This document shows, one piece after another, positions 1 to 46,788 of a DNA stretch of 46,788 nt. The DNA is from a virus. The stretch is taken from IMG/VR virus record IMGVR_UViG_3300045970_001344, positions 1 through 46,788 of that record; one strand, given 5' to 3'. A model generated the notes under the pieces. It was not told the origin of the DNA. It searched no databases and saw only the letters and a list, made by a program, of their open reading frames with translations. Made by a program: the position numbers and the translations under genes. How positions within the stretch are numbered: the first letter of the stretch is position 1; every line of letters starts with the position of its first letter.

Positions 1-822
1 ATGAAGCTGAGTGACCTCTTTGAGGATGACGCATTTCCCGATGAGGCGCCACTGGTCCTCACGCTCATCAACAACCTGCTGAAGAAGGGCACTGAGGTCC
101 GCGTCTACTATCGTGGTGATGGTGGATCAATGGTAAACCTGGAGTGGGATCCACCTGCACAGCATGGCGGCAATGGTGCTACATCCTTCAAGCTCGAAGA
201 TGGTCGCTATATGACCATTAGAGATGACAACCTTGATAAGCTGAAGCTCATCAAGTCACGTAGATCTTCATTCAGTGGCGTGAACATGTTTACACTGCGT
301 GCGCCGAATGTTGATGAAGGTCGGACTGGCATGGGGTCTGAGCAGCATCGAAGCACCGTGGTCAGAGAGACCATGGCATGGATCAACATGGTGGATCTTG
401 AGTTCAAGGATCTTATCAAGGGCGCGGGCTGGCGTCTAAGCAAGGCACCAACAGCCGGACTTGACGGCGGCTACTTCGGTGGCACGCTACAGGCTACCGC
501 ATCATCGAAGCGGGCGCTAATATCCCTGCACGAGCAGCGTGAAATGATGATGAAGCTCATCATCAAGAAGCTGCTGCACTACGTCAAGGAAGGTCACCGT
601 GTCTCAGCTACGCCCTATGCCACTCATGCCATGGCCAAGCGCCATCTGACCACCAAGGACACAGTCGCAGATGTACTTGACATGGTAGAGGACCAAGGCT
701 CCTTCATCAGCATGGATGGTGCAAAGTTCGACATGTACTGGCACATCAGCCTGCCGCAAGGTATTCGAGACCGCTATGAAGCTGCTACTCGCAAGCTGAT
801 GGGAGACAGCGATGAAGATTGA
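1..822 (+). CDS. Putative internal virion protein, family A, capsid-targeting-like N-terminus
   Basis: 273 aa, function not recognised. It opens MKLSDLFEDD, the pattern shared by about 17 proteins here; it resembles the T4 internal-protein targeting peptide, which is cut after (L/I)xE, so LFE at residues 6-8 is a candidate cut site. The C-terminal half carries the family A pattern found in the next three genes: a GGYFGGTL-like turn, an ISL..Q.E helix and a final YWHISLP strand. The ATG is the first base of the window, so an upstream start cannot be excluded. The end overlaps the next gene by 11 bp, which suggests translational coupling. Role in the virion is inference. Confidence 0.7.
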   Translation: MKLSDLFEDDAFPDEAPLVLTLINNLLKKGTEVRVYYRGDGGSMVNLEWDPPAQHGGNGATSFKLEDGRYMTIRDDNLDKLKLIKSRRSSFSGVNMFTLRAPNVDEGRTGMGSEQHRSTVVRETMAWINMVDLEFKDLIKGAGWRLSKAPTAGLDGGYFGGTLQATASSKRALISLHEQREMMMKLIIKKLLHYVKEGHRVSATPYATHAMAKRHLTTKDTVADVLDMVEDQGSFISMDGAKFDMYWHISLPQGIRDRYEAATRKLMGDSDED

Positions 823-1282
823 AGACCTCTTCGAAGCCAAGAAGCCATCACCCGACTGGGCACAGAAGGAGCAGGCAGAGTTTGCCACCTTCGTCAAGCA
901 GTTTGGCATGCAGCTGATGACACGTAAGGTAGAGCACCGCGCGCCAGACCAGTGGATGATTGGTGGTGACATCAAAGACACCGACAAGAGCCAGCACATC
1001 TCTCTGCCTATCGAGATGCGCTTCAAGGCACTGAAGAAGGGTCTGTCTCACTACCTGCTTGACAAGGCCAAGGACGCCTACCCTAACCGCTACGTGAAGC
1101 TCATCAGCAACCCGCGGGGCTGGCGCACATCGCCCCACTACATTCAGCATGATGACAGTCCTATCCAGGTGGAGCGCATCGTCGATGATGTCGTGCACCA
1201 AGACAGATACCGCGATCAGAGCTTAAAGCTCGGTCAGTGGACCACCTACGTCCACTGGTCCATCTCGGAGCCAAAGTCATGA
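812..1282 (+). CDS. Putative internal virion protein, family A
   Basis: 156 aa. N-terminus MKIEDLFEAK has the targeting-like motif with a possible LFE|A cut. It shares with its neighbours a WMIGGDI turn, an ISLPIEMRFKALKKGL helix (compare LPFEKRVEQWLK and PFEKRVKDFL in the next two genes) and a terminal YVHWSI strand. It starts inside the preceding gene and its TGA overlaps the next ATG (ATGA). No catalytic motif is visible. Function unknown; a packaged or structural role is inferred from the N-terminus. Confidence 0.7.
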   Translation: MKIEDLFEAKKPSPDWAQKEQAEFATFVKQFGMQLMTRKVEHRAPDQWMIGGDIKDTDKSQHISLPIEMRFKALKKGLSHYLLDKAKDAYPNRYVKLISNPRGWRTSPHYIQHDDSPIQVERIVDDVVHQDRYRDQSLKLGQWTTYVHWSISEPKS

Positions 1283-1770
1283 AGCTCAGTGAGGTAGCCT
1301 ACATTCCCTTCGCCGCTCGTGAATTCAAGTCTGAGCACTCGAAGTGGATCAAGCAGCTTGCTAAGGACCTTGACCTTGGTCTCATGACTGGGTCAACCGT
1401 AAACGTCAATATGCCATACCGTCAAGAGGGTGGTTGCTGGTTTGGCGGCACTCTCGTCTTTGCAGGCGGGGTGGTGGCTGAAGAGAAGCGCCGGAAGGGT
1501 ATCTGCCTTCCCTTCGAGAAGCGCGTTGAGCAGTGGCTGAAGGCGGTCTGCAAGGTGCTTGAGCAGAAGCGTGCTGAGGACTACGCCATCTACATCAACG
1601 AGCAGCCAACCTGGTCTACCAACACCCTTCGTGCACTCAGCCTAAAGCAGGACAACTACACTGAGATGAGGGTCATGGCCAAGGTCAAGGACCCAATGAC
1701 TAACCCACGCGACTCCTATCCACGCATCTGCTGGTGGGTCAAGGATGAGCCGGGCAAGGACAACTACTGA
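1279..1770 (+). CDS. Putative internal virion protein, family A
   Basis: 163 aa. I chose the ATG at 1279, which overlaps the upstream stop as ATGA and gives MKLSEVAYIP, over an in-frame start at 1237 that lies well inside the previous gene. The body has the family A signature: CWFGGTLVFAGG, then LPFEKRVEQWLKAVCKVL, then a terminal ICWWVKDE strand. There is no LFE, so the terminal peptide may have diverged. Unknown function; co-translated with its paralogues. Confidence 0.7.
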   Translation: MKLSEVAYIPFAAREFKSEHSKWIKQLAKDLDLGLMTGSTVNVNMPYRQEGGCWFGGTLVFAGGVVAEEKRRKGICLPFEKRVEQWLKAVCKVLEQKRAEDYAIYINEQPTWSTNTLRALSLKQDNYTEMRVMAKVKDPMTNPRDSYPRICWWVKDEPGKDNY

Positions 1771-2270
1771 TGAAGCTGAGTGAGATCGCGCTACCTGCTA
1801 CTGCTGAAGGTATGGCGGCCTTCGGCAAGGTCATGACTGATGCTGCTCGCAAGTTGGCAGCCCATCATGGCATCACCATCGATGGTGGTGCTACCCACAA
1901 AATCGGCTATCTTGATGGCGGCAATGCCAGACTTCCACTGGCACGCAAGGAATTCATCCTGGATGGTGGCTACCTTCGCCCACTTGGTGGCATCAACGGT
2001 GAAAAGAAGCAGACTGAGCCTTTCGAGAAGCGCGTCAAGGACTTCCTGATAACCCTGCACAAGGGTCTTCAGAAACATCAAGTGCAGGCCATCAATGATA
2101 GCCTCGGTCTTGATTTCCACATCTACGTGGGCACGGTGCGGACACAGGACGGCCGTGGTCTGAAGCGCGCTGATGAGACAACTCCCTCTGATTGGTTTGA
2201 CATGCTGACCTTCGACAAGGACCATCGCGACCTCCCCGAGGTCCATGCAACCTGGATGGTCGCCAAGTAA
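1770..2270 (+). CDS. Putative internal virion protein, family A
   Basis: 166 aa, starting at a TGATG junction with the preceding gene. N-terminus MKLSEIALPA; the family A signature is LDGGYLRPLGG, then EPFEKRVKDFLITL, then VHATWMVAK. The DNA at the start (atgaagctgagtgag) nearly matches the starts of the genes at 1 and 1279, which points to tandem duplication. Last gene of this four-gene set; followed by about 100 bp with a late promoter. Function unknown. Confidence 0.7.
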   Translation: MKLSEIALPATAEGMAAFGKVMTDAARKLAAHHGITIDGGATHKIGYLDGGNARLPLARKEFILDGGYLRPLGGINGEKKQTEPFEKRVKDFLITLHKGLQKHQVQAINDSLGLDFHIYVGTVRTQDGRGLKRADETTPSDWFDMLTFDKDHRDLPEVHATWMVAK

Positions 2271-2287
2271 CTGGCACCAACTCACAG

Positions 2288-2293
2288 TAAATA
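2288..2293 (+). promoter_or_regulatory. Late promoter (TAAATA)
   Basis: GTAAATAG just after the family A operon and 79 bp before the next start codon. The core matches the T4 late -10 box (TATAAATA) read with a gp55-type sigma factor. Confidence 0.5.
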
Positions 2294-2371
2294 GAATTGT
2301 GTCTTACAGGACACATAGCGGGGGTTAATTTTTGGACCTTTTGCCCCGTGGGTTCGTTAAATGGAGAAATC

Positions 2372-3271
2372 ATGATGTACGAAAATAAGATGGCCGTCGC
2401 CATTCTGGCCAATGGTCGTGTCCTTCGCGAAGTCAAGGACACTGTCTACATGCCCTTCGGGCAAGACTACGTAATCCGTTTCAAGAACATGAACAGCCTT
2501 CGGGCCCTCGTTCGTGTCTCTGTAGACGGTCAAGACGCTACTGAAGGCACCAGCCTCATCGTGCCAGCCAACGGCACCGTCGACCTGGAGCGCTTCCTCA
2601 AGGCAAGCAACCTCGAACAGGGTCACAAGTTCAAGTTCATAGAGAGAACTGCCAAGATTGAAGATGGCCCACGTGGCATCAAGGTCGAGGACGGTCTGAT
2701 CCGCGTTGAGTTTGAGTTCGAGAAGCAGCACGCCAAGATTGAGGACGTCTACACGCGTCAGCACTTCATCAACGACTACTGGCATCGTCCGATCTACCGT
2801 AGCACGCCAATCTATGGTGATGTGTGGTGCTCTACTGAGTTGAAGAGCGTTGCTGGCACCGCTGCAACGCTTAGCAGCAACTCATCAACCGCATCGCTCA
2901 GCAGTGAAGCAAGTGGCACAGCAACTACCCAGCAAGCTACCTTCAACATGGCCAACATGAAGGCCATGGCAGCATCAGTTTCCCCCGAGGCCCAGGCTAC
3001 GGTCAACAACGCCTTCGTGCCTGATCAGGCGCTTGTCGGCATCACTGTGCCAGGCGCGATCTCGGAGCAGAAGTTCACGACTGGCGCTTGGTTTGCCGTT
3101 GATGGGCAGAAACACGTCATGATCCTGAAGCTGATGGGGACCTATGGTGATGTGGCGGTTGAAGAGCCAGTCACTGTCAAGACCAAGATCGAGTGCCCAA
3201 CCTGTGGCACGAAGAGCCAGCCAGGCGTGAAGTTCTGCGGTGAATGTGGCACGTCGCTCGTGACCCTTTGA
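2372..3271 (+). CDS. Hypothetical protein with C-terminal zinc ribbon
   Basis: 299 aa from the ATG at 2372 (another ATG at 2375; GGAG lies at 2363-2366 and fits either). An in-frame start at 2297 would precede the ribosome site and is not favoured. The last 25 residues form a CxxC...CxxC ribbon (CPTCGTKS, then FCGECGTSL). A Ser/Thr/Ala-rich low-complexity linker at about 175-215 separates a beta-rich N-terminal part from the ribbon part. Its own late promoter suggests a virion or assembly role, but I do not recognise the family. Confidence 0.75.
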   Translation: MMYENKMAVAILANGRVLREVKDTVYMPFGQDYVIRFKNMNSLRALVRVSVDGQDATEGTSLIVPANGTVDLERFLKASNLEQGHKFKFIERTAKIEDGPRGIKVEDGLIRVEFEFEKQHAKIEDVYTRQHFINDYWHRPIYRSTPIYGDVWCSTELKSVAGTAATLSSNSSTASLSSEASGTATTQQATFNMANMKAMAASVSPEAQATVNNAFVPDQALVGITVPGAISEQKFTTGAWFAVDGQKHVMILKLMGTYGDVAVEEPVTVKTKIECPTCGTKSQPGVKFCGECGTSLVTL

Positions 3272-3278
3272 CCATGCA

Positions 3279-3284
3279 TAAATA
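3279..3284 (+). promoter_or_regulatory. Late promoter (ATAAATAG)
   Basis: CATAAATAG 29 bp upstream of the ATG at 3313, followed by a good ribosome site (AGGAG) close to the ATG. Confidence 0.6.
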
Positions 3285-3312
3285 GCCCTATCGCATCAGA
3301 TAGGAGCTACAT

Positions 3313-3771
3313 ATGCTAGAGCTACTCAAGAAGATCGGCGTCCCAGCAACGATCTCTGCAATCATCGCAGCCTTGGTGACAATGGTCCCCATCCTCTTCA
3401 AGGTGGATGAGCGCTACGCCAAGGCTGATGATATGCATGCAGCCGTCGCCAAGCTTGACAAGGACAACGATGAGCTGCGTCATGAACTGGCGCAGGCCGT
3501 CGGTTTCCAGCAGGCCATGGTAGCCCTGATCCAGTTAGAGAAGACACCCCGTGTCTCCTTTGACGGTACGGGTGGTTACCACATGCTGCTGACAGCTGGT
3601 GACATGTCGACCATGGGTACCATGCTGCGGGTTGCCGCCCCTCCCGCCGCCCCTCCCGCCGCCCCAGCCAGTGCAGCATCTGCTCCTCAGCGTCGGGATA
3701 TCGAGCGTCCCAGAAGCTGGATGGAGCTGAATGAGGCCATCGCCCGCCAACAGCAACGGCTGGCAAAGTAG
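3313..3771 (+). CDS. Membrane-anchored coiled-coil protein
   Basis: 152 aa. One N-terminal membrane helix (about residues 10-30), a charged coiled coil (about 38-70), then an Ala/Pro stretch made of PPAAPPAAP repeats. The C-terminal ARQQQRLAK resembles the end of the 4757-5059 product (IQQKQRLHD), which has the same anchor-plus-coil layout, so the two may be related. The topology would fit an inner-membrane spanin or a virion-associated membrane protein, but no family signature is clear. Confidence 0.7.
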   Translation: MLELLKKIGVPATISAIIAALVTMVPILFKVDERYAKADDMHAAVAKLDKDNDELRHELAQAVGFQQAMVALIQLEKTPRVSFDGTGGYHMLLTAGDMSTMGTMLRVAAPPAAPPAAPASAASAPQRRDIERPRSWMELNEAIARQQQRLAK

Positions 3772-3800
3772 TGTACTTCTGGTCCATGGCGTGATATAAT
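3772..3800 (+). promoter_or_regulatory. Early promoter, leaderless configuration
   Basis: TGTACT (3772-3777), 17 bp spacer, TATAAT (3795-3800). The ATG of the RNA ligase gene is only 5 bp further on, so transcription should start on or next to the start codon. Confidence 0.7.
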
Positions 3801-3805
3801 GCATC

Positions 3806-4453
3806 ATGGACCACACCAAATACCCACGCACCTGGCACCTACCCTTCAGCCCTGGTGCCACGTCTGATGACAAGACCCTGTCGAGCTGTGAGCAGTTCGA
3901 AGGTGAGGATGTTGTCATCACAGTGAAGATGGACGGTGAGAACACCACCGGCTATCAATCAGGATACCTGCACGCTCGGTCCCTTGACAGCCGAGGCGGT
4001 GAAGATCGGGACTGGGTGAAGCAGTTCTGGGCAGAACGTGCCCACCTTCTGCCAGCCGGCTATCGTGTCTGTGGTGAGAACCTCTGGGCCCAGCACAGCA
4101 TCCACTACGATGCACTGCCATCCTACTTCCTCGGCTTCAGCATCTGGAATGAGCAGAATGTCTGCCTCTCCTGGGCTGACACCGTCGAGTGGTTCGAGCT
4201 GCTCGATGTCAAGCCAGTTGAAGTGCTCTACCAAGGTACCTTCTCTGAAGAGGCGCTGCGGTATGCATCGGCCGCCTGTAAAGAACTGTGGCAGCACCGT
4301 GAAGGCTACGTGGTTCGGCTTGCCCGGGAGTTCAAGTACGATGACTTCAAAACAAGTGTGGCCAAGTATGTTCGTGCAGGGCACGTGACGACAGATACAC
4401 ACTGGCGGCACAGCGCCATCAAGCCCAACGGTCTGGCACTCGGGTCTAAATAG
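3806..4453 (+). CDS. RNA ligase (Rnl2-like nucleotidyltransferase)
   Basis: 215 aa. Seals RNA ends through a covalent lysyl-AMP intermediate. Visible motifs: motif I KMDGENT with the adenylated lysine near residue 41, a motif Ia/III-like stretch (RVCGENLWAQHSIHY, YFLGFSIW), motif IV EGYVVR and motif V KYVR. It is short, a catalytic core without an obvious extra domain. It is expressed from an early promoter directly at its ATG. With the downstream tRNA array, repair of tRNAs cut by host anticodon nucleases is a reasonable role, as for T4 Rnl1; that is inference. Confidence 0.85.
   Translation: MDHTKYPRTWHLPFSPGATSDDKTLSSCEQFEGEDVVITVKMDGENTTGYQSGYLHARSLDSRGGEDRDWVKQFWAERAHLLPAGYRVCGENLWAQHSIHYDALPSYFLGFSIWNEQNVCLSWADTVEWFELLDVKPVEVLYQGTFSEEALRYASAACKELWQHREGYVVRLAREFKYDDFKTSVAKYVRAGHVTTDTHWRHSAIKPNGLALGSK
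4447..4452 (+). promoter_or_regulatory. Late promoter (TAAATAG) inside the ligase stop
   Basis: CTAAATAG overlaps the last codons of the RNA ligase gene, 22 bp before the ATG at 4475; GGAG follows. Confidence 0.5.
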
Positions 4454-4474
4454 GGCATCACCCTGGAGCCCCAA

Positions 4475-4723
4475 ATGGAAGACCGCCGCTTTGCCGACCA
4501 TCCTTTCTACTACCACGAAAAGGTTCTTCCACTTGGGCTTCAGGCCCTCTTCAACTGCAAGGATGACGCAGCACTCCATGCCCTGATCCTCGATCTGGCT
4601 GGCAGGCTGACTGCTGAGAACTTTGACGTGGTGGGCAAGCAGCTGTTGGGAGCGCTGGCACTTCATGACAACCTGCTGGGTGGTCGCACTGTCATCATGA
4701 TTGGTGACATCGTCAACTTCTAA
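4475..4723 (+). CDS. Hypothetical protein
   Basis: 82 aa, starting after GGAGCCCCAA. Mostly helical composition with no Cys cluster, membrane helix or catalytic motif that I recognise. It sits between the RNA ligase and a membrane protein gene and is served by the late promoter overlapping the ligase stop. Confidence 0.65.
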   Translation: MEDRRFADHPFYYHEKVLPLGLQALFNCKDDAALHALILDLAGRLTAENFDVVGKQLLGALALHDNLLGGRTVIMIGDIVNF

Positions 4724-4756
4724 CCATGTGAATGAACTCACTAACTGGAGACTGTC

Positions 4757-5059
4757 ATGTATCTATTTGCACACCGCTACCAAATTCATCGTCATACTGC
4801 GATATTTACCACGATATTCATGCTGCTCATGCTGGTGCCCCCGCTCATCTTTCAAACTGTAACGTATGTAAAGACACGTGATGCACTGGTGGCGCGCGAT
4901 GCATTTCAGACAGCAGAAATAGAGCGGCTTGCCAATGCCCAGATCCGTCTCTTAGACCTATTGGAAACTGAGCATGACATAACAACTCCCAAGTCTAAGG
5001 AAGCACTTGACAACATTCGCGCAGCGCTGATACAGCAGAAACAACGCCTGCACGATTAA
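4757..5059 (+). CDS. Membrane-anchored coiled-coil protein (possible spanin)
   Basis: 100 aa. An N-terminal basic segment, one hydrophobic helix at about residues 16-36 (FTTIFMLLMLVPPLIFQ), then a heptad-like helix to the end. This is the topology of inner-membrane spanins, but no lysis genes are adjacent, so the role is open. A GGAG lies before the ATG. The C-terminus (QQKQRLHD) resembles that of the 3313-3771 product. Confidence 0.65.
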   Translation: MYLFAHRYQIHRHTAIFTTIFMLLMLVPPLIFQTVTYVKTRDALVARDAFQTAEIERLANAQIRLLDLLETEHDITTPKSKEALDNIRAALIQQKQRLHD

Positions 5060-5067
5060 AACTTCAA

Positions 5068-5586
5068 ATGCTCCTGCAAGAGATCTCTGTCAGTCGAGAA
5101 AGTCTCCTCCGCACAGCCGCGGAGGAGATTGGCTACAACCCATCGCTGACCACTCTTGCGCCCTACGGCAACGAGATCATGGATGCAGCCATCGCCTTCA
5201 TGAAGGACTGGTGCCAAGACGACAGCAAGGTCTCACTCCAGCGCAGGTCTTCATATCCCTACAACCTGCGCCAGTTGTGGAATGCGCATGAGATCTACAA
5301 GACCGCACACGCACTGGCATCGAGGTATTGGACAACTCCGATAGTCCGACATCTTGACAGGTATGGCTTTAGCCAGCTACCATCCATCAAGGGCTGGTAT
5401 GAGATGGATCGCTACACCGGCAAGGTGCCACGACGCCAGATCCGCACCTACGCTTCGAAGCTGAGCTCGGCTATCGAGTACATCGACCTACTTCGGTCTG
5501 CAGCCCAAGGCGTCTTCGGCCAGGACCCCTACCATCTGTCGGTTGCCAAGGCAACCCTCAAGAAGCTGGGTGTCCCATGCGACTGA
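5068..5586 (+). CDS. Putative internal virion protein, family B
   Basis: 172 aa. First of six paralogues marked by a shared C-terminus: this one ends VAKATLKKLGVP; the others end CKAAMKKLGLP, ARACLKQLGI, AKANLKSLGL, AMAALKRLGL and AKATFKKLGI. The N-terminus MLLQEISVS is a weaker version of the targeting motif. Helix-rich, no enzyme motif. The stop overlaps the next start by 10 bp. Function unknown; a packaged head protein is the working guess. Confidence 0.65.
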   Translation: MLLQEISVSRESLLRTAAEEIGYNPSLTTLAPYGNEIMDAAIAFMKDWCQDDSKVSLQRRSSYPYNLRQLWNAHEIYKTAHALASRYWTTPIVRHLDRYGFSQLPSIKGWYEMDRYTGKVPRRQIRTYASKLSSAIEYIDLLRSAAQGVFGQDPYHLSVAKATLKKLGVPCD

Positions 5587-6110
5587 TTGAGGTTGCACAG
5601 GACGAACTGTCTATTCTGGTGGATGCATGGGCACACATCCACCATGAGAACCATGAGCGCTTTCCGCTGCAGCTCATCAAAGGCGTAGATCGAGAGAAGT
5701 CCTACGAGGTTGCGAAGCTACTCTACATCAAGGCGCACGAGAAGCACAACTTCGAGGATGAACTTGGTGCCCTTCGGGCCATGACAGCAACCAAAAACAT
5801 CAGCATGGAACGAGTTCGCTCATATACGCGAACGCTTCGCTGGACAGGTTTCTGCGACATCTACCCGATCAACTGGCTTGACATGACCGCGGCAAGTCGC
5901 GATCTAGAGGAGTTCAAGAGGGCTCGGCCTGCTGCCATGAAGATCATCGCGAATGCACAGCGCATCTTTGCAGGCCTACGGCGGATCAACATGATTGCGA
6001 CTGACTACAAATCGATGATCACCATGCCTGACCTGGATGAGCTGGATGCAGCCGTTTGTAAGGCTGCCATGAAGAAGCTCGGTCTCCCAATCGGCGACAT
6101 CAATGTCTAA
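5577..6110 (+). CDS. Putative internal virion protein, family B
   Basis: 177 aa, N-terminus MRLIEVAQDE, C-terminal family B signature VCKAAMKKLGLP. The mid-region (LEEFKRARPAAMKIIANAQRIFAGL) matches in position the helix before the signature in its paralogues. Starts within the previous gene. No recognised domain. Confidence 0.65.
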   Translation: MRLIEVAQDELSILVDAWAHIHHENHERFPLQLIKGVDREKSYEVAKLLYIKAHEKHNFEDELGALRAMTATKNISMERVRSYTRTLRWTGFCDIYPINWLDMTAASRDLEEFKRARPAAMKIIANAQRIFAGLRRINMIATDYKSMITMPDLDELDAAVCKAAMKKLGLPIGDINV

Positions 6111-6117
6111 CCAGACA

Positions 6118-6123
6118 TAAATA
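6118..6123 (+). promoter_or_regulatory. Late promoter (ATAAATAG)
   Basis: CATAAATAGG in the 35-bp gap between family B genes, 22 bp before the ATG at 6146. Confidence 0.6.
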
Positions 6124-6145
6124 GGTGAACTGACTATGCGCACCT

Positions 6146-6670
6146 ATGAAGCTTTCCCAACTCTTTGAAGCACCTGCCGATCCTCGCAATCTCCTAAGAG
6201 ATGTAGCGCAGGAGTTGGGGCTGTCAAATCCAGCCTTCTACGACATCGATGACGACACCACTAACGCAGCCGAGGTTCGGGTAGGCATTGATCTGTATCG
6301 ACTACATCAAGATACTGAAGGCTCTGCAGATATCAGCGGTAGATTAAAGGCAATCCATCAGCTGGCAAATCAAGCCAAGTTTCCTGACAACAGTGGTCCC
6401 GAAGCCCTCGAATACTTTGATGGTCAAGACCTTGGTAAGCTACCTCACGTAGCGGCCTTTCATCAAGCGCTCGTGACGCTTAGCAAGGTAGCCGACAAGG
6501 TTCGTGAGAGCGTAGACACCTGCTTCAAGGTCTACTTTCTACTTGGTGCCATCAACACTGCAGCGATCACGACGGTGTCATCAAAGTATGACGCTGATGA
6601 GTTGAAGTATCGTAGCTCCATTGCACGTGCGTGCCTGAAGCAGCTTGGCATCACGCCGAAGGATCTCTGA
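6146..6670 (+). CDS. Putative internal virion protein, family B
   Basis: 174 aa, N-terminus MKLSQLFEAPAD with a possible LFE|A processing site, C-terminal signature ARACLKQLGI. Preceded by its own late promoter, so this gene starts a sub-operon running to 9354. Helical, function unknown. Confidence 0.7.
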   Translation: MKLSQLFEAPADPRNLLRDVAQELGLSNPAFYDIDDDTTNAAEVRVGIDLYRLHQDTEGSADISGRLKAIHQLANQAKFPDNSGPEALEYFDGQDLGKLPHVAAFHQALVTLSKVADKVRESVDTCFKVYFLLGAINTAAITTVSSKYDADELKYRSSIARACLKQLGITPKDL

Positions 6671-7053
6671 TGCAGCTACAGCAGCTCTTCGAGAAGGTCA
6701 GCCAGGTCTTTACAGCCACCTACGCGCATGCCAAGTTTACCTACACCTTCGTGCTTCGTAAGGTTGGAGAGGACGGCGCCAATCGGCCTGTCTACGTAGG
6801 TGACTGCATCGTACACGATGAGAGCGATGGCAGGGACAACGCGATGAAGGTTGCCGTTGTGATGCGGCCCAATGGCACGCTCTACGCAGCGCACTACGCT
6901 GAGAAGATGACAGATGCCGTGGCTGCTGCTGGTCTTGCCATCTCAACGCAGCGCAAGGCCTATGGCATCGGCCATAGAAACAACTCTGAAAACTGGACGA
7001 CCTATCGTCAAGACGAAATCACGGTGGATGGATATGATGCTTCGATTGACTGA
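6670..7053 (+). CDS. Putative internal virion protein
   Basis: 127 aa. I take the ATG at 6670 (TGATG junction), which gives MQLQQLFEKVS with the targeting-like motif, rather than an in-frame ATG at 6631 inside the previous gene. It lacks the family B C-terminus; the body is beta-rich (FTYTFVLRKVG, RPVYVGDCIV). Unknown function. Confidence 0.65.
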   Translation: MQLQQLFEKVSQVFTATYAHAKFTYTFVLRKVGEDGANRPVYVGDCIVHDESDGRDNAMKVAVVMRPNGTLYAAHYAEKMTDAVAAAGLAISTQRKAYGIGHRNNSENWTTYRQDEITVDGYDASID

Positions 7054-7663
7054 GTTTCTCAAACTTCTGGAAGCCCAAGGCATCGAGTGGCAGACCATTC
7101 ACAACATGGCCGGCAAGCCAAAGCGCTTCAAGAAGATTGATGGAGACTGGGAGAGCCCATCTCAGGCACGTGCCTGGATGAAGAGCCATGACATCCCCGA
7201 GCCTGCAGTCCGCACCTCACCAGCGCGCCTTGCAAAGGCTGTGGCCAAGTATCCGACCGCTGGCAAGCACCTTGCACTGCAGTGGCTGAAGGACGATGAG
7301 GAGCAGGAGAAGCTTGAGAAGCAGATTGCACGTGACAAGAAGCGCAGTCACCCAACGCCACGTGAGATCTGGGACGAAGTAGAGACTGCTATCGGCAACT
7401 CCTTCCCAGATGGCGACCCTATTGATGCACTCCACCCTTGGATGGAGAAGCATGAGGTCACGATGGATGAGGTCAACGCTGCAGTCAAGCAGAATGTCAT
7501 GGGGCGCGGCAAGGGCAAGAAGAACTATGGCATGTATTACTACCTCGCCGACATGTGGGATGACATGTCTCGTGATCAACTGCATGATGCCAAGAATGGC
7601 CACTATGGTGAGCACTATGATGATCAGTGGTTTGCGCAGGGTAATCCATGGAGATCTCGATGA
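7037..7663 (+). CDS. Putative internal virion protein, Lys-rich
   Basis: 208 aa from the ATG at 7037, giving MLRLTEFLKLLEA, a targeting-like N-terminus with LLE as a possible cut; ATGs at 7028 and 7034 are alternatives and 6914 is unlikely. A basic central stretch (about 90-115, EKQIARDKKRSH) could bind nucleic acid. The start lies within the preceding gene and the end overlaps the next. Function unknown. Confidence 0.6.
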   Translation: MLRLTEFLKLLEAQGIEWQTIHNMAGKPKRFKKIDGDWESPSQARAWMKSHDIPEPAVRTSPARLAKAVAKYPTAGKHLALQWLKDDEEQEKLEKQIARDKKRSHPTPREIWDEVETAIGNSFPDGDPIDALHPWMEKHEVTMDEVNAAVKQNVMGRGKGKKNYGMYYYLADMWDDMSRDQLHDAKNGHYGEHYDDQWFAQGNPWRSR

Positions 7664-8181
7664 GATTGAAGGACTTCCTTGCTGAGAACGACGGCTCAAA
7701 GCTGCAGCAACTGAAGCTGGCTTGCAGGGAGCTGGGCATCACACTGAAGATGCCTTCCAGCGCCTACACTCATGATGAGATGGTCGATAGAGTGGTGAGA
7801 GCAATGAATGCCGCCTTCAAAAAAGATGGCATGGCAGGCATCTACCGCCTCTCCTCTGCACTTCTTAACATCAAGTCACTTGATATTCCAAAGAACTCCT
7901 CTTGGTATCCACTCGCCTCAGTGCAGACAGATGCACCTGACACCATGTGGTCAACAGACCTACTGCAACCACTGGTGCAGGCCTACTCCATCATCAACGC
8001 ACATGCATCAGAGGTGCGGGATGCTGCAAAGATCTACCAAGGCGCCCTCGACGCGCTGCTGACCATCATGAAGGTGGCCAATGGCACCATCGGTGATGCT
8101 GAGAAGGAAAACGCTGCCTATCGCGTCTCCATTGCCAAGGCCAACCTCAAATCACTAGGACTGCGTTTTGAAGCTAACTGA
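7660..8181 (+). CDS. Putative internal virion protein, family B
   Basis: 173 aa. The ATG at 7660 is preferred over 7648: GGAG sits at the right distance, the junction is ATGA, and it exposes MRLKDFLAEN, a targeting-like N-terminus with LAE. Ends with the family B signature IAKANLKSLGL. No catalytic motif. Confidence 0.7.
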   Translation: MRLKDFLAENDGSKLQQLKLACRELGITLKMPSSAYTHDEMVDRVVRAMNAAFKKDGMAGIYRLSSALLNIKSLDIPKNSSWYPLASVQTDAPDTMWSTDLLQPLVQAYSIINAHASEVRDAAKIYQGALDALLTIMKVANGTIGDAEKENAAYRVSIAKANLKSLGLRFEAN

Positions 8182-8815
8182 CATCAGCGCTACTCCCGCA
8201 AGCAAGACAGCTACCAGCAAGCTGGGCAAGCAGACGTCTATGGTCACGGTTGCCGCAGGCAAGAAGCCGCGCCTCGAGCTCGGCGTCATCGGCCTCTCTA
8301 TCGGCCAGACGCAGTCAACTGGCTCTACCTCCCGTGTCAATGAGGCTCAACTCTCAGGGCTGGAGATACTTGAGCTCATCGACCACGTTGGTGAGATGCT
8401 TCGAGAGAATGGTGAAGGCTTTCGGGTCCGCTTTGAGCACCGCTATGGTGAGCAGATGGAGTTTAGCAAGGAGCACGCTGCACTCGATGCCATCAAGATC
8501 GCTCGAATGGGTGACAAAGGCATGCGGGCCAACGCTGCCCTGCAGAAGATTGGCATGTTTGAGCACGACGGTAACCTTCGGCAGGTAGCTGAGATGGCGG
8601 TGAAGATGCAGGAGGAAGAGATCTCCTTCGAGCCACCTATCATGGAGGCCTTCGCAATGGCAGCACGCCTACACGATCAATCCAGCAAGCTGTATGCCTA
8701 CTCCAGCAATGTTAGCAAGATTGTCAACTTCCTCAGTGAGCTGACAGATCTGAAGCCAGCAGACAAGACCTACCCGTTTGCCATGGCTGCGCTCAAGAGA
8801 TTGGGACTACGATGA
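8168..8815 (+). CDS. Putative internal virion protein, family B (TTG start)
   Basis: 215 aa from a TTG at 8168; there is no better start, AGGA lies upstream, and TTG yields MKLTDISATP, fitting the family N-terminus. A Ser/Thr/Ala/Lys-rich segment follows (about 8-35), then helices and the signature AMAALKRLGL. Overlaps both neighbours. Function unknown. Confidence 0.65.
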   Translation: MKLTDISATPASKTATSKLGKQTSMVTVAAGKKPRLELGVIGLSIGQTQSTGSTSRVNEAQLSGLEILELIDHVGEMLRENGEGFRVRFEHRYGEQMEFSKEHAALDAIKIARMGDKGMRANAALQKIGMFEHDGNLRQVAEMAVKMQEEEISFEPPIMEAFAMAARLHDQSSKLYAYSSNVSKIVNFLSELTDLKPADKTYPFAMAALKRLGLR

Positions 8816-9354
8816 GATTTAAGGACTTTGTCACTGAGGCACCGAAAGCTCCAAAGCCCCCGCTCCCTGAAGGCATCAAGCTTATACAGCTGCTGATGGT
8901 TGAAATACACGGTGGTGACGGTGGCAACTACAAGCTGAAGCTGCAGCCAACCCAACAGCAAGAAGCTCTCGATGAAGCTGTCCGCATCATGCGCCGCGTT
9001 ATGGCTGGAGCTGACGGCCCACTGATAAAGGGCATCCTATGGCAGATATCTAATGACCTAAAGGTACTCCGCAAATCACTGCTACCGTTTCCTACCCATG
9101 AAAGTCACATGGATGAGGCGGGTGTATGGATTGAAAACAAGGAGGTTGCCCGCACACTTCAAATTGTTGCAGGTATTCAGCAGGAAGTCGTCAAGAGCCA
9201 TGTCTACATGGAAAACCTCTACGAGCTCCTCTTCGTTCTCGAGTATGTGTATCGTCTCATCGAGGGCCAACCCGTCGGCAACGGCAACGGTAGTCTCGAT
9301 GCCGCTGGACTAACCTTCGCCAAGGCTACTTTCAAGAAGCTCGGGATCCTCTGA
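8812..9354 (+). CDS. Putative internal virion protein, family B
   Basis: 180 aa, ATGA junction with the previous gene. N-terminus MRFKDFVTEAPKAP: the VTE|A context is very like a T4 prohead-protease site. Family B signature FAKATFKKLGIL at the end. Last gene of the operon; a 250-bp regulatory gap follows. Confidence 0.7.
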   Translation: MRFKDFVTEAPKAPKPPLPEGIKLIQLLMVEIHGGDGGNYKLKLQPTQQQEALDEAVRIMRRVMAGADGPLIKGILWQISNDLKVLRKSLLPFPTHESHMDEAGVWIENKEVARTLQIVAGIQQEVVKSHVYMENLYELLFVLEYVYRLIEGQPVGNGNGSLDAAGLTFAKATFKKLGIL

Positions 9355-9370
9355 CGGTTACAACCTGCGC

Positions 9371-9478
9371 GTGGTTACACTTCTGTCAACACGAAACCCG
9401 CCGGAAGACTACAATAGCTTTATCGGTTGAGAGCAAGCAATAAAGCTCAAGACCGACAGATTGTATCTGTCCTGACTT
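9371..9478 (+). ncRNA. Candidate small RNA with promoter
   Basis: A TTACACTTCT box and a TACAAT -10 (9410-9415) precede a folded stretch: AGCTTTAT (9416-9423) pairs with ATAAAGCT (9440-9447), and ACAGAT-tgt-ATCTGT follows. There is no ORF. It could instead be an operator or leader; no T-run terminator is clear. Confidence 0.3.
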
Positions 9479-9495
9479 TGGTTACACTTCTTCTG

Positions 9496-9523
9496 TGTAC
9501 AACGTCTCCAGACAGTGTATAAT
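9496..9523 (+). promoter_or_regulatory. Early promoter
   Basis: GTTACACTTCT box, then TGTACA (9496-9501), 16 bp, TATAAT (9518-9523). Leads into the small gene at 9606 and its terminator. Confidence 0.7.
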
Positions 9524-9568
9524 TGCTCTATCAACCTACGGAAGACTTGATGCAAATCGAGCTTTCCG

Positions 9569-9576
9569 TATAAATA
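9569..9576 (+). promoter_or_regulatory. Late promoter, exact T4 consensus
   Basis: TATAAATA matches the full T4 late consensus, 30 bp before the ATG at 9606, so this gene has both promoter classes in series. Confidence 0.65.
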
Positions 9577-9605
9577 CCTTCACGAAATTCATCCTCACGG
9601 AGAAC

Positions 9606-9740
9606 ATGGAAATGAGAACCTCGGCTATCAATCGCAAACACAGCATGTTCTGGCAGCAACGCCAGAATAATGTCGTGACGCGATTTGAACGCCATGAGAT
9701 TGATACATCCACCCTGGTCTTCGGGGAGACAAAAGCCTAA
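9606..9740 (+). CDS. Small hypothetical protein
   Basis: 44 aa, ATG at 9606 after ACGGAG; an in-frame ATG at 9495 would sit inside the early promoter. Polar and rich in Arg/Gln (SMFWQQRQNN). It is the only gene between two promoters and a strong terminator, so it may be highly expressed in both phases. Function unknown. Confidence 0.6.
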   Translation: MEMRTSAINRKHSMFWQQRQNNVVTRFERHEIDTSTLVFGETKA

Positions 9741-9764
9741 ACAGCTTAAGTCAAGCAACCAAAG

Positions 9765-9804
9765 ACCAGGGTCCAAACGAAAGTTTGGACCCTGGTTTGT
9801 TTTT
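9765..9804 (+). terminator. Strong intrinsic terminator
   Basis: Perfect stem ACCAGGGTCCAAAC / GTTTGGACCCTGGT with a GAAA loop, followed by TTTGTTTTT. Separates the upstream operons from the tRNA array. Confidence 0.95.
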
Positions 9805-10010
9805 GGAAGCAGAACAAGCCGCTTGAAAGTCCAGCGGGATACAAACAGGATGACCGCTTTGAATCAGCCGAGTACTCTTCAGGCTGCCGAGTGCGAGAAA
9901 GGGATGGCATATTTTTGAAGCCATCGAGCCCGTGTATTCGGATCCTCGATGGGTTCATTTTCAAGCGACTCTCCTGGACTGCGATGTCGTGAGCGCTTGA
10001 AAATGAATAT
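9805..10010 (+). other. Non-coding leader of the tRNA array with competing hairpins
   Basis: No convincing gene. GATGGC (9903-9908) can pair with GCCATC (9920-9925), while CCATCGAG (9921-9928) can pair with CTCGATGG (9945-9952); the two share bases and exclude each other. A 14-bp perfect stem (9954-9967 with 9994-10007) ends 3 bp before the first tRNA, possibly a processing hairpin. Confidence 0.5.
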
Positions 10011-10084
10011 GGATTGCTGGTGTAGTGGTAGCACAAGGGCCTCCAAAGCCTTTAGTCGGGGTTCGATTCCCTGGTGATCCGCCA
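10011..10084 (+). tRNA. tRNA-Trp (CCA)
   Basis: Acceptor GGATTGC pairs with GTGATCC, G73, encoded CCA. Anticodon arm AGGGC-CTCCAAA-GCCTT gives CCA. T loop TTCGATT. Confidence 0.9.
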
Positions 10085-10092
10085 AATTCTGA

Positions 10093-10166
10093 TGGGGGTT
10101 AGTTAAATGGCATAACCACGGGTTTTGATCCCGTTGTCGTAGGTTCGATTCCTACACCCTCTGCCA
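10093..10166 (+). tRNA. tRNA-Gln (TTG)
   Basis: Anticodon arm ACGGG-TTTTGAT-CCCGT. The first acceptor position is T opposite T, in keeping with the weak first pair of bacterial tRNA-Gln. CCA encoded. Confidence 0.9.
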
Positions 10167-10173
10167 ATATAAT

Positions 10174-10248
10174 GGGCGTACCTTCTGGGAGAAGGCTCCG
10201 GCAGATCACCTGTCGACCCGATCGGTTCGATTCCGATCACGTCCACCA
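10174..10248 (+). tRNA. tRNA-like gene, isotype unclear
   Basis: Good acceptor (GGGCGTA/CACGTCC), T arm and CCA, but a tight D arm (CCTTC-TGGGA-GAAGG) and an anticodon arm CGGCA-GATCACC-TGTCG with A instead of U at position 33. Read by position the anticodon would be TCA. If the first arm is instead read as the anticodon arm (CTGGGAG), it would be Pro (GGG) without a D arm. Confidence 0.5.
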
Positions 10249-10256
10249 AGATTTAT

Positions 10257-10332
10257 GGGGCTTGAGCAAGTCTGGTGATTGCGCGGCGCTGAAGACGCTG
10301 AGAACACGGTTCGATTCCGTGAGGCCCCACCA
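10257..10332 (+). tRNA. tRNA-Phe (GAA)
   Basis: Acceptor GGGGCTT/AGGCCCC, A73, CCA. Anticodon arm CGGCG-CTGAAGA-CGCTG. Confidence 0.9.
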
Positions 10333-10340
10333 AGAACAAT

Positions 10341-10430
10341 TCCAGAGTGACCGGAGTGGTAATCGGTCTCCGCTGTTAACGGAGCATGGGAGCAATCCCT
10401 ACGTAGGTTCGATCCCTACCTCTGGAGCCA
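10341..10430 (+). tRNA. tRNA-Asn (GTT) with long variable arm
   Basis: 90 nt. Acceptor TCCAGAG/CTCTGGA, G73, CCA; anticodon arm CTCCG-CTGTTAA-CGGAG. The variable region is 18 nt with a GGGA-gcaa-TCCC hairpin, as in class II tRNAs (Ser, Leu, Tyr), and the D arm (GAGTGGT) is also class-II-like. A normal class I tRNA-Asn exists at 12151. Confidence 0.8.
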
Positions 10431-10437
10431 ATTCAAT

Positions 10438-10509
10438 ACCACCGTCTGTGGACAGACTCTGACGCTACGAACGTCGGTTGTGGAGGTTCGAATCCTCTCG
10501 GTGGTTCCA
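10438..10509 (+). tRNA. tRNA-Arg (ACG)
   Basis: Acceptor ACCACCG/CGGTGGT, discriminator T, CCA. Anticodon arm TGACG-CTACGAA-CGTCG. The D arm is short (TCTG-TGGA-CAGA). Confidence 0.85.
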
Positions 10510-10515
10510 AACAAT

Positions 10516-10591
10516 CTCACCGTAGCTCAGCTGGAAGAGCGCATCCCTCCGAAGGATGAGGTCAGCAGTTCGAGCCTGCTCGGTGGGTCCA
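10516..10591 (+). tRNA. tRNA-Arg (CCG)
   Basis: Acceptor CTCACCG/CGGTGGG, CCA. Anticodon arm CATCC-CTCCGAA-GGATG. Confidence 0.9.
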
Positions 10592-10599
10592 AGATCATT

Positions 10600-10673
10600 G
10601 CCCGTGTAGCTCAATGGTAGAGCGCTGTGTTGACATCGCAGATAAGAAGGTCCGATTCCTTCCGTGGGTACCA
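10600..10673 (+). tRNA. tRNA-Val (GAC)
   Basis: Acceptor GCCCGTG/CGTGGGT with wobble pairs, A73, CCA. Anticodon arm CTGTG-TTGACAT-CGCAG. Confidence 0.9.
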
Positions 10674-10679
10674 AACAAT

Positions 10680-10755
10680 GCACCGCGAACTCGAGTGGCA
10701 GAGTACCTCCCTCTTAAGGAGACTTGTCAGGGTTCAAGTCCCTGGCGGTGCACCA
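10680..10755 (+). tRNA. tRNA-Lys (CTT)
   Basis: Acceptor GCACCGC/GCGGTGC, A73, CCA. Anticodon loop CTCTTAA. A second tRNA-Lys (CTT), with an insertion, lies at 14321. Confidence 0.9.
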
Positions 10756-10761
10756 AACAAT

Positions 10762-10835
10762 GCCCTTCTAGTACATTGGTAGTACGTACCCCTGGTATGG
10801 GTAAAAAGACAGTTCGATTCTGTCGTAGGGCACCA
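10762..10835 (+). tRNA. tRNA-Thr (GGT)
   Basis: Acceptor GCCCTTC/GTAGGGC (one T-T mismatch), CCA. Anticodon arm TACCC-CTGGTAT-GGGTA. Confidence 0.9.
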
Positions 10836-10840
10836 AGACA

Positions 10841-10923
10841 ATCTCAACCGCTTCGCGACCTGACGGTTATCCTTTCACGATTCCCCCGTCAAACTGCACG
10901 CTCGCAAGAGCATTTGTTGAGAT
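10841..10923 (+). ncRNA. Structured stable-RNA candidate inside the tRNA array
   Basis: Outer 8-bp stem ATCTCAAC/GTTGAGAT encloses three hairpins: CGC-ttc-GCG, TGACGG...CCGTCA and GCTC-GCAA-GAGC. It sits in a tRNA slot with the usual ACAAT spacers but has no T loop and ends CTA, not CCA. The CTCGCAAGAG tip recurs in the RNA at 14106-14225. T4 also has stable non-tRNA RNAs in its tRNA cluster. Confidence 0.55.
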
Positions 10924-10931
10924 CTAACAAT

Positions 10932-11015
10932 GTCCCCCGATGACTGCTGGTAACGGTCAGTAGGCTTTCAACCTGCCGCCTTAGGGCTGGAGTTCGATTC
11001 TCCCGGGGGACGCCA
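10932..11015 (+). tRNA. tRNA-Glu (TTC) with extended variable arm
   Basis: 84 nt. Acceptor GTCCCCC/GGGGGAC, G73, CCA, close to bacterial tRNA-Glu. Anticodon arm GTAGG-CTTTCAA-CCTGC. The variable region is 11 nt and can form a small hairpin, unlike the 4-5 nt usual for Glu. Confidence 0.85.
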
Positions 11016-11021
11016 AACAAT

Positions 11022-11095
11022 GGCTCCATAGTATATGGGTATCATCCGACGCTGTCTACGTTGGGAAGCGAGTTCGAGTCTCGCTGGAGCCGCCA
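11022..11095 (+). tRNA. tRNA-Asp (GTC)
   Basis: Acceptor GGCTCCA/TGGAGCC, G73, CCA. Anticodon arm CGACG-CTGTCTA-CGTTG. Confidence 0.9.
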
Positions 11096-11101
11096 GACAA
11101 T

Positions 11102-11178
11102 GGGACGTTTTTGCGATTACTCAGCAGATTGGTACTAAATCGCGTGATACGAGGTTCGATTCCCCGTACGTTCCACCA
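11102..11178 (+). tRNA. tRNA-like gene, no regular anticodon loop
   Basis: Acceptor GGGACGT/ACGTTCC, T loop TTCGATT and CCA are intact, but the T stem has a mismatch. The anticodon region forms only GATT-GGTACTA-AATC without U33, and a competing 6-bp stem GCGATT/AATCGC would destroy the D arm. Confidence 0.45.
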
Positions 11179-11185
11179 GAACAAT

Positions 11186-11259
11186 GGAGTTAGTCGTCCA
11201 ACGGTAGGACACTCGGGGTTTGCCTGAGAGATGTTGGGTTCGATTCCCGCCTGACTCCC
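11186..11259 (+). tRNA. tRNA-like gene, isotype unclear, no encoded CCA
   Basis: Acceptor GGAGTTA/TGACTCC and D arm GTCC-AACGGTA-GGAC are good. Anticodon arm CTCGG-GGTTTGC-CTGAG has G at position 33. Ends CCCCTC instead of CCA. Followed by an endonuclease gene. Confidence 0.5.
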
Positions 11260-11302
11260 CTCCCCAACCTAAATTGATATGCGATAGTGTGTAGTGGTTA
11301 CA

Positions 11303-11308
11303 TAAATA
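11303..11308 (+). promoter_or_regulatory. Late promoter (ATAAATAG)
   Basis: ACATAAATAG 14 bp before the ATG at 11323; GGAGG lies between. Confidence 0.6.
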
Positions 11309-11322
11309 GTATGGAGGCACAA

Positions 11323-12009
11323 ATGCACTACTTCATCTATCAAACCACAAACACCGTGAACGGCAAAATTTACGTGGGTGTCCATCAAACAGAAGATTTG
11401 GGTGATGGATATCTCGGCTCCGGAAAATACCTCTGGCGTGCCATAAGAAAGCACGGTAAAGATGCATTCACCCGAATCATACTCGAGAGTTTTCCAAATC
11501 GTGCTGACGCCGAAATTAGAGAAGCGCAAATAGTCAACGCCAATTTCATTGCGCGCGATGACACATACAACATGGCTATTGGCGGCTCGGGCGGATCAAT
11601 CGATATCAATCGAAAGCCTTTTACTAGAAAACACACGACCGAATCAAAACAGAAAATGTCGAGGTCTCTGACTGGTAAGAAGCGTTCAGACGATGTTAAA
11701 CAGCATCTAGCAGAAACAAATTGGGCGCATCATCGACCCAACGAACAGCGAGAACACGCTAAACGTGCCGGTCATCTTTCCCAAGTGTCACGTGCTGAAA
11801 CTCCCGAGAAGCAACAAGAAATCTCACGTAAGACGGGTGATAGCCTGAAGAAGTATTTCGCTGAAAATGGATCTGCCGTAACTGGTATTACTAGACTTCG
11901 TGTTGTTTGCCCCCACTGTAATAAGACGGGGGCAAACAACACGATGACAAGGTGGCATTTTGACAAATGCCGCAACAAAATCGATGGTGCCGTGAGTGTG
12001 AAGGTTTAG
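11323..12009 (+). CDS. GIY-YIG homing endonuclease
   Basis: 228 aa. The start at 11323 has GGAGG 7 bp upstream and gives MHYFIYQT; an in-frame start at 11287 would precede the promoter. GIY-YIG fold: FIYQT then KIYVGVHQ, RAIRKHGKDAF, and the E of AEIREAQIV. A NUMOD3-like stretch follows, then a C-terminal zinc knuckle (CPHCNKTG...RWHFDKC) also seen in the 15164 product. Such enzymes cut intron- or gene-less alleles to spread themselves. The last 24 bp overlap the tRNA-His gene. Confidence 0.9.
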   Translation: MHYFIYQTTNTVNGKIYVGVHQTEDLGDGYLGSGKYLWRAIRKHGKDAFTRIILESFPNRADAEIREAQIVNANFIARDDTYNMAIGGSGGSIDINRKPFTRKHTTESKQKMSRSLTGKKRSDDVKQHLAETNWAHHRPNEQREHAKRAGHLSQVSRAETPEKQQEISRKTGDSLKKYFAENGSAVTGITRLRVVCPHCNKTGANNTMTRWHFDKCRNKIDGAVSVKV

Positions 12010-12062
12010 CACCCAACTCTGTGAAAGTTGTAGAACGGGATCGTTACCCGTACGGCACCCCA
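11986..12062 (+). tRNA. tRNA-His (GTG), overlapping an endonuclease gene
   Basis: Eight-bp acceptor GGTGCCGT/ACGGCACC, which supplies the extra G-1 to C73 pair of tRNA-His, plus CCA. Anticodon arm CAACT-CTGTGAA-AGTTG. The T loop is ATCGTTA: the usual T54-A58 pair appears as A-T. The first 24 nt encode the end of the GIY-YIG protein. Confidence 0.85.
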
Positions 12063-12069
12063 AAACAAC

Positions 12070-12143
12070 GCCCTTCTCGTATAGTGGCATTACACGGCTT
12101 TCGTACGGCTGTGACGTGGGTTCGATTCCTACGAAGGGCGCCA
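12070..12143 (+). tRNA. tRNA-Thr (CGT)
   Basis: Acceptor GCCCTTC/GAAGGGC, G73, CCA. Anticodon arm CGGCT-TTCGTAC-GGCTG. Confidence 0.85.
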
Positions 12144-12150
12144 GAACATT

Positions 12151-12226
12151 TGGCCAGTAGCTCAGTTGGTAGAGTGCTTGACTGTTAATCAAGACGTCGC
12201 GGGTTCGATCCCTGCCTGGCCAGCCA
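12151..12226 (+). tRNA. tRNA-Asn (GTT), normal class I
   Basis: Acceptor TGGCCAG/CTGGCCA, G73, CCA. Anticodon arm CTTGA-CTGTTAA-TCAAG, short variable loop. Confidence 0.95.
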
Positions 12227-12249
12227 GATGTACACATGAAAGATGGACG

Positions 12250-12255
12250 TAAATA
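12250..12255 (+). promoter_or_regulatory. Late promoter (GTAAATAGG)
   Basis: TAAATA 34 bp before the ATG at 12290, which has a strong GAGGAGG ribosome site. Confidence 0.55.
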
Positions 12256-12289
12256 GGATGAGCCTACAACAAAAAGAAGAGGAGGCATC

Positions 12290-12478
12290 ATGTCCTATGA
12301 GGATTTTCCGTACCGCCGGTACCCGAACTACGGGTACCCCTACCCAGTCTATCCAGCACACAAGCTCTCGTATGAGGTGGATGCCCAAGCGGCTCCCGAC
12401 ATTCGAGTAGAAGCTGAGTGGGTCAATATTTCAGCGGAACGATACGCAGCGGATGACATTGCATCCCGGCCTTTCTAA
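12290..12478 (+). CDS. Small Tyr/Pro-rich protein
   Basis: 62 aa after GAGGAGG. The N-terminal half is Tyr/Pro-rich (YRRYPNYGYPYPVYP), the rest acidic. No known family. Paired with another Tyr-rich small protein directly downstream; both lie between tRNA genes under a late promoter. Possibly a minor virion or cell-surface component; this is a guess. Confidence 0.6.
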   Translation: MSYEDFPYRRYPNYGYPYPVYPAHKLSYEVDAQAAPDIRVEAEWVNISAERYAADDIASRPF

Positions 12479-12500
12479 CTCAACACAGATTGAGGTGCAC

Positions 12501-12686
12501 ATGTACTATCCATTCTTTGGCGCGATGGCGCCGTTCGTCCAGCATATTCGCAGCGGTCCTTCATTCTTGGAACTGCAGTTGCTCACGCGACACCGTGATC
12601 ACCACTGCAGCGACTACGGTTTCAACTTTCCGTCCTATCGTCACTGCGGCTACGGCTATCGCTATGACTATGGGCGTTACTACTAA
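12501..12686 (+). CDS. Small Tyr/Gly-rich protein
   Basis: 61 aa from the ATG at 12501 with GAGGT upstream; the in-frame ATG at 12453 lies inside the previous gene. The end is a run of Tyr/Gly/Arg (CGYGYRYDYGRYY). Unknown function; its stop is 4 bp before the tRNA-Met gene. Confidence 0.55.
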   Translation: MYYPFFGAMAPFVQHIRSGPSFLELQLLTRHRDHHCSDYGFNFPSYRHCGYGYRYDYGRYY

Positions 12687-12689
12687 CAA

Positions 12690-12764
12690 CGTGATGTAGC
12701 ATTGAGGCAATGCGCCACCCTCATAAGGTGACCTAAGTCGGTTCGATTCCGACCATCACGACCA
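12690..12764 (+). tRNA. tRNA with CAT anticodon (Met, or Ile2)
   Basis: Acceptor CGTGATG/CATCACG, A73, CCA. Anticodon loop CTCATAA. Sequence alone cannot separate elongator Met from lysidine-modified Ile. Confidence 0.85.
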
Positions 12765-12774
12765 GATTTTGAAT

Positions 12775-12857
12775 GCCTCTCTGGCCGATTGGTTAGGCAC
12801 CATCTTGATAAGGTGGGACGAAAGTCAAAGCAGGTTCGATTCCTGCGGGAGGCACCA
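12775..12857 (+). tRNA. tRNA-Ile (GAT) with long variable arm
   Basis: 83 nt. Acceptor GCCTCTC/GGGAGGC, A73, CCA. Anticodon arm CCATC-TTGATAA-GGTGG. Variable arm of 13 nt (GAC-gaaa-GTC) and a Leu/Ser-like D arm (TGGCCGATTGGTTAGGC), so the body is class II but the anticodon is Ile. Confidence 0.8.
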
Positions 12858-12891
12858 ACCTAATAACAGTGGTAGAGCATGCACCCTATCT

Positions 12892-12899
12892 GTATAAAT
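12892..12899 (+). promoter_or_regulatory. Late promoter, exact consensus, leaderless
   Basis: TATAAATA ends 5 bp before the ATG at 12905, leaving no room for a ribosome site on the mRNA. Confidence 0.65.
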
Positions 12900-12904
12900 A
12901 ACAG

Positions 12905-13558
12905 ATGGCACACAACTATACAAAGCACTGTGAAAAATGTACCCTTGATTTCAGGGTAAATGTGTTCGTGCGCCACTTTACTTCTTGTAAGGGACCAAAG
13001 TTACCACCCAAAATTCGAGGTGTTGATTTTGACCCCAATGCGGGTTATAAGAATGGGACGCGCCTTGCATGGAACAAGGGGCTGAGTAAAGAGACCAATG
13101 ACTCGCTAAAGTCTTCATCAGAAACGCTCAAAGCAAAGTTTGCTAGTGGTGAAATACCCAAGACAGGTTACTGCTCTCTAGAATATCCTCGTGAGAAGTT
13201 GGTTGAACACGGCCGTAAAGGCGGCGGGTATCGTGAACGCGCGGGGCGAAGCAAAAAGTTTTATGTTCTTGATTCCTTTGGTAACAACACGTGTTTGCAA
13301 AGTTCGCACGAACTCACAGTAGCCCAAGCACTAGACGAACGCAATATCAAATGGAAGCGCGAAGGCTGCTTTCGATATGATGCAAAGAGATACTTTCCAG
13401 ACTTTCATCTTGTGGAGTCTGATGTGTATCTCGATGTCAAGAATGAATACCTCATCAAAGTTGATGCTGAGAAAATACGAAAGGTTCGTGAGCAAAATCC
13501 GACTATCGACCTTCGTGTTTTCACACTCAAGCAACTTGATGAAACAATAGGACGTTGA
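12905..13558 (+). CDS. Putative PD-(D/E)xK homing endonuclease
   Basis: 217 aa. N-terminal zinc knuckle (CEKCTLDF...HFTSC), a NUMOD3-like linker (AWNKGLSKET), then a nuclease-like core FPDFHL...YLDVKNEY, which fits the PD-x(n)-(D/E)xK pattern. More AT-rich than its neighbours. The gene sits in the tRNA array, starts directly at a late promoter, and its last 10 bp form the first bases of tRNA-Val, suggesting insertion against a tRNA gene. Just upstream, 12870-12885 resembles a broken D arm (GTGGTAGAGC). Confidence 0.75.
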   Translation: MAHNYTKHCEKCTLDFRVNVFVRHFTSCKGPKLPPKIRGVDFDPNAGYKNGTRLAWNKGLSKETNDSLKSSSETLKAKFASGEIPKTGYCSLEYPREKLVEHGRKGGGYRERAGRSKKFYVLDSFGNNTCLQSSHELTVAQALDERNIKWKREGCFRYDAKRYFPDFHLVESDVYLDVKNEYLIKVDAEKIRKVREQNPTIDLRVFTLKQLDETIGR

Positions 13559-13623
13559 TGGGAGTGGTTACCAGCTGCATTCACATTGCAGCTATGTCAG
13601 TTCGATTCTGACACGTCCTACCA
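13549..13623 (+). tRNA. tRNA-Val (CAC)
   Basis: Acceptor AGGACGT/ACGTCCT, A73, CCA. Anticodon arm CTGCA-TTCACAT-TGCAG. The 5' end overlaps the endonuclease reading frame by 10 bp. Confidence 0.85.
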
Positions 13624-13634
13624 GATAGAACAAT

Positions 13635-13708
13635 TGGGGGCTGGTGCAACGGTAGCATGACGCACTCTGACTGCGTAGACGAAGGTTCAACTCCTTCGCC
13701 CCTTGCCA
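13635..13708 (+). tRNA. tRNA-Gln (CTG)
   Basis: Anticodon arm ACGCA-CTCTGAC-TGCGT. First acceptor pair is T-T, as in the other Gln gene. G73, CCA. Confidence 0.9.
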
Positions 13709-13715
13709 CAACAAT

Positions 13716-13790
13716 GCCGTAGTAGCTCTTTGGAAGGGTCGCCGCCTGTCTAGCGGATGCAAGTGGGTTCGATTCCCATCTACGGCGCCA
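13716..13790 (+). tRNA. tRNA-Asp (GTC), second copy
   Basis: Acceptor GCCGTAG/CTACGGC, G73, CCA. Anticodon loop CTGTCTA between CCGC and GCGG. Sequence differs from the first Asp gene. Confidence 0.85.
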
Positions 13791-13792
13791 AA

Positions 13793-13798
13793 TAAATA
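13793..13798 (+). promoter_or_regulatory. Late promoter (ATAAATAGG)
   Basis: AATAAATAGG directly after a tRNA CCA end, 40 bp before the ATG at 13839. Confidence 0.6.
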
Positions 13799-13838
13799 GG
13801 TCGTCGATTCGCGACAATAACAAAAACAGGAGAGCGAA

Positions 13839-14063
13839 ATGGCTACTAAGAGAATCAAGAAGGCTGTGCCAATAGATGAGGCACTTGTAGTTGTCGAAGT
13901 TACAGAGCTTCGCGTCGAAAAACCGACACTTGACACGTCACAACGTGCATACCTACTATTTGAGGCACGCGGTCGTGAGCACGGTTATGCACTCGACGAT
14001 TGGCTCACTGCCGAATCGCTTTCACAAGACAATGGTGAGTCGTTAGCGCAACGACTTGGGTAG
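13839..14063 (+). CDS. DUF2934-like small protein
   Basis: 74 aa after AGGAG. The C-terminal half (AYLLFEARGREHGYALDDWL) matches the DUF2934 pattern, a short helical domain of unknown function found in bacterial proteins. The N-terminus is basic, then Val-rich. The last 30 bp overlap a tRNA-like sequence (14034-14101). Confidence 0.75.
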   Translation: MATKRIKKAVPIDEALVVVEVTELRVEKPTLDTSQRAYLLFEARGREHGYALDDWLTAESLSQDNGESLAQRLG

Positions 14064-14101
14064 CTCCCGACGAAAGGGTTAGCAACCCTTACTCACCGCC
14101 A
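14034..14101 (+). tRNA. Degenerate tRNA-like element
   Basis: 68 nt. Acceptor GGTGAGT/ACTCACC with GCCA end, hairpin GTCGTT...AACGAC, a TTGG-GTAGCTC-CCGA arm (AGC if real) and T arm AAGGG-TTAGCAA-CCCTT lacking the conserved TTCGA. Overlaps the DUF2934-like gene. Probably a decayed or unusual tRNA. Confidence 0.4.
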
Positions 14102-14105
14102 AACA

Positions 14106-14225
14106 TGCAAGCCGTTGAAAATCGGTTATCGGTTAATGCTGCCTCTGTGTAAGGGGCTTCGCTAGAGCGGGATTCAAAGCCCGACACCCTCGCAAGAGGT
14201 TTTACCGACTTCGCTTTTGCTTGCA
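14106..14225 (+). ncRNA. Second structured RNA in the tRNA array
   Basis: Long-range stem TGCAAGC (14106-14112) / GCTTGCA (14219-14225), then TCGGT/ACCGA, and hairpins GCCTC-TGTGTAA-GGGGC, CGGG-attcaaag-CCCG and CCTC-GCAA-GAGG. Shares the CTCGCAAGAG tip followed by TTT with the RNA at 10841. No ORF and not a regular tRNA. Confidence 0.5.
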
Positions 14226-14235
14226 GTATTTCAAT

Positions 14236-14311
14236 GCCCCGTGAGTGAATGTGGAGTGCACAACGGTTTTGTAGTCCGTGGGATGGGGTTCGACTCCCCA
14301 ATGGGGCACCA
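14236..14311 (+). tRNA. tRNA-Thr (TGT)
   Basis: Acceptor GCCCCGT/ATGGGGC, A73, CCA. Anticodon arm ACGGT-TTTGTAG-TCCGT with one T-T mismatch next to the loop. Confidence 0.8.
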
Positions 14312-14320
14312 TAGAATAAC

Positions 14321-14450
14321 GCCGATGTAGCTCAGTGGTAGAGCGCCTAAAAACATCGTCCGCACCCTTTGTTGGATTCCAACCGCACGCAGATGGTTAT
14401 CCACTCTTAATGGGGAGGTCAGCAGGTTCGATTCCTGTTCGTCGGCGCCA
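14321..14450 (+). tRNA. tRNA-Lys (CTT) with a 53-nt insertion
   Basis: 130 nt. Acceptor GCCGATG/CGTCGGC, D arm GCTC-AGTGGTA-GAGC, anticodon loop CTCTTAA, T loop TTCGATT, G73 and CCA are all regular. Bases 14348-14400 interrupt the 5' side of the anticodon stem. Removing them restores CCCCA-CTCTTAA-TGGGG and a 77-nt tRNA. The insert itself folds (CATC/GATG, then GTTGG-att-CCAAC). Confidence 0.8.
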
Positions 14451-14456
14451 AACAAT

Positions 14457-14530
14457 GGGAGTATGACGTAATGGTAGCGTCTCCGGCTTTTACCCGGATG
14501 GCCTGAGTTCGATTCTCAGTGCTCCTACCA
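14457..14530 (+). tRNA. tRNA-Lys (TTT)
   Basis: Acceptor GGGAGTA/TGCTCCT, A73, CCA. Anticodon arm TCCGG-CTTTTAC-CCGGA. Confidence 0.9.
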
Positions 14531-14531
14531 C

Positions 14532-14537
14532 TAAATA
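14532..14537 (+). promoter_or_regulatory. Late promoter (CTAAATAT), leaderless
   Basis: TAAATA 4 bp before the ATG at 14542, directly after a tRNA. Confidence 0.5.
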
Positions 14538-14541
14538 TCGA

Positions 14542-14757
14542 ATGGACGACTTCATTCGATCTCTGCTTGCTGCGTTGCTTCTGCTCCCCATGATTGCGGG
14601 TGTAGCGTACTTCGTTGACAAGTGGACCAAGAAGTATCCAGCCCTCTTTGAGGACACTGGCTTCTTCGGCTTCGTTGCATTCGCTCTTGCAATGCTCTTT
14701 GCCACCATCAAGGTCGCCCAGTTTGTGGGCACGTACTTTGCCGGCGTCACCTACTGA
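14542..14757 (+). CDS. Small membrane protein, two helices
   Basis: 71 aa. Hydrophobic helices at about 6-25 (LLAALLLLPMIAGVAYFV) and 41-66, joined by a charged turn (DKWTKKYP). The topology is that of small phage holins or membrane modulators, but there is no lysis context. No ribosome site; the start lies directly at a late promoter. Confidence 0.65.
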   Translation: MDDFIRSLLAALLLLPMIAGVAYFVDKWTKKYPALFEDTGFFGFVAFALAMLFATIKVAQFVGTYFAGVTY

Positions 14758-14766
14758 GGCAGTGCA

Positions 14767-14772
14767 TAAATA
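14767..14772 (+). promoter_or_regulatory. Late promoter (ATAAATAA)
   Basis: CATAAATAATT 24 bp before the ATG at 14796; GGAG follows. Confidence 0.5.
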
Positions 14773-14795
14773 ATTGGTCCTATCTGGAGACCACC

Positions 14796-15017
14796 ATGAA
14801 GCACCTTTTCGCACTCACGCTTTTCGCATGTTCCGCTGTCTATGCACAGCAGGCTGATGTACCAGCCTCTGCACCCGTCGGCAAGCCTTGCTCTGAGATG
14901 ACCAAAGACGCTACACGCATTGAGCGCAAGCGCTGCATCCCAGACGACAAGTGCACCAACATGACGCCGGACGCTACACGCATTGAGCGCAAGCGCTGCG
15001 AAAAGCTCAAGAAGTAA
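14796..15017 (+). CDS. Exported protein with a duplicated Cys motif
   Basis: 73 aa. A clear Sec signal peptide (MKHLFALTLFACSAVYA, cut before QQ) is followed by two copies of C..MT.DATRIERKRC. Six cysteines are seen overall; those in the repeats could form disulfides in the periplasm. The duplication is also visible in DNA (acgctacacgcattgagcgc occurs twice). Function unknown; the export suggests an effect on the envelope, perhaps late in infection. Confidence 0.75.
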   Translation: MKHLFALTLFACSAVYAQQADVPASAPVGKPCSEMTKDATRIERKRCIPDDKCTNMTPDATRIERKRCEKLKK

Positions 15018-15018
15018 C

Positions 15019-15089
15019 ACCGCGTCTGATGGATCGCCAGGGGTCTTCTAAGCCCTAAGGGAGAGGTTCGATTCCTCTACGCGGTACCA
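15019..15089 (+). tRNA. tRNA-Arg (TCT)
   Basis: Acceptor ACCGCGT/ACGCGGT, A73, CCA. Anticodon arm GGGGT-CTTCTAA-GCCCT. Short D arm. Last tRNA of the array. Confidence 0.85.
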
Positions 15090-15112
15090 TGCCATCCCAA
15101 CCTGAAACTTGC

Positions 15113-15140
15113 TACACCTTTGTGTGGCGCGTGCTATAAT
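15113..15140 (+). promoter_or_regulatory. Early promoter
   Basis: GCTACACCTT box, TATAAT at 15135-15140 with TACACC 16 bp upstream; weaker -35 than others in the window. Confidence 0.5.
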
Positions 15141-15163
15141 CACACATAGCACCTAAGGTCCCC

Positions 15164-15667
15164 ATGGTCACTGTCATTCACCACTACCAGCGCACAGGCT
15201 GGTGTCCAGTGAAGTTGGATGGCTACTTCAAGTATCGCCAACAGGCCTATCACTGCAAAAATCGCTTTGACAAGCAGGGTCAACCCATTACAATGGAGAT
15301 GACCTTTGATGAGTGGTGGACATTCTGGCAGACCAGCGGTAAATGGCCAGAGCGTGGTGTCCATCGCGGCCAGTTCATTATGGCCAGGATAGGCGGCCTT
15401 GGCCCATATCGACTAGATAACGTGTTCGTCGATCTCGCTGTCAAGAATGCAGATGTAGGTAAGACATCTAGGGGCAAAACTGTGTGTGACAGGTGTGGCC
15501 TCTGTGGAGATGCTGGGGCCCTTAGGCGATGGCATTTTGATAACTGTCAAGTCAGGGGCAGGAAGACAAGGCCGCACGCCCACACGCCACTGTTGACATG
15601 CCACTGTGGAAAAACGGGTAGGGCGGGTCCAATGGTTCGGTGGCACTTTGATAACTGTGCATTGTGA
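15164..15667 (+). CDS. Putative HNH-type homing endonuclease with two zinc knuckles
   Basis: 167 aa. The central stretch (RGQFIMARIGGLGPYRLDNVF) resembles the Gly-Pro-Tyr...NV segment of phage HNH/NUMOD proteins, but a full HNH triad is not obvious. The C-terminal half holds two copies of a zinc knuckle, CxxCG...RWHFDNC, the same module that ends the GIY-YIG protein at 11323. Probably a mobile endonuclease, or a partner that keeps only the DNA-binding part. It lies just after the tRNA array with its own promoter. Confidence 0.6.
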   Translation: MVTVIHHYQRTGWCPVKLDGYFKYRQQAYHCKNRFDKQGQPITMEMTFDEWWTFWQTSGKWPERGVHRGQFIMARIGGLGPYRLDNVFVDLAVKNADVGKTSRGKTVCDRCGLCGDAGALRRWHFDNCQVRGRKTRPHAHTPLLTCHCGKTGRAGPMVRWHFDNCAL

Positions 15668-15742
15668 AGTAGCCAAGTCTGTTATTCATAGCACATAGCA
15701 GGTTGAAGGCCTCCGGGATACTGTATACTCACCGCACCTCTG

Positions 15743-15748
15743 TAAATA
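15743..15748 (+). promoter_or_regulatory. Possible late promoter (GTAAATAT)
   Basis: TAAATA 68 bp before the ATG at 15817. The 150-bp gap holds nothing else I can identify. Confidence 0.4.
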
Positions 15749-15816
15749 TCACCATGTCAGGAAGCTGCAAACTGGCTAAGGTAGAAACCCATAAATGAAG
15801 ACCACGGGAGGCACCC

Positions 15817-16011
15817 ATGATCTCAGATACCCAGATAAACGAAGAGACGATGCTATCTCTTGCAGACACGATGGCGGCAGCAGCTGCCTCATTTTCCTCA
15901 CACGGCTACGACCAGTTCATTCTTGCTCGAGAGCAATTCGTGCAAGCAAATCGCATTATCTTCAGCGACATGCAGAAGCTTCGAGATGTACACTCAAGCG
16001 GTCCTGCATAA
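15817..16011 (+). CDS. Small hypothetical protein, paralogue of 17564-17809
   Basis: 64 aa after GGGAGG. The pattern I.EE..L.LA..M.AA......YG.D.F..A...F..A is shared with the 17564 product (ITEEDLLRLAHDMVAAG), indicating a duplicated gene on either side of the Ala-rich and collagen-like genes. Helical, function unknown. Confidence 0.65.
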   Translation: MISDTQINEETMLSLADTMAAAAASFSSHGYDQFILAREQFVQANRIIFSDMQKLRDVHSSGPA

Positions 16012-16014
16012 ATA
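16009..16014 (+). promoter_or_regulatory. Late promoter (ATAAATAT)
   Basis: CATAAATATT overlaps the stop of the preceding gene and starts a 200-bp leader. Confidence 0.55.
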
Positions 16015-16213
16015 TTGACATAGACAGATCCAGAGAGATCTGCACAAGGATTGCGGGACTACACCTGCAACGGTAACGGCGACGTATCACCGCTAGTCTT
16101 CGGCGAAAGCTGAAGCAAACGGCGCGGGATATGCCGGCTTCGGTTTTCCCGCAAACAAAAACAATAGTGACACGGCTTTCAAACTCAGCCAAGTCACATA
16201 AGGGGAAATCAAA
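16015..16213 (+). other. Structured 5' leader of the 16214 gene
   Basis: No ORF of note. Hairpins: CTTCGGC-gaaa-GCTGAAG (16098-16115) and GCGGGA...TCCCGC (16124-16152) with an inner CCG-gctt-CGG. The length and folding suggest mRNA stability or translation control for an abundant product. Confidence 0.4.
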
Positions 16214-16903
16214 ATGGCAGACATCGTTACTGGCACCGTTACGGGCCAACTCGACACAACGGATCTTCTCCGTCTCGGCGGCGACATTCGTCGTGAGCAA
16301 GAAGCAATCGGCTCCACCATTCGTCGTGAGACGGCCAAGGAAGCCTCGGACCTGCAAGACACGGTCAAGACCGCCGGCTGGGCAAATTCGGACCGTACTG
16401 GCACCGAAGCTGACCGCGTCGTCGCTCAAGACACGGCGTACTTCATCGCCCAGCAGCAGTATGCATTCAGCAACGCTACAGCAGTAGCCGCACTGAAGGC
16501 TGGCACTGACATGCAGTTCGCGAACACTCTCGCAGCCATCAACTCCGCAGCCCTCACCGGCCAAGCAGCGACGGCTCTCGAAGGTGCGAAGTCGGCTGCA
16601 GCCGCAGCTCTCGGCCAGGCACTGATCGGTCAACAGATCGTTGCTGACGGGAATGCAACACGCGCTCTCGTGAACTCGCTGAAGATGGAGCAGCTCAACC
16701 GTGAGCTCATCGAACGCAACTCGGCCCTGGTCGAAGCGCGTGGTGATGCACGTCACTGGCAGTCTGGCTACAACAACGCACAGTTCGCCGCTGTGTCGAG
16801 CCAGCTGCAGGCCTTCAACAGCCAGCTGTCTGAAACCAAGCAAGGTGTGGTCAACCTTGGCACAATGACTGGTAACTCACAGGCTAGCACCAACGTGAAG
16901 TAA
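16214..16903 (+). CDS. Ala-rich helical protein, likely virion component
   Basis: 229 aa after AAGGGGA. Ala, Gln, Asn and Thr dominate; residues 30-180 look like a long helix or coiled coil with repeated A.A...A spacing; no cysteine, no membrane helix. The folded leader, late promoter and stable 3' hairpin point to high late expression. A fibre, scaffold-like or packaged role is possible; no family recognised. Confidence 0.65.
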   Translation: MADIVTGTVTGQLDTTDLLRLGGDIRREQEAIGSTIRRETAKEASDLQDTVKTAGWANSDRTGTEADRVVAQDTAYFIAQQQYAFSNATAVAALKAGTDMQFANTLAAINSAALTGQAATALEGAKSAAAAALGQALIGQQIVADGNATRALVNSLKMEQLNRELIERNSALVEARGDARHWQSGYNNAQFAAVSSQLQAFNSQLSETKQGVVNLGTMTGNSQASTNVK

Positions 16904-16927
16904 ACCGGTTGAAAGCATAATACCAGA

Positions 16928-16951
16928 GTTGGAAGTCTTCGGGCTTCCAAC
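16928..16951 (+). terminator. UUCG hairpin after the 16214 gene
   Basis: GTTGGAAGTC-TTCG-GGCTTCCAAC, a 10-bp stem with the extra-stable C(UUCG)G loop. There is no T-run, so it may be an mRNA 3' stabiliser rather than a terminator. Confidence 0.6.
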
Positions 16952-16999
16952 CCCACCCCAATAAAAATAACAATGGTGGAATGATGCTGGATGAAGGCT

Positions 17000-17069
17000 C
17001 TAGGCATACAATACGGCTAGCGCGGGTGCTCACAAGGCTTCTCGCGTCTAGTCCGTATTGTATGCCTAG
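17000..17069. repeat. Long near-perfect inverted repeat
   Basis: 17-bp perfect arms CTAGGCATACAATACGG / CCGTATTGTATGCCTAG, continued inward by CTAG/CTAG and CGCG/CGCG with single T bulges, about 25 bp in all, around an 18-nt loop. Lies just before the collagen-like gene. No T-run. Confidence 0.85.
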
Positions 17070-17078
17070 TGGGGGAAT

Positions 17079-17561
17079 GTGGTGCTAGATCGTTGCTTGA
17101 TAGAGCTGAATGATCGACTAGTTCGATCGGGGGCTATCAACACGGGCACGATCAACGGCAGTGGATCGCAGCGGTTCATCGCCGCTAACTGCAGCCGCCC
17201 TCCGATTAGGCCCGAGCCCTGTGAGAACTCTGGCAGTGCCGCATACCGCTGCACCTGCGGGGCAGTCTTCTACATCATCATGGGACCTCCAGGCAAGGAT
17301 GGGCAAAATGGTAGAGATGGACGAGACGGTCGAGATGGAAGGGACGGACGCGATGGCATCACCGGACCAGTGTACTCAGCGGGACCACAAGGCCTTGGTG
17401 GCCCAGACGGAAGCCCGGGTATCATTGGTTCCCAAGCCGAAGCGGCCACGATGGGTCAGACCACCACCGATATCCCTTTTGGCAATCAAGGCATCCAGTC
17501 GGGCCCAGGCCCTGCTGTTCTGCAAGGTTCAACAGGTTCTATGGAGCCGTTAGGAGTGTAA
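17079..17561 (+). CDS. Collagen-like protein
   Basis: 160 aa from a GTG at 17079 just after GGGGGA (a GTG at 17082 is an alternative). A Cys-containing N-terminal region (CRCTCGAVF) is followed by Gly-X-Y repeats: GPPGKDGQNGRDG then GRDGRDGRDG. Such collagen-like stretches in phages trimerise as fibre stalks. The tail is Gly/Pro-rich and irregular. It sits between two paralogous small genes. Probably a fibre or decoration protein. Confidence 0.75.
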   Translation: MVLDRCLIELNDRLVRSGAINTGTINGSGSQRFIAANCSRPPIRPEPCENSGSAAYRCTCGAVFYIIMGPPGKDGQNGRDGRDGRDGRDGRDGITGPVYSAGPQGLGGPDGSPGIIGSQAEAATMGQTTTDIPFGNQGIQSGPGPAVLQGSTGSMEPLGV

Positions 17562-17563
17562 GT

Positions 17564-17809
17564 ATGGATGACATCACTGAGGAAGATCTGCTGCGACTTG
17601 CACACGATATGGTTGCCGCCGGCAATCTAAATCTGCTGTACGGCATCGATCCTTTCGTCAGGGCGAAGTCCGTTTTTGAGTTGGCGCTAAAGCAGTATGC
17701 CAAACAGGCCCAGGAGTGTCGTCCGGAGAGACCAGTAGCACAAAACTGTGTCCATATTAGCAGTAATCAAGTTCAGATTCCTGATTTTCTAAGGTATAAG
17801 GAGATGTAA
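17564..17809 (+). CDS. Small hypothetical protein, paralogue of 15817-16011
   Basis: 81 aa, 2 bp after the collagen-like gene, GGAG upstream. N-terminal half shared with the 15817 product; the C-terminal third (SSNQVQIPDFLRY) is unique. Function unknown, possibly an accessory of the adjacent fibre protein. Confidence 0.65.
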   Translation: MDDITEEDLLRLAHDMVAAGNLNLLYGIDPFVRAKSVFELALKQYAKQAQECRPERPVAQNCVHISSNQVQIPDFLRYKEM

Positions 17810-17857
17810 GAGAGATGTAGAGATGCCGTAAAGCTTGCCCAATCCAGCGATGATTGA

Positions 17858-17863
17858 TAAATA
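17858..17863 (+). promoter_or_regulatory. Late promoter (ATAAATAT)
   Basis: GATAAATATG 57 bp before the ATG at 17920. Confidence 0.5.
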
Positions 17864-17919
17864 TGTTAACACGTGGTGGTTAGCCGCGTCAACCGCTGTC
17901 AATCGTATGAGGACACTTT

Positions 17920-18270
17920 ATGCCTAGCCCAGAAACCAGACTTGCAGTGCTGGAACAGATTGCAGAGTCACATGACAAGCGTATATCCGATATGGAAGAA
18001 TTTCATCGTGATGTAGTTGACCGCTTCGACCAGAAGATTCAACTTGATGCGGCAAATCAGGTAGCTTTGGAGCGAACCCTCTCCAGAGCCGTGACTTCTA
18101 TCGACGTTTTGACGTCGGCCGTCACCAATGCCGGGTCGAAGGCGGATGAGGCCACTCGCCTGGTTGTCAAGCATGAGACTATCGCATCGACACTTATTAG
18201 AGTAGGTGCAGCGCTGGTTCTTGTCATCTCCGGCGGATGGTCGATCTTTTCATTCTTCATGAAGGGTTGA
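17920..18270 (+). CDS. Coiled-coil protein with C-terminal membrane anchor
   Basis: 116 aa. A long charged helix (about 5-85) followed by one hydrophobic segment at about 91-113 (IRVGAALVLVISGGWSIF) and a short basic tail, a tail-anchored layout. Start after GAGGA. The gene ends 1 bp before the BLUF gene, so the two are likely co-translated; whether they work together is unknown. Similar layouts occur in phage holin-like or membrane-sensor proteins. Confidence 0.65.
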   Translation: MPSPETRLAVLEQIAESHDKRISDMEEFHRDVVDRFDQKIQLDAANQVALERTLSRAVTSIDVLTSAVTNAGSKADEATRLVVKHETIASTLIRVGAALVLVISGGWSIFSFFMKG

Positions 18271-18271
18271 C

Positions 18272-18727
18272 ATGCTGGTCCAACTTATCTACGTATCGGT
18301 TCCGGTAATTGATGTGGCTTCAGCCACATCGCAGTTTATCATAAATGCACAGCACAACAACAAGCTGGAAAATATCAGTGGAATGTTGATCTCCAACAAA
18401 AACTTCTACGTGCAGATGATCGAGGGCGATCGCACGGCGATCAACACTCTGTTTCAAAAGATCTGCCAGGACCCACGTCACACGAAGCCAACGATTGTTC
18501 GGTACTGTGAAGTGCGTGCACGTGAATTTGAAGATTGGTCGATGCTGCACGTCTCATTTGCTGAGCTGCAATCTCACTTCGTCACCGCGATCATACCATA
18601 TGATAAAATAACTCCTGAGCTGCTATCAGGCATCAGCGCACTCTCGCTGATCAGGCGCTTGGCGGCCATCGTACGCGTCAGCGGTGAGATGCCGTTGCTT
18701 GATGGACCATTTGTTTTTCATGATTAG
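18272..18727 (+). CDS. BLUF-domain blue-light sensor
   Basis: 151 aa. Residues 3-95 match the BLUF flavin-binding fold: LIYVS with the photoactive Tyr7, NN...ISGML with Asn30, FYVQMIEG with Gln48, DPRH, and W89-S-M91. These are the residues that hydrogen-bond FAD and switch on blue light (compare Tyr8/Asn32/Gln50/Trp91 in Slr1694). The C-terminal 55 residues are short with no output enzyme, so it would act by protein contact, like short BLUF proteins. It may be coupled to the tail-anchored coiled-coil protein just upstream. Confidence 0.85.
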   Translation: MLVQLIYVSVPVIDVASATSQFIINAQHNNKLENISGMLISNKNFYVQMIEGDRTAINTLFQKICQDPRHTKPTIVRYCEVRAREFEDWSMLHVSFAELQSHFVTAIIPYDKITPELLSGISALSLIRRLAAIVRVSGEMPLLDGPFVFHD

Positions 18728-18795
18728 CCAGAGCTGATACCAACACGTCGCACAGGTTGGATGACATGCAGGTTCAGCAGCCAGCGTAGTTAGTG

Positions 18796-18801
18796 TATAA
18801 T
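18796..18801 (+). promoter_or_regulatory. Early promoter -10 (TATAAT)
   Basis: GTGTATAATGG 26 bp before the ATG at 18827; no good TGTACA at -35. Confidence 0.5.
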
Positions 18802-18826
18802 GGTCCTACACTCACAGAGGACCATC

Positions 18827-19060
18827 ATGCAACAGGCCACCACCATCTTCTCCCGTCTGACCGAGGTTGAGAAGCTCAAGCTGCGTGCAGCTTCACCCGG
18901 GGCTATCGACTATCTGGCCAACGCCGCCTACCTCAGCGATATGCCCGACCAGAGCTTTGAAGAGCGCGCTGCAGTTCTGACTGAAGTTCGTGCTCTGGCT
19001 CTGCTCGCGTTTGCCACCGCAAGCGCCCGCACCGACTACGGCCCCGGCCTGGCCTTCTGA
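18827..19060 (+). CDS. Hypothetical protein
   Basis: 77 aa from the ATG at 18827 (AGAGGA upstream); an in-frame ATG at 18800 falls in the -10 box. Ala/Leu-rich, helical, no membrane helix. TGATG junction with the next gene. Function unknown. Confidence 0.65.
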   Translation: MQQATTIFSRLTEVEKLKLRAASPGAIDYLANAAYLSDMPDQSFEERAAVLTEVRALALLAFATASARTDYGPGLAF

Positions 19061-19362
19061 TGACTGGGCCCACCTGGGACACCACACTGCAGGTCGGTGA
19101 GCTCATCACTGCCTACGAGGCTGGCTACCACATCCTGCTGGAGGTCGGCGAGCCTCGTGGCCCATACGCGCCGCTCATCAAGTATCGTCGCGTAGTCTCG
19201 GCCAACGGGGCGCTCATCAAGACCAAGAAGCCGGTCACCCTGACCTGCGATGCCAGCTTCGCCATCCGCGTGACCAAGGAAAGCATTGCGCAGCTGTATG
19301 CGGCCGACATCATGGCTGCTACCGCACGCCGCGACAACCTGCTCGGATTTGCCACGCGGTGA
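19060..19362 (+). CDS. Hypothetical protein
   Basis: 100 aa, co-translated with the preceding gene. Mixed alpha/beta; the middle (PYAPLIKYRRVVSANGALI) is basic. I see no known domain. Confidence 0.6.
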   Translation: MTGPTWDTTLQVGELITAYEAGYHILLEVGEPRGPYAPLIKYRRVVSANGALIKTKKPVTLTCDASFAIRVTKESIAQLYAADIMAATARRDNLLGFATR

Positions 19363-19366
19363 TGGG

Positions 19367-19372
19367 TAAATA
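19367..19372 (+). promoter_or_regulatory. Late promoter (GTAAATAGG)
   Basis: TAAATA 22 bp before the ATG at 19395; AAGGA lies between. Confidence 0.55.
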
Positions 19373-19394
19373 GGGCATCTCTCCAAGGATACCC

Positions 19395-20459
19395 ATGTCA
19401 AATATCGTCATAGTTGGAGCTGGTCGCATAGGCATCGCCTGCGGCAAGATCATCCATTTCACATCTACGCATAGCATCACGTTTGTCGACAACAGCGATG
19501 ATGTGCTGGCATCCGTGGCGCCGCAGATGCCATTGGGCTGCCCGGCCTCTACGCGTGGGGTCTACACGCCTGACCAGATGGAGGACACCCTCCGCCAGCT
19601 GAAGCCAGACGTCATCATCTGTGCCACGCCCTTCACGATGAATGTGCAGGTTGCTCAGATCGCCCAGCGGATCGGCAGTCACTACATCGACTTCACTGAA
19701 GATGTGAGTGTCACCAAGGCCATTGAGGCGCTTGGGATCAGTCGCCTAACCTTCGTGCCCCAGACAGGTTTGGCCCCGGGCCTGATTAGCTACCTCGGGC
19801 TGTCACTGTTTCAGCAGTTAGGTGAGCCCTCCGAGTTGATTTTGCGTGTTGGGGCGCTCCCACAGGTGGCTTTTGGGCCTGCTTACTACGCTATCACATG
19901 GTCGCCAGAAGGCCTCATCAACGAGTATCTGAAGCCGGCGTGGCGGAAGGTAGGCGGCATCATTCAAGAAGTGCCATCGCTGTCAGATGAGGAGAACCTC
20001 CTTGTCGATGGCCGCATGTATGAGGGCTTCACGACGAGTGGTGGTGTCGGCAACCTGGCCGCCTACGACCACATTCCATCGGTGGAATACAAGACGCTGC
20101 GTCATCCTGGCCATCTCGAGTACATCCAGAAGCTGTTGGCCTCCTCAGGTGACAGCCTCGAGAAGGGTGTTGAGAATGCTAAGGCAGCCTTCTACACTAC
20201 GCGTGATGACGTGGTTGTGCTCTGCGCCATCGCTCGAGACGCCGACCGCCGCAGTGCTACACGCGGGATCCACTTCTACCCACACCACAATCTAGGTATA
20301 AGCGCCATCGAGCTGACAACTGCTGGCACCGGCATTGCTGTGCTTGAGCTCATCCTACGTGGCGAGCTTGCGGCTGGCGTGCTTCGTCCCGATGACATCT
20401 CATACGAGCTGCTCAGAACTACGAAGGCCTACGAGCTGATCTTTAGCTGCGCGCGATAA
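19395..20459 (+). CDS. Saccharopine dehydrogenase-like oxidoreductase
   Basis: 354 aa. N-terminal Rossmann NAD(P)-binding motif VGAGRIG (residues 6-12), an acidic end of beta-2 (VDNSDD), CATPF, and the family-typical PQTGLAPGL segment near residue 125. Members act in lysine/saccharopine or related amino-acid (and some polyamine) metabolism; the substrate cannot be read from the sequence. Full length for a bacterial LYS9-type enzyme. An unusual metabolic gene for a phage, under a late promoter; its stop overlaps the next one. Confidence 0.75.
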   Translation: MSNIVIVGAGRIGIACGKIIHFTSTHSITFVDNSDDVLASVAPQMPLGCPASTRGVYTPDQMEDTLRQLKPDVIICATPFTMNVQVAQIAQRIGSHYIDFTEDVSVTKAIEALGISRLTFVPQTGLAPGLISYLGLSLFQQLGEPSELILRVGALPQVAFGPAYYAITWSPEGLINEYLKPAWRKVGGIIQEVPSLSDEENLLVDGRMYEGFTTSGGVGNLAAYDHIPSVEYKTLRHPGHLEYIQKLLASSGDSLEKGVENAKAAFYTTRDDVVVLCAIARDADRRSATRGIHFYPHHNLGISAIELTTAGTGIAVLELILRGELAAGVLRPDDISYELLRTTKAYELIFSCAR

Positions 20460-20462
20460 ATA
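20457..20462 (+). promoter_or_regulatory. Late promoter (ATAAATAG)
   Basis: GATAAATAG overlaps the dehydrogenase stop, 25 bp before the ATG at 20488. Confidence 0.55.
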
Positions 20463-20487
20463 GATCGTCAACAACTAGGAGAACCAC

Positions 20488-20601
20488 ATGATTGACTTCG
20501 TAATCGGCGTTGCAGTAGGCACCGCGTTCGCACCATTCTGGATGATGGTCTACAATAGCTACATCAAGCCAACAGTAGAGAAGATCCTCACCAAGAAGTA
20601 A
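20488..20601 (+). CDS. Very small membrane protein
   Basis: 37 aa after AGGAG: one hydrophobic helix (FVIGVAVGTAFAPFWMMVY) and a basic tail ending KKILTKK-like. Single-span phage microprotein; role unknown. Good ribosome site and late promoter support it. Confidence 0.6.
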   Translation: MIDFVIGVAVGTAFAPFWMMVYNSYIKPTVEKILTKK

Positions 20602-20603
20602 AC

Positions 20604-20741
20604 ATGGAACTCACATTCGATGTCATCAACGGTCTGTGCTTCGGCATAGAGTATGTCTCAGCGGATCCAGATAGTGATCTGCCGAATGCTTGCGTGATTG
20701 TCGAGTTTGCATGCTTTCGTTGGATCATCGAGTTTGTCTAG
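20604..20741 (+). CDS. Very small hypothetical protein
   Basis: 45 aa, 2 bp after the previous stop: MELTFDVINGLCFGIEYV at the start, aromatic and acidic, ending RWIIEFV. Supported only by position between a coupled upstream gene and a terminator. Confidence 0.5.
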   Translation: MELTFDVINGLCFGIEYVSADPDSDLPNACVIVEFACFRWIIEFV

Positions 20742-20772
20742 CTAGATCTATCAGAACAGTTCACACCTTGGC

Positions 20773-20811
20773 ACGGGGTCCTGTTTCAACAAGCAGGACC
20801 CCGTTGTTGTT
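20773..20811 (+). terminator. Intrinsic terminator
   Basis: ACGGGGTCCTG / CAGGACCCCGT stem with a 10-nt loop, followed by TGTTGTT. Confidence 0.85.
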
Positions 20812-20829
20812 ACAGGTTACAGATCCATG

Positions 20830-20858
20830 TGTACAAGTACACCCATACAGGTTATAAT
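20830..20858 (+). promoter_or_regulatory. Early promoter, leaderless configuration
   Basis: GTTACA box (20816-20821), TGTACA (20830-20835), 17 bp, TATAAT (20853-20858); the ATG is at 20864. Confidence 0.75.
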
Positions 20859-20863
20859 GCATC

Positions 20864-21313
20864 ATGCATGAAATAGACGAAAGTGGTTATGAAAAGCGGG
20901 CGCGGGCTGGATTGATCCCGTACCTACGGATTGAGGGGACTGTTCCGCAGTACCTCATGATGGTCAGCTCAGATCCGAAGTTTGGTGGTCCTCGTCCGAT
21001 GATCAGCAAGGGGAAGATCGAAGATGGGGAGACGCCGCTGGAAGGTGCCGTTCGAGAAGCTGAGGAAGAACTCGGCTACCAGATGCGGAATGCCAGAGGC
21101 ACATTGAAGCTGGTCTTTGAAGGTCGAGTTGAACTATACTCGGGCGCATACGACCTGACCGTGTTCGGGGTGGAGATCCAGGACAGGTATGATTTTGGCA
21201 AATGGTGTGACGAAACAGAGTACACCCTTTGGATGACCTTGGAGGAATTTCGGGCCAAGGGTAGAAAGGACCACGTGAGGTTCGTGGAAGAACTAGAAAG
21301 GATGATCACATGA
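20864..21313 (+). CDS. Nudix hydrolase
   Basis: 149 aa. The Nudix box is complete at residues 50-72: GKIEDGE, then REAEEELGY, fitting Gx5Ex7REUxEExGU, which binds metal and cleaves nucleoside-diphosphate-X compounds. The substrate (dNTP clean-up, NAD, capped RNA) is not readable from sequence. It has no ribosome site and starts 5 bp after a -10 box, so it is probably made from a leaderless early mRNA. ATGA overlap with the HNH gene. Confidence 0.9.
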   Translation: MHEIDESGYEKRARAGLIPYLRIEGTVPQYLMMVSSDPKFGGPRPMISKGKIEDGETPLEGAVREAEEELGYQMRNARGTLKLVFEGRVELYSGAYDLTVFGVEIQDRYDFGKWCDETEYTLWMTLEEFRAKGRKDHVRFVEELERMIT

Positions 21314-21900
21314 GCACCAGAATTCTCAAGCTTGACGTAGGCGGAACACCGACTGAGTGGATCTCCCACCAGGACGCGATCGTCTACCACGCAAAGGGCA
21401 ACGTCGCTTGGCAGCTGGGTGAAGGCGAAGGCGATGTCATGTTCCGTGGCGGTGAGAACCGCATGACGGGCCAGATGTCACGCATCGTCACAGCTCCGAT
21501 CATCGCTGTCCGTGGTGAAGGTGGTGCCAAGGCACGCATGCAGAAGACACCAAGTCTGACGAATGCCGACCTCTTCCGTCGGGACCACTACATGTGTGCC
21601 TACTGCGGTGGCATCTTCAAGACGATCAACCTGACGCGTGACCACGTCATTCCCCGTTCACGTGGCGGTCTGGACAAGTGGTCGAACTGCGTCACGGCCT
21701 GCGGTGACTGCAACCACCAGAAGGACGCCCACATGCTCGAGGAGTGTGGCATGACCCTGCTCTACGTGCCGTACGCACCGAACAAGGCTGAGGCCCTGGT
21801 CCTGGAAGGTCGCAACATGCTCGGCTGCCAGATGGAATATCTCAAGAGCTTTGTGCCGGAGCACAGCCGGGTCTGGAGCCACCTGCACCTCGCTCAGTAG
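21310..21900 (+). CDS. HNH endonuclease
   Basis: 196 aa. An unplaced N-terminal domain of about 85 residues, then the HNH core: RRDHYMCAYCG, LTRDHVIPRSRGG, and CVTACGDCNHQKDAHM, with four zinc-binding Cys and the catalytic D-H pair. A DNA nuclease, possibly a free-standing homing enzyme or a host-DNA degrading enzyme. Co-translated with the Nudix gene, so it is probably early. Confidence 0.85.
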   Translation: MSTRILKLDVGGTPTEWISHQDAIVYHAKGNVAWQLGEGEGDVMFRGGENRMTGQMSRIVTAPIIAVRGEGGAKARMQKTPSLTNADLFRRDHYMCAYCGGIFKTINLTRDHVIPRSRGGLDKWSNCVTACGDCNHQKDAHMLEECGMTLLYVPYAPNKAEALVLEGRNMLGCQMEYLKSFVPEHSRVWSHLHLAQ

Positions 21901-21920
21901 TCGGTTAGGGTTGGTTGGTG

Positions 21921-21926
21921 TAAATA
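21921..21926 (+). promoter_or_regulatory. Late promoter (GTAAATAG)
   Basis: TAAATA 27 bp before the ATG at 21954. Confidence 0.5.
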
Positions 21927-21953
21927 GCCAACCAACTCGCTACACGTCTGCCC

Positions 21954-22667
21954 ATGAAGACTTCAGAACTGTTCGAACTACGTACAAACGCGCCCCGACA
22001 GAAGACGGAAAACGTCAAGCGCTACGTTGATGCAAGTGATCCAAAGGGTCGCGCTGAGACCGAGTGGACTTCTGGCCAGGGACATATCCCAAACGGCAAG
22101 CACTACAAGTGGGCGAAAGAGAAGGTCTTCGACAAGGACGGCAAGCCCGTCATGTACAAGCCGTACAGCAACGCACACTACCGCCCAGGTGGTGACCATG
22201 GCCCAGCCGCCGTCATGGGCACCGTTGGTGAGTGGCTTTCCAAGATGGGCGCTACCCGTGAGCACCTTGCACCCGCCCTCGAGAAGGTCCGTTCCTCTCC
22301 AGAATACCACCATGCGATGGCCCTCGGCTTCGAGGACAAGACGAGCGTCGGTGATGCCAAGAACGGCACCCTCAATCTGGTCGGCAGCTACGACAATGGC
22401 TTGATGGGCGAGAAGCCAGTCATGGTTCGTCGAAAGATCCTCGCCAATGGCAACATCCGCACGCAGGCTGACGACCATGACCGACACGGTGGACGTGGCA
22501 CGGCCGCCCATCCAGTGACGATTGACACGCACCCGCACATGGATCCGGTTGACCGCATTGTCCACTCAATGCGTGCCTCCATCGAGCGTGTCACTAAGAT
22601 CTACCAGACACAGTCGAAGCATCACTTCGTACGTGCCCTCCAAAAGCACAAGGACAAGACAAAATGA
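21954..22667 (+). CDS. Putative internal virion protein, capsid-targeting-like N-terminus
   Basis: 237 aa. N-terminus MKTSELFELRTN matches the targeting-like motif with LFE as a possible cut. The rest is hydrophilic, basic and His-rich (HYRPGGDHGP, DDHDRHGGRG, HPVTIDTHPHM), which would suit a DNA-associated head protein or a metal-dependent activity. Own late promoter; ATGA overlap with the next gene. Function unknown. Confidence 0.65.
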   Translation: MKTSELFELRTNAPRQKTENVKRYVDASDPKGRAETEWTSGQGHIPNGKHYKWAKEKVFDKDGKPVMYKPYSNAHYRPGGDHGPAAVMGTVGEWLSKMGATREHLAPALEKVRSSPEYHHAMALGFEDKTSVGDAKNGTLNLVGSYDNGLMGEKPVMVRRKILANGNIRTQADDHDRHGGRGTAAHPVTIDTHPHMDPVDRIVHSMRASIERVTKIYQTQSKHHFVRALQKHKDKTK

Positions 22668-23158
22668 CCCTTAACAAACGGATTAACCACGCAGTAGAGA
22701 GCGTGGGTGCCATCTGCGCAGCAGTGTCATCACTTGCTGCTGCGTGGATCTTGTTCTATGCGCCACTTTGGTGGCTCCTACCACTGATCGGCATCTCATT
22801 CATGGCGTACTATGTGGTCCTACTGGCAGTCGGCTTCATCATCGGCGCGCGCTACAGCCACGAGAAGTGGATCGCCGAGACCACAGGCGATGCGCTGGAG
22901 AAGACGCCCGACGATGCTCAGCTCATTGGCACAGTCATCAATCGTGGCGAGGTAATCGGTCGCTACATGGACCACGACATCCATGAGTGGATCGAGATCA
23001 AGACCACCAAGGGTGTCAAGCGCTTCAACTTCCTCGGAGGTGCGCCCTTCGACCGTGCGGGCAACATGCTGCTTCCTCGCGAGGATGGCTTTGCCTGCCT
23101 CGACACCTGTCTCTACGAGATCGTCAAGGAAGCCGGTCAACCTGAAATCACTTCATGA
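22664..23158 (+). CDS. Membrane protein with cytoplasmic or periplasmic domain
   Basis: 164 aa. Two hydrophobic helices at about 15-35 and 38-62, then a soluble beta-rich domain (residues 75-160). Not a recognised family. Overlaps the preceding gene. Followed by the structured-RNA locus. Confidence 0.65.
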   Translation: MTLNKRINHAVESVGAICAAVSSLAAAWILFYAPLWWLLPLIGISFMAYYVVLLAVGFIIGARYSHEKWIAETTGDALEKTPDDAQLIGTVINRGEVIGRYMDHDIHEWIEIKTTKGVKRFNFLGGAPFDRAGNMLLPREDGFACLDTCLYEIVKEAGQPEITS

Positions 23159-23164
23159 AAAGTG

Positions 23165-23192
23165 TGTACAGTTTGTGCCGGTGGTATAAAAT
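23165..23192 (+). promoter_or_regulatory. Early-type promoter of the structured RNA
   Basis: TGTACA (23165-23170), 16 bp, TAAAAT (23187-23192). Same spacing as the other early promoters. Predicted start near 23199, at the first hairpin. Confidence 0.6.
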
Positions 23193-23194
23193 AG

Positions 23195-23690
23195 CTACAT
23201 GCACTGGAAACAGTGCGTAACGATTGGATGGAACCGATCGGCGATGGTTATCTACTCATGGAGCTACTAGCGGCGAAAGCCAATGGAAGCAAATCGCCAC
23301 CCGTAAGGGTGAAAACAGAATGCAAGACCTGGTGATGTCTTCAATCTCCGTCCCACTCTTTGTTCCCCCTTTCTCTTCAATCGTCCCTATTCATCAACTT
23401 CAACCCGTAGACCGTTGGTATTGGTTATCAACGTCTAAGCACTGTCTCACGTAAGCCCTGTGTTCCATCGCAAGTTGGAAAGCAAGCCGGACAAGCAGAG
23501 CTGGTATCTGTGACGTACTACAGATGTAGGTACTCGTGCCGAATAACGAGTGTAGGTTAGTCTTGTCCGAATACAAGGACGTTTCTGGGGTCGAAATCCA
23601 GACGGCTACCCATCGCCGCAAGATGGGTGTAGGAAGCGGGTCATTGCGACTTAGCGACCGAAGAACCCGATCCCGCCCTTTGTCTACGAG
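23195..23690 (+). ncRNA. Large structured non-coding RNA (about 490 nt)
   Basis: No credible ORF. In order: GCACTG-GAAA-CAGTGC (23201-23216); CGATTGG...CCGATCG (23221-23240); GCGAT...ATCGC (23241-23297) enclosing GGC-GAAA-GCC; ACCC-GTAA-GGGT (23299-23310); AAGAC...GTCTT; a pyrimidine-rich single strand (23342-23395); TTCCA...TGGAA; CGGACAAG...CTTGTCCG (23488-23569) enclosing ATCTGT...ACAGAT and ACTCGT...ACGAGT; a T-arm-like TCTGG-ggtcgaaat-CCAGA (23584-23602); ACCCATC...GATGGGT; a last GCGGG...CCCGC stem before CCTTTGTCT. Several GNRA loops. The next genes encode a mobile GIY-YIG enzyme and a TROVE protein, so a Y-RNA or ornate large RNA is likely. Confidence 0.7.
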
Positions 23691-23715
23691 TTGATTTTGA
23701 TCATTTGGAAAGTAA

Positions 23716-23721
23716 TAAATA
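23716..23721 (+). promoter_or_regulatory. Late promoter (ATAAATAC)
   Basis: AATAAATACA 30 bp before the ATG at 23752. Confidence 0.5.
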
Positions 23722-23751
23722 CATTGTCAGATCCAATAATTAGGACAGTGT

Positions 23752-24495
23752 ATGAAGACAGCGAAAATTTATGTTTTGACAGACCCTCGAGAATCGAGCG
23801 TGATCAAATGTTATGTTGGCAAAAGCATTGAGCCTAAACGTAGATTTAAGAATCACCTGATAGCAAAGGGAGACACCAAACGCGATAGATGGATTAAAAG
23901 TCTACAGCGGCAGAACCTCCTGCCGCTATTGCTAATTCTTGAAGAATGTGCATCTGAGCATCGCAAAGATTGGGAACAGCCGGAACGAAACTGGATTTCT
24001 AAGTACAGGGCTGATGCAAGATATGATGTACTAAATCATACTGGTGGCGGAGAAGGTATTTCAGATATTGATGACGAAACTCGTGGGCGGATGTCTGAAG
24101 CTGCCAAGAAGAGATACATCAATCACAGGGCAATATACGATGCTTCATATGCCAGTGAAGAGCGCAACAGCAAGATATCTGCAAGCCTGACTGGTAAGAA
24201 GCATGAATGGAATAAAGACTTACCGCAAAATCAACCAGGATGGAAACATACCAAAGAAGCAAAGATCGCAATATCATTAGCCGCGACCGCCAACAACTTA
24301 GCAAGGGCTGCGGCTGGAAGATATAAGAAAACTGCTAAACCCAAAATAAAATCATCACGTGATCTAACTGCACCACGTGATGATCTGTGGAAACAACATC
24401 AATCTGAAGCTGCCACTCTTAGGTGGCAACGTTATCGCCAAAGGAAAGAAAATGAGCAGCGTGTACATCAATCATGCGAAGTCGATCTCGGCTAA
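23752..24495 (+). CDS. GIY-YIG homing endonuclease
   Basis: 247 aa. GIY-YIG core: KIYVLTDP then KCYVGKSIEPKRRFKNH, WI.SL, LEEC.SEH and the catalytic E of WEQPERNWI. A NUMOD3-like DNA-binding region follows (GKKHEWNKDLPQNQPGWKHT). AT-rich compared with the TROVE gene. It lies between the structured RNA and the TROVE gene and its last 44 bp overlap the TROVE start, so it appears to have inserted at this locus. Confidence 0.85.
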   Translation: MKTAKIYVLTDPRESSVIKCYVGKSIEPKRRFKNHLIAKGDTKRDRWIKSLQRQNLLPLLLILEECASEHRKDWEQPERNWISKYRADARYDVLNHTGGGEGISDIDDETRGRMSEAAKKRYINHRAIYDASYASEERNSKISASLTGKKHEWNKDLPQNQPGWKHTKEAKIAISLAATANNLARAAAGRYKKTAKPKIKSSRDLTAPRDDLWKQHQSEAATLRWQRYRQRKENEQRVHQSCEVDLG

Positions 24496-26056
24496 GAGCA
24501 GCCTGACACCACAGTCCTTGCCTATCCCCGGGCGTGAACAAGAGATGAAGCAAAACAATGCCGGTGGGTTTACATTTACCCTTGATCAATGGGGCATTTT
24601 GGATAGGTTTCTTTCCATAGGTTCCGAGTCGGCTGGCTACTACGTCGGCCAGAAGGAGACAACTGCCAAGTCGTTCGCGACCGTGAAGGCCTGCATCGCA
24701 GCCGACGGTGTTCGCGTGGTGAACCGCGCCCTCGAGTACTCACTTGCCGGGCGTGCACCGAAGAATGACCCGGCTGTGGTGGTCATCGCTCTCGCAGCGG
24801 TGTACGGTGACGACGTCACCAAGCAAGCGGCCTACGATGCGCTGCCGCGTATCGCCCGTACCGGTACCTGGCTGTTCATGTTCGTGTCGATCCTCGACAG
24901 CCTGGGCAAGTGGAACGCTGCTGCCAAGCGTGGTGTCGCCAAGTGGTACACGTCGAAGGACATGGACAAGCTGGCCCTCCAGCTGCTCAAGTACCAGTCC
25001 CGCAATGGTTGGTCGCACCGTGACGTGCTCCGTCTCGCTCACGTGAAGCCGTCGTCGGACGTGCAGGGCAACCTGTTCCGCTACGCCGTCGGTAAGGAGC
25101 TCGAGCTTGGCGCCGCCGTGCCGCAGCTCCTGGTGGACTTCGAGTACCTGAAGAAGGCCGAGGACGCCAAGACCGTGCTGCGTCTCGTCGAGGGCAACGA
25201 CGCCCTGACCTGGGAGATGGTGCCTTCGCAGTTCCTGAAGGACAAGGATGTGCTCGCTGCTCTGGTGAAGAACATGGGTCTGACGGCAACTATCCGCAAG
25301 CTGGGTGCCCTGACGGCCCATGGCGTGATCGCTCCGCTGTCGGCTGGTTCGAAGGACGTCATCGCGAAGCTGAGCGATGTGGAGGCCCTGCGCAAGCAGC
25401 GCGTTCACCCGATCACGCTGCTGCAGGCCTTCAAGCAGTACCAGGCTGGCCACGGCGAGAAGGGTTCCCTGACCTGGAACGCTGACCAGCGCGTGCTCGA
25501 TGCCATCAACGACGCCTTCTACGCCTCGTTCGCGACGCAGGAGAAGACGAGCGACAGTTACCTGATGGGTGTGGACTGCTCCGGCTCCATGTTCGGCGCG
25601 CACGTCAACGGTTCTCCGAACCTGACGGCTGCTGAAGTCGCTGGCGTCATGGCCCTCGCGGTCGTGAAGAACCAGCCGAACTACTGGATCGGTGGTTTCA
25701 ACACCAAGATGGGCGAACTGAAGATCACGCCAAGCATGCGTCTCGACGCGGTGCTGCAGGTGATGCAGCGCTTCTCGTGGGGTGGCACCGACTGCGCCCT
25801 GCCGATGCTGCACGCAGCACAGCACGGGATGGAGGTGGACAAGTTCGTCACCATCACCGACTCGGAAACTTGGGCAGGTAGCATCCAACCTACACAAGCA
25901 CTGCGTGACTACCGGCAGAAGTTTGGTCGGGCAGCGCGCAATGTTGTCATCGGTACATCCATGACTGAGTTCACGATCGCTGATCCTCTGGACCCTTATC
26001 AGCTTGATGTTGCTGGCTTTGACAGCGCAGCACCGCAGCTCATCGCCCAGCTGTGA
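24452..26056 (+). CDS. rsr: Ro60/TROVE RNA-binding protein
   Basis: 534 aa from the ATG at 24452 with AAGGAAAG upstream. The N-terminal two thirds is a TROVE HEAT-repeat ring (FTLDQWGILDRFL, YYVGQKETTAKS, RTGTWLFMF, NGWSHRDVLRLAH), which binds single-stranded RNA ends in its hole and Y RNA outside. The C-terminus is a von Willebrand A domain with a MIDAS: DCSGS (about 374), GGTD (about 443), TDSE. Bacterial homologues (Rsr) take part in RNA decay and rRNA maturation with Y RNAs. The neighbouring 490-nt RNA is the obvious candidate partner. Confidence 0.92.
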   Translation: MSSVYINHAKSISAKSSLTPQSLPIPGREQEMKQNNAGGFTFTLDQWGILDRFLSIGSESAGYYVGQKETTAKSFATVKACIAADGVRVVNRALEYSLAGRAPKNDPAVVVIALAAVYGDDVTKQAAYDALPRIARTGTWLFMFVSILDSLGKWNAAAKRGVAKWYTSKDMDKLALQLLKYQSRNGWSHRDVLRLAHVKPSSDVQGNLFRYAVGKELELGAAVPQLLVDFEYLKKAEDAKTVLRLVEGNDALTWEMVPSQFLKDKDVLAALVKNMGLTATIRKLGALTAHGVIAPLSAGSKDVIAKLSDVEALRKQRVHPITLLQAFKQYQAGHGEKGSLTWNADQRVLDAINDAFYASFATQEKTSDSYLMGVDCSGSMFGAHVNGSPNLTAAEVAGVMALAVVKNQPNYWIGGFNTKMGELKITPSMRLDAVLQVMQRFSWGGTDCALPMLHAAQHGMEVDKFVTITDSETWAGSIQPTQALRDYRQKFGRAARNVVIGTSMTEFTIADPLDPYQLDVAGFDSAAPQLIAQL

Positions 26057-26172
26057 TCACCAGGATCGACCTCAGCCAAGGCAACCGCATGGTTCGCTTT
26101 GGTTTCGGCCAGAATGGTGGTCGGTGGTTCATCAGGGTAGATCTCTGGTGGGTCGCCTTTCGGCTGAGCTGA
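26053..26172 (+). CDS. Small conserved-looking phage protein
   Basis: 39 aa from a GTG overlapping the TROVE stop (GTGA). RFGFGQNGGRWFIRVDLWWV: an aromatic and Gly pattern I recall from short hypothetical phage proteins, without known function. It ends just before a terminator, which supports it as the last gene of the TROVE operon. Confidence 0.55.
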   Translation: MITRIDLSQGNRMVRFGFGQNGGRWFIRVDLWWVAFRLS

Positions 26173-26174
26173 TG

Positions 26175-26199
26175 AAAGGGCCTTCGGGCCCTTTGTTCT
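26175..26199 (+). terminator. Intrinsic terminator with UUCG loop
   Basis: AAAGGGCC-TTCG-GGCCCTTT followed by GTTCT. Ends the TROVE operon. Confidence 0.9.
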
Positions 26200-26203
26200 G
26201 CCT

Positions 26204-26246
26204 GTTACACTTTGATGATGTACATTCCTGCAGACTGGTGTATAAT
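26204..26246 (+). promoter_or_regulatory. Early promoter, leaderless configuration
   Basis: GTTACACTT (26204-26212), TGTACA (26219-26224), 16 bp, TATAAT (26241-26246); ATG at 26253. The cleanest full example of the composite motif. Confidence 0.8.
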
Positions 26247-26252
26247 GACATC

Positions 26253-26498
26253 ATGGACACCAAAGCAATGCAGTCAGCAGCCTCACCGCTCCCCAACAAT
26301 GCCCCTCCTGTAGGTCGCAACGAGATCATGCAGGTCAAGAGCGGGCCACGAGGGTGGCTTGGTTCTTGCAATGCCTGCGTCGCTGCTGTGTACAAGGTCG
26401 ACGAAGACGGTATCGAGCAGGTAACCGAGATCCAATTTCGGGGTCTGAACTTCCGCCTCTGCCTTGGTTGCCGAGACCAACTGAAGGGAATGCTGTGA
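26253..26498 (+). CDS. Small zinc-ribbon protein
   Basis: 81 aa starting 6 bp after the -10 box, without a ribosome site. Two CxxC pairs, CNAC (about 39) and CLGC (about 71), are likely to bind one zinc. Small early zinc proteins often bind host transcription or replication factors, but no specific family is seen. Overlaps the next gene as GTGA. Confidence 0.65.
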   Translation: MDTKAMQSAASPLPNNAPPVGRNEIMQVKSGPRGWLGSCNACVAAVYKVDEDGIEQVTEIQFRGLNFRLCLGCRDQLKGML

Positions 26499-26695
26499 GT
26501 TGTGAATGTCATCAAATTGGCGGTCGCTTTATCGCTGAAGACCCTGATTGCCCAGCCCATGGGCTGGAGGCCCAACGTGAAGAGCGACGGCGTGATGCAG
26601 TCATCTCTGCCCTCGACGAAGCCCTTGACAGCGAGGATCACGAGCGCATTGAAGATCAGGCACGACAGGCCCTCTACTACCTGAGGTCGCTATAA
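26495..26695 (+). CDS. Small hypothetical protein (GTG start)
   Basis: 66 aa from a GTG overlapping the preceding stop; the in-frame ATG at 26354 is deep inside the preceding gene. The N-terminus CECHQ...CPAHG could bind metal; the rest is a charged helix. Function unknown. Confidence 0.6.
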   Translation: MSCECHQIGGRFIAEDPDCPAHGLEAQREERRRDAVISALDEALDSEDHERIEDQARQALYYLRSL

Positions 26696-26961
26696 TGGTC
26701 GACGCACTGGGTGTTGAGATTGTCCCGGGCGACGTAGTTGTCTTCTCGACGATGGACAGCGCCTCACTCCAGCTGGGCCTCGTAACCAAGTTGACGCCCA
26801 AGGGTCTACGCATCATCTTCCCCAGCAAGTGGGGATCATCCACCCTCAGGGACATGGCCAAGTCTGGCGACAACGTGGCCAAAGTCGACAAGACGGCCGG
26901 CAAGGCTCCCGAGTTTCTCAAGCAGGTCGCCCTGCTGCAGCTCACCAAAGACTTCCAGTAA
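26695..26961 (+). CDS. Small beta-rich protein
   Basis: 88 aa, TAATG junction with the preceding gene. The pattern PGDVVVFST...LQLGLVTKLTPKGLRIIF suggests a small beta barrel (SH3-like), followed by a Lys-rich helix. Function unknown. Confidence 0.65.
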   Translation: MVDALGVEIVPGDVVVFSTMDSASLQLGLVTKLTPKGLRIIFPSKWGSSTLRDMAKSGDNVAKVDKTAGKAPEFLKQVALLQLTKDFQ

Positions 26962-26971
26962 GGACATCACC

Positions 26972-27292
26972 ATGGGTTTCCGCACCATCGTCGCCCTCTC
27001 CAATGATCGCTCCTCGGACTGGGAGCGCAATCCAGATCTGGGCCGGGCCATTATGCAGATCAGTGCGTCCCGCGAGGACCGCACTGGTTCTGCTGAAGCC
27101 ATCGGTCTGACCCTCGTCGAGTGCACGCATGCTGATCACCAATCGCTGATCATCGCCGACGGTTACACAGCCAAGTCTGTCGCCTTCAGCAACTGGCACA
27201 GCGGTCAGACTGAAGAGCAGCGGAACTTGGCCCTGCTGAAGGATCTCGCCGACCGGCTCGGCTACCGCATCTCCAAGAAGCCCGCGCGCTGA
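26972..27292 (+). CDS. Hypothetical protein
   Basis: 106 aa after AAGGA. Alpha/beta, no cysteines of note, ends with a basic tail (RISKKPAR). No recognised domain. Last gene before the next early promoter. Confidence 0.65.
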   Translation: MGFRTIVALSNDRSSDWERNPDLGRAIMQISASREDRTGSAEAIGLTLVECTHADHQSLIIADGYTAKSVAFSNWHSGQTEEQRNLALLKDLADRLGYRISKKPAR

Positions 27293-27296
27293 ACTA

Positions 27297-27338
27297 TTAC
27301 ACTTTAGGTGTGTACAAGATGGTCCGTTGATGTATAAT
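27297..27338 (+). promoter_or_regulatory. Early promoter
   Basis: TTACACTT (27297-27304), TGTACA (27311-27316), 16 bp, TATAAT (27333-27338). Confidence 0.8.
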
Positions 27339-27365
27339 GGATCTATCAACACCGCAGAGGCAATA

Positions 27366-27638
27366 ATGATCAAAGTCAACTACGCGCTCATCGGCACCGT
27401 CGACGGCGCTGAGCAGTTTCGTGAGATCCTGCCGCTCATGATCACTGCCTACCAGCTGAAGACGGAAACGCTCTTCGAGTACTGCCCGCTCCAGGATCGT
27501 CTCGACTTGTCGATCCTGGCTTCGCAGATCGAGGACTGCGCGAAGCACTTCTATGGCCTCGATCCCGAGGACTTCAACACGATGGACGATCTGATCGACG
27601 CCATCCACGGTCTCGACCAACAACTGGAGTTTGCATGA
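27366..27638 (+). CDS. Acidic small protein
   Basis: 90 aa from the ATG at 27366 (GCAGAGG upstream); an in-frame ATG at 27327 lies in the promoter. Strongly acidic and helical in the C-terminal half (DPEDFNTMDDLIDAIHGLD), so possibly a DNA mimic or an inhibitor of a host protein; speculative. ATGA overlap with the prepilin-like gene. Confidence 0.6.
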   Translation: MIKVNYALIGTVDGAEQFREILPLMITAYQLKTETLFEYCPLQDRLDLSILASQIEDCAKHFYGLDPEDFNTMDDLIDAIHGLDQQLEFA

Positions 27639-27868
27639 AACAACGCGGCTTTACCCTCATCGAGCTGATGCTCGTCATCGCAATCCTTGGCATTCTGGCC
27701 TCAGTCGCAGTCTCGCTGTGGCCGGACCATTTTGGCTACACGCCCCCTCCGTCGAACAGTAAGTCGGTGAGTGGAACCCGTTGCATCAACGGCTTCGTCT
27801 TCACGACCGATGCTGATGGCAACACCCGCCCAGCCACTGACCAGGAAGCGAAGGCAGTTGAGTGCTGA
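27635..27868 (+). CDS. Prepilin-like (type IV pilin/pseudopilin) protein
   Basis: 77 aa. The N-terminus MKQRG-FTLIELMLVIAILG is a textbook class III signal: basic leader, cut after Gly5 by prepilin peptidase (PilD), Glu at +5, then the hydrophobic helix that packs in pili. A short globular part follows with two cysteines (about 50 and 77), like the C-terminal disulfide loop of pilins. Much smaller than a major pilin. It may enter or jam the host pilus or type II secretion machinery, for example to block superinfection by pilus-dependent phages; that is inference. Confidence 0.85.
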   Translation: MKQRGFTLIELMLVIAILGILASVAVSLWPDHFGYTPPPSNSKSVSGTRCINGFVFTTDADGNTRPATDQEAKAVEC

Positions 27869-27895
27869 TGGTTGACCAAGCCAAGGAGAACACAA

Positions 27896-28288
27896 ATGAA
27901 ACCGCTTGAGTACTACACGACCGTTTCCGTCAAGCAACCAACTCGGGACGAGTTCACTGATGTCTTCGTCTACAGTCGGGGCGAGGTCGTCTTCAAGGGT
28001 CCCTTCATCGAGTACGGGCCACAGGCCAATGTCCGCTTCAAGGACATGCTCGTCGAGAAGGTCCTCAACGAGGAAGGCTTCAAGTCGCAGCGGATGGCCT
28101 ACAACGCCGAGGCTACCCGGCTGCGTGCCGAGTTCAAGAACGACCTCTTCCACGAGTACGGCGTCACGCAGAACCCGAAGGCCGAGCTTGCCTACTCCAT
28201 GGCGATGGAGCACTACGATGGCTACGGCACGAAGCTGCAGGACGCCGTCGACCATTTCGAGCAACTTGTTCCCCTCTTCAAGGACTGA
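27896..28288 (+). CDS. Hypothetical protein
   Basis: 130 aa from the ATG at 27896 with AAGGAG upstream, preferred to an in-frame ATG at 27872. N-terminal beta segment (YYTTVSVKQ, VFVYSRGEVVFKG) and a helical C-terminus. No known family. Confidence 0.65.
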   Translation: MKPLEYYTTVSVKQPTRDEFTDVFVYSRGEVVFKGPFIEYGPQANVRFKDMLVEKVLNEEGFKSQRMAYNAEATRLRAEFKNDLFHEYGVTQNPKAELAYSMAMEHYDGYGTKLQDAVDHFEQLVPLFKD

Positions 28289-28292
28289 CACC

Positions 28293-28562
28293 ATGGAATT
28301 CTACAACATCTACATCAATGTTCAACGGCCTGACATCTCCATTGCAGGACGCCTGCTCAAGGAACCGATAGCTGGCACGACGGAAGACATCCAGGAGGCC
28401 TTCAACGAGATGCAGGACCTGCTTGCCAAGGGCGCACTCAACCACTTTGTCCTCTACAACGCTGATGCCCGAAGCGCAACCGGCTGCAGCGAGATCATCG
28501 TTACCAAGGCCTTCTACTCCGCCGACAATGCTTGCGTTGTCATGCACATCGAGGAGGACTGA
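28293..28562 (+). CDS. Hypothetical protein
   Basis: 89 aa. Alternating beta and helix (YNIYINVQRPD, IQEAFNEMQDLL, CVVMHIEED) suggests a small ferredoxin-like fold. Four bp after the previous gene. Function unknown. Confidence 0.6.
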   Translation: MEFYNIYINVQRPDISIAGRLLKEPIAGTTEDIQEAFNEMQDLLAKGALNHFVLYNADARSATGCSEIIVTKAFYSADNACVVMHIEED

Positions 28563-28565
28563 GCA

Positions 28566-28608
28566 GGTTACAACTTCATTGACACATCTTTGGCAGATGT
28601 GATACAAT
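28566..28608 (+). promoter_or_regulatory. Early promoter, consensus -35, leaderless
   Basis: GTTACAACTT box, TTGACA (28579-28584), 18 bp, TACAAT (28603-28608); the ATG follows 6 bp later at 28615. Confidence 0.75.
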
Positions 28609-28614
28609 AACGTT

Positions 28615-29274
28615 ATGAACACCCCACACCGCTTCGACAAGCTGCTCATCTCGGCTCGGTATTGGCTGCTCGGTATGGCCGAGCATGACCCAGAATACTT
28701 CAAGGTCATCGAGGCCCTCGAGATGGGTCTCACCCACCACGACGGGCATCGCAACGGCGGTGACCCTGAGTTCATCCATCAGCTCGGCATCTTCCACTAC
28801 CTTCGGACACTGCACAAGCACATCAAGAACCCGAAGACGGTGTACAAGCTCGTGTTCCTGCACGACGCGCTCGAAGACCCGAACCAGAAGACGAAGGCCT
28901 TCATCACGCCAGCCGAGATCGAAGAAGCCTTCGGCACTGTCTTCCTCAGCAAGCTGAAGCTGATGTCGAAGGAGATCCTTGGTCAGCCAAACCCCGACTT
29001 CAGCCTTGACGCCGTCTTTGGCGACGAAGACACGAGCGTCGCCAAGGGCGGTGACCGGGTGGACAATGTGACGAGCATGATCGGTGTCTTCAAGCGTGCC
29101 AGGCTCGAGCGGTACGTCAAGGAGACGATGGAAGAGTTCCTCCCTCGTCTGAAGAAGGCACGTCGGAAGTTCGCCTCGCAAGAAGCCATCTATGAGAACA
29201 TCAAGATGGAGCTCGTTGGCACGATCACGCTGATCAGCCACATTCTGGAAGGATACGTCCCACATGAAGTCTGA
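28615..29274 (+). CDS. HD-domain hydrolase, RelA/SpoT (MESH1)-like
   Basis: 219 aa. The N-terminal half matches the (p)ppGpp hydrolase domain: HRNGGDPEFIHQ (compare +SGEPYI.HP), FLHDALED with H83-D84 and E87-D88, an FG-containing helix, then KGGDRVDNV (compare K.ADRLHN). No synthetase or TGS domain, so it would only degrade. Such an enzyme could keep the host out of the stringent response during infection. The start lies directly at a strong promoter. Other phosphohydrolase substrates are possible. Confidence 0.75.
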   Translation: MNTPHRFDKLLISARYWLLGMAEHDPEYFKVIEALEMGLTHHDGHRNGGDPEFIHQLGIFHYLRTLHKHIKNPKTVYKLVFLHDALEDPNQKTKAFITPAEIEEAFGTVFLSKLKLMSKEILGQPNPDFSLDAVFGDEDTSVAKGGDRVDNVTSMIGVFKRARLERYVKETMEEFLPRLKKARRKFASQEAIYENIKMELVGTITLISHILEGYVPHEV

Positions 29275-29581
29275 TCCCGCAACCTGGATGAAGCGACGCT
29301 TCTCCATTTCAGTCATCGCCAACGGCACACACTACTACACGACGGAAGAGCCGTTCATGGCATCGCCGGAGGAAGCCCAGGCGGCGATCGATCAACTTGT
29401 GGGCATCATCGATGAGAAGATCATGCTCGTACAGCGTGGCGGCAACAGCGGCAAGGTGCCCGCGTTGAGGCTGTCGGGGCGCTACAGGAACTCGACCCAT
29501 CGCTACGAGACGGTCATCATCTCGGCGCAGGTCCTTGCCAGCTCACCGGTCTCCATCATTCTCATCGAGGAGAAGGCATGA
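29264..29581 (+). CDS. Hypothetical protein
   Basis: 105 aa, starting inside the HD gene and ending in an ATGA overlap with DHFR. Alpha/beta; no recognised motif. Tight coupling to two nucleotide-metabolism genes suggests shared expression rather than a known function. Confidence 0.6.
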   Translation: MKSDPATWMKRRFSISVIANGTHYYTTEEPFMASPEEAQAAIDQLVGIIDEKIMLVQRGGNSGKVPALRLSGRYRNSTHRYETVIISAQVLASSPVSIILIEEKA

Positions 29582-30156
29582 TCAAGCTCATCGTTGCACT
29601 CGATACCGGGAACGCCATCGGTTGGTCCGATGGGATGCTTGCCTACCGTGACCTGAAGAAGGACATGGCTCGCTTCAAGGCCCTAACGACCAACTGCACG
29701 GTGGTCATGGGTCGAGCGACCTACCTCTCGTTGAAGCGGCCCAACGGTCTGCCAAATCGACGCAACATCGTCCTCACCCGTCGGCCCTACAGCGAGATCC
29801 GTGGGCAGATCTCCAGCGATGTAGAGATCATCTCGAGCCTCGACTGGATCGTGCAGCACAACGATGCGGCTAAGCGCACCGTGGCTGGAACCGACCGCGA
29901 GCCATCTGACATCTGGATCATCGGCGGCGCGAGCGTCTACGACGAGGCCCTCAACAAGAACATCGTCGATGAGATCCACATGACCCTCGTGCATGCCTCG
30001 TGCGAGGCAGACGTCATCCTGAAAACAGATCTCGCTGCATGGAAGCTCTTCGTGCTACGACAGCAGGCGCTTGGCATCTACTGGAACGTGACAGTGGGCG
30101 ACACCGAGTGGGATCAAGATATGCAGACGACCTACATCATCCTCACCAAGCAATGA
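29578..30156 (+). CDS. folA: Dihydrofolate reductase
   Basis: 192 aa. Reduces dihydrofolate to tetrahydrofolate with NADPH, feeding thymidylate or hydroxymethyl-dCMP synthesis; the thymidylate-synthase-fold gene at 45832 is the matching step. Motifs: ALDTGNAIGWSDGML (Met20-type loop), VVMGRATYLSL, NIVLTRR, and WIIGGASVYDEAL. Slightly longer than the usual 160-170 aa because of an insertion near residues 95-115. Overlaps both neighbours. Confidence 0.93.
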   Translation: MIKLIVALDTGNAIGWSDGMLAYRDLKKDMARFKALTTNCTVVMGRATYLSLKRPNGLPNRRNIVLTRRPYSEIRGQISSDVEIISSLDWIVQHNDAAKRTVAGTDREPSDIWIIGGASVYDEALNKNIVDEIHMTLVHASCEADVILKTDLAAWKLFVLRQQALGIYWNVTVGDTEWDQDMQTTYIILTKQ

Positions 30157-30323
30157 TCAACAACCACGTCGAGGTCTATCCGCTCCGTGCGTTGTGGATT
30201 GTTCCTATCGTCTTGTTGAGTGGTTTCATCAATGACGTCATACTGTCCACGGCCTTTGCCTTTGCCATGGGCTTCGTCACATCCAAATTGTTCCCAGTCG
30301 TAGTTCGCAAGGAGACCAAGTGA
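30153..30323 (+). CDS. Small membrane protein
   Basis: 56 aa from the ATG at 30153 (overlaps the DHFR stop). Two closely spaced hydrophobic stretches (ALWIVPIVLLSGFI, STAFAFAMGFVTSKLF). Sits directly before the bactofilin gene, to which it is coupled by GTGA, so it could anchor that protein; inference. Confidence 0.6.
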   Translation: MINNHVEVYPLRALWIVPIVLLSGFINDVILSTAFAFAMGFVTSKLFPVVVRKETK

Positions 30324-30691
30324 AGAACCCCTTCAAGTCGCAAGGCTTTGACAGCATTATCGGGCCCAGCACCACCATCGTGGGAGCAGTCGATGTCTAT
30401 GGCACCATGATGGTCGATGGCAAGATCGTCGGCACCGAGATCTCTGGCAAGGATGGCACCGTTTTCGTGAACGGCTCCGTTGATGTCGAGATCATCCGCC
30501 TGGCCAACCTAACCATCTGTGGTGTGGTCAGTGTCAAGGAGGTCTTCGTGACAGGAGTTCTGGCTGTGAAGAAGGGTGCAGCCCTCGAAGCTACCAACAT
30601 CCACTACACCACGCTCGTTATTGAGCCCGGGGCGGCGATTACGGGTAATCTGCAGCGACTGGATCAATCTACAGCTGCTTCTGCCGCGTAA
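30320..30691 (+). CDS. Bactofilin
   Basis: 123 aa from a GTG with GGAG upstream. Bactofilin (DUF583) beta-helix: SIIGPSTTIVGAVDVYGTMMVDGKI, then repeated V.V.G.V.V..I strands and the end VIEPGAAITGNLQ. Bactofilins polymerise without nucleotide into filaments that act in cell shape and protein localisation. The flanks are short, as in minimal bactofilins. In a phage it might organise infection structures or disturb host shape; a host-derived acquisition is likely. Confidence 0.88.
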   Translation: MKNPFKSQGFDSIIGPSTTIVGAVDVYGTMMVDGKIVGTEISGKDGTVFVNGSVDVEIIRLANLTICGVVSVKEVFVTGVLAVKKGAALEATNIHYTTLVIEPGAAITGNLQRLDQSTAASAA

Positions 30692-30730
30692 CGTCTCGAC
30701 CTACCAACGCTGGTAACCTACCCGCCAGCG

Positions 30731-30742
30731 ACATAAAATAGT
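30731..30742 (+). promoter_or_regulatory. Possible promoter upstream of prkA
   Basis: ACATAAAATAG in the 78-bp gap before the ATG at 30770, like the TAAAAT box of the structured-RNA promoter; no clear -35. Confidence 0.35.
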
Positions 30743-30769
30743 ATTAGCACACCCACACTGGAGCACTGA

Positions 30770-32725
30770 ATGTCTCTCTCATCCCTGGCCTCTTCCTTCT
30801 CGACAAAATTCGCAAAGCCCCGCGTCATGTCGCTCCTCGAGTATCTCGAGGCCTGCAAATCAAACCCAATGATGTATGCCAATGCTGCCGAGCGGATGGT
30901 AGCAGCCATCGGTAAACCTGAGGTGGTCGATACGAGTGGCGATGCTCGCCTGTCACGCATCCACTCCAACAAGAAGATCCGCGTCTACTCGGCCTTCAAT
31001 GACTTCTTCGGTGCTGAAGAAGCCGTCGAGCGGATTGCCGCCTACTTCCGCAACAGTGCGGCAGGCCTCGAAGAAAGCAAGCAGATCCTGTACCTCAAGG
31101 GCCCAGTCGGCGGCGGCAAGTCCTCACTGGCCGAGCGCGTCAAGGCGCTGATGCAGAAGCTGCCCATCTACGTGCTGTATGACCCGAGCGAGAAGGACCC
31201 TGAGCGCCAGATGTCGCCGGTCCTGGACAGCCCTCTCGGCCTGTTCAACGTGCTCGAGCATGCCGCCACTCTCGAAGCCGATTTTGGCGTCCCGCGCCGC
31301 TATCTGAACACCGTGATGTCAGGCTGGGCACAGGAGAAGCTGAAGGAATTCGAGGGTGATGTCACCAAGTTCAGCGTTATCGAGGTGTACCCGAACAAGG
31401 ACACCCAACTGGGCATCATGAAGGTTGAGCCGGGCGACGAGAACAACCAGGACGTCTCCGTTCTGATCGGCAAGGTCGATCTGCGCAAGCTCGAGAAGTA
31501 CTCGCAGAACCACCCGTACGCCTACAGCTACAGCGGCGGCCTGAACCGCACCAACCAGGGCCTAATGGACTTCGCTGAGATGTTCAAGGCAAACATCAAG
31601 ACCCTGAACCCGCTGCTGATGGCCACGCAGGAACACAACTACCAAGGCACTGAAGCCATCCCCGCGATGCCTTACACCGGCGTCATCCTTGCCCACAGCA
31701 ACGAGGCCGAGTGGTTCAACTTCCGCAACAACAAGACCAACGAGGCCTTCCTCGACCGCGTGTTCATCGTCGACGTGCCGTACTGCCTGCGCACCGATGA
31801 AGAAGTCCGCATCTACGAGAAGATGCTGGCAGGCTCCAGCCTGGCCAAGGCGCCTTGCGCTCCTGGAACGCTGAAGATGCTGGCTCAGTGGTCGATCCTG
31901 ACCCGCCTGAAGGCACACGAGAACTCGACGCCTTGGGCCAAGCTTCGCGTCTACAACGGCGACAACGTGAAGGACACCATCCCGAACGCCAAGCCGCACG
32001 ACGAGTACAAGGACGCCGCCGGCAACGACGAGGGCATGGCCGGCATGTCGACCCGCTTCGCCTTCAAGGTGCTGTCGGCCACGTTCGACCTTCGCCCTGA
32101 AGAGCAGCAAGCCAACCCGATCGATCTGATGTACGTGATCGAAGGCGCAGTCCGCAAGGAAAACCTGCCGCCTGAGACCACCGAGAAGTACCTCGACTAC
32201 ATCAAGTCCAACCTGCAGCCGCGCTACTTCGAGTTTCTTGAGAAGGAACTGCGCACGGCCTACCTCGAGAGCTACCGCTCGTTCGGCCAGAACATGTTCG
32301 AGCGTTACGTCCTCTTCGCTGAAGCCTGGCTGGCGGACGAGCAGTGCCGTGACCCTGAGACCCACGTCCTCCTGGATCGTGACAACCTCAACAAGAAGCT
32401 GGAGGAGATCGAGAAGGCCGCCGGCATCGCCAATGCCAAGGACTTCCGCAATGAGATCGTCCACTACGTGCTGCGCTACAAGGCCAAGCACGAAGGCGTC
32501 TCGCCGGCCTGGGACCAGTACGAGAAGATCAAGACCGTGATCGAGAAGCGCATGTTCTCGGCCACCGAGCAGATCATGCCGGTTATCGCCTTCGGTCCGA
32601 AGCAGGACAAGGACACGCAAGAGAAGCACGACGGCTTTGTCGAGCGCATGGTGGAGAAGGGCTACACCGAGCAGCAGGTCAAGATCCTGGTGTCTTGGTT
32701 TACCAACAACCGCAAGTCGAGCTGA
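30770..32725 (+). CDS. prkA: PrkA/YeaG-type AAA+ serine protein kinase
   Basis: 651 aa, nearly the length of E. coli YeaG (644). N-terminal AAA+ module: Walker A GPVGGGKS (about 110-117), the family-typical MSPVLDSPLGLF, and GGLNRTNQGLMDFAEMFK. C-terminal PrkA region: LNPLLMATQEHNY, FLDRVFIVDVPYCLR, STRFAFKVLSATFD. PrkA homologues act in starvation and sporulation responses together with YeaH and SpoVR (YcgB). All three are present here in the same order. High G+C and clean codon use suggest a long-resident gene. Confidence 0.95.
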   Translation: MSLSSLASSFSTKFAKPRVMSLLEYLEACKSNPMMYANAAERMVAAIGKPEVVDTSGDARLSRIHSNKKIRVYSAFNDFFGAEEAVERIAAYFRNSAAGLEESKQILYLKGPVGGGKSSLAERVKALMQKLPIYVLYDPSEKDPERQMSPVLDSPLGLFNVLEHAATLEADFGVPRRYLNTVMSGWAQEKLKEFEGDVTKFSVIEVYPNKDTQLGIMKVEPGDENNQDVSVLIGKVDLRKLEKYSQNHPYAYSYSGGLNRTNQGLMDFAEMFKANIKTLNPLLMATQEHNYQGTEAIPAMPYTGVILAHSNEAEWFNFRNNKTNEAFLDRVFIVDVPYCLRTDEEVRIYEKMLAGSSLAKAPCAPGTLKMLAQWSILTRLKAHENSTPWAKLRVYNGDNVKDTIPNAKPHDEYKDAAGNDEGMAGMSTRFAFKVLSATFDLRPEEQQANPIDLMYVIEGAVRKENLPPETTEKYLDYIKSNLQPRYFEFLEKELRTAYLESYRSFGQNMFERYVLFAEAWLADEQCRDPETHVLLDRDNLNKKLEEIEKAAGIANAKDFRNEIVHYVLRYKAKHEGVSPAWDQYEKIKTVIEKRMFSATEQIMPVIAFGPKQDKDTQEKHDGFVERMVEKGYTEQQVKILVSWFTNNRKSS

Positions 32726-32727
32726 TC

Positions 32728-32892
32728 ATGATGGCGGCCTTTCTGGCCATCCTGGCCTTCGCGCTGGTCCTCGTTGCTGTAGTGGTGCAGGTTAGCCACT
32801 CCAGCGGTGGGGCTAAGTATGTGACGACGGGGATCTGCATCATCTCAGCACTGGCATTCCTGCTCTACTCGGCCAAGGTCTACACGCCGTGA
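32728..32892 (+). CDS. Small membrane protein, two helices
   Basis: 54 aa from the ATG at 32728, 2 bp after prkA. Hydrophobic helices MAAFLAILAFALVLVAVVV and ITTGICIISALAF-like, short polar turn (HSSGGAKY). Its stop overlaps the GTG of the next gene. Possibly a membrane partner of the PrkA complex; inference. Confidence 0.6.
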   Translation: MMAAFLAILAFALVLVAVVVQVSHSSGGAKYVTTGICIISALAFLLYSAKVYTP

Positions 32893-33443
32893 AGCTTAGA
32901 GATCTCATGCTTTGTAATAGCCACAATGATGGGACAAGATCTCTCTTTGAGAGCATTCTTGTTCCTGAAGTTGAGGCAGCTTTCAAAGATTGGAATAAAT
33001 CTGCCACTGATGCAAAGTGTGTGTTGATAGGAGGCATTGCGCTGTCATTCTATGTCAAACCCCGGATGACTACCGATGCGGATCAGCTCTTCATGTCAGC
33101 GGCAGACATTCCTGCTACAGTGGATGGTTTCAAGCGAACAAGACCGGGTGCATTTATGCACAAGCATACCCATGTAGAGATTGAGGTACTCACGCCATCA
33201 GCCATCAACATGTCCGTCGAGCTCGCCCACGCTATTTTTGATCGCGCGCAGATACATGATGGAATTCGCGTGGCAGAACCGAGTGGTATTGTAGCTGCCA
33301 AACTCGGCCGCTTCAAGCTGCGCGATCAAGCAGATATAGAAGAACTATTGGCGCATTTCAAGATTGATCTTGATCCATATCCACTATCTGCGGCTGAGCT
33401 TGCACGTTACGATCAGCTTCGCACACAACTGAGCAATACATGA
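32889..33443 (+). CDS. Nucleotidyltransferase-like protein between prkA and yeaH
   Basis: 184 aa from a GTG. A GGIALSFYVKPRMTTDAD segment (about 48-65) fits the pol-beta-type GG...T.D.D motif of MNT/AbiEii-like nucleotidyltransferases; the third acidic residue may be in VEIEVL. N-terminus MKLRDLML resembles the capsid-targeting-like peptides, and the first 20 bp nearly match those of the gene at 34807. More AT-rich than its neighbours, so probably a later insertion. Could modify tRNA or protein (AMPylation); not certain. Confidence 0.65.
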   Translation: MKLRDLMLCNSHNDGTRSLFESILVPEVEAAFKDWNKSATDAKCVLIGGIALSFYVKPRMTTDADQLFMSAADIPATVDGFKRTRPGAFMHKHTHVEIEVLTPSAINMSVELAHAIFDRAQIHDGIRVAEPSGIVAAKLGRFKLRDQADIEELLAHFKIDLDPYPLSAAELARYDQLRTQLSNT

Positions 33444-34810
33444 CTGCCAAGCCACCAATCTCCTCGACCTTCATCTTCGTCGATCGACGCAAGACCGGTC
33501 GAGGCAAGTCGCTCAACAACCGTCAGAAGTTGTTGGAGCGCATCAAGGAAAGCATTCGCACTGCCAAGCCCAAGGATATCGATGCGGGTGGTGGCTTGGG
33601 TGCTCAGTCAGCTTCTTCAAAGAACCTGATCAACCCCGTCAAGATCGCGCGCAGCGCACTGCACGAGCCGACCTTTCACTACGACAGCCGTACTGGTGAG
33701 CGTGAGGTCATCCTCATCGGCAACGACCACTGGGAGCGGGGCGACAAGTTTCCAACAAGCAGTGGTGGCAAGGACGGCGAAGGTCGTGGCAAGGGTGAGG
33801 GCAACGGCCCAGGTGAAGATGGTGAAGACGACTTCATCATCAACATCTCACGCACTGAGTTCTTCGACGTCTTCTTTGAGGACTGTGAACTGCCTGACAT
33901 GAAGGAGACCTCCGAGAAGGAGCTTCCTGAGGCAATCTGGAAGCCAGCCGGTTTCCAGAAGGAAGGCAACGCTGCGCAGCTGTCGGTGATCCGCTCATAT
34001 CGCAACTCCATTGGCCGCCGACGCGCGCTCACCGCCGATGCGCGTGCTGAGCTGGAGGAGATGGAGAAGATACGCGATGAGGCGCAGAAGCGACTTGACC
34101 ACAATCCTCTGGATGCTTCTGCCAATGCTCGCTGGAAAGTGGCAATTGCCCGTATCGAGGAGCTGAAAAAGCAGATCGCTGCTACGCCGTTCTTCGAGAA
34201 GCTGGATCTTCGCTACCGCAAATCGGAGCGGGTTCAGGTGAAGTCAGCCGATGCCGTGTTGGTCATGGTGATGGACATCTCTGGCTCGATGGACGAGGAC
34301 AAGAAGCGCGCAGCCCGCAAGTTCTTCTCGCTACAGTATGCCTTCATCAAGCGCAAGTATCCCAACACAGATCTGGTCTTCATCGCGCACACCGACACCG
34401 CCGAGGAGATGAGTGAGGAAGACTTCTTCACCACTCAGAAGTCTGGCGGCACCATCGTCTCACCATCGCTTGAGCTGGCCAATAGTATCATCAGCACACG
34501 CTATGATCCTGACCAGACCAACATCTATCTCTCCTACGCTGGCGACGGCGACAACTGGGAAAGTGACAATGCCAAGGTGATGGAAGAGCTCGAGGGCAAG
34601 GGCCTTCTATCGAAGCTGCGGCACGCCGTGTATGTTCAGGTCGGACAGAGCTACACATCAGGTCTCTACGGCAGCGGAAACAGTCTCTGGAATGTCATGC
34701 AGTCGGTGGCGAAGACCAATCCGAAGATGCATGTTATCAAGGTCGTCGATGACAGCGAGGTATTTTCCTCCTTCAAGACAATCTACGGCAACAAGAAGGT
34801 CAAGAAGTGA
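33440..34810 (+). CDS. yeaH: YeaH/DUF444 von Willebrand A protein
   Basis: 456 aa, slightly longer than E. coli YeaH (427). SSTFIFVDRRKTGRGKSLNNRQ at the N-terminus is typical (IDRR...G+...NR..+). A Gly/Asp/Glu-rich region at about 105-140 precedes a C-terminal VWA domain with MIDAS DISGSMDE (about 278), a T in the loop, and DGDNW. Acts with PrkA in E. coli stress adaptation by an unresolved mechanism. ATGA overlap upstream, GTGA downstream. Confidence 0.93.
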   Translation: MTAKPPISSTFIFVDRRKTGRGKSLNNRQKLLERIKESIRTAKPKDIDAGGGLGAQSASSKNLINPVKIARSALHEPTFHYDSRTGEREVILIGNDHWERGDKFPTSSGGKDGEGRGKGEGNGPGEDGEDDFIINISRTEFFDVFFEDCELPDMKETSEKELPEAIWKPAGFQKEGNAAQLSVIRSYRNSIGRRRALTADARAELEEMEKIRDEAQKRLDHNPLDASANARWKVAIARIEELKKQIAATPFFEKLDLRYRKSERVQVKSADAVLVMVMDISGSMDEDKKRAARKFFSLQYAFIKRKYPNTDLVFIAHTDTAEEMSEEDFFTTQKSGGTIVSPSLELANSIISTRYDPDQTNIYLSYAGDGDNWESDNAKVMEELEGKGLLSKLRHAVYVQVGQSYTSGLYGSGNSLWNVMQSVAKTNPKMHVIKVVDDSEVFSSFKTIYGNKKVKK

Positions 34811-35406
34811 AGCTTAAAGATCTTCATGAGATGGCAGTGCTCTATAGCCCTGGATTTCATGTGACTTCTGAGCAATGGAAAGAACACTGCGCTGAACAAG
34901 CACAGGCCGTTCTTCTCAAAAAGCTGCATGACAATATAGAACTTCGCATGCAAGATGGGAAACATCGCGCGGTGTCGTATTGGGTAGATGGCGTTATGGT
35001 ATCTCTTGCTATTATCCATGATAGGGTGATCGACGGCAAGGAATATCAGGATCTTCTGTTTATTGCATCTGATCCGGATAAAAGGCAAAAAGGTTACGCT
35101 ACCGCGCTACTCTGGGAAATCTTCTGGGCTTTTGATAAACCGTTGTTGATAGGTGGAGCAATATCACCAGAGGGTCAGAAGTTGGTGTTCTCATTCATGA
35201 AGGCACTTGCATCCAGAGAAACAGATGAGCCGAAAATGATTGATGTTTACACCGGTGAGGTGCGTTCATTTGACCAGAAGAAGTATCTTAGAAGGCCTGA
35301 ACTTTCACTTGTTCTAGAATGTTTTGCTTTAGAGGCCTGTAAAATGCCAACAGCAAAACATCCATACTGGCTGCATCAACCGAATTTATTTGAAGGTCAA
35401 CCATGA
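34807..35406 (+). CDS. GNAT-like acetyltransferase between yeaH and spoVR
   Basis: 199 aa from a GTG. ASDPDKRQKGYATALLWEI (about 87-105) fits GNAT motif A, (R/Q)xxGx(G/A), which holds acetyl-CoA; the preceding strand (YQDLLFI) fits too. N-terminus MKLKDLHEM is targeting-like. AT-rich compared with its neighbours, like the gene at 32889, with which it shares the start sequence gtgaagctta.agatct. Substrate unknown; it might modify the system's proteins or a host target. Confidence 0.65.
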   Translation: MKLKDLHEMAVLYSPGFHVTSEQWKEHCAEQAQAVLLKKLHDNIELRMQDGKHRAVSYWVDGVMVSLAIIHDRVIDGKEYQDLLFIASDPDKRQKGYATALLWEIFWAFDKPLLIGGAISPEGQKLVFSFMKALASRETDEPKMIDVYTGEVRSFDQKKYLRRPELSLVLECFALEACKMPTAKHPYWLHQPNLFEGQP

Positions 35407-36884
35407 GCGAACCATTCTACATTACATCACGCACTGATTGGACGCCTGAGCTCATCGAGCAAGCCTACCGCGAGTGCGAGATCATTGCACGCGAGGAGCT
35501 TGAGCTCGACGTCTACCCGAACCAGATCGAGATCATTGGTGCTGAGCAGATGTTGGATGCCTACGCATCCATTGGTCTGCCTGTGCACTACAACCACTGG
35601 TCATTCGGCAAGGAGTTCCTGAAGAACCACAAGGCCTACGAGACAGGTCGTCAGGGTCTGGCCTACGAGATCGTCATCAACAGCGATCCCTGTATCTCCT
35701 ACCTCATGGAGGAGAATGACATGGTGATGCAGACGATGGTGATCGCCCATGCTGCCTTCGGCCACAACACTGTCTTCAAGAACAACATCTGCTTCCAGCA
35801 GTGGACGAACGCTGGCTCGATCATCGACTACATGATCTTCGCCCGTGACTACATCCGCCAGTGCGAGCAGCGCTATGGTGTGGAAGAGGTTGAGCAGGTA
35901 CTCGATGCCGCACACTCACTGGCGGCGCACGGTGTGGACAAGTTCAAGCGGCGTCACCGTCCGAAGATGACCGAGGAAGCACGCCTGAAGAAGCTGATCG
36001 AGGAAGACAATCAGCGGCAGCGTGAGCTCGACGTCATTATGAAGAAGACGAGCACGAACACCGCTGAGGCCGTGACCGAGCACGACGATCACGACGACAT
36101 GGAAGATGAAGAGAACCTGCTCTACTTCATCATGAAGAAGTCGCCGAACCTGGAGCGCTGGAAGCGCGAGATCCTGCGCATCGTCTACAAGACGAACCAG
36201 TACTTCTACCCGCAGGGTCAGACGAAGAACCTCAACGAGGGCATGGCCACCTTCTGTCACTACTACATCATGACCCGACTGGAAGAGAAGGGCATGCTGT
36301 CATCTGATGCCTTCCTCAACTTCCTGGACCACCACGCCGGTGTCATCTTTCAGCCGACCTACCAGAAGCGCTACTACAGCGGCATCAACCCCTACGCACT
36401 CGGCTTTGCCATCTGCCAGGACATCAAGCGCATCTGCACAAACCCGACAGCTGAGGACAAGGAATGGTTTCCCAACCTCATTGGCAAGCGGTGGCAGGAT
36501 GCCGTGAAGGAAGCTGTGTTTGAACACCGCGATGACAGCTTCGTCGCGCAGTACCTGTCACCGAAGGTCATTCGTGATCTGAAGATCTTCAGCGTCGGTC
36601 TGAAGTATGACGGCGACGAGCAGGAGCAGAGTGTGGATGCTGTTGTCACTGAGATCCACGATGAGCTTGGCTACGCAAACATCCGCACCGCCTTGGCACG
36701 ATCGATGGAGCGCATCAACTACGTGCCACAGATCAAGGTGATCGGCGCTGATCTTGAAGGTGACCGCACCCTGAAGCTAAAGTACGAGCCGTACAAGGAT
36801 CGTGGTCTTGAGCTGTCAGATGCCGAGATCGTCACCGACTACATCGACTACTTGTGGGGATACGCTGTCGAGATTGATAGTTGA
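35403..36884 (+). CDS. spoVR: SpoVR/YcgB family protein
   Basis: 493 aa, close to YcgB (510). Family features in order: LDVYPNQIEIIGAEQMLDAY, HWSFGKEF, YEIVINSDPCISYLMEEN, VIAHAAFGHN with a conserved His, ILRIVYKTNQYFYPQGQTK, NEGMATFCHY, GINPYALGF. An acidic linker lies at about 215-240. SpoVR is needed for spore cortex formation in Bacillus; in Gram-negatives it is co-regulated with YeaG/YeaH. Completes the three-gene system. Confidence 0.95.
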   Translation: MSEPFYITSRTDWTPELIEQAYRECEIIAREELELDVYPNQIEIIGAEQMLDAYASIGLPVHYNHWSFGKEFLKNHKAYETGRQGLAYEIVINSDPCISYLMEENDMVMQTMVIAHAAFGHNTVFKNNICFQQWTNAGSIIDYMIFARDYIRQCEQRYGVEEVEQVLDAAHSLAAHGVDKFKRRHRPKMTEEARLKKLIEEDNQRQRELDVIMKKTSTNTAEAVTEHDDHDDMEDEENLLYFIMKKSPNLERWKREILRIVYKTNQYFYPQGQTKNLNEGMATFCHYYIMTRLEEKGMLSSDAFLNFLDHHAGVIFQPTYQKRYYSGINPYALGFAICQDIKRICTNPTAEDKEWFPNLIGKRWQDAVKEAVFEHRDDSFVAQYLSPKVIRDLKIFSVGLKYDGDEQEQSVDAVVTEIHDELGYANIRTALARSMERINYVPQIKVIGADLEGDRTLKLKYEPYKDRGLELSDAEIVTDYIDYLWGYAVEIDS

Positions 36885-36905
36885 GACAGGTCAAAAAGGA
36901 ACACT

Positions 36906-37208
36906 ATGACATGGTCTGTTGAAACCCTGTTCGGACTGACTGGTGATGCGTTTGAGGCTGAGCGCAACCGCATCATCTCTGAGTACATCAAGTCTCTGCC
37001 CGAGGGCAGAGAACGCAACATGTCATATGCGAAGCAGCTTGAGCTTGATTTGAAGCGCGAGATGATGCAGCCTGATGAGTTCAACCGGTATCTTGCTGCG
37101 CAGATCACCGAGAGCCTTGAGAACCTTGCTGATCAGCTGACGGCTCTCAAGCACCTCATCGACGGACCACCTACACCACCGGCTTGCTCACCCAAGCCCC
37201 AGCAGTAA
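36906..37208 (+). CDS. DUF3135-like small protein
   Basis: 100 aa after AAGGA. The pattern TGDAFEAERNRIISEYIKSLPEG...QLELDLKREMMQP...ESLENLADQL recalls DUF3135 (DPEAFE..R..LI...PE..R...Q..ID..R...P...ES...L.D.L), a helical protein of unknown function in proteobacteria. Overlaps the convergent fibre gene by 38 bp at its 3' end. Confidence 0.6.
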   Translation: MTWSVETLFGLTGDAFEAERNRIISEYIKSLPEGRERNMSYAKQLELDLKREMMQPDEFNRYLAAQITESLENLADQLTALKHLIDGPPTPPACSPKPQQ

Positions 37209-37737
37209 ACTTCCAGACCTGGGTGTCGTCATTGAACACTTGAATGACTGATGCGCTGTAGTCAAGAGGTTCAAGTGCACCGAGCTCTGCAAAGTACTTG
37301 TAGACGCCTGGGCTTGTTGTGGCTACAGGAAAGAACACCAGCGTCTTGTCATTGATGGTAACGCCATCGATGGTCATTGATCCACCGACACCCCCGACTG
37401 GAATGGTTGTAGACGTTGAGATCATCTTGACAGCCACCAGTGGGCTGTATTCAGACTTTACCTTCCACAGATACGAGGTGCTATCAAGCTCATAGAGAGC
37501 TGATGGCTTGGGAGCATAGAAGGCGTCGTTGATGGGATCGTATGTATAGCCGATGCCGGCGTAGTTCTTTCTTAACGCTATGCCGCCATCGGGGTTACCA
37601 TTTTGATCATAGTGAATGCTGCCCCGCGTGTTATAGGAGGTCTGGACCCAGGTACCAGGCAGGGTGGCGATGAACTCAGCCTCTGCCACGATGACGCGGG
37701 TGACGATACCATTTTCAACTTCAGCGTAGTGTGCCAT
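37171..37737 (-). CDS. Tail-fibre-associated structural protein
   Basis: 188 aa. The start MAHYAEVENGIVTRVIVAE, then WVQTSYNTRG and ALRKNYAGIGYTYD, form a pattern known from structural proteins of T4-like marine phages, where it occurs alone or as a domain of fibre or neck proteins. Start and upstream stop overlap (TAATG), so it is co-translated with the Gly-rich adhesin and expressed with it from the minus-strand late promoter. Confidence 0.75.
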   Translation of the reverse strand: MAHYAEVENGIVTRVIVAEAEFIATLPGTWVQTSYNTRGSIHYDQNGNPDGGIALRKNYAGIGYTYDPINDAFYAPKPSALYELDSTSYLWKVKSEYSPLVAVKMISTSTTIPVGGVGGSMTIDGVTINDKTLVFFPVATTSPGVYKYFAELGALEPLDYSASVIQVFNDDTQVWKFTAGAWVSKPVV

Positions 37738-39839
37738 TACTTGGTTTTCCTAAACAAACCGACAAGGGTGTTCCAATCCATCTTGCTGTAATCGGTGAGA
37801 CCTAAGCCCAGTCCAGAGTTGACAACATAACCATCTACGATGATAGGGGTATCGTTGGTCTGTACCCAGTAGACCTGTGTTTCTGGACCGTCGTTATGAG
37901 CAACCTCTACGGTGGCTTCCTTCCACCCATTCACCGTGGCGAACTCCAGGTTTTCCGTGTCTGTCCACAGTGTGTCGACCGTAGGACCTGCATATCCAAC
38001 TTCAGCGTCGATTTCCCGCTGAAATGCTTCCTTGTTGCCGGTCCACCAGTTCTGCTGGCCTGTAGATTTTCTACGGGTCCAGTGCATGTGGTCGTATGTC
38101 CACCGGTGTGAATCATCATCGGTAAACTTCAACAGGTCTCGTGAGCTGAGCTCAACCGAGTGCCAGTCAATAACGGGTGTAGGTCCGGTGATACCCATGA
38201 CGATGTCACCAACGGCTACCAGCTCGATGGCCTTCTGTGAACCATCGCCCATCATAACCATTGACCCCGCCGGGAAGCAGGTGATTGGTGTTGGGTCAAC
38301 AACATACTCCTGAGAACTCACTGTCGATAATACGACTGTAGAGGAGCTTAGGGGTGTGCCACCAACTGTTGCTGCAATAGTGATGGTGATGGTTGCTAAC
38401 ACTGCATATCGGTCGGAAACGCCATATCTAAAGGCAGGTTGGGGTAGGGGTGTATTTATCAGTGCCCAAGTCTGCCCAGCTGACAGAGGCACCCAGCTAT
38501 TGAAGGTGCCAGAAAAGGAACCTGTCGCGCTACTGCTGTAGGAGGTGACAACAGTAGCGTAGGCGTAGTAGGTGTTACCGATACCCGTTATTGTTGTTGA
38601 GTACCATCTTTGACCCAGCGAATAGGACACCCAGGCGCCGCCTGGCGATGTTACAACAGAAGTGGTACCATTGGAATTCAGCGTTATTCCAGCGGTGACA
38701 GTATTCCCAACATCGGAGTAGTCATTCACTGCCAGTGCCGCGTCATAGTTAGGCACAACCCCATCAACAGTCGGGATAGTTGGGTAGATGATATAGACGA
38801 CACCTGAACCGCCATTGCCACCATTACCGAGGACTGAGTTGTTAGTGCCACCGCCACCACCGCCACCACCTGACTGGGCAACACCACTGGCTCCCGCAAC
38901 GCCCTGGACGCCACCAGCTCCACCACCACCATTACCAGCGCCGCCTGGCGCTAAACTAAATCCCTGACCACCACCCCCACCACCCCCAACTTGAAGGCTG
39001 GTGGCGGTGAATGAGGTACCGTAGGTATGGGTTGTTGCGTTGTACGGATATATGGCAGAGTTGGTAGGTAGAATGATTGTTAATCCAGTGCCGCCTTTTC
39101 CTGGAACCGATTGAATACCTACGTGCATTTCGGTCCATTGCCCAACAGCCGCATACCCACCACCACCACCACCGCTATTGTATTCACCAGCTCCACCACC
39201 GCTGTTGCCCTGACCGCTGGTGCCAGCGCCACCGGCGTGGTTGCCGCTGACGCCGCTGTTGTAGCCGCACCCACCGCCACCTGATCCACCGCCGTGGCCG
39301 AAACCGGTACCGTTCAGGCCGCCACCACCTCCTCCACCAACAGCAATCAGAGTGCCGAAGGTAGTGGATGTGCCGTTAGTACCATCCCCGCCTGAAGCAC
39401 CGGCGCCACCAGCGCCAATGTTAACCGACACGGAGGCACCCGGTGTAACGGTATAGGCAGTGCTATACAGTATGCCACCCGCGCCACCACCACCACCGCC
39501 ATCAGCTGGTCCAGCGTAGCCACCACCGCCACCGCCACCTACAACGAGAACCCGCACCGAGGTAATACCTGTCGGTACTACCCAGGTACCACCTGTAGTG
39601 ATCTGAACAATGGAGACCGATGTAGCGCCGTAGAAGTTAGCAATCGATATTGTGCCAGCCGATGGAATAGCAACTTGAGTTGAACCGCCGGTAGGATATC
39701 CGACTGTGCCTGCAGGCACATAAGACCCACCAGCATAGTACTCCGAGAGCTGGGTGCCGGGTGGCAGGCTATTACCGCCAAACTCTGTTTGGATTTCTTG
39801 TAGACTAAGTGAGCCGGTGCCGAATGTTCGTAGTGTCAT
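37737..39839 (-). CDS. Gly-rich tail adhesin with C-terminal Hint (intein-like) domain
   Basis: 700 aa. The N-terminal 60 residues (LRTFGTGSLSLQEIQTEFGG) look like a fibre attachment module. Residues about 95-340 consist of Gly-rich blocks (GGGGGGG, GGAG) of the kind that form polyglycine sandwiches in T-even gp38-type adhesins. Residues about 535-680 form a Hint domain: CFPAGSMVMMGDGSQKAIE, VAVGDIVMG, and VDGYVVNSG at the C-terminal end with Asn-Ser where inteins splice; the usual penultimate His is Val. This suggests self-cleavage or splicing of the adhesin. Confidence 0.82.
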   Translation of the reverse strand: MTLRTFGTGSLSLQEIQTEFGGNSLPPGTQLSEYYAGGSYVPAGTVGYPTGGSTQVAIPSAGTISIANFYGATSVSIVQITTGGTWVVPTGITSVRVLVVGGGGGGGYAGPADGGGGGGAGGILYSTAYTVTPGASVSVNIGAGGAGASGGDGTNGTSTTFGTLIAVGGGGGGGLNGTGFGHGGGSGGGGCGYNSGVSGNHAGGAGTSGQGNSGGGAGEYNSGGGGGGYAAVGQWTEMHVGIQSVPGKGGTGLTIILPTNSAIYPYNATTHTYGTSFTATSLQVGGGGGGGQGFSLAPGGAGNGGGGAGGVQGVAGASGVAQSGGGGGGGGTNNSVLGNGGNGGSGVVYIIYPTIPTVDGVVPNYDAALAVNDYSDVGNTVTAGITLNSNGTTSVVTSPGGAWVSYSLGQRWYSTTITGIGNTYYAYATVVTSYSSSATGSFSGTFNSWVPLSAGQTWALINTPLPQPAFRYGVSDRYAVLATITITIAATVGGTPLSSSTVVLSTVSSQEYVVDPTPITCFPAGSMVMMGDGSQKAIELVAVGDIVMGITGPTPVIDWHSVELSSRDLLKFTDDDSHRWTYDHMHWTRRKSTGQQNWWTGNKEAFQREIDAEVGYAGPTVDTLWTDTENLEFATVNGWKEATVEVAHNDGPETQVYWVQTNDTPIIVDGYVVNSGLGLGLTDYSKMDWNTLVGLFRKTK

Positions 39840-39860
39840 GAGTGTCTCTTGCGTGTAGAG

Positions 39861-39866
39861 TATTTA
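39861..39866 (-). promoter_or_regulatory. Late promoter, minus strand
   Basis: CATAAATAC on the minus strand, 22 bp before the start of the adhesin gene, overlapping the end of the upstream fibre gene. Confidence 0.6.
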
Positions 39867-42341
39867 TGCCTGCCGAGCCTTCAACTCTTCAACCTCAGCC
39901 TTGAGCTCCTTGATAGCTTCAACCAGCAAGCCGACCAAGTTGCCATAGGCCAGGCTAAGGTATCCATCTTCATTGGTGACTACTGCTTCTGGTAGTACCT
40001 TCAGCACATCTTGAGCGATTAAACCAGTGCCACGGCAGTCGGTATCATTACGGGTAAACGTGACGCCCGTGAGCTGGTCAACCTTGGCGAGTGCGTTAGG
40101 AATGACTTCGATGTTGTCCTTTAGACGACGATCTGAGTAGGCAGTTACGTTACCACCTGCCATTAGGTCGCCAGTGCCAGGATTAAACGACAACATGCCG
40201 GCGGTTGTGGCTAAGCTATTGACACCCGTTGAAGCAGCAGACCAGACGGGGTAGACGATGGCTGAAGCTGTGTTGGAGATGACATTAACAGAGGTTGCAT
40301 ATCCATTGATGTCGATAGGCCAGGCACCGTTGGTTTTTACAGCGTTAGATCCATTCACCAATGTATAGCTGGATAGTGATGCGGTGGTTGCGTAGCTGCT
40401 AAGAGCTGTATTCAGGGCTGTGGTAGTGGCGTATGGGGTCAGCGCTGTATTGAGAGCTGTAGCAGTTACATAGCTGCTCAGAGATGCAGTTGTGGCGTAT
40501 GGGGTCAGCGCTGTATTGAGAGCTGTAGCAGTTACATAGCTGCTCAGAGATGCAGTTGTGGCGTATGGGGTCAGCGCCGTATTGAGAGCTGTGGTAGTTA
40601 CATAGTTGCTTAGAGATGCAGTTGTGGCGTATGGCGTAAGTGCCGTTGCATCGATGAAACCTGGGCCGCCAGGCAGTTGATTAAGAGTTAATACGTTTCC
40701 CTGATGCCAGACAATCGAGTTATCGATCAGCACGTTTCCACCGTCTACAATCTTGAAACGCTCAACGCTGTTGAGGTACAATGACAAGTTGCTATGTGTG
40801 GCTGAGTTGCCACCATAGGTAAAGAGCCCGGTATCTCCATCATCATCAAATGAGAAGCCGACATTTGACACATCACTATTTGCAGGTGCGCCACCCGCAG
40901 CGCGAATACCTGCCTGCACCCACAGGTGACCAGTCATAGTATCGCCGGTCTTCAGAACGTTCAGCGTAGCAGGGCCAACGAAGCTGTTAGCGGTGATGAC
41001 ATTAGCAGCAAAGCTGCCATTGATATCACGCTGAACAAGGGTCATCGTGCTTGCCGCTCCAGTGGAGTTAAGGGTGATGACACCATTTGTATAGCTGATA
41101 CCACCACCCGACACGTCGAGCGCCGACTGAGCACGTGCAGTAGTGAAGTAGAGGTTTGAAGTCGGTGTGGTACCCTCTATGATGTTATCTGTGTTGGGAG
41201 TAAAGCCCTGTAGAGATACTACTCGACCATAGTCATCGATTGACACCTGTGGTATGGTGCCTGAACCGCCAACCACCTTCGCATATCCTACACCAAGGCT
41301 GGCAAGATCAACTTGCTGACTTGCATTTATTACCACGCGCGGTGATGTATTGACGGTCAACTGGGTGCCGCTGGTAAGACCGGCACCTGCATTTACTGAG
41401 ACATTCAATCCGACTACATTGATACCATTACCAGCAACGATAGCACCGATGTTGCCACCAGCAAACTGCGACCATACAATAGCGGTAGAGCCAAGTGTGA
41501 TAGTTGGTGTGGTCTGAACCCAGCCAGTGTTACCCCAAGTAGTGCCATTGCTCACAAAGACTGCTGCATTGGTCAGTTCACCTGCCGCATCTGTATCAGT
41601 GGCGCGCTGCCATGGCCCAGCATTTACGGTATAGATGCCATTCTCGGCCTGGTTGGTCTGGTTCTTGACGAGTACGCGGTCTTTGGCAACTGTTGTGTAG
41701 CCGTCAATAGTCTGGAAGCCAGAGAGCGCGATATTGGCGGTAGTAGCAACGCTGACTGCTTGTTTCCATGATAGGCCTGTGATTATCGTGTCAACGTAGT
41801 ATTTGTTAACTGCATCCGTGGACCCAAATGGTGTTCCTAGCCCTGTGATACCGCTGCTAACTAGTGGCTGTGGGGATACGCTCAGTGTTCCTGTTACGGC
41901 TAGACTACCAGTAATAGTGCCACCAGAGACATTAAACTTCACCGAACGGATGTCATCTAGCTGTGTCTGAATTGGGCTGGTGACACCGATCAGGTAATTG
42001 ACCTGTGTCGATGTAAGATCTGGTAGCGTCAGCCCATCAAGTAGTGTATTCTGGAGCGATGTCAAGTGCAGTGTGGCATCTGCGGCGTGGGTTGCTAGAG
42101 CAGTACCTGCGTTGCTAGACGCTGAAGCAATGCTGGCAGTCAGGGTATCAACCTTGCCCTGTACAATGGGTGAGTTGCCAACGTCTACCCAGGCAGCACC
42201 CGTGTAGGTCTGCAGGGCACCGAGACCGGTGTGATAGAAGAGCTCACCGATCGATGGGTCGGTAGGAAAGTCTGAACCCGAGGCAACCGTCGCGTTGATG
42301 ATTGTCGAGTTTTCGGTGATTTGAGGTCTGTCAATCAGCAT
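39864..42341 (-). CDS. Tail fibre with S74 intramolecular chaperone
   Basis: 825 aa. N-terminal part begins MLIDRPQITENSTI; the shaft is beta-rich with a 22-residue repeat (ALTPYATTASLSSYVTATAL) at about 565-640. The last 95 residues are a Peptidase_S74 domain: YSDRRLKDNIEVI, GVTFTRND, GTGLIAQDVLKVLPEAV, YGNLVGLLVEAIKEL. This domain folds the trimer, then cuts itself off before the Ser of SDRR. Nearly the same C-terminus occurs in the 43911-45701 gene, so modules are shared. Confidence 0.9.
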   Translation of the reverse strand: MLIDRPQITENSTIINATVASGSDFPTDPSIGELFYHTGLGALQTYTGAAWVDVGNSPIVQGKVDTLTASIASASSNAGTALATHAADATLHLTSLQNTLLDGLTLPDLTSTQVNYLIGVTSPIQTQLDDIRSVKFNVSGGTITGSLAVTGTLSVSPQPLVSSGITGLGTPFGSTDAVNKYYVDTIITGLSWKQAVSVATTANIALSGFQTIDGYTTVAKDRVLVKNQTNQAENGIYTVNAGPWQRATDTDAAGELTNAAVFVSNGTTWGNTGWVQTTPTITLGSTAIVWSQFAGGNIGAIVAGNGINVVGLNVSVNAGAGLTSGTQLTVNTSPRVVINASQQVDLASLGVGYAKVVGGSGTIPQVSIDDYGRVVSLQGFTPNTDNIIEGTTPTSNLYFTTARAQSALDVSGGGISYTNGVITLNSTGAASTMTLVQRDINGSFAANVITANSFVGPATLNVLKTGDTMTGHLWVQAGIRAAGGAPANSDVSNVGFSFDDDGDTGLFTYGGNSATHSNLSLYLNSVERFKIVDGGNVLIDNSIVWHQGNVLTLNQLPGGPGFIDATALTPYATTASLSNYVTTTALNTALTPYATTASLSSYVTATALNTALTPYATTASLSSYVTATALNTALTPYATTTALNTALSSYATTASLSSYTLVNGSNAVKTNGAWPIDINGYATSVNVISNTASAIVYPVWSAASTGVNSLATTAGMLSFNPGTGDLMAGGNVTAYSDRRLKDNIEVIPNALAKVDQLTGVTFTRNDTDCRGTGLIAQDVLKVLPEAVVTNEDGYLSLAYGNLVGLLVEAIKELKAEVEELKARQA
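40431..40628 (-). repeat. Three 66-bp tandem repeats in the fibre shaft
   Basis: Units start at 40431, 40497 and 40563 with diverged copies on both sides; each encodes 22 residues. Expansion or loss would change shaft length without a frameshift. Confidence 0.85.
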
Positions 42342-42363
42342 TGAGTATCCTTGAGTGCTGCGC

Positions 42364-42369
42364 TATTTA
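42364..42369 (-). promoter_or_regulatory. Late promoter, minus strand
   Basis: GATAAATAG on the minus strand, 22 bp before the 825-aa fibre gene; mirror image of the promoter at 42396. Confidence 0.65.
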
Positions 42370-42395
42370 TCGGGCAAGGTAGGTAGCCGCCCCGA

Positions 42396-42401
42396 TAAAT
42401 A
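42396..42401 (+). promoter_or_regulatory. Late promoter, plus strand, leaderless
   Basis: GATAAATAG 5 bp before the ATG at 42407. With 42361-42372 it forms an inverted repeat (CTATTTATCGGG / CCCGATAAATAG). Confidence 0.65.
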
Positions 42402-42406
42402 GAAGC

Positions 42407-43024
42407 ATGCCCCGTACACCGACCTTCACCTTCAAACAGTTCCTTGAGAGCGACGACCCTCTTCAGGACATAGAGCGGGCCATGATCATTCGCAAATTGA
42501 TCCCGTCCCTGAAGTCTCAGGAGGCTCTTGATGTGCTGCACTGGGTAGAAGACCGCGGCATTCCAGGTATGCATGCTTCCTATGATGACCTACCCGATGC
42601 TGTGTCTGAAAAGATAGCCAACTCACTGTTTGCCGAGACTGACGTTACCGGCAAGAGTATGGATGGAGTTCCAGATCACAAGGCTGCCCCTATCATCCGT
42701 GGCAAGATCCAATCCATGATGTGGGACATGCTGAATGGCATGAAGCTGAAGGAGAGTGATGATCCTCTTCTTGACACGCAGGTTGAGATGTTCTTCCGCA
42801 AGGAGCTTAGCTTGCCCAAGGAAGAAGCTGCTGAAGCAATGCAGTGGATAACCGGCGAGAAGTTTTGGAAGGATCTCAGCAGTGATACCCGAGACCATGT
42901 CCTTGACTATGTCTCCCAAGATATCAATCCCAACATCTACAAGTTGGCTCCTGGATACCTACCTCAACACTGCCAGGATGAGTTAGTTAGATTGATGCGC
43001 GACAAGTATAGGATTGGATCATGA
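42407..43024 (+). CDS. Putative internal virion protein with internal duplication
   Basis: 205 aa. The N-terminus TFTFKQFLESDDP has the FKQFL-type targeting motif. Two homologous halves both begin ESDDPL (residues about 14 and 115) and continue with helices (IRKLIPSLKSQEALDVLHWV; FRKELSLPKEEAAEAMQWI). No enzyme motif. Begins directly at a late promoter; ATGA overlap with the nucleotidyltransferase gene. Possibly a head-packaged protein. Confidence 0.65.
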   Translation: MPRTPTFTFKQFLESDDPLQDIERAMIIRKLIPSLKSQEALDVLHWVEDRGIPGMHASYDDLPDAVSEKIANSLFAETDVTGKSMDGVPDHKAAPIIRGKIQSMMWDMLNGMKLKESDDPLLDTQVEMFFRKELSLPKEEAAEAMQWITGEKFWKDLSSDTRDHVLDYVSQDINPNIYKLAPGYLPQHCQDELVRLMRDKYRIGS

Positions 43025-43914
43025 AACCAACATTCAAGCAGTTTCTTGCTGAGGGTGGCGCAGCTACGGCTGATCATAACACCGGCCGTGCTACCAAAGC
43101 AGACATTGAGGCAGCGCTGGCCTTCGTCTCCAAGCACACTGGCATCAAGCAGGATGAGCTCATTCCCAATCTGCTCGGATCTACAGGTCACACGCTGGCA
43201 GGCAAAAAGAAGGACAGCGGTGACATCGACATCGCCTTTGAAGAGGGCAAGTATGACCGTGACCTGCTGGTAGACCGCATGAAGAAGGTGACTGGTATGG
43301 ACAAGGTCCATCAGACCGGCTCAGGCACCTACTCCTTTGCAGTCCCAGGCGCAGGTGACAACAAGGTCCAGGTTGACTTCATGTTCGTGCCGTCTGAGAA
43401 GTGGGCACGCTTCGGCTTCCACTCGGCGCTCGACAGCGCCTACAAGGGGCTGGTGCGTAACAACTACCTGCTCGACAACGTGATGAAGCACACCTTCGAG
43501 CCAGGCAAGGACATCACTGTCAAGGATGAGCAGGGCAATGAGATCGTCCGGGTGCGACGCACCTTCGGTCGTGGTGAGGGCGTCTACCGCACCTTCAAGG
43601 TAGCGCCGATGCGCAAGGATGGCAAAGGTCGAGTGCAGCTTCGGAAGGGCACGCCTGATGAAGTCGAGGCTCAGCTGAAGTCGATTGGCCACAGCGGCAA
43701 GTTTTCAAAGGACGTAGATGCCATTCTTGACCCCGACATGGCAGCAGCCTTCCTCTTCGGCAAGGGCACCAAGGCGGCTGACCTCATGTCAGCAGAGCAG
43801 GTCATCAAGGCCATCTTCAAGCGCAAGGACCACGCGGCCATCTTCAAGGATGTTGTAGCTGACCTCAAGCAGGCAGAGTTACCGGTGCCTGCTGAGATCG
43901 CTAAGTTCGCTTAG
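43021..43914 (+). CDS. Nucleotidyltransferase-like protein with capsid-targeting-like N-terminus
   Basis: 297 aa. N-terminus MKPTFKQFLAEGG: a targeting motif with LAE|G as a possible processing site. Residues about 55-75 hold LGSTGHTLAGKKKDSGDIDIAF, the GS...D.D nucleotidyltransferase (pol-beta) signature, with KVQVDFMF supplying the third Asp. C-terminal half basic. A packaged enzyme injected with the DNA is a plausible reading, like T4 Alt; the substrate is unknown. Converges on the next fibre gene with a 4-bp overlap. Confidence 0.75.
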   Translation: MKPTFKQFLAEGGAATADHNTGRATKADIEAALAFVSKHTGIKQDELIPNLLGSTGHTLAGKKKDSGDIDIAFEEGKYDRDLLVDRMKKVTGMDKVHQTGSGTYSFAVPGAGDNKVQVDFMFVPSEKWARFGFHSALDSAYKGLVRNNYLLDNVMKHTFEPGKDITVKDEQGNEIVRVRRTFGRGEGVYRTFKVAPMRKDGKGRVQLRKGTPDEVEAQLKSIGHSGKFSKDVDAILDPDMAAAFLFGKGTKAADLMSAEQVIKAIFKRKDHAAIFKDVVADLKQAELPVPAEIAKFA

Positions 43915-45701
43915 TGGCGGGATAGGTCGTTGATCTGGCTCTGAAGAGCTGAGATCTGATCCTGCTGTTCCTTGATTGCCTCAACAAGTAAGCCAACCAA
44001 GTTACCGTAGGCCAGGCTGAGGTAGCCACTTTCGTTGTTGACCACTGCCTCAGGCAGCACCTTCATCACATCCTGTGCGATCAGACCGGTGCCGCGACGC
44101 TGCGTATCCTTGTGGGTGAAGGTGATGCCTGTCAGTGACTTCACCTTTGCTAACGCATCAGTGATAGGACTGACTTTTTCCTTCAGCCGTGCATCTGAGT
44201 AGGCAGTGACGTTACCACCTGCTGTTAAGTCACCAGAGCTTGGATTGAAGGACAGCTTGAGGGGGGTGGTGGCCAAGCTATTGACACCAGTTGAAGCAGC
44301 AGACCAGACGGGGTAGACGGTGGCTGAAGCTGTGTTAGTGATGACGTTAACAGAGTTTGATGAGCCAGTAACGCTAATGCCCCAAGCACCAGAAGTGCTA
44401 GATGCATTAGAGCCATTCGCCAGGGCATAATTGCTCAGAGACGCGGTAGTGGCGTATGACGCAAGTGCTGCAGCCGTAATATAGCCAGCAGTATTAGAGA
44501 AAGTCAAGTTACCTGGTGCTGTACCAGACAGCGAGGACCAGGGAAATGTGATGTCATTAGTAAACTGTGACAGTAGTGTCGGGGCGCCAGAGACATTGGC
44601 ATAGGCTACTGAACCGGCTGAGCCAGTGACACTGATGCTCCATGACCCATTTGCGCCCGTGCCCGTCAGAGGAGCATAGTTACCCAGCGAAGCATTGGTT
44701 GCATACGCCCCCAACGCAGCAGAGGTAACGTAGTTGGCGTCGTTAGGGAAAGTGGTAACACCAGGTGCAGTACCAGTCAGCGAGGCCCAAGTCGCCGTTC
44801 CTGCGCCCACATCGTTAGTAAACTGGGACAGTAGTGTTGGATGACCTGACACATTAGCCCAGTCAACAAGGTTGGCAGTGCCTGCCGTGGTAGCAAACGT
44901 TGCAGTGTCAGCAGCAGATGCATGACTTGCATTGGTTGCACTGTTTGCAACACTTGCATTTGTAGCAAAGCCGACAGACAGATTTGATTGATTGGTCCAT
45001 GTTGGTGCACCAGATCCGGCAGAGATTAGAGCCTGACCAGCGGCACCTGTCGGTCCACCTGCCATTGACGTCGCGGACGATGCATACACTACGCCACCGG
45101 TGTTGAGACCGAGGTTTGCGCCCGTGCCACCATAAACGGTGCCGAGTGGAGAGCTCGATGATACTGCAGCATAGCCAGCATCATTGGTAAGCTGGCTGAC
45201 GTTGGTGAGGTTACCCGTGTGGTAGACGGTTTGGCCGCGCACAAAGGCCTGACCACTACGGTCGACGCTAAACTCGGTGACTGCGGTGCTGAAGTCTGCG
45301 CTGCGGCTCTGGATCTGCATTGTAGCACCGCTGGCAGCGATCAACCAATTCTGGCTAGCTGCAACCTGATCGCTCTGGACAAATCTAATCCCTGGCGAGG
45401 TGGATGTCAGGACCAGACCTGGAGATGTACCGTAGATGATGTTGACTGGACCCGTGAGGGTGTCGCCACTTTTCAGGACGAAACCTGAGCCGGCAACTGA
45501 ACCAGTGTCAGCCAGCAGCGTCCACTGTGAACCGCCCTGTTCGCCAAAGGTAAGGTTGTCGATGTCAGGCTTGAAGCCATAGAAGTAGAGGCCGGCTCCT
45601 GCACCGGTCTTCATGAAGAGGGCGCCATCTGGCACTGCACCAGCGGTCGGTAGAGTTGGTCCGCTGCTGATTACTGCGCCGCCGAAGAAGTTCTTGCTCA
45701 T
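43911..45701 (-). CDS. Tail fibre with S74 intramolecular chaperone
   Basis: 596 aa. N-terminus MSKNFFGGAVISSGPTLPT; the shaft contains repeats of the type GAPTLLSQFTND and TAPG.TTFPND. The C-terminal S74 domain has YSDARLKEKVSPI, GITFTHKD, GTGLIAQDVMKVLPEAV. About 125 C-terminal residues, including a linker at the DNA level, are nearly the same as in the 825-aa fibre. It may be an alternative receptor-binding fibre or a partner of it. Confidence 0.88.
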   Translation of the reverse strand: MSKNFFGGAVISSGPTLPTAGAVPDGALFMKTGAGAGLYFYGFKPDIDNLTFGEQGGSQWTLLADTGSVAGSGFVLKSGDTLTGPVNIIYGTSPGLVLTSTSPGIRFVQSDQVAASQNWLIAASGATMQIQSRSADFSTAVTEFSVDRSGQAFVRGQTVYHTGNLTNVSQLTNDAGYAAVSSSSPLGTVYGGTGANLGLNTGGVVYASSATSMAGGPTGAAGQALISAGSGAPTWTNQSNLSVGFATNASVANSATNASHASAADTATFATTAGTANLVDWANVSGHPTLLSQFTNDVGAGTATWASLTGTAPGVTTFPNDANYVTSAALGAYATNASLGNYAPLTGTGANGSWSISVTGSAGSVAYANVSGAPTLLSQFTNDITFPWSSLSGTAPGNLTFSNTAGYITAAALASYATTASLSNYALANGSNASSTSGAWGISVTGSSNSVNVITNTASATVYPVWSAASTGVNSLATTPLKLSFNPSSGDLTAGGNVTAYSDARLKEKVSPITDALAKVKSLTGITFTHKDTQRRGTGLIAQDVMKVLPEAVVNNESGYLSLAYGNLVGLLVEAIKEQQDQISALQSQINDLSRH

Positions 45702-45732
45702 TTGTTGGTCCTGTGCCAGGTCTGCTAAAAGC

Positions 45733-45738
45733 TATTTA
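45733..45738 (-). promoter_or_regulatory. Late promoter, minus strand
   Basis: GATAAATAGC on the minus strand, 32 bp before the 596-aa fibre gene. Confidence 0.6.
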
Positions 45739-45780
45739 TCGGACAATGGCTGCATTGGCTGGCATCGACCCGCATTCTGC

Positions 45781-45809
45781 TTGCCCGTAGGTTGAGCTGG
45801 TGATACAAT
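45781..45809 (+). promoter_or_regulatory. Early promoter of the thymidylate-synthase-fold gene
   Basis: TTGCCC (45781-45786), 17 bp, TACAAT (45804-45809); GGAG and ATG follow. Confidence 0.6.
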
Positions 45810-45831
45810 AGGCCATTAGCATGGAGAAGAC

Positions 45832-46788
45832 ATGATCACAACCTGGTACCTGAACAACGACTTCCGCACCTGTCTGACGCACCTGATGCGGCATGGGATC
45901 GAGGCGTATCCACGTGGCACCACGACCAAGGAGCTGCTGAACTACAACATCTCTCTGACCGACCCACGTAACCGCGTGATTACCTTCCCCGAGCGGAAGA
46001 CAAGCACTCGATATCTGCTGGGCGAGTTCATCTGGTACCTCTCAGGTTCAGATGAGCCTACCGGCATTCTGCCCTATGCCAAGTTCTGGGACGGTATCCG
46101 CAACACCGGCGCCGAAGAAGGCTATGACATCGGTACCATCAATTCGAACTACGGCAATCGCCTGTTTGGCCACAACGATCTCCCTGCCTTCTCGACCTGG
46201 GATCATCGTGGCAATTCTGTCGGCAAGATCAGCCAGTGGCAGGAGACGGTGGCAATCCTGACCAAGGACAAGGACAGTCGCCAGGCCATCATGAACATCC
46301 ATGTGCCGAGCGATCGACACTACGGCAACAAGGATGTGCCATGCACGCTCAACCTGCACTGGCTCATTCGTGAAAACAAACTGCACCTCATCGTCAACAT
46401 GCGCTCGAACGATATTTGGTTGGGTTTCACCAACGATGTGTTTCAGTTCACGATGCTGCAGGAAGCAATGATGCTCAACCTGCGCGAGGTATACCCTGAC
46501 CTTGAACTCGGTCACTACTACCACAACGCAGGGTCGATGCATATCTACGATCGAAATTTCGCTGCCGCTGAACAGATCATTGCCAATCCGACGGCCAAAG
46601 ACATCTCGATGATCCCGATGGATCGCTTCGACGATGACATCCTGACTGGACTGGTTGGCGCTGAAGCTGCATGGCAGGCGGCAGGGGCACCTGATGACTT
46701 CGACTTCAGTGGCGTTGGTGCCTGGTGGATGCTGTCACCCTACTGGCAGATGCTAGTAGAAGCCTTCTTCAACAAGGATGAAGCAGCA
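45832..46788 (+). CDS. Thymidylate synthase / dCMP hydroxymethylase family (3' end outside window)
   Basis: At least 319 aa, cut by the window end. The fold is clear: RYLLGEFIWYLSG, SRQAIMNIHVP, catalytic Cys in DVPCTLNLHW, MRSNDIWLGFTNDVFQFT, GHYYHNAGSMHIY. Aligned with ThyA (S.D..LG.PFN), the Asn that reads dUMP is Asp here (LGFTND). In T4 gp42 and in ThyA mutants, Asp at this site shifts preference to dCMP, so this may make 5-hydroxymethyl-dCMP rather than dTMP. The encoded DHFR would support either reaction. Starts after GGAGAAG. Confidence 0.85.
   Translation, partial: MITTWYLNNDFRTCLTHLMRHGIEAYPRGTTTKELLNYNISLTDPRNRVITFPERKTSTRYLLGEFIWYLSGSDEPTGILPYAKFWDGIRNTGAEEGYDIGTINSNYGNRLFGHNDLPAFSTWDHRGNSVGKISQWQETVAILTKDKDSRQAIMNIHVPSDRHYGNKDVPCTLNLHWLIRENKLHLIVNMRSNDIWLGFTNDVFQFTMLQEAMMLNLREVYPDLELGHYYHNAGSMHIYDRNFAAAEQIIANPTAKDISMIPMDRFDDDILTGLVGAEAAWQAAGAPDDFDFSGVGAWWMLSPYWQMLVEAFFNKDEAA

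Follow-up and report, generated by a model that had tools for sequence, protein, structure and literature searches.

The window analysed here, a 46,788-nt stretch of viral DNA (IMG/VR record IMGVR_UViG_3300045970_001344), opens with two runs of genes whose products begin with variants of one short peptide; all features named below lie on the plus strand, genes are named by their first coordinate, and a slash marks a candidate cut site. The first run comprises four genes, namely 1..822 (MKLSDLFE/DD), 812..1282 (MKIEDLFE/AK; the orthologue in the relative G011 starts MKTIELFEAK), 1279..1770 (MKLSE/VAYIPF, with LxE in the residue 5 register; G011 orthologue MKLDEVSYIPF) and 1770..2270 (MKLSE/IALPATAEG). 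These form one diverged paralogous group, in which gene 1 combines the core of paralogue family 2 with an N-terminal PLxxxxLLKKG-type domain that occurs in G011 as carriers of ~105 aa. The second run comprises eight genes: the weak carrier 5068..5586 (MLLQE/ISVSRE), 5577..6110 (MRLIE/VAQDE; G011 orthologue MKLNEV), 6146..6670 (MKLSQLFE/AP; orthologue MKLQQLFE/T, with a body 37% identical), 6670..7053 (MQLQQLFE/KV; orthologue MKLQTLFE/T), the possible carrier 7037..7663 (MLRLTEFLKLLE/A; orthologue MMRLSEYLKEM), 7660..8181 (MRLKDFLAE/N), 8168..8815 (TTG start, MKLTDISATPAS, a carrier by the start block only; orthologue MKLTDLGATQAS) and 8812..9354 (MRFKDFVTE/A; orthologue MRFKDFISE/A). Six of them, 5068, 5577, 6146, 7660, 8168 and 8812, make up a second diverged group (family 1) with a common C-terminal AKAxLKKLG motif, read as AKATLKKLG in 5068. 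Five non-carriers (2372, 3313, 3806, 4475 and ~4757) separate the runs, where the initial annotation had seen twelve consecutive genes, and the ten array genes in the two families contradict its statement that what follows the peptide is mostly unrelated. None of the window array proteins has an assigned function. An AF2 model of 6146 built from 12 sequences is all-alpha (pLDDT 77, against 40 from the single sequence), and a search for structural relatives of this model found none.

Outside the array, the peptide is found on 21954..22667 (MKTSELFE/L), whose homologues start MKTSELFEI (G011), MKIDELLTE/G (L015) and MKAAELLLE/L (L006, L007), and on 43021..43914 (MKPTFKQFLAE/GGAAT), which is nucleotidyltransferase-like on the basis of motifs. 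Two weak carriers have GTG starts: 32889..33443 (MKLRDLMLCN), where LFE/S occurs solely at residues 19-21 and where the start peptide is conserved in L004 (VKLRDLILCN), and 34807..35406 (MKLKDLHE/M), which has no Pfam match. A further possible carrier, 42407..43024 (MPRTPTFTFKQFLE/S), has an uncertain start, because its ATG falls 5 nt after the late-promoter-like GATAAATA at 42394..42401. The start peptides named earlier are thus present at their genes. Of the enzymes proposed behind them, a nucleotidyltransferase-like assignment of 32889 has weak support, from a DUF6036 match below the cut-off (E = 1e-4), and a GNAT-like one for 34807 found no support in Pfam.

The shared N-terminal peptide is real, although it had been described too generously. 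A strict six-residue block, ^M[KR][LIFTVWMY].[DEQKN][FLIV], tuned on the window itself, starts 12 of the 51 curated window genes where ~0.5% would be expected, and 10 of 49 automatically called genes (null 0.1-0.3%, P = 1e-15); after merging paralogous families, it is still found in 5 of 43 independent groups (P = 3e-6 at a 0.5% null). A motif-free check points the same way, since [LIVMF]xE ends at residues 8-10 in 11 window genes against ~2.5 expected (P = 6e-5). Moreover, the leader is kept in all 11 orthologous carriers of the window and G011, and residues 2-7 are more conserved relative to the body in these carriers than in non-carriers (P = 0.03).

What could such a peptide be? In phage T4, the capsid targeting sequence (CTS) of the internal protein IPIII spans 10 residues, with targeting mainly via residues 4 and 7 and processing via residues 8 and 10 (PMC9026906). 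Taking a T4-type CTS to be an N-terminal peptide of ~10-19 residues with hydrophobic residues at intervals (positions 4 and 7 in IPIII) and a site of the (I/L)xE type for processing, we find such peptides in the window, though not on all proposed carriers. The cut-like sites reported earlier do lie near residues 8-11 in 1, 812, 6146, 6670, 7660, 8812, 21954, 34807 and 43021; elsewhere they do not, with LxE at residue 5 only in 1279, 1770, 5068 and 5577, and no LxE site in 8168. The leader is spelled Phi-x-x-Phi-[LIV]-x-E (FKQFLAE, LKDFLAE) or in a compressed form, L-x-x-L-F-E, and possibly in a third, shorter form that stops at residue 5 (MKLSE). Three window genes match the T4-exact pattern, Phi..Phi[LIVMF].E, built from the published mutagenesis of the T4 CTS, among them 7660 and 8812 as exact fits, and five match the compressed pattern.

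In relatives the leader is more abundant, with 25 block carriers in 106 kb of G011 and at least 20 in G005. The T4-exact pattern occurs 19 times in G005 against 3.0 expected (P = 3.6e-10), 12 times in G010 against 2.1 (P = 1.8e-6), and 7 times against 1.8 in T4, where the matches include IPII, IPIII, gp24, Alt and gp2, all known head or virion proteins. The count of 14 in XacN1 was left unused, because duplicates from its terminal repeats inflate it; in that phage the strict block does not exceed chance (3/443). In G011, [LIVMF]xE ends at residue 5 in 25 proteins against 3.0 expected and at residues 8-10 in 24 against 9.0; the residue-5 peak was found in none of XacN1, CBB and T4, and T4 head proteins carry LxE-type sites in both registers (Alt MELITE and gp67 MEGLIE; IPIII and gp24). 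The sole sequence common to 83 carriers is MKLxELxE. Matches to the block in DNA ligases and in one RNA-repair-type kinase were set aside as probably due to chance.

We consider it probable, at roughly 0.7, that the peptide is a T4-type capsid (prohead) targeting leader in several spellings, whose carriers would be packaged, cleaved and injected. The machinery that this would call for is encoded in relatives: an S77 prohead protease in G005, G009, G010, Atu_ph07 and Sinorhizobium phage Phosso, and a gp23-type capsid protein with candidate LxE- or MxE-type sites (LAE/T, LTE/T or MME/T) before the arm. Genes adjoining the protease gene in these relatives begin with similar leaders (MSILKELVGLREA, MKHLQELLFLSEA, MILRELIALTEA). 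Neither an S77 (gp21-type) protease gene nor a capsid gene was found within the 46.8-kb window fragment. Late-type promoters (xATAAATA) number 22 against 7.9 expected, an excess matched in 0 of 100 shuffles, and are common to tail-fibre genes and carrier 6146; the copy of the latter, CATAAATA at 6116..6123, lies 22 nt upstream of the gene and is conserved 21 nt upstream of its G011 orthologue. The earlier proposal of a T4-like CTS has therefore held up under each comparative test available, namely the T4-derived pattern, leader swaps, leaderless homologues, the relatives' protease and capsid LxE-type site, and the late-type promoters.

The leaderless homologues concern carrier 43021. A pattern scan found no relatives of this gene directly, and none were found directly for alignment A1. 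Its homologues retain the leader in five relatives, with a spelling that changes between them, and the distant homologues in Phosso and Atu_ph07 lack it and start M-GGAAF and M-GGRAF. These would begin where the predicted cut leaves the mature end of MKPTFKQFLAE/GGAAT. Such starts bear on the possibility that the peptide is some other localisation or docking tag, for the scaffold, tail, membrane or a replication compartment, with neither cleavage nor injection. Several carriers that lack a correctly placed LxE (8168), or have it at residue 5 only, fit that reading; yet the leader matches the T4 pattern for both targeting and processing, LxE-type sites occur in the relatives' capsid protein, similar leaders lie beside their protease gene, and homologues start at the predicted mature end, so that we regard it as unlikely.

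Could the peptide instead reflect shared ancestry only, being the best-preserved end of paralogues in duplicated arrays, with no targeting role? Ten of the twelve array genes do fall into two paralogous families, and the G011 arrays are paralogous too. Against this, the leader also precedes unrelated proteins (21954, 43021 and, in relatives, an ART-PolyVal protein, a zeta-toxin-like kinase and an amidoligase), some paralogues lack it (three in G011), and homologous bodies carry other spellings: in G005 and Atu_ph07, members of a single conserved domain family stand behind MITFKKFLSE, MKIRELFES and MRWEQLTE. As is expected of a T4-type CTS, the leader can thus be swapped or missing from one homologue or paralogue to the next, which already weakens an explanation by descent to the point of being improbable. 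A nucleic-acid-level signal, for translation initiation or regulation, that happens to encode MKLSxLFE would suit the position at the extreme start of reading frames but is very improbable, being already disfavoured by the codons, which vary for the same residues (LFE as CTC TTT GAG, CTC TTC GAA and CTG TTC GAA), and by spellings that shift among chemically similar residues.

Virion data from other phages bear on the targeting leader indirectly. In Atu_ph07, 29 virion proteins from CDS 31-76 were detected by mass spectrometry, just two of which were predicted to be structural (PMC6102473), and the MRWxQLTE array of this phage (about CDS 53-64) falls within that interval. Virion proteins of CBB are not enriched in LxE starts (16/55 vs 93/365, P = 0.34), but this mass-spectrometry table says little either way, since carriers are nearly absent from CBB, whose count of 4 block carriers in 419 genes is close to chance. 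The chitinase and lipase of XacN1, which are reported in virions, have no leader.

The cargo behind the leader is lineage-specific. In G009, at 220750, an ART-PolyVal domain begins at residue 16, after the leader (5e-9; 37.5 bits, cut-off 31.2), and is the only ART domain recognisable by Pfam among tagged cargo. Zeta-toxin/AAA_33 and amidoligase domains follow MITFKQFLDE and MITFKEYLLE, respectively. A larger family with the pattern YRG...RSxSxF...E, one member of which lies at L038:5222-5866 in G005, is R-S-E-like, and so ADP-ribosyltransferase-like by motif only; Pfam and PDB searches gave no match for it. Together with this family, the ADP-ribosyltransferase, zeta-toxin-like kinase and amidoligase domains suggest a role of the relatives' cargo in host take-over or counter-defence. 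An Acb1 domain in G010 (E = 1.6e-23), preceded by MKLYELKE, is equivocal as anti-CBASS cargo: T4 Acb1 itself starts MMEFKDF, and the peptide may therefore belong to the Acb1 domain.

How would a targeting leader work? During late transcription, the tagged proteins would bind the scaffold core via the hydrophobic residues of the leader and be enclosed while the prohead shell forms. The S77-family protease would then cut after LxE, removing the leader, and the trimmed proteins would remain beside the DNA in the head until infection delivers them into the host. Since relatives carry many more leaders than the window, phages of this kind may inject numerous proteins, in a set that turns over quickly. 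We lean slightly towards a broader reading, that in this lineage of T4-superfamily jumbo phages the CTS became a general tag, with at least three interchangeable spellings on ~20-40 proteins per genome, sorting a large and rapidly replaced injected proteome with ADP-ribosyltransferases, kinases and further enzymes aimed at the host or its defences among its members.

The majority of genes in jumbo phages lack a known function. Should the leader be a mark of packaging, dozens of uncharacterised proteins in each genome could be placed in the head and expected to act at infection, and many of them would likely be weapons against host defences. Injected phage effectors could then, if the tag is general, be found from sequence alone, and what was a T4 curiosity with ~four cargo proteins would become a widespread delivery route, searchable by sequence.

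Full-text searches of open-access papers turned up no report of CTSs on numerous proteins in phages of this group. The closest known system is T4, with CTSs on the internal proteins IPI, IPII and IPIII and on Alt (Mullaney and Black 1996; PMC9026906, PMC3012670). The window shares with it a short N-terminal peptide with spaced hydrophobics, an (I/L)xE site, unrelated sequences behind, fast-evolving cargo and a late-type promoter, and its relatives share the S77 protease and gp23-type capsid. Unlike T4, with ~four leader-bearing internal proteins, the present group has the far larger carrier sets given above, known here from sequence, as well as new spellings (LFE, WxQLTE, MKLSE) and tandem arrays. 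Phage P1 DarB is an injected protein that bears an N-terminal packaging signal, but the Dar proteins have no N-terminal consensus and the signal exceeds 9 residues (PMC9024508). The packaged ejection proteins of the giant phages SPN3US and phiKZ lose N-terminal propeptides to a prohead protease (PMC5694885); those are mostly at least 100 residues long, whereas the window group, with its gp23-type capsid, stands on the T4/Rak2-like side. Polyvalent proteins and MuF-fused, head-packaged ARTs are ART-type enzymes likewise predicted to be packaged and injected, comparable to the ART-PolyVal protein of G009, but each of them is either fused to a head protein or a large multidomain protein (PMC9503650), while the carriers described here are separate proteins, each with its own short leader. 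Finally, a review has suggested that the CTS may offer T4-like phages an evolutionary means of packing diverse proteins (PMC9026906), an idea of which the leader arrays would be a large-scale instance.

The peptide at the start of these genes is best read as a T4-type prohead targeting leader, which comes in several spellings and is carried by an expanded, lineage-specific set of proteins. The start peptides named in the initial annotation are indeed present in the window. As a strict block (^M[KR][LIFTVWMY].[DEQKN][FLIV]), derived from and thus tuned on the window's own peptides, the leader opens 10 of 49 automatically called genes, where 0.1-0.3% is expected, and 12 of 51 curated genes; with paralogous families merged, 5 of 43 independent groups retain it (P = 3e-6). 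The twelve array genes between 1 and 9354 are not consecutive as first described: a run of four is separated by five non-carriers from a run of eight. Between both runs lies an RNA ligase (3806-4453, 2e-29), whose homologue in the related viral contig G011 is extended at its N-terminal side by a fusion of about 150 residues. That the sequences behind the peptide would be mostly unrelated did not hold, as ten of the twelve array genes form two diverged paralogous families. Carriers starting at 5068, 7037, 8168, 32889, 34807 and 42407 are weak.

Given that tuning, the analysis also included two tests that were not fitted to the window. A positional count of [LIVMF]xE endings gave 11 at residues 8-10 in the window, against about 2.5 expected (P = 6e-5). 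In G011, which has 25 block carriers among 156 genes, the count was 24 against 9.0 at these residues (P = 2.5e-5), and 25 against 3.0 at residue 5 (P = 3e-15), a peak found in none of XacN1, CBB or T4. This 106-kb fragment holds three arrays of leader-bearing paralogues (L155-L157; 24.3-36.8, 54.3-61.2 and 76-79.2 kb).

The second test was built solely from published T4 mutagenesis and run on all genes. The first ten residues of IPIII are enough for head entry, with targeting mainly through residues 4 and 7 and processing through residues 8 and 10 (PMC9026906). MKTYQEFIAE has Y, F, I and E at these positions, hence the pattern Phi-x-x-Phi-[LIV]-x-E. In T4 (115 kb) it matches IPII, IPIII, gp24, Alt, gp2 (MAIFQIINE) and two uncharacterised genes, 7 against 1.8 expected. 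T4 gene 61.1 (NC_000866, 18966-19130) encodes an uncharacterised 54-residue protein starting MKTFKEFIKE, very close to the internal-protein targeting sequences. Related contigs are enriched as well: G005 has 19 matches against 3.0 (P = 4e-10), many beginning MITFKQFLSE or nearly so, and G010 has 12 against 2.1 (P = 2e-6). Window matches are MRLKDFLAE, MRFKDFVTE and MKPTFKQFLAE. The MKLSDLFE type, L-x-x-L-F-E, is shorter than the T4 pattern by one residue; this compressed form occurs five times in the window (P = 7e-4), while Atu_ph07 has 29 against 8.1 expected (P = 6e-9), many of these MRWEQLTE-like. A third form places LxE at residue 5 (MKLSE, MRLDE).

The strongest argument for a targeting leader is its modularity. 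Window protein 43021 starts MKPTFKQFLAE/GGAAT (slash, predicted cut), and its relatives start MITFKQFLLE/GGKAT, MISFKQFLTE/GGKAT or MKLKQLFE/AKSSGKST. Its homologues in Phosso and Atu_ph07 are leaderless, beginning M-GGAAF and M-GGRAF respectively (the latter the annotated start), at the very residue that the predicted cut after E would expose. Likewise, the YRG family of G005 and Atu_ph07 (about 200-270 residues, marked by YRG, RSxSxF and an invariant E late in the sequence) has MITFKKFLSE, MKIFELLNE, MKIRELFES or MRWEQLTE before one conserved domain, and of the paralogues in the 54-61 kb array of G011, most bear a leader that three lack. Across 83 carriers from six genomes, MKLxELxE is the sole common sequence (mean column identity 5%). 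Between window and G011 the leader is kept in 11 of 11 orthologous carriers, and residues 2-7 are conserved relative to the body more highly than in non-carriers (P = 0.03). Codons for the shared leader residues vary, and selection therefore acts at the protein level.

The window spans an entire IMG/VR virus record (46,788 bases), itself a genome fragment. It carries 22 tRNA genes between 10.0 and 14.5 kb, and its tail-fibre genes lie at 37.7-45.7 kb. A search of the named phage collection returned no near relative. A PrkA-DUF444-SpoVR segment and a nucleotidyltransferase-like gene are common to the window and three long viral contigs, G005 (349,660 bp), G009 (336,116 bp) and G010 (310,728 bp), each with genes for an S77 prohead protease and a capsid protein of the gp23 type. 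Among named phages, Xanthomonas phage XacN1 has the capsid protein closest to that of G005, with Stenotrophomonas and Rak2-like phages next. Contig G011 (106,081 bp) shows synteny to window 0-26 kb, array included. These shared genes, the capsid affinity and the synteny place the phage among T4-superfamily jumbo phages, close to XacN1, Atu_ph07 and the Rak2-like group. The PrkA, DUF444 (YeaH) and SpoVR genes (30770-36884) constitute a bacterial stress-kinase module kept in several viral contigs; leader-like genes 32889 and 34807 are inserted among them, and a bactofilin match (30320-30691, 2e-9), a polymer-forming cytoskeletal protein, lies directly upstream of prkA. The window also encodes a BLUF blue-light sensor domain (18272-18727, 4e-23), a glycine-rich tail protein whose C-terminus gives a weak match to the intein-like Hint domain (37737-39839, minus strand, 1e-5), and, in this phage with 22 tRNAs, a TROVE/Ro60-vWA protein (24452-26056, 1.1e-48), possibly for RNA repair or quality control.

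Ten window carriers scanned against Pfam and PHROGs gave no match above curated cut-offs, 32889 alone coming near (nucleotidyltransferase DUF6036); one array family is predicted to be all-alpha, with no structural relatives found. In G009, an ART-PolyVal domain begins at residue 16, behind the leader (5e-9), and Atu_ph07 has weak ART-PolyVal and GNAT matches after the leader. Zeta-toxin/AAA_33 kinase and amidoligase domains follow T4-pattern leaders in relatives, in a domain tally without member names, and were assigned to G005:341790 and G010:202950 by reading the sequences. By motif, the YRG family resembles R-S-E type ADP-ribosyltransferases, an identity that searches against Pfam and PDB did not confirm. 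T4 Alt, which is packaged, is an ADP-ribosyltransferase (PMC9026906). Two leader-bearing proteins, L083:788-1222 and L067:750-1310, start FHAAP...IL..GL and YHGSN and are ADP-ribosyltransferase-like, the latter being ART-PolyVal by Pfam.

Late-type boxes (xATAAATA, one mismatch allowed) number 22 in the window against 7.9 in shuffles, almost three-fold, and 0 of 100 shuffles reach 22. They lie 21-31 nt upstream of tail-fibre genes, 22 nt upstream of carrier 6146 and 21 nt upstream of its G011 orthologue. Six array proteins (5068-9354) end in AKAxLKKLGxx, like the LKRLAGIK ends of scaffold-position proteins in G005, G009, Atu_ph07 and Phosso; these C-termini are possibly a second head-binding signal.

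As for virions, the position of helicase gp70 in Atu_ph07 (54.5-55.8 kb) puts that phage's MRWxQLTE array at about gp53-gp64. This falls within CDS 31-76, a stretch from which virions contained 29 of 46 products even though only two were predicted structural (PMC6102473). Unless some array proteins are in the virion, all 29 must come from the other 34 products. In CBB, with its full virion table, LxE starts are not enriched among virion proteins (P = 0.34), which, with carriers making up only 4 of 419 genes, weighs neither for nor against packaging.

The targeting role is well supported by comparative evidence. Leaders whose site falls at residues 8-11 are likely to be cleaved, those of the residue-5 form less certainly so, and we infer that leader-bearing proteins are packaged and injected. 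Genes adjoining the protease start MSILKELVGLREA (G005), MKHLQELLFLSEA (G009) and MILRELIALTEA (G010). Immediately before the arm, the capsid proteins read LAE/T (G005), LTE/T (G009) and MME/T (G010), where T4 gp23 has LTE/A. For the residue-5 form, T4 again provides precedents for an early site in gp67 (MEGLIE) and in Alt (MELITE), the latter cut after residue 6.

Follow-up and report, generated by a model that had tools for sequence, protein, structure and literature searches.

The tRNA-like gene at positions 14321-14450 of the window (the whole stretch of DNA analysed, a 46,788-base virus record of a jumbo-phage lineage) carries a 53-nt insert in its anticodon stem, which raises the question of what the insert is and whether the RNA containing it works as a tRNA. 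Relatives of this lineage, collected through its PrkA-like protein, reach 368 kb. Genes for PrkA/YeaG-like, DUF444 (YeaH) and SpoVR proteins follow one another in this phage at 30770-36884, and a BLUF blue-light sensor domain and a bactofilin are encoded at 18272-18727 and 30320-30691.

A tRNA-like gene interrupted after nucleotide 28

A tRNA array lies between 9.9 and 15.1 kb, and 22 genes were called by ARAGORN in the window. The locus 14321-14450 is an additional tRNA-like gene missed by the program, as are those at 15019-15086, 10172-10247 and 11102-11179, the first of which reaches 30.9 bits under the Rfam tRNA model while the other two look odd. The parts of the locus and the most relevant neighboring gene are as follows.

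14321..14347, + strand: tRNA body, 5′ part (acceptor 5′ strand 14321-14327, D arm 14330-14344, nt 26-28)
14348..14400, + strand: insert, a predicted Ro60-binding-type Y-RNA stem in the form of a hairpin (from the fold and the covariance model)
14401..14450, + strand: tRNA body, 3′ part (anticodon hairpin 14401-14415 with CTT at 14406-14408, T arm, acceptor 3′ strand 14440-14446, G73, CCA)
10680..10755, + strand: insert-free tRNA-Lys(CTT) of the same array, making the anticodon redundant (ARAGORN)

The acceptor stem (GCCGATG/CGTCGGC), the D stem (GCTC/GAGC), G26 and C27-C28 are followed by the insert, which is placed after nt 28, and then by C29-C30-A31, the loop CTCTTAA, TGGGG, the T arm and G73-CCA. 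When 14321-14347 and 14401-14450 were joined, the resulting 77 nt folded into a cloverleaf whose anticodon stem (CCCCA/TGGGG), perfect over its 5 bp, closes that loop. Both the sequence reading and the cloverleaf fold thus bear out the preliminary description of a clean insert in the anticodon stem and of the 77-nt tRNA rebuilt by its deletion, with cut points that slide by one or two bases owing to CC at either side.

The same description named the gene tRNA-Lys(CTT). The anticodon CTT is indeed present, but a decoding tRNA-Lys is another matter. A tRNA-Lys normally has A73, whereas this nominally Lys RNA has G73, an anticodon one base away from that of Asn, and escaped ARAGORN. Together with the plain tRNA-Lys(CTT) nearby, G73 argues against 14321-14450 as a decoding tRNA-Lys.

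The insert is a conserved hairpin with compensatory changes

In the predicted fold, the insert forms an outer helix P2 (14355-14363 with 14389-14397, 8 of 9 pairs) and an inner helix P1 (14371-14375 with 14379-14383) closed by a 3-nt loop (14376-14378), and displays UUUG at 14368-14371, a bulged C at 14384 and GGUUAU at 14395-14400. The fold energy was not below that of shuffled sequences (z -0.88, 31/200), so the earlier remark on its independent folding carried little weight; the hairpin itself stands on strong comparative evidence.

A blastn search with 14236-14530 matched the insert itself in four relatives, inside tRNAs, at the same place and with other anticodons (for example G009, 77% over 89 nt, E 2.4e-10). 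The exact pattern of the window's own insert had no match in viral_contigs, and a 22-base gapped pattern matched 15 stretches there, all within tRNAs except L062. No filter was set on P2 in this search, and P2 paired 9/9 in 11 of the stretches, in 8 positions in two, in 6 in L071 and in 5 in L062, which was discarded as a chance match outside any tRNA. When 84,980 bacterial and archaeal genomes were scanned with this gapped pattern, 13 sequences matched; none of them resembles a tRNA, and the best scored E 0.0067 with the model. Two looser patterns were also run on viral_contigs; the matches listed were mostly chance and were kept only when P1 had 3 bp or more and P2 paired in 7/9 positions or more, a filter that biases pairing counts on those rows.

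A covariance model, R1, was built from 17 homologous sequences, 14 of which fit the search pattern (it includes ACCG and TTTGT and constrains P2 and P1 in part, leaving the varying pairs free); rows L043, L048 and L123 do not. R1 matched the window at 14352-14401 with 62.2 bits (E 6.8e-13). Its alignment contains two helices with compensatory changes, in which 97.5% of the cells are paired and 7 of 14 pairs show two-sided changes. The two-sided-change cells number 26 against 7.0 in shuffles, the covariation score is 0.412 against 0.199 (0/500 shuffles as high), and slid versions of the alignment pair at only 18 to 62%. Since relatives carry the insert with compensatory changes, it is neither a chance structure nor the assembly error that had been allowed for at first.

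The insert corresponds to the Ro60-binding stem of Y RNAs

The consensus of the loci, derived before any comparison with Y RNAs, reads P1 - CCG N9 GGUUAUC on one strand and UUUG - P1′ on the other, with a bulged C. In human hY4 the other strand, with UUUG, is the 3′ end. The hY4 5′ end, GGCTGGTCCGATGGTAGTGGGTTATC, as given in the available portion of PMC5763536, agrees with the consensus at all fixed positions and in spacing. According to the accessible parts of PMC4030889 and PMC4726728, the Ro60 site consists of the bulged C and a 3-nt bulge opposite. The insert fits the Y-RNA helix definition in the same part of PMC4726728, having a CCG / UUUG loop and, beside P1, a single bulged C14384 that is constant in alignment A4, partly forced by the pattern in 14 of the 17 rows. 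Judged from its sequence, the insert is the conserved Ro60-binding stem of Y RNAs, to which Ro60 would be expected to bind. The vertebrate Rfam Y_RNA model stayed below its cut-off, with a single match (E 2.5) across 14 records.

As for Y RNAs, a Ro60 orthologue is encoded in the same genome.

24377..26056, + strand: Ro60 homologue with TROVE (2.1e-23) and vWA_Ro60 (1.2e-48) domains; putative GTG start, as listed

The closest structures in PDB are D. radiodurans Rsr (2nvo, E 1.7e-102) and human RO60 (9nen, E 2.1e-92), and the histidine of human position H187, named in the portion of PMC4030889 at hand, is conserved in the alignment by manual count. A TROVE domain was found in 19 of 28 records and 8 of 11 further ones (27/39), against 1 of 14 control genomes; these co-occurrence counts are no formal association test because the records were picked by PrkA or by the RNA itself. 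Nine records measure 250 kb or more; eight of them have both TROVE and an R1 match and G017 has neither, and the eight R1-positive records without a TROVE match are all fragments of 42-162 kb.

Three further regions of the window display the same motifs.

10841..10923, + strand: free-standing Y-like element A between tRNA genes, with P1 outermost and CCG..GGTTATC..TTTG; no Rfam match
14106..14225, + strand: free-standing Y-like element B, enclosing a T-arm-like hairpin; no Rfam match
23150..23700 (approximate extent), + strand: conserved non-coding stretch directly upstream of the Ro60 region, with CCG..GGTTATC cores at 23234 and 23412

The last has a counterpart at the matching place in many relatives and no Rfam match up to E 10, and is a candidate for a large Ro60-associated RNA. 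A further topology occurs in L055 around 11274, where a tRNA-Leu-like gene lies inside a Ro-stem module (CCG..GGTTATC..tRNA..AAAACATCGATC..TTTTG).

Distribution among phages and the split anticodon stem

R1 gave 47 matches in 25 of 39 phage records, with 1-4 copies per phage among the positives. All but one (G004:26864, E 0.066) were examined with a script that parses tRNAs by acceptor, D, T and anticodon pairing. Of these 46, 37 were recognized as tRNAs: in 28 the insert lies within the anticodon stem (class S), and in nine it was assigned to the anticodon loop (class L, of which G038:40254 is probably misparsed). Among the nine unparsed matches, seven are tRNA-like by eye, and the remaining two, G040:14398 and G043:16455, look ambiguous. 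By eye, a Ro-stem-like insert also appears to sit in the D loop of a tRNA-Lys(CTT) whose anticodon arm is intact (G021:19939-19989, L049; R1 E 5.7e-4). Only one marginal match (E 0.09) was obtained on 15 whole named phage records, which leaves the tRNA-ended form without a known cultured carrier among them.

To exclude a duplicate (G024:140767) and a misparsed case (G018), 26 of the 28 class S genes were used in an exon-swap test. The split anticodon stem pairs 5/5 by Watson-Crick rules in 20 of them, and the mean number of split-stem pairs fell from 4.73 to 3.72 after the 5′ parts were swapped, none of 5000 swaps being as good. These 26 chimeras have 17 anticodons. Insert-free tRNAs with the same anticodon were present for 16 of the 30 chimeras listed, in the genome parts covered, so the redundancy seen in the window is not general. 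The anticodons GUN appear enriched (9/26 against 94/661, p 0.009; post hoc and uncorrected), which we treat as a lead only.

Circularly permuted relatives in cultured phages

A blastn search of the tRNA against annotated phages returned matches at unannotated spots near Ro-like genes. The cultured Ro60 phages Myrna, Asterius, BearBQ, Big4 and CcrColossus contain unannotated YrlA-type Y RNAs with the same joint in circularly permuted order, namely Ro stem, anticodon hairpin, T arm, loop-closed acceptor stem, D arm and Ro stem, so that the RNA ends lie inside the Ro stem and the acceptor is closed by a short loop. In Myrna the joint reads CC|..|CTC-CTGTCAA-GAGGG. A permuted-order detector was positive for Myrna, Big4 (twice), Asterius, BearBQ and G040, in which the permuted form adjoins the tRNA-ended form; CcrColossus was read by eye, and a further row, L123, was rejected as spurious. 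All seven permuted RNAs give a 5/5 stem in their best register, as chosen by a script that maximises pairing. Their Rfam YrlA scores are 27 to 42 bits against a cut-off of 69, and R1 had no match on eight cultured-phage loci, as expected from the permuted topology. The shared joint indicates that the window RNA and the permuted Y RNAs are one fold with different ends.

Unannotated YrlA-type RNAs with an anticodon hairpin were observed at L325, L326, L327, L328, L329 and L330 (around 2900-3060). These loci belong to cultured phages of Mycobacterium, Caulobacter, Microbacterium and Gordonia and lie near Ro-like genes or within the tRNA array.

A proposed retained tRNA/Y-RNA chimera and its alternatives

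The identity of the stem, its fold, joint and covariation, the Ro60 gene and the permuted relatives, all read from sequence, lead us to regard the 130-nt RNA as probably a tRNA/Y-RNA chimera, a tRNA-ended permutation of YrlA-type RNAs, which would retain its insert and act as a Ro60 tether or decoy. The tRNA body appears complete, with its own 5′ end and a CCA 3′ end; the Ro60-binding stem with its 3-nt loop is predicted to branch off the anticodon stem on its 5′ strand, after nt 28, where it would form a three-way junction with the short anticodon hairpin. The chimera would most likely stay unspliced with phage Ro60 bound to the stem, and the tRNA body would serve as a tRNA mimic and pass through tRNA processing. 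Such a mimic may either tether Ro60 to tRNA-handling enzymes or present a Ro60-shielded decoy to tRNA-attacking nucleases, a form in which the nuclease-blocking idea of the preliminary description may still hold.

The preliminary description had proposed that the insert might be an intron. In a protein-dependent version, Ro60 would bind the stem, an unknown endonuclease would excise it and the phage RNA ligase would join the halves into a working tRNA-Lys. The ligase named in that description is encoded in the window and is relevant only here.

3806..4453, + strand: RNA ligase (PF09414)

The perfect 77-nt joined form and the complementary split stems (5/5 in most cases, and equalled by no swap) agree with splicing, as do U33 and A37, which most chimera loops retain and which a spliced functional tRNA also needs. 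However, the permuted Y RNAs share the joint and end in the Ro stem, where excision would leave no tRNA. By eye, excision from class L restores no consistent 7-nt or otherwise normal loop, and some chimera anticodons (ATC, ACA, ACT and CTA) are unsuited to decoding; A34 other than ACG occurs in 3 of 26 chimeras against 8 of 661 insert-free tRNAs (p 0.0065). In the window, G73 and the insert-free tRNA-Lys(CTT) also speak against it. Because excision does not explain the permuted form, a retained chimera is favored, and we consider an intron unlikely.

Equally improbable, in our estimate, is that the chimera works as a tRNA: it would be aminoacylated while still holding the Ro stem and would thereby carry Ro60 to the ribosome or EF-Tu. 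The acceptor stem, T arm and CCA are intact in most chimeras and class S keeps its anticodon hairpin, which would suit such a role. Yet the insert sits in the anticodon stem, around which, going by established tRNA structure, the decoding site would leave little space, anticodon and body features are mismatched, and class L has no anticodon. That the gene is a functionless pseudogene, a tRNA broken by recent insertion, would fit the insert-free isoacceptor in the window but is very improbable, given 1-4 copies per positive phage and conservation in divergent phages with covariation that already contradicts it; the transposed hairpin of the preliminary description is likewise not supported, given a conserved Y-RNA-type stem at the same joint across many phages.

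The retained chimera invites a broader proposal, which we offer tentatively and with some doubt: giant phages may have made a tRNA-ended Y-RNA family out of ordinary tRNA genes, CCA-bearing and with many anticodons, whose members stay permanently docked to the phage Ro60 and, shielded in this way, act as decoys or sensors toward anticodon nucleases of the host. If true, YrlA and a plain tRNA would be sisters, the former circularly permuted, and the pair would show the origin of a Y RNA from a tRNA. Two RNA classes formerly mere look-alikes are now linked, as the three-way joint of YrlA occurs with true tRNA ends, on many tRNA backgrounds and in Ro60-encoding phages. This would lead directly to how YrlA arose and to the purpose of its tRNA mimicry, would offer a candidate phage RNP for tests against anticodon nucleases, and points to a class of genes overlooked by standard tRNA finders.

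Comparison with known systems

Bacterial group I tRNA introns also interrupt the anticodon arm. Such introns measure hundreds of nt, whereas the insert has 53 nt and lies in the stem rather than the loop; Rfam searches across the array at E up to 10 found no family for it, with neither a group I nor a ribozyme match, and the earlier exclusion of a group I intron is upheld. No bulge-helix-bulge (BHB) tRNA-intron motif was seen by eye at the exon-insert joints in the predicted fold. The HDV-like Theta ribozymes, as described in the accessible part of PMC10879173, are likewise small structured RNAs beside phage tRNA genes, but they sit at tRNA 3′ ends and cleave there. Theta and other self-cleaving ribozymes were dropped for the insert, which has no Rfam ribozyme match and forms a stem inside the tRNA.

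Vertebrate Y RNAs (hY1, hY3, hY4 and hY5) share P1, CCG with the bulged C, the 9-nt spacing, GGUUAUC and the opposite UUUG with the window RNA, but have no tRNA body. Y RNAs and YrlA are already known in phages, according to the consulted section of PMC7765460, which cites a review; our literature search, with most subscription papers outside its reach, found no earlier report of tRNA-ended Y-RNA chimeras. The available text of PMC7790460 suggests the tRNA-like domain of Salmonella YrlA as a competitive inhibitor of anticodon nuclease, and excerpts of PMC8394870 and PMC4726728 describe Rsr tethered to PNPase by a Y RNA.

Among the nearest known systems, YrlA (RF02553) shares with the window RNA a Ro stem attached to a tRNA-like domain that has D and T arms. 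The best overlapping Rfam YrlA match reached only 22.2 bits (14249-14368, covering the preceding tRNA too) against a gathering score of 69, and such weak matches were not used as proof because they fall mostly on plain tRNAs and 13 of 14 control genomes also give matches to the model. The Rfam YrlA consensus has its Ro stem in the position of the anticodon arm and no anticodon hairpin, as in class L. The two differ in their ends: YrlA builds its Ro stem from the 5′ and 3′ ends of the RNA and has a loop-closed acceptor, whereas the window RNA does not, its acceptor ending with CCA and its Ro stem being closed by a 3-nt loop.

Follow-up and report, generated by a model that had tools for sequence, protein, structure and literature searches.

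A predicted giant Y RNA with two tandem Ro60-docking stems beside a phage Ro60 gene

The DNA analysed here (the window) is a viral record of 46,788 nt, IMGVR_UViG_3300045970_001344, which carries 22 tRNA genes. The RNA stretch examined, positions 23195–23690, occupies a non-coding gap between an ORF at 22664–23158 and another at 23752–24495. The first-pass annotation of this DNA had noted no ORF here; the stretch contains no start-to-stop ORF of at least 80 aa, and its longest stop-to-stop runs are 77 codons on the plus strand and 97 codons on the minus strand. The ORF at 23752–24495 (plus strand) encodes a GIY-YIG/NUMOD3 homing-type endonuclease, a mobile insertion that separates the RNA from a gene for a 534-aa Ro60 protein (24452–26056, plus strand), recognised by domain and structure matches to TROVE and the Ro60 vWA domain. 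TROVE is therefore the next non-mobile gene, as had been stated. Among solved structures, its best relatives are Rsr of Deinococcus radiodurans (E 1e-120) and the vertebrate Ro60, and it gives full-length matches to Rsr of D. radiodurans and to the Xenopus protein. Two residues with a role in Y RNA binding, K170 and H187 of Xenopus, have counterparts that are invariant in all eight phage Ro60 sequences compared (numbering counted by hand). Elsewhere in the window, a second GIY-YIG/NUMOD3 endonuclease gene lies inside the tRNA array (11287–12009), a saccharopine dehydrogenase-like gene is found at 19395–20459, and consecutive PrkA kinase, DUF444 (YeaH-like) and SpoVR genes (30770–36884) place a bacterial starvation/sporulation set on this phage record.

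Upstream of the stretch, a promoter-like pair on the plus strand, TGTACA and TAAAAT separated by 16 nt (23165–23192), overlaps TATAAAAT (23185–23192) and was identified by consensus match alone. The RNA had been credited with its own promoter, for which this pair, matching 9/12 consensus positions, is a candidate, but the region would be expected to hold 2.5 matches of this quality. Pairs scoring at least 9/12 were likewise found upstream of the first of the two stems described below in 12 of 18 sequences, in a best-of search that inflates scores. A plus-strand terminator scan of the window returned nothing, so the RNA may not be a free RNA. The 5′ end features a hairpin evident from both sequence and fold, GCACTG-GAAA-CAGTGC (23201–23216, plus strand), whose GAAA loop bears out the GNRA loops described earlier. 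When the 496-nt stretch was folded alone, it gave a z-score of −1.55, with 7 of 100 shuffles equally stable; this is modest evidence, barely above the shuffles, and relatives therefore had to be compared. Of the “at least eleven stems” previously drawn, structure beyond chance is indicated by compensatory change in those relatives, but the stems of the single fold are not individually trustworthy.

At gathering thresholds, Rfam yielded no match in the whole window except tRNA, and at E ≤ 5 none in 23100–23800, including with the Y RNA, sbRNA and YrlA models. A match to a known intron or rRNA-like family, which would have told against a partner RNA of Ro60, was thus not obtained from Rfam. Those of the relatives' RNAs that were scanned matched no Rfam model either, and blastn of the stretch against phages and plasmids gave no match.

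To collect relatives, IMG/VR was searched with the Ro60 protein, which returned 9 loci, and with a profile, which contributed the best 80 of 172 viral relatives; merging identical upstream regions gave 72 loci, and L008, L026 and L040 were left out because their upstream regions are missing. All seven relatives first examined have an RNA-like stretch of 400–670 nt upstream of Ro60; in six of them it is on the same strand and the gap to TROVE is 58–71 nt (397 nt in L007). No GIY-YIG gene lies between RNA and Ro60 in these six short-gap relatives, so the endonuclease gene of the window reads, from its sequence context, as a mobile element inserted late in this lineage. This also bears on the notion that the RNA is a self-splicing intron, or a remnant of one, travelling with a homing endonuclease. 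The GIY-YIG/NUMOD3 gene does begin about 57 nt past the last helix of the RNA, but no group I/II intron or other intron-family model matches, no split host gene is seen and relatives retain the RNA without the endonuclease, so that this explanation is largely refuted and scarcely credible. A MAFFT alignment of the first eight sequences misplaced L006 and L007. A profile built from six RNA sequences recovered further loci, with E-values down to 2e-13, and was significant only for closer relatives; the stems were therefore read directly.

This reading revealed two modules with a common plan. On the 5′ side, a lower helix ending in C is followed by C-G, then by an upper helix whose last bases are GG, and by the sequence UUAUC; on the 3′ side, CC- and the upper helix lead into a pyrimidine run ending in UUU and a G that opens the lower helix. 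Module A (23230–23366, plus strand), defined by motif reading, pairing tests and covariation, has the lower helix GGAAC (23230–23234)/GTTCC (23362–23366) with CG after the C, the upper helix GATGG (23243–23247)/CCGTC (23348–23352) and UUAUC at 23248–23252, and is continued outward by a CGATTG/CAATCG helix. Module B (about 23400–23694, plus strand), for which a consensus fold was also available, pairs TCAACCCGTAGAC (23400–23412) with GTCTACGAGTTGA (23682–23694) in its lower helix and GGTATTGG (23417–23424) with CCGATCCC (23667–23674) in its upper helix, with UUAUC at 23425–23429. Two elements of the earlier description change accordingly. The supposed pyrimidine-rich single strand, CACUCUUUGUUCC, is not simply unpaired but largely a 3′ strand of these stems, with CUUUGUUCC forming that of Y stem A. 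Similarly, the final CCTTTGTCT, before which a stem had been described, consists largely of 3′ strand sequence of the Y stems, and because CCUUUGUCU... is the 3′ strand of stem B, the RNA reaches to about 23694.

The 5′ motif of module B (CCG...UUA[TCA]C), scanned without pairing information, occurs in 26 of the 28 relatives with a TROVE identity of 46% or more and an upstream sequence of 400 nt or longer, drawn from the best 80 of 172; the exceptions are L033, where CAG was read by eye, and L075, which has none. Module A is also present in 21 of these 26, while the other five contain B only. The C-C-G, the UUA and the G that closes the lower helix of module B are invariant in 27/27 sequences. 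Own-versus-cross pairing was then assessed with re-optimised pairings, using anchors hand-picked from the motif list and loci from the same best 80 of 172. The own pairings of module B (n = 27) score 377, compared with 328.8 (sd 4.6) for permuted ones, and those of module A (n = 22) score 287, compared with 252.2 (sd 4.9); in neither case did any of 10,000 permutations reach the own score. The module A of the window itself is undistinguished in this test (own score 12, reached by 20 of 21 cross pairings), since its lower stem recurs in close relatives and a different site was chosen by the script.

For module B, a column-true alignment has 86.8% of 432 cells paired, compared with 64.4% after shuffling, and changes of both partners in 111 cells, compared with 38.5. 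Its covariation is 0.626, compared with 0.195 shuffled and 0.14–0.22 when slid, and 7 of 8 lower-helix pairs have changed on both sides. A sequence-only expression fixed the position of the 3′ strand, except in L029, where this was done by eye, and in L023, L030, L032, L035 and L038, where a choice among candidates was made. Unguided RNAalifold on seven sequences recovered both the lower and upper helices of B, with both-side changes in 19 of 41 pairs. Module A gave a covariation of 0.717 (0.201 shuffled), with both-side changes in 9 of 10 pairs, but its 3′ strands were positioned visually while the pairing was in view, which favours pairing, and the re-optimised permutation test is therefore the fairer one for this module. 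Absence of covariation would also have spoken against a structured RNA, and covariation is present in both stems. As judged from these comparisons, the giant RNA is real, conserved upstream of TROVE in related phages and under base-pairing selection.

The upper helix of module B encloses a structured apical domain (23430–23666, plus strand), supported by the consensus fold and by hairpin counts. In the window it contains the conserved CAAGTTGGAAAGCAAGCC (23471–23488), three GAA-loop hairpins (23533–23550, 23562–23577 and 23584–23602) and a hairpin containing GGTGTAGG (23607–23633). The loop measures 183–302 nt among the sequences compared. Across 27 sequences, this loop holds 187 hairpins, twice the 93.5 seen in shuffles, and 52 GAA-loop hairpins, nearly five times the 11.2 in shuffles, where the shuffles are first-order resamplings instead of exact doublet shuffles. 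Loops such as UCGAAU and UAGAAA resemble T-loops; for the hairpin that had been called T-arm-like, the finding is this enrichment of GAA-loop hairpins. A CCTGAC/GTCAGG helix within the B loop was seen by eye in seven aligned sequences with both-side changes, but it went uncounted, as MAFFT offset some sequences, and was not retained. Rfam and ARAGORN detected no tRNA-like domain in the giant RNA.

The association of these stems with Ro60 was also approached from the RNA side. A DNA pattern scan returned 6 stretches, including one match without TROVE (L094) that is apparently coding sequence. A scan of IMG/VR for the 3′ motif gave 99 stretches, 95 of which have no Y motif within 600 nt. The remaining four have an upstream Y motif, form 7–8 of the 8 pairs and are each next to Ro60; as three of the contigs were known already and the fourth shares its stem with one of them, they add little independent weight for specificity. 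These results are relevant to the possibility that the RNA is an RNA-only ornate assembly in the manner of GOLLD and ROOL that merely adjoins TROVE. Those RNAs are likewise large, ornate and phage-borne, and are often near tRNA islands (passages of PMC12286853), and the present record has 22 tRNA genes and a structured apical domain. The kinship suggested by the first-pass annotation was nevertheless not supported: the GOLLD and ROOL models match neither the RNA, at E ≤ 5, nor the window, at gathering thresholds, where only tRNA was matched; no tRNA is immediately adjacent; and the RNA carries Ro60-type stems that covary and track TROVE, with four of four Y-motif pattern matches beside TROVE, only one of them a new contig. 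Such an assembly is very improbable.

The Ro60 site of Y RNAs is described as a 7-bp helix with a bulged C and a three-nt bulge opposite, and sbRNAs are given as Y homologues (both in passages of PMC4726728). On that broad definition, the giant RNA has the lower helix, the extra C and the bulged opposite strand, and it is encoded near a Ro60 gene. Like vertebrate Y RNAs and nematode sbRNAs, it combines a lower helix, an extra C, a U-rich opposite strand, an upper helix and UUAUC at the start of the loop with a Ro60 partner, but those RNAs have one stem in ~100 nt, whereas it has two stems in ~500 nt plus a large folded loop. With the bacterial YrlA/Y RNAs, partners of Rsr, it shares a position by the Ro60 gene and an end-to-end stem with an effector loop (passages of PMC8394870). 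YrlA RNAs are usually 90–150 nt and have a tRNA-like effector domain (D, T and acceptor arms), whereas the giant RNA, at about 500 nt, has two stems and three to five times the length, and no such domain was detected in it. The Rfam Y, sbRNA and YrlA models do not recognise it at E ≤ 5, which is a library test and not a defining trait. Both stems thus have the Y layout, as read from sequence, and adjoin a full-length Ro60 gene. The idea that the phage Ro60 has a Y RNA-like partner well beyond the size of known Y RNAs finds support in the anatomy, the covariation and the linkage. A wholly new class is not supported: both key modules are built on the plan of Y RNAs.

Further Y-type RNAs were sought by scanning the window for copies of the motif closed by a helix. 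Two lie on the plus strand of the tRNA array: a small one at 10843–10921 (lower helix CTCAAC/GTTGAG, upper helix CTGACGG/CCGTCA, UUAUC 10867–10871) and one at 14107–14224 (lower helix GCAAGC/GCTTGC, upper helix ending ATCGG/CCGAC, UUAUC 14126–14130) with a T-arm-like hairpin at 14167–14183. Reading of the following match in the scan identified a third at 14321–14446 (plus strand), where a tRNA-like body with acceptor, D and T arms, below cut-offs, has its anticodon arm replaced by a permuted Y stem (CTTTG-TTGG-ATT-CCAA-CCG ... GGTTATC). The records of two of eight relatives contain 80–81% identical matches to it, and at four loci from these records (L283, L285, L286 and L289) the bases of the permuted stem have changed yet still pair. 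With these three smaller RNAs, one phage carries a whole set. A scan match at 37583, in a coding region and with a 5-bp helix, and four matches that no helix closes (at 32565 or on the minus strand) were taken as chance.

A reduced version of the permuted stem recurs at the Ro60 start codon. This TTG-stem-CCG hairpin, corresponding to the permuted Y lower stem without the upper part, lies in the last 110 nt before the TROVE start in 33 of 69 loci (L002–L090, from the best 80 of 172), compared with 3.74 expected from first-order shuffles. Its distribution is uneven: it occurs in 24 of 29 loci with at least 46% identity (~1.2 expected, summed over per-locus shuffles of the same kind) and in 9 of 40 distant loci, while control windows gave 169/2625. 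In the window, this place is set apart by the endonuclease insertion. The main rival to a Y RNA, with which it is nonetheless compatible, is that the RNA acts as a structured 5′ leader through which Ro60, by binding, controls its own mRNA, and never as a free partner. The hairpin just before the start codon in closer loci fits such a leader, as do the shared strand and short distance to TROVE in six of seven relatives and the missing plus-strand terminator. On the other hand, 400–670 nt with mostly two full Y stems is much for a leader, an ORF separates the RNA from TROVE in L007 and L016, as a mobile gene does in the window, and the Y-type RNAs far from TROVE in the window mean that not every site is a TROVE leader. 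We therefore regard a leader without a free partner as unlikely.

Our preferred reading, which we hold to be probable, is that the stretch encodes a giant Y RNA, a single transcript of ~500 nt that carries two predicted Ro60-docking stems one after the other; the loop of A is the smaller, and that of B is large and folded. Binding of Ro60 by this RNA is inferred from its stems, and two docking stems on a phage RNA beside Ro60 suggest a Ro60 machine larger than known ones. The RNA would be transcribed together with TROVE or just ahead of it, and each stem could dock a single Ro60 ring at its outer face, which would allow one RNA to hold two rings. In Deinococcus, a Y RNA tethers Ro60 to PNPase (passages of PMC4726728 and PMC8394870), which is the most useful pointer to function; by analogy with this bacterial Y loop, the folded B loop may be the effector part, serving as a nuclease tether or a platform for RNA substrates. 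During infection, the particle would most likely steer the handling or decay of structured RNAs, in a phage that also has tRNAs and three more Y-type RNAs, while the leader hairpin at the Ro60 start codon may be a site of autoregulation. The complete picture, with one RNA and two Ro60 rings around a folded core, and a permuted mini Y stem at the start codon through which free Ro60 would halt its own synthesis until Y RNA suffices, is offered more tentatively, as a possible arrangement that we consider less likely than not.

So far, Y RNAs have been regarded as small partners of Ro60 with a single site, and the conserved 400–670 nt form, mostly two-stemmed, shows that the loop can become a large folded domain. 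The giant RNA offers a natural system for the function of the effector part and for Ro60 acting as a ring pair, and the role of phage Ro60 becomes testable through the giant and small Y-type RNAs together. Y RNAs near Ro60 were reportedly described in over 250 bacterial and phage species by Chen in 2014, with tRNA-like domains. A few jumbo phages have been noted with TROVE (passages of PMC7824862); mycobacteriophage Y RNAs are cited in print, and three abundant RNAs near a putative Rsr in a Listeria phage were suggested to be Y RNAs (both in passages of PMC12282133). Small Y RNAs near phage Ro60 are already in print; a giant Y RNA of ~500 nt, one with two Ro60 stems, or a two-ring Ro60 particle was not found in the literature searched.

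The Y motifs seen in the five cultured phages examined occur as small, individual modules, some of which include parts of tRNAs, and the giant A + B form is found in none of these phages. Colt, Myrna and Trina have arrays of small Y motifs upstream of Ro60, while Blueeyedbeauty has no Y motif by Ro60 and GMA2 none of the GGTTATC form. At 3 of 19 more distant phage Ro60 loci scanned, small RNAs that share this layout score above the Rfam cut-off for a nematode sbRNA family; two of them are just upstream of Ro60, and that of L073 is beyond the start of the TROVE gene. One of these alignments displays the correspondence in layout (consensus GGUCCGGaG...GGGUUAUC...CACCAACUUGACC). In Rhodococcus phage Trina, a 209-nt pseudo “tRNA-OTHER” is annotated just upstream of Ro60 (L280, 1646–1854) and is probably a tRNA/Y chimera.

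Follow-up and report, generated by a model that had tools for sequence, protein, structure and literature searches.

Composition of the operon

The window, by which we mean the whole analysed stretch of 46,788 nucleotides (IMG/VR record IMGVR_UViG_3300045970_001344), encodes PrkA, YeaH and SpoVR together with three further genes that fill both junctions of this trio (Table 1). A small membrane protein (TM) and a nucleotidyltransferase-like protein (NT) lie between PrkA and YeaH, and a GNAT-like protein lies between YeaH and SpoVR. Adjacent genes of the operon either overlap by 4 bp or lie 2 bp apart: the gap separates PrkA from TM, the TM/NT and YeaH/GNAT-like borders are GTGA overlaps, and the NT/YeaH and GNAT-like/SpoVR borders are ATGA overlaps. 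Scans of the trio region for sigma-70 promoters and terminators remained at shuffle level, and Rfam at gathering thresholds gave no matches in L018, L032, L027 and L025.

The first-pass annotation had described the trio as full length, arranged in host order and tightly coupled, and Pfam matches, marker residues and gene borders bear this out. PrkA clearly passes the family cut-offs (PF08298, 517 vs. 25 bits; NCBIfam PRK15455, 976.9 vs. 576), is 57% identical to PrkA from E. coli and retains the Walker A motif GPVGGGKSS (residues 111-119) as well as K433, the equivalent of E. coli K426, all of which are invariant in an alignment of 10 rows; a role as kinase/ATPase is predicted. YeaH passes the Pfam cut-off (PF04285, 376 vs. 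27 bits) and carries the vWA metal site DxSxS (D279/S281/S283), invariant in 23 rows. It misses the NCBIfam equivalog cut-off of the PRK05325 models (373.4 vs. 396 bits) and is, by these profile scores, a member of the DUF444 family outside the NCBI equivalog range. The same pattern is found for SpoVR, which passes both Pfam cut-offs (PF04293, 481 vs. 27 bits; PF24755, 48 vs. 27.6 bits) and misses that of PRK11767 (647.5 vs. 679 bits), with H116, H121, N278-E279-G280 and H286 invariant in 23 rows.

Table 1. Genes and sequence elements discussed in the text, with their positions in the window.
Feature	Position	Strand	Basis
Leader gene MKLSDLFE, at window edge	1..822	+	Leader scan; no family
Leader gene MKIEDLFE	812..1282	+	Leader scan; no family
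Leader gene MKLSQLFE, TAAATA 28 nt upstream	6146..6670	+	Leader scan
Leader gene MRLKDFLAE	7660..8181	+	Leader scan
Leader gene MRFKDFVTE	8812..9354	+	Leader scan
Leader gene MKTSELFE, TAAATA 33 nt upstream	21954..22667	+	Conserved leader, divergent body
Bactofilin-like gene upstream of trio	30320..30691	+	PF04519, E 2e-9
ATAAAATA, variant form of the late-promoter-like element of the clade; distance to PrkA start 37 nt	30733..30740	+	Position-equivalent to TAAATA or ATAGAATA in relatives
PrkA (YeaG-type AAA+ ATPase/kinase), 651 aa	30770..32725	+	PF08298, 517 bits; PF06798, 202 bits
TM, small membrane protein, 54 aa, two hydrophobic stretches	32728..32892	+	ORF; helices judged by eye; no family
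NT, 184 aa; MKLRDL leader; candidate cut after LFE21	32889..33443	+	DUF6036, E 1.2e-4, below cut-off
YeaH (DUF444, vWA domain), 456 aa	33440..34810	+	PF04285, 376 bits
GNAT-like protein, 199 aa, leader MKLKDLHE	34807..35406	+	PF00583 at E 0.22
SpoVR, 493 aa	35403..36884	+	PF04293, 481 bits; PF24755, 48 bits

Inheritance among phages and the element preceding PrkA

On sequence grounds, the trio is inherited within a clade of T4-like jumbo phages and recurs in other phage clades. In the survey of other phages that the first-pass annotation had proposed, the trio is complete and in order at 66 of 80 viral loci, with 12 of the remaining 14 running out of sequence, and its junctions are polymorphic. 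Phage junctions gather insertions, some of them homing endonucleases, whereas bacterial junctions almost never do so, near-identical contigs being included as separate rows in these counts. In the PrkA tree the window protein belongs to a phage-only clade (29 rows, support 100), and 28 other contigs of up to 368 kb carry PrkA of this clade. Similar neighbours were found at 28 relative loci, namely DHFR (25 loci), HD (16) and, upstream of PrkA as in the window, a bactofilin match (17). T4-type prohead protease is present in 8/10 and gp23 in 6/10 records.

The phage trio agrees with the bacterial prkA(yeaG)-yeaH-spoVR operon in its three families, their order and the marker residues and differs from it in forming a clade of its own, in the late-type element found in many members and in the foreign cassettes at its junctions. 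A three-gene operon has been described for Rhizobium etli (PMC3188799), while in E. coli ycgB lies apart from yeaGH. In the scan of genome contigs the window PrkA alone retrieved no matches; an alignment used as query found at least 594 stretches, the best 80 of which were taken. The Ralstonia jumbo phage RsoM2USA (344 kb) is annotated with PrkA (ORF30) and SpoVR (ORF28), two genes apart, which in the accessible text of that report appear only as table entries and are not treated as a module (PMC8504454). Thermus phages phiYS40, TMA and phiLo as well as uncultured huge phages combine PrkA with a vWA protein and in some cases with SpoVR; the Thermus phage PrkA proteins are only 25-26% identical, and in phiLo the order is vWA-SpoVR-PrkA.

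The criterion for a T4-type late promoter was a TAAATA core lying 25-66 nt upstream of the first gene. Exact TAAATA precedes PrkA in 11/23 members of the clade, and either TAAATA or ATAGAATA does so in 18/23, the variant form having been picked after looking at the data; upstream of the window PrkA there is only the variant and no exact TAAATA. The core is absent before PrkA from 75 bacterial loci and present in only 2/19 members of another phage clade (rows without an upstream start codon were skipped in these counts, which kept 19/22, 6/9, 4/4, 5/5 and 75/80). Since the element in either form hardly occurs before YeaH (1/23 clade members) or SpoVR (0/21), the trio is to be regarded as one unit. 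TAAATA also lies no more than 60 nt from where the prohead protease gene starts at 6/8 loci; neither TAAATA nor NATAAATA was found within 80 nt of the major capsid genes at 6/6 loci. A late role of the trio is suggested by the late-promoter-like element that precedes PrkA in relatives, and late timing would also be expected in the phage represented by the window.

The junction genes and their N-terminal leader

Both leader-bearing inserts are AT-rich, as had been pointed out before: GC and GC3 amount to 0.477 and 0.43 for NT and to 0.438 and 0.40 for the GNAT-like gene, compared with a median GC3 of 0.66 for 44 window ORFs and 0.84 for PrkA, although two further ORFs among the 44 are equally low (23752, 0.37; 12905, 0.42). 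The nearly identical first 20 bp reported for the two genes were likewise recovered, with agreement at 16 of the opening 18 positions and 16 of the opening 20. A joint insertion of both genes, as might be inferred from this likeness, is rejected, as the common start belongs to a leader that sits on unrelated phage proteins in the window and in relatives.

The genes expected at the junctions are present, while the enzyme assignments are weaker than originally stated. NT scores just below the curated cut-off for DUF6036 (22.4 vs. 23.6 bits, E 1.2e-4). By eye, residues G48G49...D63xD65 were spotted, which we take to be the catalytic GG...DxD motif, and these are kept in both distinct NT sequences. 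Searches of NT and of the GNAT-like protein against solved structures with phmmer returned no matches, and the structure predicted for NT from a two-row alignment (mean pLDDT 36.9) was too low in confidence for a fold search. Bacterial homologues of NT were found in 0/10 and 0/398 genomes, an empty answer that proves nothing as the search had no positive control. Beyond the window, NT was found in a single relative lineage, on contigs L002 and L024 with equal matches, and there at the same position; L002 also has a copy of TM, 51-56% identical. Window and L002 NT are 88% identical with dN 0.069 and dS 1.31, as compared with dS of 0.60-1.16 for the trio genes. With dN/dS of about 0.05 NT is under stronger constraint than any other gene of the operon, and its N-terminal 36 residues contain a single difference. 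NT is read as an old, strongly selected nucleotidyltransferase-like enzyme with predicted catalytic activity.

For the GNAT-like protein the PF00583 score misses the cut-off (12.3 vs. 20.7 bits, E 0.22), and a single-sequence AF2 model (mean pLDDT 40.5) is too poor for judging the fold. No relatives of the gene were found in 31 other records, in the phage collection or in a close-relative scan of IMG/VR, and the matches in 2/398 bacterial genomes (per-genome E 5e-4 and 0.007) are near chance over 398 genomes. By this distribution, the gene does look recent or lineage-specific. Of the two genes said to have been added later, the GNAT-like gene may thus be recent, and NT is no recent arrival. 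Absence from all relatives combined with lack of function, named in the first-pass annotation as part of what would refute its reading, does not apply to NT; for the GNAT-like gene the absence holds.

The leader, MK[LIV]x[DE]L-FE, is found on unrelated, often late phage genes in the window and in relatives. The leader peptide occurs in 8/71 window ORFs compared with 1.05 expected after shuffling; outside the window the excess is small (19 vs. 10.1 expected in G009, 13 vs. 9.75 in other clade loci). In the family of the gene at 21954 the leader is kept in seven distinct members, the window's included, while the bodies are only 26-35% identical to that of the window. TAAATA precedes 9/22 leader genes and 76/919 other ORFs, as counted with a second regular expression (R2) plus K/R at residue 2. 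Identical and near-identical ORFs were merged before counting in all leader scans. The first expression was derived from window genes and is circular; R2 was modelled on neighbours of the prohead protease after the window genes had been seen and is only partly independent. Additional support, likewise not fully independent, comes from shuffling, from the retention of the leader in the family of the gene at 21954 and from the link to TAAATA. The first expression found 0/31 in pieces of T4, which is no positive control because the T4 peptide is spaced otherwise and the ipIII sequence is truncated where its locus ends.

The leader looks like a T4-type capsid-targeting propeptide. The T4 internal proteins IPI, IPIII and Alt, unrelated in other respects, all begin with a short peptide of basic-hydrophobic-acidic character, after which comes [LIM]xE (PMC3012670, PMC5694885), a type of site with which 6/6 capsid proteins examined by eye agree. 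The spacing differs, MKLxDLFE here as opposed to MKTYQEFIAE in T4, and in contrast to T4 two leader bearers reside in a stress operon, their packaging and cleavage being putative. Candidate prohead protease sites are LHE8 in the GNAT-like protein and solely LFE21 in NT, which misses the strict leader rule as LxE is first completed only at residue 21. The presence of such a leader on both inserts suggests that NT and the GNAT-like protein may be accessory enzymes of a head-targeted protein pool that are possibly packaged.

Possible functions of the operon

Our favoured reading, to which we assign a probability of about 0.42, is that of a late, phage-owned stress or quiescence operon with accessory enzymes of a head-targeted pool. 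In E. coli, YeaG/YeaH act as a metabolic brake (PMC4664914, PMC10954441), and by analogy with this work the phage might plausibly take over the starvation response of its host. PrkA-YeaH-SpoVR would be a phage-owned version of this brake working in the already infected cell, where AAA+ ATPase/kinase, vWA partner and SpoVR might quiet host metabolism and prolong the productive phase. The translationally coupled junctions would take up foreign cassettes, NT being an old and the GNAT-like gene a lineage-specific one, both equipped with the phage's own N-terminal leader. Both proteins are probably made together with the trio and could be carried inside the head into the next cell, in line with the earlier suggestion that the inserts may be cargo. 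Several findings speak against this reading: the window PrkA has only the variant element, the major capsid genes lack it, the core is scarce before PrkA in the other phage clade, NT departs from the strict leader rule, the leader excess outside the window is small, the GNAT-like gene lacks relatives and a firm family match, and a Bacillus PrkA was found to have negligible activity in vitro (PMC13001217).

A late role, as suggested by the element, would also allow a function in assembly. The trio could be a morphogenesis machine with which PrkA, YeaH and SpoVR remodel virion proteins late in infection, a possibility that we regard as real, if somewhat unlikely. The late-promoter core before PrkA is common to the protease and leader genes, and for group 2.2 jumbo phages a MoxR-vWA chaperone pair, also consisting of an AAA+ ATPase and a vWA partner, has been proposed to help assemble the virion (PMC7824862); the trio differs from this pair in having no metallopeptidase fusion and SpoVR as a third gene. 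Furthermore, Bacillus sporulation uses the same genes: PrkA is an AAA+ protein required for sporulation, whose kinase and protease activities proved negligible in vitro for one Bacillus (PMC13001217), and has been called an inner spore coat protein (PMC3188799). On the other hand, PrkA belongs to an AAA+ family other than MoxR, many T4-like phages assemble without the trio, and the roles known from Proteobacteria are starvation responses (PMC4664914, PMC3188799).

Insertion hot spots with homing endonucleases and other genes, a GNAT-like gene unique to the window's phage among the records compared and the presence of leaderless genes in the same operon would also fit unrelated moron cargo in tolerant junctions, the leader being a relic of head-protein origin with no role; the strong constraint on NT, including its nearly unchanged N-terminus, makes this unlikely. 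A role of NT as toxin within an AbiE-like (type IV) toxin-antitoxin pair is very improbable and was rejected: the Pfam AbiEii match (E 0.003) stays below the cut-off (18.0 vs. 22.5 bits), PADLOC matches AbiEii only at E 0.04 and reports no convincing defence family, and no antitoxin-like gene adjoins NT, its neighbours being TM and YeaH. Misplacement of bacterial DNA in a viral contig has a precedent in phage LAU1 and L193 with their Enterobacter-type PrkA, but the phage PrkA clade and the synteny of the related loci dismiss host contamination almost completely.

Starting from the favoured quiescence operon, a more far-reaching and quite doubtful extension would assign two outputs to the locus. 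The trio would quiet the present host, while leader-tagged NT and GNAT-like protein would be packed into new virions and, once in the next host, modify their targets ahead of phage gene expression; the junctions would then be an exchange site for head-targeted effectors and homing endonucleases among jumbo phages.

PrkA-YeaH-SpoVR is widespread in bacteria and its mechanism unexplained, such that its inheritance as a module in several phage lineages offers a natural experiment on its function. Should the leader indeed direct proteins to the capsid, a simple sequence rule would indicate which unknown proteins of these phages travel in the virion and are injected, knowledge otherwise gained by proteomics.

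Integrity and descent of the phage trio

All six open reading frames listed in the first-pass annotation, namely the genes for PrkA, YeaH (DUF444) and SpoVR, a 54-aa membrane protein (TM) and a nucleotidyltransferase-like gene (NT) between PrkA and YeaH, and a GNAT-like gene in front of SpoVR, are present in the 46.8-kb window. Their tight coupling was likewise borne out, as the five borders consist of one 2-bp gap and four 4-bp stop/start overlaps (GTGA or ATGA); the cassettes therefore sit exactly at coupling points. Pfam scores of PrkA, YeaH and SpoVR are far over the cut-offs. PrkA also exceeds its NCBIfam equivalog cut-off (976.9 vs 576 bits), with YeaH (373.4 vs 396 bits) and SpoVR (647.5 vs 679 bits) slightly below theirs. 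When nine phage PrkA proteins are aligned with E. coli YeaG, the Walker A motif GPVGGGKSS is invariant, and so is K433 of the window protein, the equivalent of E. coli K426, whose exchange in K426A is described as a kinase-domain mutation (PMC10954441). D279, S281 and S283 of YeaH and H116, H121, N278-E279-G280 and H286 of SpoVR are kept in all 23 rows compared, E. coli and a huge phage among them. Judged by these residues, nothing points to decay of the trio.

The trio is real and conserved in phages. The survey of other phages that had been suggested used a PrkA alignment as query: 266 stretches encode relatives, and among the best 80 of these, all viral loci, 66 contain PrkA, YeaH and SpoVR in order. 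Sequence ends too early in 12 of the remaining 14; the SpoVR of locus L170 is present in the longer locus L018, and L193 is without SpoVR and carries an Enterobacter-type PrkA. In an IMG/VR scan the window PrkA matched 28 loci, in which DHFR (25), bactofilin (17) and an HD gene (16) were matched near the trio. Among 50,697 GenBank phage records, PrkA is matched in 16, YeaH in 16 and SpoVR in 5, these being uncultured huge phages, Thermus phages and Enterobacter phage LAU1. In a tree built from 166 PrkA rows by a quick ML method, the window falls into a clade made up of 29 phage rows only (100*; 30 with L183). Further phage-only clades comprise 28, 10, 4 and 3 rows, and seven label changes are required vs 55.6 in shuffles. 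'Viral' rows among the bacteria (L188, L190, L193, L203, L209, L211 and LAU1) may be host DNA; the yeaG/yeaH genes of LAU1 are probably flanking host DNA because its PrkA groups with that of E. coli. The tree, which is quick and unrooted and does not give the direction of each exchange, shows that PrkA has seldom passed between bacteria and phages and has long been inherited among phages.

Coordinates of trio genes, leader genes and neighboring features
Record	Position	Feature
Window	10011-14530	22 clustered tRNA genes, several short ORFs in between
Window	19395-20459	saccharopine-dehydrogenase-like gene (PF16653, E 1.7e-15)
Window	24377-26056	Ro60/TROVE-vWA protein, RNA-quality-control type, from a phage having 22 tRNAs (vWA_Ro60, E 1.2e-48)
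Window	30770-32725 (+)	PrkA
Window	33440-34810 (+)	YeaH
Window	35403-36884 (+)	SpoVR
Window	37737-39839 (-)	glycine-rich tail-fibre-like protein; C-terminal Hint/intein-like stretch (CFPAGSMVMMGDGSQKAIELV), by eye
L034 (LAU1, MN688132.1)	1-3308	yeaG/yeaH at start of record
L018	10011-15388	endonuclease-like genes of 530-557 aa in both trio junctions; first is the phrog_3339 homing endonuclease, 2e-97
L032 (LR756504.1, uncultured huge phage, 636 kb)	16500-18340	SpoVR with in-frame intein-like insert at conserved NEG/C..H site, by eye
L014	9559-10452	second leader family, behind or near trio
L021	12852-13829	second leader family, behind or near trio
L180	about 10170-11054	second leader family, behind or near trio
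L011	15745-16641	second leader family, behind or near trio

Inserted genes in the junctions

The inserts of the window are one instance of a general habit among phage trios. With the window left out and near-identical contigs counted separately, the PrkA-YeaH gap exceeds 450 bp in 8/28 loci of the T4-like jumbo-phage clade to which the window belongs, 5/49 other viral and 0/80 bacterial loci (6 clade and 4 other viral cases once evident pairs are merged); for YeaH-SpoVR the counts are 2/26, 4/40 and 1/76 (merged, 1 and 4). Junction contents, which the first-pass annotation had also proposed to survey, comprise homing endonucleases in L018 and L027 (the latter phrog_314, 3.5e-31), GIY-YIG matches under the cut-off (L012, L023), two DNA-methyltransferase-like ORFs recognized by eye in L032, small membrane proteins in some phages, and ORFs with leader-like starts in L184 (MKISEILPLFE) and L227 (MKSFKQHLQE). 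In L018, YeaH itself is broken at its linker, and its two ORFs flank an inserted one.

Absence of the inserts from all relatives had been named as one part of the case that would count against a role. This does not apply to NT, which occupies the same position in L002 and L024 with equal matches (0/29 of the other records searched with it); it does hold for the GNAT-like gene, whose family call is weak and which has no match in 31 other records or in the phage collection. Nei-Gojobori dS/dN values for the single pair window/L002, in which high dS is imprecise, are 1.31/0.069 for NT, 0.60/0.112 for PrkA, 1.16/0.207 for YeaH, 0.91/0.179 for SpoVR and 0.83/0.393 for TM. The high dS of NT indicates that this gene is no younger than the split, and its low dN that it does something.

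A shared leader peptide

NT and the GNAT-like gene begin with MKLRDL and MKLKDL, and further window genes with MKLSDLFE, MKIEDLFE, MKLSQLFE, MRLKDFLAE, MRFKDFVTE and MKTSELFE. A regular expression (R2) for leaders of this kind matches 8/71 window ORFs vs 1.05 expected from shuffled N-termini, including the GNAT-like gene, excluding NT and counting ORF 6631, whose start is doubtful; bacterial loci give 9/692 vs 26 expected (Fisher p 4.7e-5). Elsewhere in the clade the excess is modest, because record G009 yields 19/464 vs 10.1 and other clade loci 13/429 vs 9.75 expected. Head-gene loci give 5/56 vs 1.75 and other viral loci 37/462 vs 12.3, many of the latter being one family in a stricter list.

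The strongest point for the leader is its conservation in the family of window gene 21954..22667, where all seven distinct members have MKxx[DE]L and E at residue 8 or 9; the others are 26-35% identical to the window protein, the stretch directly behind the leader is poorly alignable, and the L019 member seems interrupted. Most of the six distinct members of a second family carry a T4-like leader (e.g. MITFKQFLLE|GG). This family is nucleotidyltransferase-like by a GS...DxDIA motif seen by eye, has no Pfam match for the tested L014 and L011 members, and directly follows SpoVR in L014, L021 and L180. In another phage clade (L185, L200, L208, L216) a P-loop gene lies upstream of PrkA (PHIFKAVFMAGGPGSGKS), with leader-like N-termini such as MRVNEIIGSVEEG.

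The leader may be a capsid-targeting peptide. It was compared with the starts of T4 IPIII (MKTYQEFIAEA) and IPI (MKTFKEFTSTTTPVSTITEA) in the T4 record. A T4-type prohead protease occurs in 8/10 and a gp23-type capsid protein in 6/10 clade records, and several protease-adjacent genes begin in similar style (MKLLQEMLGLLEAS). Each of the six capsid proteins contains, in its N-terminal part, [LM]xE with TA behind it, the counterpart in T4 gp23 being LTE|A (the bar marks the cut), although in the alignment these sites do not all fall on the same side of a gap. Propeptides of 10-20 residues and cleavage behind glutamate by giant-phage and T4 proteases have been described (PMC5694885).

Possible late-type transcription and roles

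Late promoters read TATAAATA in T4 and NATAAATA in cyanophages (PMC1524935, PMC2984593). Allowing at most one mismatch, 22 sites were counted in the window vs 7.9 expected, none between 23722 and 37540. The core TAAATA lies 27-37 nt upstream of the three large minus-strand window genes, of which one encodes an S74 tail-spike chaperone domain. The prohead protease start has it at a distance of up to 60 nt in 6/8 loci, the capsid gene at up to 80 nt in 0/6. It precedes 9/22 leader genes vs 76/919 other ORFs. In front of PrkA it is found in 11/23 clade members, 18/23 if ATARAATA, a variant chosen after looking, is admitted; the window has the variant. Either form precedes YeaH in 1/23, SpoVR in 0/21 and random positions in 48/9200 cases. 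TAAATA before PrkA was seen in 0/75 bacteria and in 2/19, 2/6, 4/4 and 1/5 members of other phage groups. Because the element is frequent before PrkA but rare or absent before YeaH and SpoVR, the three genes seem to form a single transcription unit, of late type in much of the clade.

In E. coli, YeaG and YeaH are described as a joint metabolic brake under nitrogen starvation (PMC4664914; PMC10954441). A late phage copy of the trio could apply this brake on the phage's own schedule, and NT and the GNAT-like protein might be add-on modifiers; for GNATs of jumbo phages, modification of host proteins has been predicted (PMC7824862, in whose text 'PrkA' is absent). A rival reading, in which the trio would be an assembly machine, fits late timing about as well as the metabolic brake does.

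Among the papers listed in searches of the open-licence literature, none was seen to describe the trio as a module of phages, or this leader; the report on Ralstonia phage RsoM2USA has PrkA and SpoVR in a list, without treatment as a module (PMC8504454). The parts are known families, and their setting and the leader are new with respect to these searches. The phage trio merits follow-up.
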